Part shown: positions 1 through 64,000 of the stretch, in pieces
Layout: each line of letters begins with the position of its first letter
How positions within the stretch are numbered: the first letter of the stretch is position 1
NCBI RefSeq assembly: GCF_000003815.2
Contig: NC_049979.1
Span: forward strand, 10,229,505 to 10,293,504
DNA from: Branchiostoma floridae
Taxonomy: Eukaryota > Chordata > Leptocardii > Amphioxiformes > Branchiostomatidae
Direction of reading: 5' to 3'
Length of the DNA: 64,000 nt
Translations under genes and position numbers: made by a program
Notes under the pieces: model-generated
What the model saw: only the letters and a program-made list of their open reading frames with translations
What the model was told of the DNA's origin: nothing
Database searches by the model: none

Positions 1-953
1 ACATCTTGAGATTATGCTGCCGCTGCATCCGTTCAACTCTGAAATGCATAGATAGGATAGAGAACAGCAGGTAGAATATGTAGAGAGTGCAGATAACGTA
101 GAAAATGTAGAAGGGAATTCTTTCTGCTCACCAATATTTCAAGTTAGGATGTCCAGCAAAATGTAGAAGATGAGGCACAACATTCAGAGTACACAACACA
201 CTACAGGCAGGAAACATTCTGTACAGTACTAATCTAAACTCATTATCAGATTCTGTAGGGGAAAGATCATTGAGCCTGACAGCACTACAAGACATACATT
301 TAAAGAGAGTGTACATGTATATAGAATTGATGGATCTTGTTTACAATGTACATGTGCTCATTCAATCCTCAAAGCTTAAATCTTCTCTCTCAGTCAGGGC
401 TCAAAAATACATTTTTTTTCATACATGCAACAGGGCAGGTAGCTGTAAAAGCTGCCAGTATCAGATAAGTAACTTTTGCATGCACCATTGAAAGAATAAG
501 TTAATTTGCTTTTCAGTTCATAAAAACAATATTTTGAAAAAGTTTCTAGTGGTACCATAATGAATTCTGTTATATCCATATACTGCTGGTCAGTGCTGGA
601 CAGTATCTTTTGTATCCTGACTAAGGGTCATGCAGGGCAGATATTTGTGTCAAAAATAACCCACATGGAGCAAATTCGATAGCATGCTGAATAAGGTACA
701 AAAGATTACAAAAACAGTCCCATGAAGTAAAAATGAAAAATTGCAGCTTTGGGAGGAATATATCTTCTGAAAGCTGTGTGCTTAGATTAACAAACTTGAA
801 CAAAACAATATCATATATTGTATAAACTAAGGATGTGTGACAACAGAGGCGATAGATTGGGAGACAGAACACAAGAGACACAATGTAACTGGAGACTATA
901 CAGTTATGCACATCCATTTAAAGGTGACTTGAACTACAGGCAGTGCCTATTAC
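1..953. other. Left edge, probable TTLL5 intron, no exon seen
   Basis: This AT-rich sequence lies downstream of the last visible TTLL5 exon in gene orientation. No open segment with convincing splice sites and an acidic TTLL5-like tail was found. The short open frames here have no family signature. Confidence 0.5.
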
Positions 954-17776
<16,823 letters not shown>

Positions 17777-18540
17777 CTTGGTGTAAAGCTTCGCTGATCC
17801 TCTTACAATGGCAACGCTATTCAGGGCTCAACTAGGATTTGCGCTGGCATAGACATATGACCTATGGTAGCATAATCACTGTACTCCTCTTGTATGCTTT
17901 TCTCTGCAGGGGAAAAAAATTGTGTAGTGTCACTTGATCTGACCTTAAGCAGGCAAAAGCAAATTTATCTTTAACGGAGCCTCTTGTTGGTACATTGAAT
18001 TACCATAACAGTATACTCAGTCTGGTTCTGTTTTTACACAAACTACAGGAATCAATACTGTACACACATTTATAACGTTACACAAATGAGTATACTGTAT
18101 ACTATATATATATACAGCTGTTGCGGAGTCGCTGTCTCATCACTGTCTGCCTGTGCTATAACATTTAACACCCGCTACACTAGAGACTTGAACATACATT
18201 ATTTAAAACAAAATATATCGTCTTTGTTGTCCTGAATGGGCTGACATATGCTGTTCACACGATAAAATTTATTGATGAGGGGTTAACGTTAAAATTTGTA
18301 TTCCAAGTTAAATGTTTTGATCATACAAGTGAAATTAACCCTACAACTAATGGGTGTTTAGTGGGGAAAGTATAGTCACTTTGTCATCAACATTACGGTA
18401 CCATGGCAATACGAGTAACTTGTCAAAATCACAGGTATGATCCAGCTCCAGGAAAACACACCCTCCCCGCACAAACTACCCCAACAAACCAAAAGAAGCG
18501 GGCCAAATGCACCGCTGTCGAACAACGTCCAAAACTTACC

Positions 18541-18957
18541 TTTTCCCACAGTAGTCACCCCTGCCTTGTACTTCCCCGACTCTTGACGCATTTGGCACCC
18601 ATCTATGTTAGATTCGTTGCATATATCATGTGCAAAGTGTCGGAATTCGAATATTTGTACAGCTCATGACCTGCCCCAAACGTTGCCTTTGGAAACTGTA
18701 CCCGTGATCCGGACGTTCACCGCATCAAACAAAACTGGGAAACTTTTTTAAACGAAACATCGTAATTCTCCCACAAATAACATATATCGAAATGATGAAA
18801 TATTTACAATTATACATGTTATCTGATTAAATGTATGATACTCCAGATTATTATTTTTTGGGGCAGTTAGTGATTATAAACTTCCCAAACGTCATGTCGT
18901 TTTGCTGCTATCACTGTCCCGAATGTGGTTACCGCGTTGCATCACGGGATCTCTAAG
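18541..18957. promoter_or_regulatory. Head-to-head promoter interval of TTLL5 and LYPLAL1
   Basis: On the minus strand a GTAAGT donor at 18534-18539 defines a likely non-coding first exon of TTLL5 ending at 18540 and starting somewhere in this interval. On the plus strand the LYPLAL1 ATG is at 18958. The two transcription starts are therefore probably within about 400 bp and share a promoter region. No TATA box is obvious near either gene, consistent with constitutive genes. The exact starts are not visible from sequence. Confidence 0.5.
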
Positions 18958-21900
18958 ATGGCGGCCGCCATGAAAGTTTTGAACTTGCAGAAAAACATTG
19001 TGTGTCAAACTGGCAAACACACTGCTTCTGTTATCTTTTTGCATGGCTCAGGTGAGTAGTATGAAGCTAAAGCAGTCATAGATTTATTTGGTGTGCACCG
19101 AATATGTCTACTCTCTACTCTACTCTACTGTGACCTCCCTTAGTCCCTAAGTCAAAAGGGAAAGTGAAACAAATTATAGGTGACCAGGTCTGTATAAAGT
19201 GGGGTTCAAGCACGGCCTACTGTCCTTGCCAATGGGCTCTGAGCTTTTGTGGTCACATTGGTAACGTGCTTGGCTTTGGGAGCTTGGCTGCCCGGGTCTG
19301 GCGCAATAGGTCGCATGGGTAAACTCGCTCCATAGACCCTGCGAGAATTTGGTCACGCGCCACCGACTGTACTCCACTATTAATGGATGGGAGCGCACGA
19401 GCATGTCCGCACTCTCTACCTCAGCTTATCTCCAAATGTTAACATCGTGCAGTTTTCACCAGTATCTTCATGGGAAATTTGCCAACAATTTGACTTAAAT
19501 TACTAAATGTTTGGAGAACTTAATCTATGTTGGCGTAAATTGCACAAGAGCAAAGGAGTCTGCCCGTGAGTCGCGAGTTCGAATCCCGGGAGCGAGCTTG
19601 GGGTAAAAACTGTTCAACTTGCCTGTAGTGTTTCATTGGTTCCCACACTGGCCCTGTGGTTAACAGGCTGGAGATGTGTGTGCCCACAGGAATTTTTAAC
19701 TCTGAGATTCAAGGACGTATCTTGAAAAGAAAAGGAGGAGTAGTGTAACAGTGGGGTTTAAGCATCGCCTACCATCCTTGCCAAGCAGGCTTTTAGCTAG
19801 GATTTCATCATAGGGTGTTTAATTTTTTGCCGCTTGGCGAGCGCTGCAAGTACGAGTATTGTAGGGGGTCTAGGGACATCCTCACTCAGAAAAGTTAGAA
19901 ATTTATAACTCTCTGGAACACCATTTCCCACATTTTGAGGTGGAAAATTGGGGGAATGAAGCAAATTTACTGTCAGACAGGCCACAGCATCTGTGGTCAA
20001 TCAGAATTTCATGCTTGTCAGAGGATGTGCTCCCCAGTATAAGGGCGGACAGTGTCAATTATTTTTTTAACAGGCCGTACAATGTACGCCAGTACGCCTG
20101 CCTGGCTAAAAGCCTGTTGCCAAGGGGCTCTGAGCTTTTGTGGTGACATCGGTAGCGTGCTTGGTTTTGGAAGCTTGGCTGCCTGGGTCTGGCGCATGCG
20201 CAATAGGTCACGGGTTCGTATCCCAGGAGCGAGCTTGGGGTAAAAACTGTCATACATGTACTCGCCTCTAGTGTTTCAGGCCTACTGCACGGAGTCCATA
20301 CCCCCTCCCCCATCTCTATTTATAAATGGTGTAGACTTTCTGATCTAGATGGCTTCCTTGATCCATTGTGTTATATTATAATATTTGTTGTCAAAGATAT
20401 GTCTATGACCTTTGCCCAATCAGCATCAACATTGGACGGGCACTTGTATATGCCAATGTTGAACTTTGTTTCAGACTCAGTGCTGAAGCACACTTGGTAC
20501 TGGAAGCATTTTTATTTGAGCAAAATTTATGAAAAGCTGATCCCTCCCTGTATGACATCATTTATCTTGCACTGATTCTCTGCTATTAGTAGTAGACTTG
20601 TATTAGCTGCTATCCCCAATAGTAAGAGTAATGTATCACTGCTTCACAGGTGATACGGGAGAGGGTGTGTGTTCTTGGATTCAAGATCTGATAGGGAATG
20701 GGTTGGTATTTCCTCACATCAGAATGGTGTTCCCTACAGCTCCACCAAGGTGGGATTTATTATTACATTCATTTATTCACTTAACAGTCACAAGCACAGT
20801 GGACAACTAAAATACATGTACAACCCTTAAGATAGTAGTAGATGCATTTGTTTCCTGTAATAACTCTGTTTTTAATGGGATTTTGTTTCTATGTCCAAAA
20901 GTGCTAAGCATATACATGCTGGATGAGGTTGAAATTACCTTTTTCAATATGATGGAATTTCATGTCACAATTTCAGCTATAAATGTAGCAACAGGATGCA
21001 TCATCAAAATAGCATTTAGCACTATCATGTACAGTATTTCTTATATGCATGTATAACTATAATGATATCAACCATTGTGATATCCACTTGATGTTGTACA
21101 AACTGACTCTGACCTACTTGCTGCTGACAGCTCTTTAGAGCCACATTTTGTATTCAACTCCACAGTTACCTATGACAATATGAAGTCCATGTACAATCTG
21201 GTGGCATATGGACAGGTTTTATAGACACAATTACTCTTGTTGACAACTGCCTGTGTACTGGGAGGCTTGTTTCCTGAAGGGTGGTACTAGTGGAAAGATT
21301 ATCAATCAATAAGAGACATTCTCATAGGCCATTCTTGATCCCTAAAAAGCAGTGTCGAAAACCAATTTATCAAAGTACTTGGATAGATTTCTCTAAGGGA
21401 TAGTCAATGTTTTATGTGTTTTGCCATCTGTTAAAAAGTACTAAAATATGAACTCCAAATGAGTCGTAGATACATTGCTGGTAATGTTTCCTGGATAAAT
21501 ATGTTGTATTTTCTTGCAAATGAAAATAAACCACTCATTGATCCAATGGAACACATTTGATTGATTTAAATTGTCTAAGTTGTCAGTTTGAGCTAACTTT
21601 GATAAACAAGTAACACCATTGCTTCTTTTCACATTATGAATCAAGAAGTACAAATGTAATTATTTAAGTCTGGGATTGGATTAGGTAAAGGTACTGTATT
21701 CATCATTATCATTTTTCAAGTATCCAGATGTGAAAATGAAGCAAAATGAAGCTTATCATCTTGCATGTAGTAAGGTGATATAGTGAGATATGTAGAGTAT
21801 TCAATACCACATTTTACCCTCTAACAGACCCTACACTCCAATGATGGGCCAGATGACTACAGTGTGGTTTGACAGACATAGGATCTCACCAGATGTGCCT

Positions 21901-23527
21901 GATCACATGGAGTCTGTGGACATCATGTGTGAACACCTCAACAGACTGATAGAAGAAGAGGTCAGCTCTGGCATCCCAAAGGAAAGAATAATCTTAGGTA
22001 CAATGAACATTAAATAGCTGTTATTCATTGGATGTAATTTTGGAAATGGTCAGACGTTTCATTTACATCTGCTTAGCAGATCTGTTAAAAAGAGCAGGTT
22101 TTATACCCAACTATGAATTGAATGAAAAGGAGGTGATGTCAAGACAAGGTTAATGCAAATGAGTAAAAGTAGCTCCTGTTGCATGAGGACAGGAGCTAAT
22201 CGTAATGCCCCGCATGGATGGGGTGCTGCGTCCCATGTGCCATAGAGTTCAATTCGTAGTCCCCCTTTCTTGTTGAGGGTGGATTTATACATAATCTCAT
22301 AATCATATATTGCCTCTCTGACTCCCCATTTGAACCAGCTGGGTTGGCAGTCTGGGATCGGTTGTCTAACCTTTATCAGTGTATTTGGTCACAGTATTCA
22401 TAACAGTGAATCATGATTAATATTTTTCCACAGAATTTCCCTAACATGGCAATATGCATGCACCTCTTGTAGAGTTCTTTAATTTTATTTTACATCATGA
22501 AAAGAGTAATGAATAGAAGAAAGTTTCTTATGTCAAGTTATGATACCCTGAGAAGCCAGAACAAACATAGTTTGCAAAAATTGATGTGTCAGATGAGATC
22601 ATGCAAATTGAAGAATCAATTCAGCGAAAGACAAATGTATGTATTAAATGAGATCATGCAAATTGAATCCATTCAGCGAAAGACAAATATATGTGTTAGA
22701 TGAGATCATGCAAATTGAAGAATCAATTCAATGAAAGTCAAATGCCTGTTGTGTTAGATGAGATCATGCAAGTTGAAGAACCAATTCAAGAAAAGACAAA
22801 TGTATGCATCAGATGAGATCATGCAAATTGAAGAATCAATTCAACGAAAGACAAATGTAACTGTTAGATGAGATCATGCAAATTAAAGAATCAATTCAGT
22901 GAGAGACAAGTGTACATGTTGCAGTGAGAGACAAGCGTACATGTTAGATGAGATCATGTTTAATACTTGTAGGTGGTTTCTCCATGGGCGGTGCCATGGC
23001 CATGCAGGTGGCCTACAGACTTCACCTTTCTGTGGCAGGTGTGGCAGCTCTGTCAGCTTTCCTCAACAATGACTCTGCAGTATATAAGGTACTGCTCAAC
23101 TTCACATTAACTCTTAAGAAGCACATACAAATTGTACAAAGATGAAGTAATGTTTGATTCATTGAATTCCAATTCTGATTTCCCTGTAATTGAAAGGTAC
23201 ATGTACTGTGTCCTGTAGGAGAATGCCTAAGTGAAGATACCCCACCTAGCAGATCATATCTAAAGTGCACTTGTTCATGTTTGCCTCTGAAAACTTTCTT
23301 TTATGCAGGCAGTAAAGGAAGCTAACAGCCCCTTGCCAGAGCTATTTTTGTGCCAGGGAGGGAAAGATCCTCTCGTGATGCCAGAGTGGGTGAAGCAGAC
23401 CCATCGCATGATGGATGGTTTGGGAGTGCCAAGCCAGTTTCACTTCTTCCCAAAAATGTACCATGAAATGTGTGTTCAAGAGCTAGAATTGTTGAGGACA
23501 TGGATCCTGAAAAAGTTACCTTCATGA
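18958..23527 (+). CDS. LYPLAL1: Lysophospholipase-like protein 1 (alpha/beta hydrolase), complete
   Basis: This is a cytosolic serine hydrolase of the acyl-protein thioesterase/LYPLA family, acting on small esters or depalmitoylating proteins. Exons: 18958-19051, 20650-20749, 21828-21997, 22973-23088, 23309-23527, all with GT/AG borders and consistent phase, giving 232 residues (the human protein has about 237). Motifs: [13 protein letters not shown] at the oxyanion region, [22 protein letters not shown], and the nucleophile elbow GFSMGG with Ser124. The remaining triad is Asp180 in [10 protein letters not shown] and His212 in KMYHEM. The family's GFSMGG, WFDR and YHEM/YHEL signatures distinguish it from LYPLA1/2. 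The start was chosen as the first ATG of the exon, [12 protein letters not shown]; the fifth codon is an alternative. AATAAA signals lie at 23806 and 23856. Confidence 0.95.
19190..19640 (+). repeat. tRNA-like SINE, older copy in LYPLAL1 intron 1
   Basis: The segment from gtggggttcaagc through ccttgccaatgggctctgag to ggtctggcgcaatagg closely matches the copy at 19744-20290. A separate 3' part at 19566-19640 has a pol III B-box-like GAGTTCGAATCCCGGGAG followed by cgagcttggggtaaaaact, also shared with the second copy. The middle (about 19325-19560) does not match, so this copy is diverged or interrupted. Confidence 0.6.
19744..20290 (+). repeat. tRNA-like SINE split by a hAT-type insertion
   Basis: This is the second copy of the SINE, with a B-box-like GGGTTCGTATCCCAGG at about 20213-20228 and the same 3' extension as the first copy. 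It is split at 19786-20116 by an element with perfect target duplication. Removing the insertion restores colinearity with the copy at 19190, which gives a natural empty-site comparison. Confidence 0.7.
19786..20116. mobile_element. 331-bp non-autonomous hAT-type MITE with 8-bp TSD
   Basis: The ends are CAGGCTTTTAGCTAGG and CCTGGCTAAAAGCCTG, inverted with two or three mismatches. It is flanked by perfect 8-bp direct repeats TTGCCAAG at 19778-19785 and 20117-20124. An 8-bp duplication and CAG-starting ends are typical of hAT transposons. It has no transposase frame. The homologous SINE at 19190 has a single ccttgccaa at the same point, which supports insertion. Confidence 0.85.
22591..22960 (+). 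repeat. Minisatellite in LYPLAL1 intron 3, unit about 55 bp
   Basis: About six and a half diverged tandem units each contain AGATGAGATCATGCAAATTG, then aagaatcaattcag and gaaagacaaatgta. Units differ by substitutions and small indels; one unit is shortened. It ends immediately before the acceptor of exon 22973-23088. The spacing is irregular and there are no unique spacers, so it is not a CRISPR array. Confidence 0.8.
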
Positions 23528-23629
23528 TACATGAACAGAGACTCGACATACATGTATTTAATTCAAAGTTGTGTAATCTGAAAGGTCTCCTTGAGAACAC
23601 TTTTGCAAGTGTTCATTTTAACGAATTCG

Positions 23630-23765
23630 TCTTTTAGAAGGGGCGTAAAACGGGGGTCCCATGTTCAAGGAGGTGCCTCAAGCACGTAACTCAGCCTCAT
23701 TACTTAAACATTAGGTACCTGGTGGCTGCAAGTACAAATGTAATACACCAGATGTATATATAATG
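23630..23765 (+). repeat. 3' part of the 5S-derived SINE family, plus orientation
   Basis: The sequence ggggcgtaaaacgggggtcc, cagcctcattac, gtacctggtggctg and atacaccagat matches, in opposite orientation, the body of the SINE at 59612-59889. The 5S head is absent here. It lies just downstream of the LYPLAL1 stop and may be part of its 3' UTR. Confidence 0.6.
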
Positions 23766-23861
23766 TATGAAGGAATGAATGTATACAAAATATATTCATT
23801 ATGGCAATAAATGTGTAATATCTTTATGTATAAGTAAGTTATCCTGCAACATGGCAATAAA

Positions 23862-25309
23862 TTATATCAGCTTGATATGAAGCCACTTGCTATGAATGTT
23901 AATGTTTCCTAAGTTTTGGAAAATTAAACATTTAAAACATTAAAATATTAGAAAGGGGAAGCACACATGAAATACTGGTACAGAACATGTACTTGATTTC
24001 AGATGCCACCTGCATAACCGCCTGTCTGACTTAAGCTACATGTATGGAACTGATGGTAATGATTATCCAAGAGGTGCATGTAAATGATAGCCTGGGTACC
24101 ATCTGAACAGTAGTTCACTCCTATGTTTGCTTCTGCTTCTTGTCTGGGGAACTGTATATTCAAATCTTTTGGTTGTGACATCAGTTAATGAGTTCTAGAG
24201 TGCTCGTTCGAACAGGTGTTCCAACACCATGATCAGTTAACTACTAGTATGTTTAGTGTCTTGTATAGCAGAAGCAAATGACTACCTGGATGGGACCAAT
24301 TAGTACCCTCATCCAAAATTTGACAAAAATTGAACATTACAGTCAAGCGTTGGAGATGTCCAAGTTCACAGATGGAATAGCAGTGAAATGACTGTAGAAA
24401 GTGTAAATAAACGTTGGAGTGAACTACTAACCACCATGTTGATGATGTAGTTAACGTAATTGGCAAACTAACAGTAACAAGATAATGTACTGAACCCTTT
24501 CCAAGTGCGGTTGTCATTCAGATGCATAAGCATCTGCAATGTAAACAACTCATTGCTCACTGTTTATTCTCATCTATGGCCATATGTAACTTGTCCGTAA
24601 AATGCTTCTTTTTTTTTTTAAATTTCTAGTGAGTGAGCTGTTATCAATATTTTTTCAGTCATCCTTCTTGTGTAAATTTTCTGTCCTTTTAACATTATGC
24701 ACACCTCACATGATAACTATCAAGACCAAAAATAACATTCACAGGTGTCATCATTTCTCTCATCATACATGTACTTTCATATGTTGCCAATATCAAGTAT
24801 GGATGGTAATTATGAAAGAAAACTGCTAATGTTACGTTACATATGTGTAACGTTACTAGTACTTGTCGATTCCAGTCAATTCATCTAGCTATGGTGTAAT
24901 GAAAAACATGATTTAAGAAGATGGAGAGGCATGTAAAACGACATAATAAATCAAGATTAAGATTAAAGTGCCATAATAATCATCCACATGATTGAGGACG
25001 CTAACGTCTATCTTACTGCATTAATCCCCATTGGGGCATGAATGCGTTAACGTTAACTTTATTTATCATTGCTTGCTAAGTGACAATTGGATAGTTCCAC
25101 CATCATCTTGACAGGAAATCAGCATCCTTCGATTACAATGTATTACCCAGTACGGTACAAGATGTTAAGCGTTATTGGCCAAAAACAGTGATATGAGCAA
25201 TTCTACATCAAAAGTGTAAGCTGACAAGTTCAATGCCACACCCCTCTGTACGGAGTGGACGGTTCCTCAGGTGACCCCCCTGTGGCCTTGTGGGTACAGT
25301 TTACAAAAG
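23862..25309. other. LYPLAL1-RCE1 intergenic region, no gene seen
   Basis: AT-rich sequence with short open frames lacking family signatures or splice support. It should contain the RCE1 promoter near its right end. No TATA box is evident just upstream of the RCE1 ATG. Confidence 0.5.
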
Positions 25310-28300
25310 ATGGCGGCTGTGGAGTTTTCGCACGTGAGTTGTCCAGGTGCCGTCTGCTCCTGTTTTCTCCTGGCCGTGGCGTACGTCGGCAGCCTGTACG
25401 CCTGGAAGAGCGACCTGCCCAGGTAAGGATGCCGCAGGAGGAGAATGGTTGTTTGTGAGGCCCTCACTTGTCCACATATTGAATGAGATTTATGACGATC
25501 AATGATCATCAAAGACGTGAAGTCGACCGCCGCAGGTCGTCGTCAGCCGGGGGCGACTGATGCCTTTGATTGCCGGTGCGTGAGCCGAGACTGCGCCTGG
25601 CACGGAAACCTTCTTGACAACCAGACTGGGCGTGTACAGGGAAGATTTCAGCTGCATCTATACTCCAGAGAAGGAGACTGACTACAGTACTTGGCAAATA
25701 TCTTCTACGAGGCATTTTTGTGCATGCAAAATAATTCGAATCTCCAACATCCTTTACGACAGCAATGTTGACAAGCCATGTATGTCTGGATTGATCTGCG
25801 GAACAGATCATTAAAATCATTTGTGATTATTTAAGCACAAATGAAGATTTATTCAATCAAGTATATATAATTACTGACAAGAATCACAGTGCCAATGCAA
25901 TCTAACATGTTAGATAATGAACAATCATAGTCTCTTGTTTTCAGTTGTACAACATTGATACCCAAAGAATGAGGAAGTTCAATATGTTGATGCCTGCAAA
26001 TGGGTGATGGTATCTTTGCTACCTTGAGCAACTGGAAAATTTTTAATGTGAAATTAAGTCTTTGTGTTGATCTGAAAAATCTGTATTCATAACATAACAG
26101 TTAATGTTACATCATTAATTCTGAGACCACGTGGAGTAATCTCCAAACAGGTGTTAGCTCCTGCTTGCTTTTGTCACATTTTGTTTATCTCTAGTATTAC
26201 TCTGGAATGAAGGGCAGTCCTCCACAACTAAGTGCCAAATTCTGGCATTCTGACAGACCTATGCAAGGATGCAAAATGCACAGAAGAAAAATTCCAGAGC
26301 TAACATCTGCTTGGAGATCACATGAGTAGCAGAACAGATGGGAAAGATAATAGCCAGTGACCATTGTTCCCAAGCCTAATGCTCCACAAATCCATTTCAG
26401 GTAATGACTGCAGCAGTCGTAAACATGGTCCACTGGTCTTGCGCATGTTACTGACAGTCAAATTGCTTTTCTTGCATGTCTGGAAGATTACATGCATCTT
26501 TCATGCGCACCAAAAAAATCACCTTTCATCTTGTTTTCAAGTACTAGCTTAATTTCAATGAAGGGTCCAAAGTTAGAATATTCTGATTTGAGTTTTGACT
26601 GAAGTACATATTTGCATGAAGTTGACAGCTGGTTGTCTTTACATTGCATGCACCAGCAGTAATATTGAATTTATGCTTCCTACCTGCATAAGTGCTTCCT
26701 CATTCAGTAATCATAAGCCTTACAGTACTTTAAGGTGTCTGCCCAATATCTGTTGGCCTTTTTGCTCCAGTGCATTGATACAGAGTGTGTCCATCAGTCT
26801 CCTTCTGAAGTGGCACAAAAGAAGCCTTGATCTAATCAATACACCAGGTCCTGTGCCCACACGGTTTCCCATCGTCGTATTCTATGGGAATTACATGTTG
26901 TCCATCTCATTCAGAAACATTATTAGTGTGAAGCAGATTGCAAGGCTCATTAATGATGGGATTGTTATGAATGGTTCAATGTATTGCATTTGTAAAGGCA
27001 AAATACTGTCTTTGTATGTTGGAGTGGCTGTCTGTATGTATGGCCACCTTGAACCTAGGCCGTGATGATATTTGATATGGGTGTTCTGGACAAATTACAA
27101 TATCTCACTGGCTTCTACTTTTTTCCATGGGCATTAAAAGTTCTCAGGTGTATATAACTTTTAAGAATAAAACACAATATATTTCACGTCACCCTTGCTG
27201 CTTTTTGTGACACGGAATACATCATGTTCAAGGTTGTATTTTCTACATTATGTACAATGTAGAAAAAGTACATTGCAGACACTAGTACATGGTTGGTTTT
27301 ATATTGTTTTGTTACCAATACCAGGGACCACCCTGCCACAGTCAAGAGGAGGTTTGTTGGAGTGCTGTTGGTCACGTTGTTAGCACCGCTCTATCTGTGG
27401 CTCATCAGCAAGGACTCTGCTGACCCTCAGGTTAGTACCTGTAAATGTGGCTTATTCTCAGAATGAGAACTAATAGTATTTATGTGCTGTAGTTCTCGTT
27501 ATGGTTTCCAATATACTCTGTAACTTGTGTAAGAAGACCCGGTAACATAATTACCCAGGAGTAATAAATCTAAATGCTTCTACATCTGTATTTTGTAGCT
27601 GACGCTAGCTTTGATTAAGAGTGCTAAAAAGAAATAGTGAAGAGGTAAAACTAATTATGTACATCACTGAGAAATGTACTTCATCGTGTTAGAATTTCTG
27701 AGAATATACCTTCTTTTTATCATGTTACTGCATGCTTGGAGCTACTGTAGCATTTAATGTATCTGGGTCAACAATGATTGTAGGGTATCCCATTGATACT
27801 GTTATTATCTGGTACCTGGTGGAAACAAGTGGTATCACCACATGTTGATGTTGGACTTGTGCCATCCTGGTGTCACTGTGAAATACGATCAACATCGGAT
27901 CATTAAAAATTGATCAGAAATCATCTCTGTCATCAAAGACTTGTTATATCATTCATATGATATGGCTTTTGTGACAGTCTTTTGACCTCATCATCAATGA
28001 TGTTGTCAATCATCTTATCAGCCAGTATCAATCTTCAGGTCTTTTTTTATTTTAAACTAATCATAATTATCTAGTCTGTGTTATACAGTCTCATACTGCC
28101 AGGGGCTGATTGGGCCCTGGACAGTAGAAGGGCTGCTAGAAGTGTGATTTAATCAGGCTAGAATGTATCTAACAGAGGTGTATCGTCAGTTTCAACCCTT
28201 TGGTAGATGACTTCTGTTTTCCATAGCAAAGAAATCCGTCCATTAGCTTTTAGTACTAATACATAGATATTGACTTGCAAGAAAGGTGACACTACTCATA

Positions 28301-31300
28301 CACTGGTAAAAGGCAGGTGTGTTACAGATACCCTACCATATACGATATGCATCTAATTTTTCAATCTGAAATGTATCCAGGGGAGTTGATCCTATTTCAG
28401 TTAAAATAGACCCAAATAGCTAGTGGGTGTTAGTGTCAAATGTCAGTAATGCCATGTTATTCCTTACCATGCTTGTTAAGTGTTATTCGAGGAATGGTTG
28501 AAAGTCTCATAAGCTGTCAGACTGTGACAAAGCCTGTTGTAAAACATACACATAATAACTAGAGTTCCATGACCTTTGCCAACAATTGATTACTGTGTGA
28601 ATGATGCCCTAGGCCTGTTGTGCACAGTTGACATACCTGTATAATGATCTTCACTCCAGTCACATACATCTTGTCTTGTAGGGACCCCACCTTCTGCAGT
28701 GGCTGGGCTTGCAAACAGAAGGCTTTCTCTTGGCCTCCACTTTACCTTTACTCCTCACAATGGTACGATATTTTATTCTATGTACATTTCTGTTGCTATG
28801 ATGGAATTCACGGCTTGGTGCTCTACAGCCAAAGATTCAACATTTTCACTTAAAACAGAAAACAAGACATCACAGTTTCACATGTCATTAGCATAAGTTA
28901 TCATATAAACTAAGAGCTTTTTGTAATTTGTATCATATTAGATGGATTAGTGTTTTGCAGTACTGTATTGAAGCAAAAGACATTTATTTGCATATCATAG
29001 CTATAACGTACTGTCCAGAATAAGGAAGAGTAGTCAGATAATTTTGATATGCTTGAACCTTGGGTCCTTTGTTTTTCTCAGTGATAAACAAACTTGATCA
29101 AACTTGGAAATCTTTAACACTTGTACCTGCACCTGTAGTTGCTGTTCCTTGGGCCCATTGCTATGTGCCTGACTGATGGGACCTGTTACTCTCCTATCAC
29201 AAGGGGTAAGTTTGGTGTAGACATTGTTTTGCCTGACTTATAATCTGATGGATTAACCCTGAATTTTCTGCCAATGATGAACATTAGAAAGAATAAGATT
29301 TTGAACAACATATACAGACATGCATTTCTGTATAACCAGTCAAGGTCTTATTTGTCAGGAAGGCATCTTACAATTGGGAAAGGGTCTTGTGTTGATTGAT
29401 TGATAGACTGATTAAGTAAAATTTTAAAGTACAGATTGACATCAAACATTCTAATACCAACTCACAAACACTAAAAGGCAGAAGCACAGCAAGCTTTGCC
29501 TGTGCACTTTTCCACATAAGCAGTCTGATTACCGTCCCATTCTTGTACATCTGCTTGTGTCTAATGGTGCATGCCATATCCTGTGCCTCCTACTTATTCC
29601 ATCTTGGGGTCAGGAAAAGTCAGCACAAATATAAAGGTTGTTATGTACATTAACCCAGCTTGTGCCTGAGGGTGTAGGATGTTGTGTCCAAATCCCCTGC
29701 AAGCTGTTAATAGCACTGCAGCCTCTACCACAGGAGAGAGCATACATTTACTCCCGGCAATGTCAAGAGAAGGACTAATTTTCACAAAGACACGAGTGCT
29801 AGTGGGATTGTAGCCTGTACTGTAATGATAAGGGTCCTGCTGGGCTCCCTTTCTGCAGTACTTAATCCTTAATGGCAGATAGATTTGTTGCAGTGAAGTT
29901 CACCCTCTTCACTCTTGTGATTGCTTGTTAATAATGCCAAGTGAACACCTTTCGTGATATGGTTTGGCATAATTCAAACTGAAAAACACTTAAATTATTA
30001 TTATTATAGAACTGAGCTTGTCAACTTAAAGCTCTAGTGCAGAATACTTGGTTTCTTCAGAAATTTTTGGATCCATTGAAGACATCTAGTACACAGCATA
30101 AGCCATCATGTATGGAAATGTAAGAGCTGTCACTGCAGGGATGAACCTTGTATGAATGATGCCATTAGAAGCAATCTATTCTCTTCAAAATGCAAGCCAC
30201 TTTCTCAAAGTAATCTCTCCTTGGCAGCAAAGGATAGCAACATAGAAATTGGGAAAAAAAATATCATCAAATGTCTCAACCACTGAAGTCTCATGGCAGA
30301 ATGTTATTACCAAAATCAATCTAAAATTTTCATTAAACGAGCTGAAAAAACAGCTGCTTCCCACAGTAGAAATGAAGACTTATTTGTGTGTGGGAATGAA
30401 AACTAATTTGTGAGGAAGTCTCCAGGATCTTTAAAGGAAACATGATGGGCAGCTGCTTCTAGTGACTGTTTGTTCAATTTTATGTGACTTTGATACGGTG
30501 CACATGACTGTGTGATTTGATTGTCAGATGTATTTTCCAGGTTGATTGAGATGGGGCTGAAATTGCAACTGTCAGTCTGTCACCATAGCAAATAAACACT
30601 TGGTACTCTCTTCCCTAATTGGATTTTTCCTTGGGCTTGGAAACAGATACAAAGCTGCTTGGTTGCCCAGCAAGAAACTGAAACAGAGACGCTCGGAAAT
30701 ATTCAAAAGAGGTACTGAAAAGGACCGGTTATTTTCAGATGTCCCCTCTCTTGTGTTGTAATTGTGAAATCGTACTGATATGTTAATTAATAAACATGAA
30801 AAATCTCTCTGTCTGGATTATCCAAACAGATGAGAATGTTTTGTTGCCTGGTTACATGCAGAGGTTGACGTCCTGATGTTGTTTTCCCTCTGGATTTGGC
30901 AAGTCATAGAAATGTCGTAAGTCACACATAAGACGAGTCCAAAATTATGTCGGTCAAGGGAAAGGAGAATCTGTCCTAAATACATGAAGCTTAACCATGT
31001 TACAGCCTGTCACCATTGTATGACGCATTACTGCTTTTGGGTGGCAGTAAAGAAAGTGTTATATTCTTTCATTGTATACCCAGTGGCTTTGTTTTGTTTA
31101 ATTGGCTTACTTGGCTTATGATTATTTGCTTGGTTTTAGTTTTGCAGACCAGATGTTCAGAAATACATATACTGTAACAGCCATATGATATAGGAGAATT
31201 TTTTTCCACAACCAGTGGGTACTTACTTGGCTTACGTTTCGATGTCTCTCAGACACCTTCCTCAGAGCTTCTGACTGGAGTTCTGCTTCTCGCCGCTACT

Positions 31301-34300
31301 TATATGTATCGGCCACTTATAGCGGTGAGAAGCAGAACTCCAGTAAGAAGTTTTGAGGAAGGTGTCTGAGAGACATCGAAATGTAACCAAGTAAGTACCC
31401 ACTGGTTATGGAAAAGAATTGTCCTATATCCTGTAGTCTACCAAGAAATTATTTTCAGAAATGTACAAGCCATAGCATAGTGCCTTGGCATTCATGAAGC
31501 AATGCGTACTGGCTAATGCTCCTCACCAAAAAATTGTATATTGATAGGTTGAAGGAATAAAATAGGTAAATGGATAGACAGAGTGATCATTTCTGTTTCA
31601 AGCATTAATTGTTGGAATTTCTGTCACAACATGTGAGTTTGTTTGCAACAAGAAGCTCTGGCATGATTTAAGTTTCTCTGTTACATTCCTAGAGAAATTG
31701 ACAGGGCGTAGCCCAAAGAAAAGTTACTGTAGCTTTTCAAGAGCAGTTGGTAAACTACTACAAGGTTATGAAAACGTTATGTTTTGCTGTATTAGTGGAC
31801 ATACTGTACAAAGTATTTGCTGTGAACTCAATGGCCAATAAAAACCCTGTCTTCAGCTTTGACAATGTGGTTGAAGACTAAAGGCATAGATGTTCCTGGT
31901 GTCACGGAATCAACCCCCAAAGGTCCTACTACATTATCCTGGAGGATTCACCAGTAAGGGGTAGAGTAATGCAACCAGGATAATGGACCTGCCATGCAAG
32001 CCCTACATTAGGGGTGTCCCTGCCTTAATAGCACATACCGTGGGCTTTACGCTTATGCAAAGTCTTAAGCTAGGGTGTCCAATAGATCATGAAGTCATAC
32101 AATGTTTTACAGATTCTCTTAGTTTTCCTCCATTTTGCATAAATGAGTAACTAGAGTTCCACGAACACATACCTTTGCCAAATAAACCAGGTTTGTTATG
32201 TAGAATGATGTCTGTAGACAAATGCGTTACTCCTTTCATTTTCTTTATAATGATATGCTTGGAGTTGGTTTATAAAATTTCAGCATTGATCATGCAAATT
32301 AGATCCCAAGTTACAATTAATTGATATCGAATTGCATACCAAAATCATGATGATCCTTTAATCCATTCTTGACTTATTCTCTTTCAAAGTCTTTAAATAC
32401 ACCTCTTACTCTCTTCCCTCTTTCTCAGTTACATATGTGAAAACTTTGATGAAAGTACTATAGTGGAATACAGTGGATTTATGAACTTTTCCTCATCAAT
32501 TATGCAAATTAGCTGTTAATTTGCATAATAAGTATCACATTATATAAGTCTTCACTTAGGCTATCTACATGCCAAAAATCATGACGATCCGTCAACACAT
32601 TCATATTTTCTCATTAATTATGCAAATGAGATCATCATGTGCATGATAAAAATGTATTGACATTTCTCTCTTTCTCAGCTACATATGTGACAAGTTTTAA
32701 AGTCCTATCATGGAATGTAGTGAATTTATAAAATATCCTCATCAATTATGTAAATTAGCTGTTGATTTGCATAATTTGTATCTTATTATGCAGGTCTTTA
32801 CTTACGCTACCTACATACCAAAAAACATGATGATCCGTCAACATGTTCATATTTTCTCATTAATTATGCAAATGAGGCCATCATTTGCATAATTGATATC
32901 TATCGACATTTCTCTCCTTCCCAGCTACATATGTGACAAGTTTGAAAGTCCTATCATGGAATGCAGTGGATTTATAAATTTTCCTCATTAATTATGCAAA
33001 TTAGCTGTTGATTTGCATAATTAGTATACCATTATGTACGTCAACACTCATTCTATCTACATACCAAAAATCATGACGATCCGTCAACACGTTGTAGAGT
33101 TATTCTCGTCCAAAGTTTGAAAGGAAACCGGTGCCTGCAGTTCCAAAAAAAGCCGCTAGGGGGCCCAAACTCACAGCACTTACTCTCTGCCTCGAGGGCT
33201 ATCTACCACTCAAAAATCATGAACACAGCATGTCCAGAACAGGAGATATCAAAAATTGAGGTTCTGCTGCAGTACCTTAGCAAGCCGCTAGGGGGCCCAT
33301 TATCAAACTTGACCTTCATTTTCCCGACCCCTACCCACCTACCAAATATTATTGGGATCCATCCAAGACTTCTTGAGTTATGCTGTTAACACACAGACAG
33401 ACACACAGACACACAGACTCACAAGCCCAAAACATAACCTTAGCCATTCTGGCAAAGGTAAAAATAGTACTGAATTCTAATGCTGAGCAGCAATTATCAA
33501 TGAAATAGCTTGATTGTGTTCAAAATATTTAGAAGGATGTTTTCCCATTATGTGCTGCTTCTTCTTGTATTCTACAGGAATGATGTACATAAAGTACCGC
33601 TACAGGGACGTGCTGTGGTTGAGAAACTTCATCGTGGTTTGTGCGGTGCCTTCTCTTTTTATGTGTTTTGTACTGTTTGTAATGCCTGTGCTCTTAACCA
33701 AGAATGATGCTGAATGCTGGAAACATGCAACACAAGATGCATGAATAGTTTAACAATAAAGGAGAAACCATTATCTATACAGATAGATAGCAAGATGGAT
33801 GGTCCTGAAGATTTTGTAGTGCTGGAAGATCAGTAATCAGAAAATGTCATGGGCTGAGCTGGTCAATATGCCATTCATCACCTTGCATCATCATCATATT
33901 CCAATTTTGACATCAAGCATTGGGACACACAAGTCCAATTTTGGTAGCTCAGTGGTCTCTTGGCGACCACCGTCTAGAGGAAAGGGGCCTTACCTGCTAT
34001 GTTCCTGCTGCAGGCTCCCTTCACAGAGGAGTTTGTGTTCCGTGCCTGCATGCTGCCTCTGCTCATCCCCTGCCTGGGACCCGGGCTGGCCGTGGTCGTC
34101 TGTCCACTCTTCTTCGGTGTTGGTAAGGGTCGTAAGATACTTCATGGACACTTTCAACTGTTAAATGGTACATTGTTCATCTTGTTTCTGGTTGTTTGTG
34201 TTTTATGGTGAGTCTACATGTATCTGAGGTGATATTTGGTGGTTTCACGAGATATTGATACTGTTTTTCAACAACAGACTCTGTCTATATTATCTATATG

Positions 34301-36981
34301 ACATGCTTGAACTAACGTATTCTTTTCTCTACTCCTGTCAGCACACATTCACCATGTATTTGAGAGGTTGAAGACTGGAGACCAGAGTGTCAAGGTTATA
34401 TGGATGCTCACTAGTAAGTTTAAAGTTGATGACCAGATTTATCCATTGTTATCATGAGGTTGTATAGATTCATGTTATACATGTAGGTTATAGAAAAAAG
34501 ATGCACCTTTCACAATTGTATCGGCAAATATCAGTCTAGACATTCACAATGAATCTGCTATTCTTAACTACCGGGTATCACACTATCACCCACTGAAGTC
34601 TAGTTGTTTTTTTAGACTGATATTTGCAGTTTAAGTAGATGTCTACCATGCCTTTGTATGTGTAAACCTTGGGTTGCTATAGGTAAAGTAAGTCACCTGT
34701 GTGTAACACGTTTTCCCCAATGTCTCCACAGTGTTCCAGTTTTCCTACACGACAGTGTTTGGGGCGTACACAGCCTTTCTGTTTGTCAGAACAGGTGGGT
34801 GGTCTCATATATAAGTACATGTACGTGGGTGGATCATACATCTTACATTCTGCCTTTTAATGTCAAGTGTGGTGGTCCTAATAGTCTAACACAGTTTCAA
34901 GATTTGCGTCATTGCTGGATTACTCATAACAACAGTAACTAGAGTTCCACGAACACATACCTTTGCCAAATAAACCAGGTTTGTTATGTAGAATGATGTC
35001 TGTAGACAAATGCGTTACTCATTTCATTTTCTTTATAATTAAATGCTTGGAGTTGGTTTATAAAATTTCGGCATTTATTATGCAAATTAGATCCCAATTT
35101 ACAATTAATTGATATCAAATTGTATCAAGCATTACTTAAGCTATCAGCATACAAAAAATCATGATGATCCTTTGATCCATTCTTGACTTATTCTCTTTCA
35201 AAGTCTTTAAATACACCTCTTACTCTCTTCCCTCTTTCTCAGTTACATATGTGACAACTTTGATGAAAGTACTATAATGGAATGCAGTGGATTTATGAAC
35301 TTTTCCTAACCAATTATGCAAATTAGCTGTTAACTTGCATAATAAGTATCACATTATATAAGTCTTCATTTAGGCTATCTACATGCCGAAAATCATGACG
35401 ATCCGTCAACACGTTAATATTTTCTCATTAATTATGCAAATGAGATCATCATTTGCATGATAAATATGTATTGACATTTCTCTCTTTCTCAGCTACATAT
35501 GTGACAAGTTTTAAAGCCCTATCATGGAATGCAGTGAATTTATAAAATATCCTCATTAATTATGCAAATTAGCTGTTGATTTGCATAATTGTTATCTCAT
35601 TATGTAGGTCTTCACTTACGCTACCTACATACAAAAAAACATGATGATCCGTCAACATGTTAATATTTTCTCATTAATTATGCAAATGAGGTGATCATTT
35701 GCATAATTGATATCTGTCGACATTTCTCTCCTTCCCAGCTACATATGTGACAAGTTTGAAAGTCCTATCATGGAATGTAGTGGATTTATAATTTTTCCTC
35801 ATTAATTATGAAAATTAGCTGCTGATTTGCATAATTAGTATACCATTATGTAAGTCATCACTCATTCTATCTACATACCAAAAATCATGACGATCCGTCA
35901 ACACGTTGTAGAGTTATTCTCATCCAAAGTTTGAAAGGAAACCGGCGCCTGCAGTTCCAAAAAAGCCGCTAGGGGGCCCAAACTCACAGCACTTACTCTC
36001 TTCCTCGAGGGCTATCTACCACTCAAAAATCATGATCACAGCATGTCCAGAACACGAGATATCAAAAATTGAGGTTCTGCTGCAGTACCTTAGCAAGCCG
36101 CTAGGGGGCCCATTATCGAACTTGACCTTCGTTTTCCCGACCCCTACCCACCTACCAAATATTATCGGGATCCATCCAAGACTTCTTGAGTTATGCTGTT
36201 AACACACACACACACAGACACACAGACTCACAAGCCCAAAACATAACCTTAGCCATTCTGGCAAAGGTAACAAGGAGCTTTCCTCTGCAGGGATGTAATT
36301 ACAAATTGGACTATTTCACTGAACTAGTGCCCTTGATCTAGTTATGATTTGAGGAGGAAATTACAAACTGCTTTAGCTGTGTTTAATAGCTAACAATGTG
36401 GCATTTTTTCAAGTCAGATTTTGGATAAATTGTTGGATTTTTGATGTGTTATTTAAACAGCCTCATTACTCATACTTTGGGTACCTACTGGCTGGCAAAA
36501 TACACCAGATGATTATTATTATTATTATTTAGATCCATCTGAGTAATTTTCTTTTATGTATACCGGTACTTTGAGTTTTATCCCATTAGCAAGAAGCCTC
36601 CATCTGTGACTACATTTTCAGTATGGGACACAATGTTTATCATGTTGTCTTTACATGTACATTGCTTATCTGTATCTGTATAGCCTGTATGAAGTTATTG
36701 AGTGAGGATACCGATAGTTTGCACTTAGCCTATCTTACAAATGAACTAGCATTGACGAGCCAACTTGTATTTCCTCAGGTCATTTGATTGGTCCCTACTT
36801 CTGCCATGCCTTCTGCAATGAGATGGGGTTTCCCAACTTCGCGGACGTTTTTACAGGGAGCAAACTCAGGGCAGTCCTCCTGTCTGTGCTGTATGTGGCA
36901 GGACTGGTGCTTTTCCTTGTATTCCTGTGGCCTGCTACACAAGCCTCTCTCTACAGCAACAGTACCTACAAGTGGACGTAA
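25310..36981 (+). CDS. RCE1: CAAX prenyl protease 2 (RCE1 endopeptidase), complete
   Basis: RCE1 is an ER membrane intramembrane glutamate protease that removes the -AAX tripeptide from prenylated Ras and other CAAX proteins before carboxymethylation. Exons: 25310-25422, 27325-27430, 28682-28762, 29139-29205, 33578-33636, 34014-34122, 34342-34413, 34732-34794, 36779-36981. All are GT/AG and in phase, totalling 290 residues (the human protein has about 329). Catalytic motifs are visible: [17 protein letters not shown] with paired Glu147-Glu148 and Arg152, FFGVAHIHH (about 175-183), and [13 protein letters not shown] with His233 and Asn237, the family HxxxN. Several hydrophobic helices surround them ([56 protein letters not shown]). 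Both termini are shorter than in the human protein. Introns 4 and 8 each contain one copy of the 1.3-kb repeat. Confidence 0.95.
28558..28590 (+). repeat. Short fragment of the 1.3-kb repeat's 5' end
   Basis: The sequence actagagttccatgacctttgcc matches the left end of the elements at 32151, 34939 and 57287 with a small deletion, then diverges. It looks like a truncated or decayed copy inside RCE1 intron 2. Confidence 0.45.
31187..31430. mobile_element. 244-bp foldback element in RCE1 intron 4
   Basis: A near-complete inverted repeat starts GATATAGGAGAATT and ends AATTGTCCTATATC. The arms include CCACAACCAGTGGGTACTTA, gtttcgatgtctctcagaca and agttctgcttctcgccgcta, mirrored on the right by tagcggtgagaagcagaact, tgtctgagagacatcgaaat and taagtacccactggttatgg. 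Only about 20-25 bp in the centre is unpaired. There is no open frame, so it is MITE-like or a foldback; it would form a long hairpin in pre-mRNA. Confidence 0.8.
32151..33460 (+). mobile_element. 1.3-kb interspersed repeat, copy 1 (RCE1 intron 4)
   Basis: It starts CTAGAGTTCCACGAACACA then TACCTTTGCCA, and ends with the inverse TGGCAAAGGTA. Inside are diverged tandem subunits with alternating attatgcaaat and atttgcataat, then two GCCGCTAGGGGGCCC boxes (33152 and 33283), then a microsatellite-like acacacagacagacacacag. Copies 2 and 3 at 34939 and 57287 have the same order and orientation. There is no transposase frame, which suggests a non-autonomous inverted-repeat element. Confidence 0.8.
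34939..36269 (+). mobile_element. 1.3-kb interspersed repeat, copy 2 (RCE1 intron 8)
   Basis: Very similar to copy 1 throughout, including the ends, the octamer-rich subunits, both GCCGCTAGGGGGCCC boxes (about 35964 and 36097) and the CA/GACA-rich tail. The left flank is ...acagtaa and the right flank is ...caagg. High identity to copy 1 suggests recent activity or local duplication. Confidence 0.8.
36455..36532 (+). repeat. 3' end of the 5S-derived SINE family with ATT tail
   Basis: The sequence cagcctcattactcatactt, tgggtacctactggctggca and aaatacaccagatg, ending in repeated ATT, is nearly identical to the reverse complement of 59628-59695. The head is missing. It lies in RCE1 intron 8. 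Confidence 0.7.
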
Positions 36982-38940
36982 CACAGGGCAGTCTCTACTG
37001 TGTAATCTGATACATAGCAGACAATCTAGCACGTAATATGTGAGGTGCCATTTCAATGTGACGGGTTCTGGCCTGAACTCTTCTTTTTTCCTACATATCT
37101 GGGCTTTTTAAATTTTTTTATTTTTACAATAGCTTTGTTAACATAGAGGACACCGTAAGAAGATAACAGGCAACTTAACATTACTATTCCTGTTTTCAGA
37201 ATGTTATTTTCAAGAAGAGCCATGTAAAATGAGAAAAAGAACTGTCAGACTTGTTTCAGGTTGTCTCACCGGTGTACTGTGGGGTACAATTTTAGAATCA
37301 GTGTTTCATAGATATTAGACAGCTTATATTGCACAGACACCATTAGGTGTAATCTTGTAACAGTGTTAAAGTAGAGTAAGTTAAGCATTCCTTTGTTCAC
37401 TTATTTCACTTCAACTCTTTTGCATGAGCTTGTTTGAGCTCTACGGGATGACTTGGTATCATTACCCACTTTGTACAATAGAGGAAAGAAAGGACTGTAT
37501 ATTTTCACTTGATCCCACAAACAGCAGAGTATTACAGTTGTATATTGTACAGAGGAGAGAGAGAGAGAAAAAAAATAGAACTATAGTTTGTAATTGATAG
37601 TAAATTATGTAATTGTTATAGATAGCTGTGAATATATACAGCATATACAATGTATGTGAGGCATGTATAGTGTCATGTATTGCTGTGCTGTATGGCTTTG
37701 AGTAGCCTTTGTTGCACAATTTCTCGCTGCCAGGGGGCTAATGGACCCCTCCCCATTATCTAGAAATGTAACATATCACATTTTCTTTTAAGGATGGACA
37801 AGGTCTCTTCAAACTATGAATGTTTATACACCTGTAAACCCTTAATGCAGAATGGTTCAAGCTTTGTTACAAGTAACAGTTTAAATCAATACCACCATAA
37901 ACATTTTCCTTTGCTATAATAATCTCAGATGTGTGTGAAATATAATTGAATGGTGTCATCTGGCCTCTGGAGCTGGATGCACTTGTAGCCTATCCTTAGC
38001 TCAGGAATCAGTGTTTAGCTATTATGGATCAAGAATGGATAGAAGTATTTATCTAAAGACATGTTTGTAAAGAGAACAAAAATCTATCACATTTCAACAC
38101 CTGTACAAACTACTGTCAGTGTAGAGCAGGGTAAGACATTGGTTAAACGTACATACATGTAAGATAGAAATACATGTACATTGTGCAGCTTTGAATATTC
38201 TTGTTATGACACACTTTTTACACTTTTCAAGTTGAATTAGGAATTAGACACAGTATGTTCAACACACATGGGCAGTGACTGATGTTAGCCCAAAGTAGTG
38301 TTGGCCCAAAGTAGTGAACAAGATCAAGTGAACAGAACAATAAATCAAAAGTTGTTGTAGTGTACCCATGAGGCCTCTGTCATGTTCATGTGTAGCTTAG
38401 CTTTCATATTTCACAGACCAGATTTGTTTCTTAAATTCATATTTCTAATGAATTTTAACAAACCTTCGATAGTAAAACACATGATTTCCAGCATTTTCAC
38501 CATCACAAAGAAGCAAGAAGAAGTTATTAAGTTCACTTATTAGAGTACACATGTATAATCATTGTGTTAGGTTGACATTGTATAGAAAATATTTCATGTG
38601 CATCGCCAAGTCTTTATTGCAACAACACACTGGTCTCCATGCATTGTGCCAAACTTCTGCACCTGACTCCACATTAGTATGATTGTTTGAAATTCCGTTG
38701 ATCTAGTGATCCTGTCTGGAGTAGTCATCAGTCTACTGTGACTGCTTTCTTCGCGTTTTCCTGAGTAGTCGCAATAGACAGGTTTGATAAAATTCGTAAA
38801 ATCCTGCATATGTATGGTTACGTCTGTGGCCACCCTGGTGGTCCTTTTCCCACACATTCCTGTTGCGCGATAGTTCTAAATAAATCAATGACTGAACTTG
38901 ATGAAAATTTCATTGGTTGCCATGGTAGTAGGAGATTATA
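36982..38940. other. RCE1 3' UTR and intergenic region
   Basis: No coding segment with family or splice support was found. The 3' UTR probably occupies the first part; candidate AATAAA signals are at 38339 and 38879. Contains a short tandem duplication of cccaaagtagtg near 38290-38325 and several TACATGTA palindromes. The RCE1 polyadenylation site cannot be fixed by eye. Confidence 0.5.
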
Positions 38941-38948
38941 GCGAATCT

Positions 38949-38954
38949 TATAAG
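38949..38954 (+). promoter_or_regulatory. TATA box of unknown gene A
   Basis: TATAAG within cttataagaagccc lies about 30 bp before a plausible start. A non-coding first exon would run to 39076, where a GTAAGTG donor follows CCACCA. None of the three conserved enzyme genes here shows such a box, but the next unknown gene does. Confidence 0.55.
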
Positions 38955-39258
38955 AAGCCCGCCTCTGCTAGTGGCGCACATAAGACGAAGGTCCTGCTTT
39001 CGCCACAACGTCTAAAGACAACGGTCTGAAGAAAAACGTCTTTAACAGTCTTCAAGTCGAGTCGTGAACTCCACCAGTAAGTGTTTGAACCGTGTACTTC
39101 AGTTTTCCACAACTCTTGTGTTTTCACATCTTATCCTTCATATAAAACAGTGCAAGAAACATCCACCTGTGTGGCTGTTTGAGATGGATCTTTTGATGCA
39201 CATTTGAACCACCCAGGTCTGACGATGAGTAAAACGTTTGTTATCGTTTCAGAGAGCC

Positions 39259-42200
39259 ATGGCCAGGTGGCTTTTGGTCGCACTGATGACGGCCATGGTC
39301 GTGAGTAACAGCCTTGCCTCTCCCCCGGAGGGCGCCGACGCCTTCATACAGCCGGCCGACGTCTCCGAATATGCCGATCTCAAGGACGAATCGGCTGCTG
39401 CACCAGTTGACGTTATGGTTGAGCCACTGGTGAATATCGGAAAGGACATCGTCGCTGAAGCGGCTAAACCGAGACGCCACCCTTACGGGAATGACGCCAT
39501 GGGCGAACGCAAAGGTACGAATGATGAAATACTTAACTAGAGGAGAGTTCTGCACAGATAACTTTCAGGCCAGCAGAGAATTTCCTCTTGCACGTAGCCA
39601 TAGACCGTGTTATAGCTATAGCTGTATCTTTCCCCCTGTTGCTCCCTAATCCGGAGCTCTCTACTGGTCATAAAAACCTGCACCCAAAGGGTAATATTGC
39701 TAGAGGTGGGCGACCATGCAGTGCGCTGTCGTCTGTGACAACATGTCCCCGGGTTTCGACAGTTTCTACTATATTTTCAGTCTACAATGGTGTCCGATGG
39801 AGACAACCTTTACTCAGAAGTTGGACAAGTTATGTATGCCACAGTTAATTTCCCTTAGAAGCGCAATAGTCCAGGGGAGAAACCCAAAAATAAGCATCTC
39901 GTCGTGAGCACACCCCGTATACAATTAGTTCAGTTGCTAAGGAAACGATACTTCCATAGCAACGGAAAATATTGGATTCATCCATACATGAAGTAGTTGT
40001 AACTAATTTTCAATAAAGATAAAGCTGAAATTTGAATTGTATGCGCGATACCCATGATGTATTGGATTTCTGTAGTTTTACTCCAAATAAAGCAGCATTC
40101 ACGTAACGTGTGACATCGATCACACTTGAAGAAAGTCCCAAGCGACAGAAGAGAGTTTTTATTTTCTGCCCATAGCGTGTTTCTATGGCGAGCGTTGTTC
40201 TGAGAATCTCCTCATAAACTGCTGTCCGTATCAGAGTCAGTTCATCTGTCTGAGATAGAGAAGATCGAGTCGCCCTGGATGCCTGTCCTATCAGTTCTAT
40301 TACGTCATCCGGCCCAAGTGCATGTTAGAATTGAGCTTACAAGTTAAAGAAAATTGTCATGGCTTCATTGTTTTAATGCAACAAAACAGCAAATAGTGTC
40401 ACAGTTCCCTTATATTGATATGCTGAGTCATACTACTATATCTATTTTGCTACAAAATCTTTAAGGTACTCTTGTTTTAGATATGCCAATCAATTGTGCG
40501 AACACGAGAGTGTAGGGTTCCACCTCAGTACTCTTTCACCTATCTCAAGATATTGACAATACAAAGGACAATGGATATTTACGTAATACTGAGTTTTGAG
40601 TTATGTGTGCCTATAATGTACGAAGAAGAATGGAATAGCCTCCCTCGATCGTTTAATCATACCCATCGCCTTGTGCAAGAACGCGAATTAACCGAAACTA
40701 GGGCACAGCTGCGAAGAAATGTAAAAAAAAACTGTACTTGTGCATTTTGTTGGGGGAATCATACATGACCAAAATGTTTGGAAAACCTTCCCATGGCTGT
40801 TGCCTAAAATACACGCACGCGCGCCCAAGACTAAAGCTATGATACAGGATGTAATCGCAGTCTTGATGTCAAAATATGGGCGTAGCAAACATCCAAGCAG
40901 CAATTATATGAAAGCCGAGCCTGATATCCATCCTATTCTGACCCCAGTCCACTCTTCTGATCGCTTTCCGGCCGAAAATTTGCGATCAGAGGAGCGAACC
41001 GATGCAGGAAGACGGTGGATACCATGGCCAGGCTATTGACATTTGTAATACTTGCCGAACATGTTGAGGGGTAGTTCTTGATAAGATTGACATTTTGCTG
41101 ACATAACAGGGATCCCATATCGTCATATGCCATCCGATGACGCCCCGCTGAGCAGGCCTGTGGATGAGGAAAGCCGAAGGAGACTGGCAGCAGGGTGGGA
41201 CGACAAGGCGATCTCTACCAAGACGGGAGATCAACGTTTCAGCAAGACAGACGTGAAGAGGCCAAGACATAAGGATCCAAACAAGATGAAGCAAGGAGTC
41301 GATTATCCATCAGAATCGAAGCAATACCGAAATTCTCACACACAAGAGCTGAAGAAGCGGCCTACAACACTGGACGAAAAAATGATGAATGGAAAACGGC
41401 CCATGTCGTCCATAAATCAACAAAACCGTGACAGGGGAAAGGGGAGGGAATCACAACAGAGCAAACCACCCGTGCCCAAACCGAAGCCTTTCTTCACACA
41501 GTCCTCCAGCCGTCACTTGATAGATCGGGTTGATTCAGATAAAGAAAGGGTGGGAGCTATTCCAGAGAAGTGGCGGAAACGAGGTGGATTGAAACCTGAT
41601 GCACGGCCAACCCAGACTGGACGAGGAACAAAAGACCATGGTAGCGTTCATGGAGATGGTCAGGGGCGTGGAGATGGTCAGGGGCGTGGAGATGGTGAAG
41701 AGCGCGGAGTCGGTAAAGAGCGTGGAACTGTCCCAAAGCGTAGAGATGGCCAAGAGCGCCGAGCTGGTCAAGAGCGCGGAACTGGTCAAGATCGTGGAAC
41801 TGTCCCAAAGCGTGGAACTGGTCAAGATCGTGGAACTGTCCCAAAGCGTGGAACTGGTCAAGATCGTGGAACTGTCCCAAAGCGTGGAACTGGTCAAGAC
41901 CGTGGAACTGTCCCCAAGCGTGGAACAGTTGAAGAGCGTGGAACTGGCCCACGGGACTCGCGGAGTCGAGTTGGATCACAGCGTGATAAAAGGCCACCTA
42001 AAACCGATCCGAGAACAAACGAACCGGGCAACTGGCGCGATCGAATTGATAGATCATATATGGCCACGCTATATGGAGCGAATGAATGCCAGAAAGAACC
42101 ACGCAGCACGTACAAGTAACCATCATTCCAGGAATACGTATGCTACTCGACGCAAGTACAGGCCTGTTGATTGGGGTGGGAGGAAGCCAACGAACAGAAC

Positions 42201-45200
42201 AAGCAACATCTCTAGCCAGAGGGTAAGCTAACAGTGAATACAATACTCGTTTTACTATTTGTTATCACGGCAGCAAGTATCTAAATTAGGCAATGTTACA
42301 CATACCCATTTCATGGTTTTGAAAAGTAAGACAGAACTGATATGTTGAAAAGTAAGCGGAACTGTGAGTGTATGTGCATGACTTAGCGTGTAGATATGTG
42401 GATAAAAATTAAAAATTAATTTTTATCTAACCTCAACCTTACTAGCGGCATTTTCTCATAAAGGGGAAGTCAATTTCGCCATTTCAGATAATACCAATCA
42501 CTCTTGTATGTCCAGCGGTAAAGTTGGAATAATATGGGAATGTACCGATGCATAAAAATGTGTTACCTCTGTGTTCAAGTGAAGCCTCAACTTGTAGTAT
42601 CAATGTCGATGTTGATGTTTCCAAGCTAAAATACTGCTTTTAGACAGGAGTTGAATTTACATTCGTTTGTTCGCCGCTTACAGAAAGTACAGAGTGGGAA
42701 CCCGACAACAGCACGCGCACGGCAACAGTACCTGGAACGACAGCGGAACCGACAATCTCAGCAAAGGCTCAACAGAGTCAAGGCAAAGATTGAAAAAATA
42801 TTAAAGGCAGAGCCAGCCACATCGCCCCGAGCTAAACGTCTTCAGCGCCAGCTGAATCAAATCTACGATCTCTTGAAGAGACAGATTTTACAGGCTGAAA
42901 GGCCGGCCAATAGCACCGTGGCGCGAGGACAGGGAAGACCAACAACCAACGCGTCTGGCGTTTCCAACGACTCTCCACGGGTGCCAACGCAGCGGCCGAG
43001 GAACAGACGATCATCTGACGTAAGTGACACAATGTACCATCTCTTCCAGAGAAGCTATCCCTTCAGGTCTTGCGCTTGTTTTCTTTTATGCAATACTTCT
43101 GCTTATCGGGACAATCAACATTCACGCCATGAGGATGATGCCAACATACACGTAGGCATGGTTTCAACATTTACATTGTTCACATTTATATTCAAATGAA
43201 AATGATTCTGTAGATTTGACTACGAACTCGCCTGGAGTCCAGTCTTGTTTTCTTTACACTCGTTCTCTTTGAAATGTAAAAAAAGGCATTTTTTGGTCGA
43301 AACATAAATCGGCTTTATTTTCGGTGAAAACTACCTGGTTGTTTAGGAAAATTCCTCTTTTAATCATAGCCAATAAATGGCAACTTATTATTTTCTGTCC
43401 CATTGGTAATGTATTACAGGGCAGGTAACAAATGTTACCGGTAACGTTTGTTACAACAGTAGACTTTACCCTGTTTTTTTTTCGAAAGGACTTACATTAA
43501 TGACTACAACATGCAGGTATAAGTGGACATCCCTAGGGACATTTAAAAAGTGGGCAGCTTATTTATACCAGGTCAAATAGAAAGCTTAGACAGCATCGAA
43601 CAATAGTAACATGTTACAGTAATTTCTGTACAACATTTTGTTAAGCAAGGTGGGATACAAATGGCAGTCAACAACACTTTCTTGTTTCTTTAGAAAGCCA
43701 GAAAAACTGTACAGCGTTAAAAAAACGGTCATTTCTAGTCTTATACGTGGACAATATAACCGTGGCAACCATCGTACTCGTGGTGGTAACGTTTGTTACA
43801 GAATCTGGCGACAGGCATAAACCACCTCACACAGCTTCCAAGATCAGTGACAGTAGCGACCTGACGTGATCGGGCAAAGGGCCTGGGTGGCTGGTTTTAC
43901 CTGCCGACAATCATTCTGTGAACTGAATTATTACATTTGGGGCTACTATTTGAATTCTTCGTGTCTTCTCAGGCGACAGCCAATTTCTATTGAGTAAAAT
44001 CCCACCCGTGGCTATGATAATCTTCCAAGCCATCAACCAATATGAATGTTGTATCTTTTGTAAAACACTACAGGGATTGTGGAAAAACGAAGGAACTAGT
44101 GATTTTTTTGTGAAATTTTCTGCATATCAAGTCGCAAAGGCAGGCGACAGCATTTTTTACATTTAAATGAGAATGAGCCTTTCGTCCGCTCCCGAAGGTC
44201 GCTATCCCACCGACAACAAAGTAGCGACCTTCGGGAGCGGACTAAAGCGAACAAGGCTGGATTCCAGGATACCTACGAACATGACAAACATTCAGCATGT
44301 CCTGTCGTATTGGTTATACACCGCCATCAGCGAACAGTCCTTTCGTCAGGCCTAAGATAGATATCCATTACAATACCATGTTGCAGAGGTAAGTTATTTG
44401 AAATTTTATTACCTCCATGAAATGTCATGGAATGGAGGTTATATTTTCTGTTATGTGTCTCTGTCTGTGTAGATGATTACTCAAGAACGGCTGGATGGAT
44501 TGGTTTCATACTTGTTGTGTTGGTGGGGTGTGATGAAAGCTCGAATCGATGAGATTTTGGGAGCCGTATCTGTCGTTATAATTGATGTAATAATATCAGA
44601 AATCACCCCTATATTTGAGATATTTTGGTACAGGCATCGTGCTTTATGTGTTTGTTAATGGGCTTAGCTCCAAGCAGATGGTGAGGTGACAGCTGTTTGG
44701 GGAACCCCGAGTTTTTTTAATATGATAATTAGTTTTATTTATGTCTGCTAAGGATATCATGGAGATGTGAAGCGTAAATATAATTGTAAGAAGTTGAGGT
44801 ACATTTAACGATAATGCTTAACAGGTATGGATGTCTCACATACTGTACTGCTGATTTGAGTGACATGGTGATTAAAATGCCATTAGGTCCTCTCATCTGG
44901 GTTGGGTGTCAGAAGTTTTACGGGCGATACAGATGTTCTGATTTTGTTACGATAAGGGACAGTTGTTAGTTGTCTCTTTCGTAGCCAATGGTACTTGTTT
45001 TTTAGCAGACGGGGTTGGCGCCAAGTATTCATCTTACAGTTGGTGTAGGGCTGTCAGAGGAAAGTGTGCATCTCGTTTTTGTACCGTGTGAACAGCTGAT
45101 GTTATGACATATTGGTGGAAAATCAAATCACCATCTGACTAAAGTTGGCCACATCCCTTCTTCTTTCTGAGTTTCCCAACTTCCTCCCACCACACAGCTC

Positions 45201-48200
45201 TGAGGCACATAGTCGAACCTCAATAATGCTGACAACCTTAGACATTTTAAATGCCAAACATCAAGCTTAAGGAACACCACGCTACCATATGCCGTCGACC
45301 TCTTAAACGCACATTACACAATTAAGTGTCACATTTTGATAATTACTAATCAGATGGACATCCTCTGTGTCATTAAATAAATACACCACTACTTTCCCAT
45401 AACATTTATATTATATAACCATTACTCTCAAATACAACCGACTATAAACATACATACCATCCACAAAAAAGCAATAAATATTTCATGGAGGTATGAGGTC
45501 CCCGAACTCTAGTTGTGATGTTCTTACATCAACATTGTCAGATATCGCCATCGGCGTCAGCAACATGTCAAATTTATGTTGGACAAAATGTCGACTCTGT
45601 CTTACGAATACAACTTTCTTTGAAACAATAGAGTAGTCTATTTTCAATTTTTTAAGACTCTTGTGTGGTATGGTAAGATTCATTTATTCTTTTCTTACAG
45701 AGAACGAGGCCGGCACCACAACAGTGGCGGCGTGGACGACAGTCATACACAAGTCTCAACAGGTTGAAGGAGAGGATTGAAAAACTTCTGAAGACAGACT
45801 CCGGAACATCGCCCCGATCTACACGTTACCAGGAAAAGCTCGAGCGCATCTACGCATTTCTGAAGAGGCAATTTCTGCTCTTCGAGAAGTCGGCCAAGAG
45901 TAGAGCTGCCATGTATGGACGGGAAACGTCGGGAAATAGCACGTCTAGTGCTTCAAATGGCACTACACGGACGCAACTTTCAAGGAGCAAACGGTCGTCT
46001 GAAGTTCGTCCCTTTGCGAGGACCTTAGAGGTCATGTCCGAGGCCATGTCCAGCCTGCTTGGGGTACGTGCAATTTTGTACATTACATATCACTGGTTTG
46101 CTGTTAATTGATGTTTGAAGGTGAAAAGGGACTATTAGTTTTTTTTTTTTTAGTGTTTGCTACTCTTCCTGGGGAGGAAAAAGGTAATGCAAAACATTAC
46201 AGTCAACGTACATCTCCTACAATGAGTTGATTTTACTAATGTTTATCAGAACGGTTGGCTATAAATCTGGAAATGTTGACGGTATGACCGACATTGCCGG
46301 TCTTGACACCTCTAGAAAAGTGTTCAAATCATTCACTATCTTATGCTTACAGAAGAGACTACAACAACAGCAACGGGAACGCCCAGTGGACCCAAGGCGT
46401 GATTTTACCAACAGAGACATGGCAAGTAAACAACGGCAACGGGGACAATTTTCAAGTCTCAACAACAGGAAGGCGAAGCTTGAAAAAATGTTAAGGACGG
46501 ACTCTCAAAGCAGCACGTCGCCCCTATTTGAACGTCTTCAGGAAAGGTTCCAGCACATCTACTCACTTATGAAGAGACTGCCGCTCATGAATGCTCACGA
46601 ACAGTCAAAAACCAGCGAATCTGGGTCGCAGCTTTCGAGGAATAAACGATCGACAAAGTACGACCATTTTCAGAGAAACAACCTTTTCCCATCTGACATG
46701 CGTGATTTTGTCAACAGAGCTATGCAAGCATCAATCAGGGCAATGAAGAGGCTACCATCGAGCTATGATCAACAATATTCAAAGAATGAACTTCCTAGTC
46801 CGTATGGAAAGGGGGTTCCAGAGGGTGTCGTCAGTAGATTGAGTGTGCAGTTAAAACCACAGCCTCCATTTTCCTTGGTAGACACCAGGAGTGGATACGA
46901 CAGCCCCGATGTGAACCAACTAGCGACGATTGAGACGTTGGTGAAGCAAACGGAGCACGATCTAGAAAGGTTGGAGAAAACTATCGACAAGTCAGAGAAA
47001 CTCGGCACTTATTTCCATGACAATAGCATTACGAAATCAATGGACACTGCTCGCGACGCGATGCACAAACACATCGCTTCCATCCATCAAACCATCATGA
47101 CCATTCTCGATCCAAGTGATGATGAGAAGGAGGAGATGGAGGAAGACTACTATGACGACGAACTAGAGGAAGATATCGACAGTGTCGACGACGACGACGA
47201 CGACTACCAAGATGATGAAAACGACAACCATGACGAAGATGGCGACGATGGCGACTATGACGGCAGGGGTGATAATGACGGTGACGACGACAGTGGCGAT
47301 GAAGACGACAGTTATGATGATGACAAAGACGACAGTGACAATGACGAAGACGGCATTGATGATGATGATGATGGCAGTTATGATGATGACGAAGATGTCG
47401 ATGGTGAAGACGACCTTGATGACGGGGAAGAAGAAAGTGATGACTATGACGAGATCGACGAAGATGATGACAGTGTCGGAGGAGATTTCGACGAAGATGT
47501 CAGTAATGAAGAGGATGAGGATGACTATGATGATTACTATGAAGAGGAAAGTGATGGAAATGAAGAGGAAGACGAAAATTATGACAACGAAAGCGTCTAT
47601 AGTGACACTGACGACAAGGATGCACTGGTGCAGAAGCTTATTTTCAAATTCAGATCTGGCCTACAAGGTCTTACTACCGTCGTGGATGATCTTGAAAGCC
47701 AGGTCAATCCACAGCAAAACATCAGTGCTGGCAATCTGGAAGACCTGAACGCAACTTCACCGCAAACTCTTCCTACCGACAAACAGTTCCCTCCACCGCC
47801 TCCATTTAGGGAACCTGACAGAAAATATCAGCTACAAGGACCAGAGGCCTGGGAAAGGGGTCGCAGAGTCTTGAATGCTGTGAAGTCCTACGTCTGTGGT
47901 AGGGTTGACACTGAACACCCTGTTATCGGTAGGTTCTGTGACAAAGATATACCGTCCATGGCCCCTTTCAAATTGCTTCGCAGCCGCGATGACTGGAGAA
48001 AGTGGGTTGGCGTGTATTTCCGCATGATGAAAATGTCAGAAGAAACAGCAATTGCAGAGATCCAACAGTTAGAGGCAGCCGGCTTACTGACTACACAGCA
48101 CCTGCTTGACATGTTCCTCAGTACACCTATCACAGTTCGAGCCATGGAACAGGTCTCCCGCAGCCACGGCGTCCCGGTAGAGCAACTCCGTGAACAGCTG

Positions 48201-49229
48201 CGAAGTGGTCAGGTCGACATTCAGACCGTCAACGATATCCTGCTTTATATGAAGAAGGAAGCCTACAGGTCGTTCACTATACACACTTTAAACAACAAAG
48301 TCACATTGGAAGAGAGCAATGATGACCTGACAAAGATAACAGAGGACAAGTCCAAGTTCCCAGACAACCGTGAACAAGAAGTCGGCGAAGAAAATCTTGT
48401 TGACCTAGAATCTGAGCCGAACAGGAATAGAGAATTACCAGAAGAATTTCAACCAGACGAAATCGAAACAGAACTCCAGATGGACAATGGGATTGACGGT
48501 GAAGCACTCCTAGAAATTCCCAATTCGGAAGTTGTGTTGGAGGCGGAGTTGGAAGGCCAGGAGATGGGCGATGAGGACGAATATCCGGAGTTTGAACCTG
48601 TGCCGGAAGACGAGCTTGACGATCCTGCTTACACGTTACAACCAATGGAGGATGCTACGCAAATACTTGGACAAATTGAGGAGGAGCTGGAGGAACTGGG
48701 GCTGAACTTTGACGTGGATGACGAGAAAGAGTCGGAGTTTGAAAAGTTGAAACCCATCTTCGGAAGTGGTGTAGCCCAACCGGAAACAGCTGACAAACTG
48801 AAGAACTTTGCGTCGCTGTTGCAAAAACGTCAGGTTTCCCTGCGAAAGCCCGAATATCGTTTCAACATCAAGAAAGTCGCGGATACATTCCTGGACGTCT
48901 CCGAGGCGCGGCGCGTGGCCCATCGTAGCAATGCTGGAGAGGAAAAGGCCAGCTCTGCCGTTCAGGGACCAACCATGATCGCCGTGGTTGCAGCAGTGAC
49001 TGGGGCAGCCGTGTTCGTCGTCATCATTGGAGTGATGCTGAAAGTCAGGTGTGTTATAGACACTACATGGATACCGCAGAGAGTAAAATAACGTTTAGAT
49101 AAGAGCATCTTGTTGTGACATCGCTTATCTGTTATAGAGCTTATGTTTTTGTTTTCTCTTTGTCGCAGATTCAGGCAGTCTCGCCGCGAAGGCAAAACCA
49201 CCCTACCGGCCACCAACCTTGACATCTAG
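39259..49229 (+). CDS. Unrecognised secreted/type I membrane protein A: triplicated module and Asp-rich tract
   Basis: I do not recognise this gene. Exons: non-coding ending 39076, then coding 39253(ATG 39259)-39514, 41110-42222, 42684-43019, 45701-46063, 46353-49048, 49169-49229. The signal peptide is MARWLLVALMTAMVVSNSLA. Exon 41110-42222 is Arg/Lys/Gly-rich with 12-residue repeats. The next three exons each carry a homologous helical module (KIEKLLKT...SP...IYxFLKRQ) followed by a basic site (RNRRSS, RSKRSS, RNKRST) like a furin-type cleavage site. The giant exon then has an Asp/Glu tract (47104-47620), a conserved-looking block with two Cys (WERGRRVLNAVKSYVCGRVD, about 47800-48300), an acidic tail, and a transmembrane helix IAVVAAVTGAAVFVVIIGVM. 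The last exon encodes a short basic tail ending ATNLDI. N-glycosylation sites occur (NST, NGT). The reading frame does not close across 41110-42222 (see findings), so the model there is uncertain. AATAAA is at 49422. Confidence 0.72.
39541..41109 (+). other. Intron 2 of gene A
   Basis: No further exon was found. If the donor at 39515 were not used, translation would stop after a few codons (TNDEILN), and an AATAAA at about 40011 could serve a short read-through transcript encoding only the signal peptide and about 70 more residues. This is possible but unsupported. Confidence 0.4.
41718..41940 (+). repeat. 36-bp coding minisatellite in gene A
   Basis: Imperfect short units lead into about four near-perfect 36-bp units (GTGQDRGTVPKR in the frame entered from the upstream splice site, VKIVELSQSVEL in another). 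Because the unit is a multiple of three and lacks stops, several frames including antisense ones stay open. It sits in exon 41110-42222. Confidence 0.85.
42684..43019 (+). other. Gene A module exon 1 of 3
   Basis: 336 nt, phase 0 at both ends, acceptor CTTACAG. Encodes a Gln/Arg-rich start, then LNRVKAKIEKILKAEPATSP, RAKRLQRQLNQIYDLLKRQ, a low-complexity Asn/Thr stretch and NRRSSD just before the donor. Aligns by eye with the exons at 45701 and 46353 in order, spacing and borders. Confidence 0.8.
43424..43799. repeat. Segment bounded by GTAACAAATGTTACC / GGTAACGTTTGTTAC
   Basis: A 30-bp imperfect palindrome at 43424-43455 is formed by the two 15-mers back to back. The second 15-mer recurs exactly at 43785-43799. 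This could be a small inverted-repeat element of about 376 bp or two insertions in tandem. There is no coding capacity. Confidence 0.4.
44179..44247. repeat. Hairpin with 26-bp arms and 17-nt loop
   Basis: CCGCTCCCGAAGGTCGCTA on the left pairs with TAGCGACCTTCGGGAGCGG on the right; the full 26-bp arms differ at one position. It is GC-rich in an AT-rich intron. It could be an insertion remnant or a structured RNA element. Confidence 0.7.
44410..45493. mobile_element. 1.08-kb element with TACCTCCATGAAAT inverted ends
   Basis: The left end TACCTCCATGAAAT at 44410 and the right end ATTTCATGGAGGTA at 45480-45493 are perfect inverted repeats. After the left end, ggttatattttctgttatgt, gtctctgtctgtg and tactcaagaacggctggatg resemble the reverse complement of the right end of the 1.3-kb repeat family. 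No transposase frame is seen. Confidence 0.7.
45701..46063 (+). other. Gene A module exon 2 of 3
   Basis: 363 nt, phase 0 at both ends, acceptor CTTACAG. Encodes LNRLKERIEKLLKTDSGTSP and STRYQEKLERIYAFLKRQ, a Ser/Thr/Asn-rich linker with NST and NGT sites, and RSKRSSEV. It is a clear internal duplicate of the exon at 42684. Confidence 0.82.
46353..46660 (+). other. Gene A module 3 of 3 (start of giant exon)
   Basis: The first 300 nt of exon 46353-49048 repeat the module: LNNRKAKLEKMLRTDSQSST, then FERLQERFQHIYSLMKRL, then RNKRSTK. The same CTTACAG acceptor and phase 0 are used. The exon then continues into unique sequence, so the third copy is fused to the rest of the protein. Confidence 0.78.
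47104..47620 (+). other. Asp/Glu-rich low-complexity tract in gene A
   Basis: About 170 residues composed almost only of Asp, Glu, Ser, Tyr, Gly and Asn (for example DSVDDDDDDYQDDENDN). The DNA is GAT/GAC-rich, but codons alternate and acidic identity is kept across many unit changes, so selection for charge is likely rather than simple slippage. Such tracts in lumenal or extracellular proteins bind calcium with low affinity and high capacity; that role is inferred here. Confidence 0.8.
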
Positions 49230-49429
49230 TTTCCCCGATATTGATGAAGATGATCAGAGCAGATCCAGTATCCATATGACGCCATGTTTAATTTCGGCAT
49301 TCTTCTTCATATCTCTCTGCATGGATCGTTCCTTTAGATGACATTTTTTTTTCGAAAGTGCAACTATTCTAGATGTAAGCACTATTTAGCAGCCTCTTTG
49401 AAACGTACACGCGTAAAGGTTAATAAACA

Positions 49430-50764
49430 CGATGCATAAACACAACTTTAGCGTTGTCGTCACCCTTGTCATGTGTACATGTTGATATTGCAACGAATGT
49501 AACATGGAGTACACACTGTTGCATGTAGTACTGGTCCCTTAGAGACCTGGGTTGTAGCTGAAAAACCATTTCAGCCAGGCATTTCTTTAAAACTATGCGA
49601 CAACTTAGAACCCAAAGATATGCTGTTTTATCTTAACATTGAAATATTTCGGACTGATCACTGATTCATTGCAACGAAGGCGCGATAATCTCCTGTGCGG
49701 AGAAAACTCTTCGGTTCACACATTCTTCTTCCTCGTTTTGAGACAAGCATGTACAAGGCCGCGTCCTTGCCCTTACAACGCCCTTATCCTCATCTCCGTC
49801 CGAAGACCTCTTAATCTTTTTTTGAAAACGGCCTTTTTGTAATGAGTGTTTGTTCCTCCCAGGTAATACCGTTTTAAAGGTCTTCCGTCATTACATTGAC
49901 AAGGGTTTTCAAACTTACCAAAAACAACTCGGTACGCGAGATTATCCAATGTCGGGCGTGACGCAGGCGTTCCTTTACATCAATTTGCGTGCGTCATAGT
50001 GTGGGAATGTGTAGTTTGAATTTCAGCACAACAACTTTTCAGGGGAAAAGAGGGGCTAAAAGGATTTAGAGTGTTTATGGGTGAGTGTTTCTTTGTTTTT
50101 GACGTTGTGTTGAAATTCAAATCAGCCATTCCCACGGTCTGACGCATGCAAACTAATGTAAAGGAATTCCATTGCATCTTATGATAAAATGATGGTCAAC
50201 TGTGCTAAAAATTGCATTTTGAACTTAGTTGCTATTGCATGAATAACATTCATCCTGATACCATGTTTCTAACCACATGTTTTTAACCCGCTTCGTTAAA
50301 CGCGATGCGTTCTGCGCATAACTTGAAATTGAGACGACAGACAAATGGTAAATACGGGAAAACCGTTGATGCATTCATTTGATAAAACTGACATATACAG
50401 CTGGTAACGATATCACCGTTTGCGAACAAATACGTACTTGTGGTAATCCTCATTCTTTCCTTTTATTTTCATTCTCTGCACTTTAAAATTCTTCGTGCCG
50501 TAACATACGTTTAAGATGGTCTTCTCGTTTCACTTGCATGCCCCGTGCAACTTAACGAGCTAATGGTATTAAAAAAAAGAATTTTAGATGCAGGAAAGGA
50601 TGACGTCGTCTTAAGTGAGACTGACGCACTTTTGGCACTTGATCCCAGCAGAACCTGAACATCTAATTACAATTATATTGTCGAGAAACATCCACAAACA
50701 TAATAGTAAAAAATTAGATTAAACGGTATTGTGCTCTTACACGTACCAAGCAAAACAACATGCT
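49430..50764. other. Intergenic region between unknown genes A and B
   Basis: About 1.3 kb, AT-rich, without a supportable coding segment or RNA gene. Its right end carries the promoter of gene B. Confidence 0.5.
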
Positions 50765-50772
50765 TATAAAAA
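50765..50772 (+). promoter_or_regulatory. TATA box of unknown gene B
   Basis: TATAAAAA lies about 28-30 bp upstream of a CAGTC-type start near 50795 and about 115 bp before the ATG at 50885. No intron is needed in the 5' UTR. Confidence 0.7.
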
Positions 50773-50884
50773 TGCGCGGAAAGTTCAGTCCCACAGCACT
50801 CTCTGACAAACAACCTGCCTCGTCGTTACCAGCACCAACAAACAGTTTTTGCAGAGCTTACAGAGCTCCAAAGAGGCCGCACCG

Positions 50885-53800
50885 ATGGCATCCCGGACAC
50901 AGCTGTGTCTTGTCCTGCTGCTTCTGGCGGGGATGATGACCTCCAGTGAAGCATGGCGGACACGGAAGACATCAGGCAAGACAAGCACCAGCACTGGCAC
51001 CACCGAGGAGGAGACTGACAACGCTTTGGCCGCTATGCAGCAGATGTTCGAGTCCGCGAAGGGACGTTTGCCGGAGGACCTGGAATCCAGAATTGGTGGA
51101 GGGGGTAATCGACAGCCTGCCCCTGACGCCCCGGAGGTACAAGATTTGTTCTCAGATAGACATTGCAAAATATATTCTTTGCGTAAAAGTTCTGATTGTG
51201 GAACGACTTATGAATATGTTTGTGAAAACCTCGTTTATGTGTTTTCCCCTCTTTTCTCTGTCATCTTCTCAGACCTCTGTGACGGAGAATCAGGAGCAAG
51301 ACGCGCCAGAAGGTGGGTTATATAACGTTGACTGTTGCTTTTTCTTTTAAAAACTCGCAGTGTGGTAGTGTTTGAGTCCTGTCGTAAAGAAAGGTCAGAA
51401 AAGACATAGTCCTACGATTCTTGCCTTTTATTACAAATCTTGTATAGTAACCAGGGACATCATATATCTTGGTTACTATCTGTACTGCACGATTTTCTTC
51501 TTTATGGCGGCATTTTAGCATATCATTTTGTTTGATAACAGCTCAAAGTCGACGGAAGACAGGAGGGTTTCAGATGGAGAACATCTTTTCTAACATCGGT
51601 GACAAAGCTGCAGAGAAACTGCAGAACCTTCAACCATCCGGAACGTATTCCACAGGCTTTGACGGTAATTTCATGGTGAGAGAATCCCTCCCTCTGCTTA
51701 AGATGTTACGCTAGATATTGTCGGTTGTGTGGAGAAGGGTCGTGAACTGGTAATATTTGCAGGAGGCGTTTTCAGAAATTGGTAATATGAAGCTTAAATC
51801 AGTTGAACTTTGCTCTGCTCTACTTGACTGCAACAATAGATTTGTTTCGTTTTTTTGGTGGTTCAAAGTCTCTCTTTCACCTCAACTTCCCTAATGTAGC
51901 GAACAATGTAAGAGAACACTACGGTAGCTAAGTTCCTTAAAACAATAGGGAATGATGGATGCCGATTTTTGTATTGTACCGGACATGCGTCTTATACAAT
52001 AAGAATCATATATCCCGGTTGTATTCCCAGGAGGCTATGAAAGAGCGGTTCCAAGATTTGGCAGACGGAGGAATAGCAACAGGTGCACGGCAGAAACAAG
52101 AAGAACGGAGGCCGTCGGAGGAGGAAAGGGGAGGCTCTGCTGGACGTCAGCAACAGGAAGAACGCAGGCCGTCGGAGGAGGAAAGAGGAGGCTCTGCTGG
52201 ACGACAGCAACAGGAAGAACGGAGGCCGTCGGAGGAGGAAAGGGGAGGCTCTGCTGGACGACAGCAACAGGAAGAACGGAGGCCGTCGGAGGAGGAAAGG
52301 GGAGGCTCTGCTGGACGACAGCAACAGGAAGAACGGAGGCCGTCGGAGGAGGAAAGGGGAGGCTCTGCTGGACGACAGCAACAGGAAGAACGCAGGCCGT
52401 CGGAGGAGGAACGTGGAGGCTCTGCTGGACGACAGCAACAGGAAGAACGCAGGCCGTCGGAGGAGGAAAGGGGAGGCTCTGCTGGACGACAGCAACAGGA
52501 AGAACGGAGGCCGTCGGAGGAGGAAAGGGGAGGCTCTGCTGGACGACAGCAACTGGAAGAACGCAGGCCGTCGGAGGAGGAAAGGGGAGGCTCTGCTGGA
52601 CGACAGCAACAGGAAGATCGGAGGCCGTCGGAGGAGGAAAGAGGAGGCTCTGCTGGACGACAGCAACAGGAAGAACGGAGGCCGTCGGAGGAGGAAAGAG
52701 GAGGCTCTGCTGGACGACAACAACAGGAAGAACGGAGGCCGTCGGAGGAGGAAAGGGGAGGCTCTGCTGGACGACAGCAACAGGAAGAACGGAGGCCGTC
52801 GGAGGAGGAAAGGGGAGGCTCTGCTGCACGGCAGAGACAGGAAGAACGGGCACATCGGAGGCCGTTGAAGGAGGAAATGGAAGGCTCTGCTTCAGAAGAG
52901 GAAACAGAAGTCGACGAATCCACGCAGGAGGAAATTGAACAAATTGAGGAATCCGTCCAAGAGGCAAATGAACACATGGAGCAAATGGAGCAAACTCTCC
53001 AAGAGGAAATAGAACAACTGCAGCAAGCCGCACAAGAGGAAAGGGAACAGACGGAGCAAGCCGTACATGAGGAAATGGAACAAATGGAGCAGGCCGTACA
53101 TGAGGAAATGGCACAAATGGTGCATGAGCTAGAAGAGGAAGTCGGACACGAGGAAAGTGTTCAAGACGAACAGGTGCTGGAAACTGCAGAAACCGCACTC
53201 ACTGATGAGGAAAGGGAAGCAATGTTGCAATCCGTCCATGACCAGGTCAGTGAGGGTATAGAAAAACAGGTGTATGAAGCTATGTTTAATGTACTTGTGC
53301 CAGAAGACAGCACAGTGGAAGAGCCAGAGGAGGAAGTATTGAGTCGAAGCGTCAGGGCAGCACCAAACAAGAAGGGCCGTGTGGAAACCGGTGAAGAAGA
53401 TGTGGATGGAGACACAAAGGGCAAACGGCGTAATAATATCAAAAAGGGAGGTTCGGCTGATGGTTTGGTCAATGATGAATATTTCCTCAGCCCCGACCAC
53501 CCCAGAAACAGAAAGCAAGAGAACGGCAAAGACGAGGACGACAAGGAAATGTCAGGAGACGGATCGGGCAGTGGCAGTGGTGACGGAGAAGGCAAGGCGT
53601 ACGGGCGGGAGAAGGCTGGAGGCCAAGGGAAGCCTGAAGGCAAAGGCAAGCCTGAAGGCAAAGGCAAGCCTGAAGGTAAAGGGAAGCCTGAAGGCAAAGG
53701 AAAGGCTGCAGAGAAGGGCAAGGCTGGAGAGAAGGGCAAGGCTGCAGAGAAGGGCAAGGCTCAAGGCAAAGCAAAATGGTGGGAGAGAAGCGAGGCGGAG

Positions 53801-54737
53801 AAAGAACTTGAAGTCGAAAAGGAGAAAGAGATGCAGAAAGCAGTTAAAGGAGAGATGAAACAATTGGTCAAGAATTTGATTATGGAATCCCTGAGTGAAA
53901 TTACGGAGGAGGAACAAGATGGAGAGACAGTGGAAGGGCAAAAGAAGAAGCCTGATACAGAAGAAATAAAATCTGCTTTGGCAGATATCAAGGCAAAGAT
54001 GGGGAAAGGCAAGGGCAGCAAAGGAAAACAGGCAACGGCCACCGAAACCGAAGAGGAAGAAGTTGTAGATGCGGGGGAAAAAGAGAGCCGGCTGCAGAAG
54101 ATGCGGCAGCAGCTTTTGAGTCGAAAGGGCAGGGAGGCGACCTTGGGAGAGTCTTCTTCAGAGGCCAAGGACCTAAGCAACCTGCAGGGCTCCAGCATCG
54201 CCGTGCTTGTAGCTGGAACCGCCATGCTGCTGCTCGCCGTGGGACTGATGGTGCAGAACAGGAGGATGGTCAGGTGAGGATAGAAACTCCTGCCACTGTC
54301 TGTTCTCAGTAAGGCCTACGTCACATTTCCAAACTGGGGCCCGGCCGGGCTGTTTCGAAAATTAATATTTTTGCCAATAAATATGCACAAGGCATGCTGT
54401 TGAATTATTTTTGGTCTGTCTTATGTTTTTGTTGTTTTTTAAATCGTACTTTCCGTTCCCCCAAACTGCCCGGCCGGCCTCTGTGGAAATGTGACGTTAG
54501 CCTTCGTAGATAGTTGTACCGGCAACCAATCATAGCAAAATATCTTGAATATCAATTACCACATGTTTATTCCTGTTGGTCTCATTGCTTCTTTCACATA
54601 CTTTCTTGCTAACTGGGTTCAAAACTTTGCCCAACAGCGCCATCCTCCAGGGTGACAGCCACATCCCCGGGCGCGTGAGCTCGGAGTGGGCGGCTGAGGC
54701 AGGCGCAGTGCCCGGCAAGGCCTTCCACGTCCAGTAA
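50885..54737 (+). CDS. Unrecognised type I membrane protein B: 19-residue repeats, coiled coil, Ser-Gly cluster
   Basis: I do not recognise this gene. Exons: 50885-51136, 51273-51312, 51542-51675, 52031-54273, 54638-54737, all in phase, 922 residues. The signal peptide is MASRTQLCLVLLLLAGMMTS with SEA following. Residues about 166-412 are thirteen copies of EERRPSEEERGGSAGRQQQ. Residues about 437-560 are a Glu/Gln-rich coiled coil (EEIEQIEESVQEANEHMEQM). A basic site RSVRAA precedes a Lys/Gly-rich region with MSGDGSGSGSGDGEG (about 649-664) and GKPEGK repeats (about 672-724). The transmembrane helix IAVLVAGTAMLLLAVGLMV (about 864-884) is followed by QNRRMVR and a 33-residue tail on the last exon ending FHVQ. 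It follows gene A in the same direction and shares its overall plan, so I infer a related or co-functional pair. AATAAA is at 55425. It is not similar to any family I can name. Confidence 0.82.
52100..52840 (+). repeat. 57-bp coding minisatellite, 13 units, in gene B
   Basis: Thirteen tandem 57-bp units encode EERRPSEEERGGSAGRQQQ with very few substitutions (units 8, 10 and 13 carry coding changes). The high identity implies recent expansion or gene conversion. The unit has no stop in five of the six frames, so long spurious frames appear on both strands here. Confidence 0.95.
53620..53775 (+). repeat. 18-bp coding repeats (GKPEGK / EKGKA) in gene B
   Basis: Four GKPEGK-type units are followed by AEKGKA/GEKGKA units, forming a strongly basic segment next to the Ser-Gly cluster. 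It is a second, independent short-period coding repeat in the same exon. Confidence 0.8.
54310..54505. repeat. 195-bp foldback in the last intron of gene B
   Basis: The left arm AAGGCCTACGTCACATTTCC, then ggggcccggccgggc, is mirrored by gcccggccggcc and GGAAATGTGACGTTAGCCTT. The arms are about 45 bp with a few mismatches. It lies between donor 54274 and acceptor 54637. A MITE-like insertion is likely. Confidence 0.7.
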
Positions 54738-56820
54738 GCTACGGACCTGACGGACCGACCAGCAACCAAACACATCGGACAAACGGACCAACACAATTTC
54801 AATTCTGATAGTAAGAACGAGAATCTAGTTACCCTCTAGTCTCTTACATAGTCTCATCTAACAATCCTGTGTCAAGAAAACAGGGTCGTCATATATTTCA
54901 TTCAACTAGCAGCAAAGACTTTTTCAAAATTGAACATCCTGAGATTTGCAACTATATCCTCAATGCCATGTAACACCTGGCACAATTATCGTAACTGTTA
55001 CATATAAATACTGTCCTAAATCACGAGACGGATATGATGTGTTTGTTGAAAAGCGCGGATTACGGACAACGAATCGGAATCATTTTGTCGTGTGCTGTGA
55101 TCTAAGTCAAACGTACTAGTTTCTTATTAAATGCTTCGCTGTGTGCGGAAGAGCTTCCAAATCGCTATTTTGTTCATGCTACTTTGGCAACTTGTATTCA
55201 TTCGTCGCAACTGCACTAATTGTAACAAACGCAGACCCATGAAGTAGTGATCTGCCCTGCGATATTTCCTGTTCTTCATGCCATCTGAGGCACTGGAATG
55301 TTCGTCGGGATGTGTTGTTGTGTAGAACGAGATGCTTTGTGAGTAAACTCCTGATGCTTTTGCTTCCTTGAACCCTGTCATACATTTGCTATTTGTGTTG
55401 GTTGTACCTGCGACACACGTGTGTAATAAACATATATCATCACATCAAGTTGTCTCAAGTTGCCTTATATTTGTTCAGGCGTTTCATAGGGGTACCCAGG
55501 CCTAGGGCAGCTAGTTTCCTTGATGGTCAGTCAGTAGCAGGGTATATTTTCCTTTCTATTCAAAGTAACCAATGCACCTCCCATTGTATGTTCCAATGGA
55601 AATGCCCTACCCCATGACCCAGGATTAGAACATGGCTCTTTCAGTTACAAGCTAATTGGAACCAAGCCAGTTTGATACTTGTCTCCCACGAAAAAACACA
55701 TTTAACTAGAAGGATCACATTCTTTCCTAGAAATCCAGCCAGAAATCTTCCCCGAATTTCAATTTTGCCAGAAAATAACATTCCAGTGGCGGGTAGGTAC
55801 CTCCCCCGTGTACCCCCCCCCCCCCCCCAATGTGTGATGTACAAAGGATAAGTCTGTAAGCTAACCATTTCATGACGGTTCTAGTAGGACCGTAAAAGAT
55901 GCAAAGACAAGTCCGCATCAACTAATACTTCTGAACGATGAAAATGTGTTGTTATTATTAGGAATTAAGGCAAGACAAAATTTAGGTTGCTAGAACGAAA
56001 TATAGCCTGTTTAATCGCGCTCCTAGTGACCAGTCTGACTGACCAGATTTAATAGCAACTGGCAGCGGTAGCCTGTGGCTAGACTAGTATATTGCAGATC
56101 GATAGAAAGTTGAAAACAAGCAGTGTAAGAAGCAGACTGTCAATCTGATGTAAAAAAACGTCGTTTGTAAGATGCCTTATTCAGCCGACATCCAATAACG
56201 AAAATTTTTGGCCTTACTTGCTCAGTCTTTGCCACGCTTACTTTCCCTGGTACATTCTCCTTAAACCCCGTTGTTGCACCCCAGTAAAGGCATGCACTGA
56301 TATCCGTCGAGTAGGTTTGCTCTACATGAACAGTGCTCTATCAAACACCCCAGACATTTGTCCCAACGGGGTCCAACCTTCTCAGGCAATTATTGGATGA
56401 TTAGTAAACATTATGCGATGACGACAGTTGCCGCGTTTTCAATCCATCCTTTGTGCTCCGTTAATCTCCATGTTTTGGGAAACAATTTCTGCTTTCTCAC
56501 GGTGTGACGAACGTCGATAAATTGATAAAGGTTCTTTCCGTTGTTATTCTGTAGTGGTGGGAACGGTTTTCTCTATGTCTAAGCCTGGGTACGTGTATTA
56601 TTTTACTCAATGGTCAACGCGTAACAAGACCCGATGGTCACCTCAATGTATGACTTGAAGTCCACTACAGGGTTACTGGTCACATAGGATGTCAATAACA
56701 TGTCTTTTTCCTAGGTCGATAACGTCATGAGACGACTTCACTAACAGTGAGGATTAACTGACCGAAATATGAGACACAGGGGTTACAAAAGCTGCTAGGG
56801 AAATTCCCTGCTCCATTTAG
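54738..56820. other. Gene B 3' UTR and repeat-free intergenic DNA
   Basis: The 3' UTR of gene B probably runs to the AATAAA at 55425. A run of about 17 C lies at about 55815-55830. No coding segment was supported. Confidence 0.5.
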
Positions 56821-56821
56821 A

Positions 56822-59342
56822 CCGGTGTGACAGCGATCTCGCCCCCCCGTGATCTCGCCCCCCCGGGGGCGAAATCACTAGCGATCTCGCCCCCCCGGGG
56901 CGAAATCGCTAGCGATCTCGCCCTCCCCAGCTAGTGATCTCGCCCCCCCCCCAAAAAAAACGGGTTTACATTACATTTTAGAAGTTGATTGGTATAAATC
57001 ACAAAATGCAGTTTCAGAATAATATAAGTACACGAGTTTGATACATAACTCCATTCATAGTATCAATATTAACGTAATTACATGGTAATAAGATAGTTGA
57101 ACTTGTTTCAGACAAGGAGGGTTGGGTCCCTTGTATTCCCATTATTGCATATACCTGAGTCTTGACATAAGATGTATTTCATTGTATTCACCTGTCCTCA
57201 AACAACCTATATATCTCCAATATGAAGTCTCTACCATGAAGTGACCACAAAAGAACTATGTAATGTCTTTATTAATTATGCAAATACTAGAGTTCCACGA
57301 ACACATACCTTTGCCAAATAAACCAGGTTTGTTATGTAGAATGATGTCTGTAGACATAAATGTGTTACTCATTACATTTTATTTTATATGCCCGGAGTTG
57401 GTTCATAACATTTCGCCATTGCTTATACAAATTAGATCCCTATTTACATAATGATATTAAATTGTATCAAGCATCACTTAACCTATCAGCATACCAAAAA
57501 TTATGATGATCCTTTCATCCCTTCTTGACTTATTCTCTTTCAAAGTAGGAAACTAAACCGGCTCCTGCAGTTCAAGAAAAGACGTTACCGGACCCAAACA
57601 TACACCTCTTAGTCTCTGCCATCTTTCTCAGTTCCATATGTGTCAAGTTTGAAAGTCCTATCACGGAATGCAGTGGATTTATCAACTTTCCGCATTAATT
57701 ATGCAAATTGTTAATTTATATAATATATTTTATAGTATCTCATTATGTAAGTTTTTACTTAGGATATCTACATACCAAAAATCATGACGATCCGTCAACA
57801 TGTTCATATTTTGCCATTAATTATGCAAATGAGATCATCATCTGCATAATTAATATGTATAGATATTTCTTTCTTTCTCAGCTACAAATGTGACAAGTTT
57901 GAAAGTCCTATAAAGGAATGCAGTGGATTTACAAACTTTCCTCATTAATTATGCAAATTAGCTGTCGATTTGCATAATTAGAATTCCATCATGTAAGTCT
58001 TCCCTTTGGCTATCTACATACCAAAAATCATGACGATCCGTCAACACGTTTATATTTTCTCATTAATTATGCAAATGAGGTCGTCATTTGCATAATTAAC
58101 ATGGATTGATTTTTATCTCTTTCTCATCGATATATGTGACAAGTTTGAAAGTCCTATCATGAAATGCAGCAGATTTATAAACTTTCCTCATTAATTATGC
58201 AAATTAGTTGCTGATTTGCATAATTAGTATTCCATAATGTACATTGTTACTTGGGCTATCTACATACCAAAAATCGTGACGATCCATCAACACGTTCTCG
58301 AGTTATTCTCGTCCTAAGTTTGAAAGGAAATCGGCGACTGCAGTTCCAAACAAGCCGCTAGGGGGTCCAAACTTGTAGCACTTACTCTCTGTCCCAAGGG
58401 CTATGTACCACTCAAAAATTATAACCACAGCATGTCCAGAATACGAGATATCAAAAATTGAAGTTCTGCTGCAGTACCTTAGCAAGCCGCTAGGGGGCCC
58501 ATTATCGAACTTGACCTTCGTTTTCCCGACCCCTACCCACCTACCAAATATTATTGGGATCCATCAAAGGCTTCTTGAGTTATGCTGTTAACACACAGAC
58601 AGACACACAGACAGACACACAGACTCACAAGCCTAAAACATAACCTTTGCCAGAATACCTTAGCCATTCTGGCAAAGGTAATTAGGTATTAATTAGAATA
58701 ACGCACATTTTGGTATATGCACCTGGCCAAGAGATATCTTCACCTCCAACATGAATGTTTTTTCTAGTATTTAGGAACTGATGCATTTACCCGTGTTTCT
58801 TAAGACTGGTACTTTACCAGTGTTTGTGTAGCATTTAGCAACAGCTATATCAACTTGCGCGTAGATAGTGTTTATAATGAGCTATTATTCACGTGTGTTT
58901 TTGTTAGTGCTTTGGAAATGTTTCCAGCACAAGAAAGAAAACACTGTGACAAATTGAAAACATATAGCTGACGTATTCCGTACCATAGACGGTGTTGATT
59001 TATACGTTCGCAGTAGCACTGTTTTTATGCCACCTCAGCTGCAAAAATTGTCTTTTTCATTTCAATGTTATGTTTGCACCGAACAATATAGTATCGACTT
59101 TCGAGGTATGACAGGCATCTTACGGTACAGTAATAAGGTGCCATATAGGTACCAGGTAACACACCATACACGTTACTCCCCAGGTACAGTATAGTACCAG
59201 GTAGCGCACCTGTAATATGTAGTAACCAGCTGCTCTTGGGGGGGGGGGGCGAAAACGCTAAAGGGGGGCGACAACGCTAGTGATCTCGCCCCCCGGGGGG
59301 GGGGGCGAGATCGCCGGGGGGGCGAGATCGCTGTCACACCGG
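56822..59342. mobile_element. 2.5-kb inverted-repeat element with GATCTCGCCCCCC arrays
   Basis: The ends are CCGGTGTGACAGCGATCTCG at 56822 and its exact inverse CGAGATCGCTGTCACACCGG ending at 59342. Inside both ends are repeated gatctcgccccccc and ggggggcgaaatcgctag motifs, many self-complementary. The interior is AT-rich with no transposase frame, and contains a complete copy of the 1.3-kb repeat (57287-58680). Without that, it is about 1.1 kb. Best explained as a non-autonomous DNA transposon of unknown superfamily. Confidence 0.8.
57287..58680 (+). mobile_element. 1.3-kb interspersed repeat, copy 3, nested
   Basis: Same start (CTAGAGTTCCACGAACACA), octamer-rich subunits, GCCGCTAGGGGG boxes (58353, 58485) and GACA-rich tail as copies 1 and 2, but more diverged. 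The right end has an extra tacctttgccagaat before the terminal TGGCAAAGGTA, read from CCAGAATACCTTAGCCATTC. It lies inside the inverted-repeat element 56822-59342, so it is younger than that insertion or was carried by it. Confidence 0.8.
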
Positions 59343-59611
59343 AATGGTTTCTGATCCTTTCTCTTTTTTGATGAGTGTGCTTGAGGTATGACTCTCCTCA
59401 AATCCACGACCTCCATTAAACGAAGCTACAGATAGGTACTCATTTCCACCTGTGTGGAGTTGGGAAAGACGGTAAGTAAACAGGTAATATAGTTAATGTG
59501 CCTTTGGTACACTCCAGCGCAATCACGACAATCAACTTACTAGGTACCCTGACATGAGCGTGTAAGAAGCAGGCACTACCACAATCACCCCTCCTTTATA
59601 ACACGGCTATA

Positions 59612-59889
59612 ACAATAATAATAATAATAATAATCTGGTGTATTTTGCCAGCCAGTAGGTACCCAAAGTATGAGTAATGAGGCTGTTTAACGTGGTCGAG
59701 GCACCTCCTCGAGCACGGGACCCCCGTTTTACGTCCCTCCCGGAAGACGATTTCGTGGAAAACTTCGTGAGGCTACAGCAATCCGGACGTCCTTGGTTGG
59801 TCCCCCATCCAAGCACTATCCGGACCGCGCGTTGCTTAACTTCCGAGATCGAGGGATCGGGTGTACCAACGCGCCACGCGGCCGTAGCA
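59612..59889 (-). repeat. SINE with full-length 5S rRNA-like head and ATT tail
   Basis: Read on the minus strand, 59889-59770 (120 nt) follows 5S rRNA: gctacggcc start, acccgat, GATCTCGGAAGTTAAGCA, gtgcttggatgggggacc and a gctgtagcc end. These include the internal pol III promoter regions. A unique body follows (gtaaaacgggggtcccgtgc, cagcctcattactcatactt, ggtacctactggctgg), then (ATT)n at 59634-59612. This is the architecture of SINE3-class elements. Body fragments recur at 23630 and 36455. Confidence 0.85.
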
Positions 59890-61863
59890 CATACAAACAT
59901 CAAGAACAAACATCAACAATGCGAGTTATGTCGCAACTGTGTAGTACCCACCTTTGTAATCTCGCTGTTCACTTGTTAAGAAAGCTCCGGTTAAAAGGAG
60001 TGATTCATGAAGGGGACCAAACATTGTTATTATGTCTGGTCTCCGGGTTGACATCTTCAACAATTGCCCAACAGTTAGCCATAGGAGGAGAAACAAATGT
60101 CCCCCTCCCAGAGTTGGCACCCTAGCCTACTAGCCTGAGGTGTCTGAATGTCTAGCTCAGACGGGCCTACGCAAACTATCCTTGGAGGCATGTTGTCTCT
60201 GAAGCCTAGGACTGACCTGTCTAGGCCCTGGGAACAGTCTGGCATTTAGGATATAGTTTGAAACGTTCGAATTTGTGACACGTCCATGTGACACGTTCCG
60301 CTCAGATTCTTCTGATCACGCTGCCGTCCTTACACACATATTGGTAGAATCTTGCTTGTCTGTGATGTACACGAGATACATTTGTTTATTTGTTTGTGAT
60401 AAACTCATAAGTCGCCAGAATATGGTAAGTGGTCCATTGTCCCACGAAATGCAACCATCACTTCTGGTAGAGACGCGCCATCTAGCAGTCGCACAGTGAA
60501 TTCCTGCAGCAGCTAGTCCGTCTTGGCTTCATGAGCACATAGACTGAATCGTCGATCTAAATGACAACTTAACATGCTCGTTTCTGACTCAAGTGTTATC
60601 AAGATTTCCTTCCCTTTTCCACATATGTATCACAACATGAACAGATTTGATAACAAGATGTAGGGATATCATCTGTTTCTTATGATAATGCTGCCAGAGT
60701 TCGTCACGGGGAATGACACTCAGGGACATTTCCGTACGCAACACTCGGCAGCCTAGCAGGAGAGGATCGTCATGTGGCCTGCTGTGGTTTCCACTGACGG
60801 ACAATTCTCTCCAATCGAGTCCCCCCTTCTTTATATACAACATCACACCATAACGACAGGCGAACTTTCAAGTTCATACACCATATTCATAAACGTTACG
60901 TATCAAATGGATTCTATATATCATATATATATCAAAGGATCTATCATGGAGCTGACAAACCATTTGTTGTGTAACAGTGCGGGGTTTAAGTAGCGCCAAA
61001 CAACCATGCCAATCGGCTGATCAGTTTCTACTCCTTTCTTTCAGTTGTCTTAGTTATCAAAAGATTGGTGTTTTTACGTTTACAGTGAGTGTCTTCACGT
61101 GAATATTACGTATTTAAGTTGTTTTGTATGGGAGCGGACGTCTTCGTGTGAATTAATGTAGGGCTTCGGCGTGAATACACTTTACAGTTGTCTGCTAGGG
61201 GATTGTTCTCTGATGCAGAAAATGTTGCCTCAGATCAAGATCTTTTATTTTGCCCTACGTGCGAAGACAAAGATGATTTATTTAACCATTTCAATGTCAA
61301 TTTCATTTTATTGTTAAACCAGGCGATACATCATTTCTCGACTGTGATTTTTTTCACGTACCTCAGAATAAAACAACAACTACAAGAACATAACACAGTG
61401 GCCCTCCAAATACTAGTAGATAGTAAAACAAGAGACATGCAGTACTAATGAATAAATAAGTAAATACATATTTATTCCCGAGATAGGTAAAAGACAAAAT
61501 GTCATGACAACAAGACAGTGACTTCTTTAGTGCACCTATGTGATCGTCCATGGATTGTACAACAACAATGCTACATTTTCATAAAACGAAGGTCCCTCGC
61601 ATCCAGGAGTTCAATGTTTATAGACAAAGATATAGCACATAATGTCATAGATGTATGATAGCACACAAAATAAAGTAAAATGACAACAGTAAATTAGGTC
61701 TTGAAGATTTCATAATGAAGGAGCAAACATATTTCACATGTTTTGGACACCCCTTGTGACTACATATCGTACGTTACATTGTGCAACCATTTTTATATCT
61801 GTTACATCACTATGGTAAGATGACAAATGATTCTTGAGGTCGTCCTCCGGCCAGACGGCACGG
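59890..61863. other. Intergenic region, nothing recognised
   Basis: No gene with family or splice support. An AATAAA on the minus strand (tttatt at about 61469) could serve the possible minus-strand gene to the right. Confidence 0.4.
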
Positions 61864-62545
61864 TCAGGTAGGGGACAGGTCACTGTTTGGTCCGCCGGTC
61901 AAAACTGGAGTCCTGCCTTGCGCTGTCGACAACTGTCCGAGCCTGGGAAAACAATGACAGGATATAAATGCTGACCTTGCGTATAAAACCTTGCCCATAC
62001 ACCTAGCCTTGTTTGATGACCACCCGCCGATAAGTTTACACTGTTTCGTAACTTTCCTGGCCAATGCAGCAGTACAGAAGAAATCATGCGATTAACAGAT
62101 AATTGCCTTTCAACATTTGCAAAATGTTTTAACTGCAGGGTGCCTGACTTGAGTTGGGGAGGTAAAAGGCAGTGGGAGGTTAGAGCTTTGACTATCTTTA
62201 ACCTTACCCTACCTTCACCTTACTGCTATGTTTTCTTTCTACCTTTGATTTCCGGTGGAGGCCATGGACTGACTCAGGAGACAATGGAAACTGGTCATCC
62301 CGTGACGATGGAATCTCACTTTACTTAAGTTACAACATTCTAAGTCAGCTTTGAAGTATGATGAGGACCGCGTATAGCATGCCTATATGGTACATCTATC
62401 GTACTTATATCTAACACCACTATATGATCCTATATACATTTCAGAGTGAGAGGAGATGTCTTACCAGCTTGTTGTTGGCTCGGATGGCACCGTGTTGCCA
62501 GCTGTGTTACCAGCGCCGCCTGTACTCCTGGTACGATGATCGGTA
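61864..62545 (-). CDS. Possible last two exons of an unidentified minus-strand gene
   Basis: A candidate exon 62465-62545 (81 nt) has a TGCAG acceptor and GTAAGA donor. A candidate terminal exon begins at 61942 after a strong TTTTCCCAG acceptor. In one joint frame they read TDHRTRSTGGAGNTAGNTVP and then LGQLSTAQGRTPVLTGGPNS, stopping at 61864. A second frame is also open across the junction and stops earlier, so the frame is not decided. No family is recognised and the upstream part was not found. Confidence 0.28.
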
Positions 62546-64000
62546 CTGCAGGGATGGAAAATGTTTGGCACATCTTTAGATTGTAGAGCACTGCAGTGCG
62601 ACAATCAATGGCATTTCGTGGATAGATGTTTTAGAAATATCAGCCTCAATATGCAGATGAACTTTAACTTAAAGGATTAATTTGCATAAATTTCTAAATA
62701 GCAAACCGACAATAGTTTTTATTTATTTAATCGGACGATCCACTCCTAATTAGAATTTCGGTTTCCTAAACGTTGACATTTTCTCAAAATCAACTTAAAA
62801 GCAGCAGTTTAACATTTTACAAGGCCATGGAACCTCGTACCAACATGAAATGATATAACCATGTAATAAGTATCTACGCTTTGCTCAGAAATGAATATGC
62901 AGTCGGGCCCCACGACATACACGTCCTGTCCAGTGTACGTAGATATGAAAAATGCAAGTCAGATATCTTCTGTTTAAACTGATTTCTTGACCATATGGCA
63001 ATAGTTCATTATTCCCCGCGTATTTCATTACTTAATTCGTTGCATTCACTACTGAAGACACAGCAGTTTTCCCAGTGTGTCTGATATCTACTTTCTTGTT
63101 TGTTCTGTTTTGTTTGTTTCTATTTCATTTCTCATTTGGTTGTGCTTAATGCCAACCCTCGCATGACAAAAGCGTTTCACTACGACGTTAAAATTGCCCG
63201 GTACTTCAAACCTAACGACCGAAACCATAATAACTATAATTATCACCATTAGCAATCCATCTCCTGTCATGCTGCTCCGTCTCGCCCCATATTGACCTTC
63301 GCGGTACGTATTAACCTCATGAACGTCACACGCATGTGTCATGAATCCGCTGTATTCCAAACACTTCCTAAGCCCAGTAGACATGCCTAATATTATTACA
63401 TGACATCCCTAGCTTGTCATGCATTTCAGCTAGACATAATATTCGTTACCATACCCTCCGACACCCCCCACCCCCAATACCACCTTACACCCACGCCGCC
63501 TGTGTTATTACTGGGTCGCTGGACGTCCTTTGTTCATACCGACACAATTATCAAATCAACAATTTTCGAGTGGTCGGAATATCAAAATAGCTCACGGCGA
63601 CGTACACATGAAGCACAGGGAACAGTGACGTGGGGGGGGGGTGTCCAGCAGGCTTCCAGAGATGAGATCTTGTGATGATGTCATCAAATCACTGACTACT
63701 ACATGTACTACTGATGTTCACACTTCCTCTCATCAACTTAGTCTGATTCCGTGAGATACATGTCAATAAGACGATGTAAAATTCACTTATCTCAATGTAC
63801 GCCTATTTTTTTTCGACAGTTGATTCACTGCTCCTGTACGGCTGTGAAGCACGGGAGGAATGTTATAGACGGTTACTATACTAGGATGCTTCGATATGTT
63901 CTCGACATAAACACCGTACCAACACTGCAGAAATATAGAGCTGTATGATAGACTGTCCAAGCTATTCCATAAAGCACGTAACAGGCGTCTGAGCTTGGAT
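62546..64000. other. Right edge, nothing recognised
   Basis: Moderately AT-rich sequence with short open frames without motifs or splice support. If the minus-strand gene above is real, its upstream exons should lie here or beyond the window. Confidence 0.35.

Follow-up and report, generated by a model that had tools for sequence, protein, structure and literature searches.

Two neighbouring genes on the plus strand, here called gene 1 and gene 2, look real and may both encode membrane-tethered, convertase-cut secretory precursors of type I, built of charge blocks and yielding highly charged material, a reading that we hold with somewhat less than even confidence. Each predicted protein has a signal-like start, then a long charged part, and near its C terminus a single membrane helix ahead of a short tail. 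Within a basic region some 500 residues long, the gene 1 product carries three exon-encoded modules with a predicted helix-turn-helix; after each of them come a linker and an R-x-[KR]-R-S-[ST] site, and the chain continues with the acidic block, the helical domain and the anchor. Furin-like convertases would cut behind each module and free the basic helical modules from the acidic membrane-bound remainder, and attraction between the opposite charges could hold these products in a condensed granule or a surface matrix. A second polyelectrolyte of that compartment may come from gene 2, whose product has a charged repeat, a coil rich in Glu and a run of Ser-Gly to which glycosaminoglycan could be attached. 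We infer the cutting, the condensation and the compartment of both products from the predicted proteins.

Both genes lie in a 64-kb window, which is the whole stretch of DNA that was analysed (positions 10229505-10293504), and the genome-wide searches were run over 513,431,437 bases in 431 contigs. The features of gene 1 are the following.

38949-49427, plus strand: gene 1 as a whole, from the TATA-like box through the polyadenylation signal
38949..38954, plus strand: candidate TATA-like box of gene 1, TATAAG, from a motif search
38975..39076, plus strand: exon 1, 5' UTR, with an approximate start inferred from the TATA-like box and a donor GTAAGT at 39077 read by eye
39259..39514, plus strand: coding part of exon 2, with the ATG at 39259 and a signal-like hydrophobic start
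41110..41549, plus strand: exon 3 of the intact model, spliced in phase 0 at donor 41550
41657..41947, plus strand: 18-bp tandem array, intronic in the intact model, of doubtful coding status
42684..43019, plus strand: exon 4, module copy 1, end RNRR-SSD
45701..46063, plus strand: exon 5, module copy 2, RSKR-SSE
46353..49048, plus strand (2,696 bp): exon 6, with module copy 3 (RNKR-ST), acidic block, helical domain and transmembrane helix
47796..48320, plus strand: helical non-repeat domain, single copy in the genome, no significant family
49169..49229, plus strand: exon 7, short cytoplasmic tail and stop
49422..49427, plus strand: polyadenylation signal AATAAA after gene 1, from a motif search

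Exons 2, 4, 5, 6 and 7 were clear in the exon models, with GT-AG borders, and exons 4 and 5 were symmetrical (phase 0-0). Residues 1-23 were hydrophobic, and the plan given in the preliminary description (hydrophobic start, one large exon, a single C-terminal hydrophobic segment and a short tail) was recovered.

A helical module, overlooked by the earlier reader, is encoded three times in diverged form: in exon 4, in exon 5 and at the start of exon 6. When copy 2 was compared by tblastn within the window, it matched copy 1 with 46% identity (E 3e-16) and copy 3 with 37% identity (E 7e-10), and in the whole genome, where 4 candidates were scored, these three places in gene 1 were the only ones found at E up to 0.001. 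Every copy ends in the convertase-like R-x-[KR]-R-S-[ST], as RNRR-SSD, RSKR-SSE and RNKR-ST, respectively. Within the 380 residues that open exons 4-7, this motif was counted three times, a number reached in none of 20000 shuffles, whereas R-x-[KR]-R alone was not in significant excess in gene 1 (4 versus a shuffle mean of 1.79, reached by 196 of 2000 shuffles). As the module copies share ancestry, the retention of the site amid a diverging linker is a better argument than the motif count: in an ungapped comparison that rests on very few columns, the residues identical in all three copies were 3/6 in the site block, 1/16 in the linker and 16/43 in the helix block. Because the copies are not independent, the three cutting sites could have been inherited through exon duplication. 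R-x-[KR]-R was absent from the gene 2 protein, which has 26 dibasic pairs.

The linkers of two of the three copies carry N-glycosylation sequons. An AlphaFold model of the module, made from the three-row alignment, consisted of two long helices, a short turn and a third helix (8-32, 38-72 and 103-120) and was of low confidence (mean pLDDT 58.7, pTM 0.32). When six hand-picked module helices were compared with shuffles for amphipathicity, two gave values below 0.05 and two more below 0.08, the others being 0.19 and 0.55.

The same sites would be read otherwise if gene 1 were a membrane-anchored precursor of the peptide-hormone kind, in which cuts at RSKR and at G-KR would free an amidated peptide of 22 residues, with a second peptide after RNKR. 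The last residue of exon 5 is the G of this possible amidation signal, so that G-KR spans the border between exons 5 and 6, and the second candidate lies in exon 6. The stretch from RSKR through G was amphipathic (a fraction of 0.005 of 2000 shuffles was as strong), and a stretch flanked by RNKR and KR does come after module copy 3; however, this second stretch was less amphipathic (fraction 0.138), dissimilar and without the G, and module copy 1 has no such peptide. The two G-basic-basic signals in exons 4-7 were also near chance (shuffle mean 0.9). The size and membrane anchor of gene 1 are unusual among neuropeptide precursors, and we consider a hormone precursor decidedly unlikely. A further proposal is that gene 1 is the founder of a family specific to its lineage: a cationic helical module, present in three exon-duplicated copies, would share a membrane tether with its own acidic neutralising block and be set free by convertases. 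The modules would then serve as antimicrobial or matrix-condensing effectors, or an amidated peptide hormone would lie between them; this proposal we regard as unlikely.

The preferred reading, that of tethered charge-block precursors, draws on the charge distribution of the 1,383-aa model of gene 1, in which the net charge was +66 over residues 101-600 and -98 over residues 701-900. The acidic block, which comes after the basic part, has 164 residues and is 62% Asp+Glu. By parts, the net charge was -88 for gene 1 exons 4-7, +28 for the exon 2-3 reading of gene 1 and -65 for gene 2, and dibasic pairs numbered 21 in exons 4-7 and 18 in the exon 2-3 reading.

An Asp/Glu-rich luminal block is also a property of calsequestrin and the histidine-rich calcium-binding protein. 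Both genes might be likened to such calcium-buffering luminal proteins of muscle or secretory reticulum, for which the acidic block of gene 1 and the single membrane helix would speak. We judge this very unlikely, as the convertase-like sites of gene 1 suggest passage beyond the ER, gene 2 has no acidic block as strong as that of gene 1, and homology to calsequestrin or the histidine-rich protein was found neither in Pfam (seven pieces of both genes) nor in the PDB (gene 1 exon 6).

The preliminary description had taken the 18-bp array of gene 1 as coding, which was not confirmed. Read through the array, the signal-peptide frame is broken by a TAA at 42117-42119, and the intact model splices the array out. 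Departures from the repeat unit fell evenly on the codon positions of that frame (19/22/21), in a test blurred by two alternating unit types, and synonymous changes followed the neutral expectation in two frames and came near it in the third. The donor that scored best there (42223, score 8.8) is compatible with the later exons only if another frame is read, whereas donor 41550 shares phase 0 with exon 4 and gives the intact protein; it scores 5.9, and the range for eight accepted-exon donors is 3.5 to 11.2. Contrary to an intronic array, a codon score trained on the remaining exons preferred the second open frame across it, with the best switch at 41615, although this score is partly driven by amino-acid composition; such a switch would fit an indel or an allele rather than an intron. 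On the sequence as assembled, the array would be intron rather than protein and its coding reading is doubtful, while the exon 3 model from donor 41550 is uncertain. At this place the assembly may contain an indel, the allele may be frame-shifted or there may be an additional exon; two hand-derived alternatives were also considered, namely an exon 3b beginning at acceptor 41928 and a micro-intron with its donor at 41713.

The frame conflict that arises when exon 3 is read to donor 42223, the preference of the codon score for the other frame and the low-complexity stretches would all be expected if both genes were fast-drifting orphans with little selected function, gene 1 perhaps being a decaying or frame-shifted allele. 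We find this quite unlikely, given the intact splice model of gene 1, the conservation of the module core among its copies and an intact gene 2 with a codon-position-3 bias in its array. The features of gene 2 are the following.

50765-55430, plus strand: gene 2 as a whole, from the TATA-like box through the polyadenylation signal
50765..50772, plus strand: candidate TATA-like box of gene 2, TATAAAAA, from a motif search
50885..51136, plus strand: coding part of exon 1, signal-like hydrophobic start
51273..51312, plus strand: exon 2, from the exon model
51542..51675, plus strand: exon 3, from the exon model
52031..54273, plus strand (2,243 bp): exon 4, with 19-aa repeat array, Glu-rich coil, Ser-Gly run, Lys-Gly repeats and transmembrane helix
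52087..52849, plus strand: 57-bp coding array, 13.4 copies, from a tandem repeat search and codon-position test
54638..54737, plus strand: exon 5, cytoplasmic tail and stop
55425..55430, plus strand: polyadenylation signal AATAAA after gene 2, from a motif search

The five exons have GT-AG borders and form a single intact frame of 922 aa. As described before, gene 2 has a hydrophobic start, a large exon, one C-terminal hydrophobic segment and a tail. Over 13 copies of its 57-bp array, departures by codon position were 2/2/13; since 13 of the 17 fall at position 3, the array is taken as coding, in agreement with the preliminary description. The Ser-Gly run holds four close SG in an acidic context (SGDGSGSGSGDGEG), as would be expected of a candidate proteoglycan core. 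An idea that the genes encode Fam20C-type phosphoproteins was rejected, as S-x-E was not in excess in gene 2 (17 versus 13.9 expected, 211 of 1000 shuffles) or in gene 1 exons 4-7 (3 versus 9.5 expected).

Such a Ser-Gly run, the coding tandem repeats of gene 2 and the N-glycosylation sequons of gene 1 would also suit components of a surface proteoglycan, a mucus layer or an egg coat, shed or retained at the cell surface. This is possible for both genes, if rather improbable: no adhesion, mucin, ZP or matrix domain of Pfam was found in the seven pieces scanned, and cysteine is almost lacking in both proteins (two in gene 1 exons 4-7, one in the exon 2-3 reading and one in gene 2), a scarcity in which they are unlike gel-forming mucins and ZP proteins.

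That the genes form a tandem pair held in so far as they are neighbours on the same strand with a similar layout, but their relatedness is weak. Homology over the whole length was dropped, the full-length BLASTP comparison giving an E of 2.8. A C-terminal score of 48 between the two proteins was reached by 35 of 2000 shuffles that kept the membrane segment, and in both genes the last intron is in phase 2, just past the membrane helix. The link of gene 2 to gene 1 rests on layout and this weak C-terminal similarity, which would at most suggest a related pair.

Beside the module, the genome copy searches covered the stretches named here. They gave no second copy of the gene 1 C-terminus and did not retrieve gene 2 with it. 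Second copies were likewise not found in the genome for gene 1 exon 3 before the array, for the gene 2 N-terminus or, at E up to 10, for the domain at 47796-48320. Besides its own locus, the C-terminal half of gene 2 gave six weak matches, each with an E of at least 0.02, which we ascribe to low complexity. Seven query pieces had no match at E up to 1 in the flanking sequences L013-L015, which reach about 20 kb beyond the window on the downstream side and 10 kb on the upstream side.

The earlier statement that neither gene can be assigned to a named family was supported for the stretches searched. No Pfam family scored above the cut-off in seven pieces of both genes, which excluded the gene 2 array and the short last exons. 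The PDB comparison covered gene 1 exon 6 (best E 0.11), its domain (best E 0.83) and the module profile (no match), and no significant match was found. For the non-repeat part around 47800-48300, singled out earlier for a profile check and searched as 47796-48320, the best Pfam match was the tape-measure-like PF20155 (18.1 bits versus a cut-off of 41, E 0.0023), which was rejected as a chance helical similarity. A single-sequence model of this domain, with a mean pLDDT of 63.1, showed eight helices and two strands.

Among known systems, granins (chromogranin/secretogranin) are acidic, low-complexity, multibasic secretory precursors that are not known to have a membrane helix and are thought to condense in granules. 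Both genes resemble them in the signal-like start and in many dibasic pairs, and gene 1 exons 4-7 and gene 2 also in acidity; in contrast to granins, each gene has a C-terminal hydrophobic segment, gene 1 has tandem helical modules, and no granin profile was matched in Pfam at E up to 1 with the seven pieces. A furin-shed membrane-anchored precursor is exemplified by TWEAK (PMC3870272). Gene 1 would share with such precursors a convertase-like site that separates the membrane anchor from the part to be released, but would differ in having three sites behind three modules and a C-terminal anchor, and no cytokine domain was found in it. Calsequestrin and the histidine-rich calcium-binding protein, like gene 1, have the Asp/Glu-rich block, and differ from the two genes in giving no sequence match, in the convertase-like sites of gene 1 and in the want of a comparable block in gene 2. 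No gene of this kind was named in the titles and abstract openings surveyed, which does not by itself show its absence from print. If confirmed, charge-block precursors of this sort would be an undescribed design, probably of a basal chordate, in which basic repeat modules and their acidic counterpart are joined in one membrane-tethered processed chain, and would offer a concrete handle on secretory or surface systems possibly private to the lineage; if not, these would be two ordinary orphan low-complexity secretory genes.

The surroundings of the pair had been described as conserved enzyme genes, and this was found on the upstream side, where pieces of a tubulin-tyrosine-ligase-family gene lie on the minus strand and a phospholipase/carboxylesterase (Abhydrolase_2) and an Rce1-like CAAX protease on the plus strand (family matches at E up to 0.01); presumably these are TTLL5, LYPLAL1 and RCE1. 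On the gene 2 side inside the window, the single piece tried (59674-59976) matched nothing. Ten flank pieces were chosen by eye from scored ORF lists (566 flank ORFs of at least 40 aa in the window), and the neighbour annotation is for this reason incomplete; matches at E up to 0.01 were obtained for five of the ten, of which two were TTL and one was an EF-hand gene in L014 (5717-6154), about 15 kb downstream of the window. L014 also holds a further repetitive open stretch at 2887-3502, with more than one frame open.

The TATA boxes described for both genes are present as motifs, but they lend weak support, such motifs being common in the 64 kb, where the plus strand has 38 TATAAA, 11 TATAAG and nine TATAWAAR. 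A bacterial-type promoter scan was disregarded as inapplicable to this genome. The 12-base word AGAAACATCCAC is common to gene 1 intron 1 (39155) and the upstream region of gene 2 (50684), a post hoc find that may be due to chance. G+C-rich tandem repeats of the GATCTCGCCCCCCC type occur in opposite orientations at 56835-56950 and 59299-59331. Arrays of a 246-bp tandem unit were found around the Rce1-like gene, at 32414-33093, 35228-35907 and 57622-58297; two of the three are equal in length and score, and the unit is perhaps a satellite or a transposon-borne repeat.
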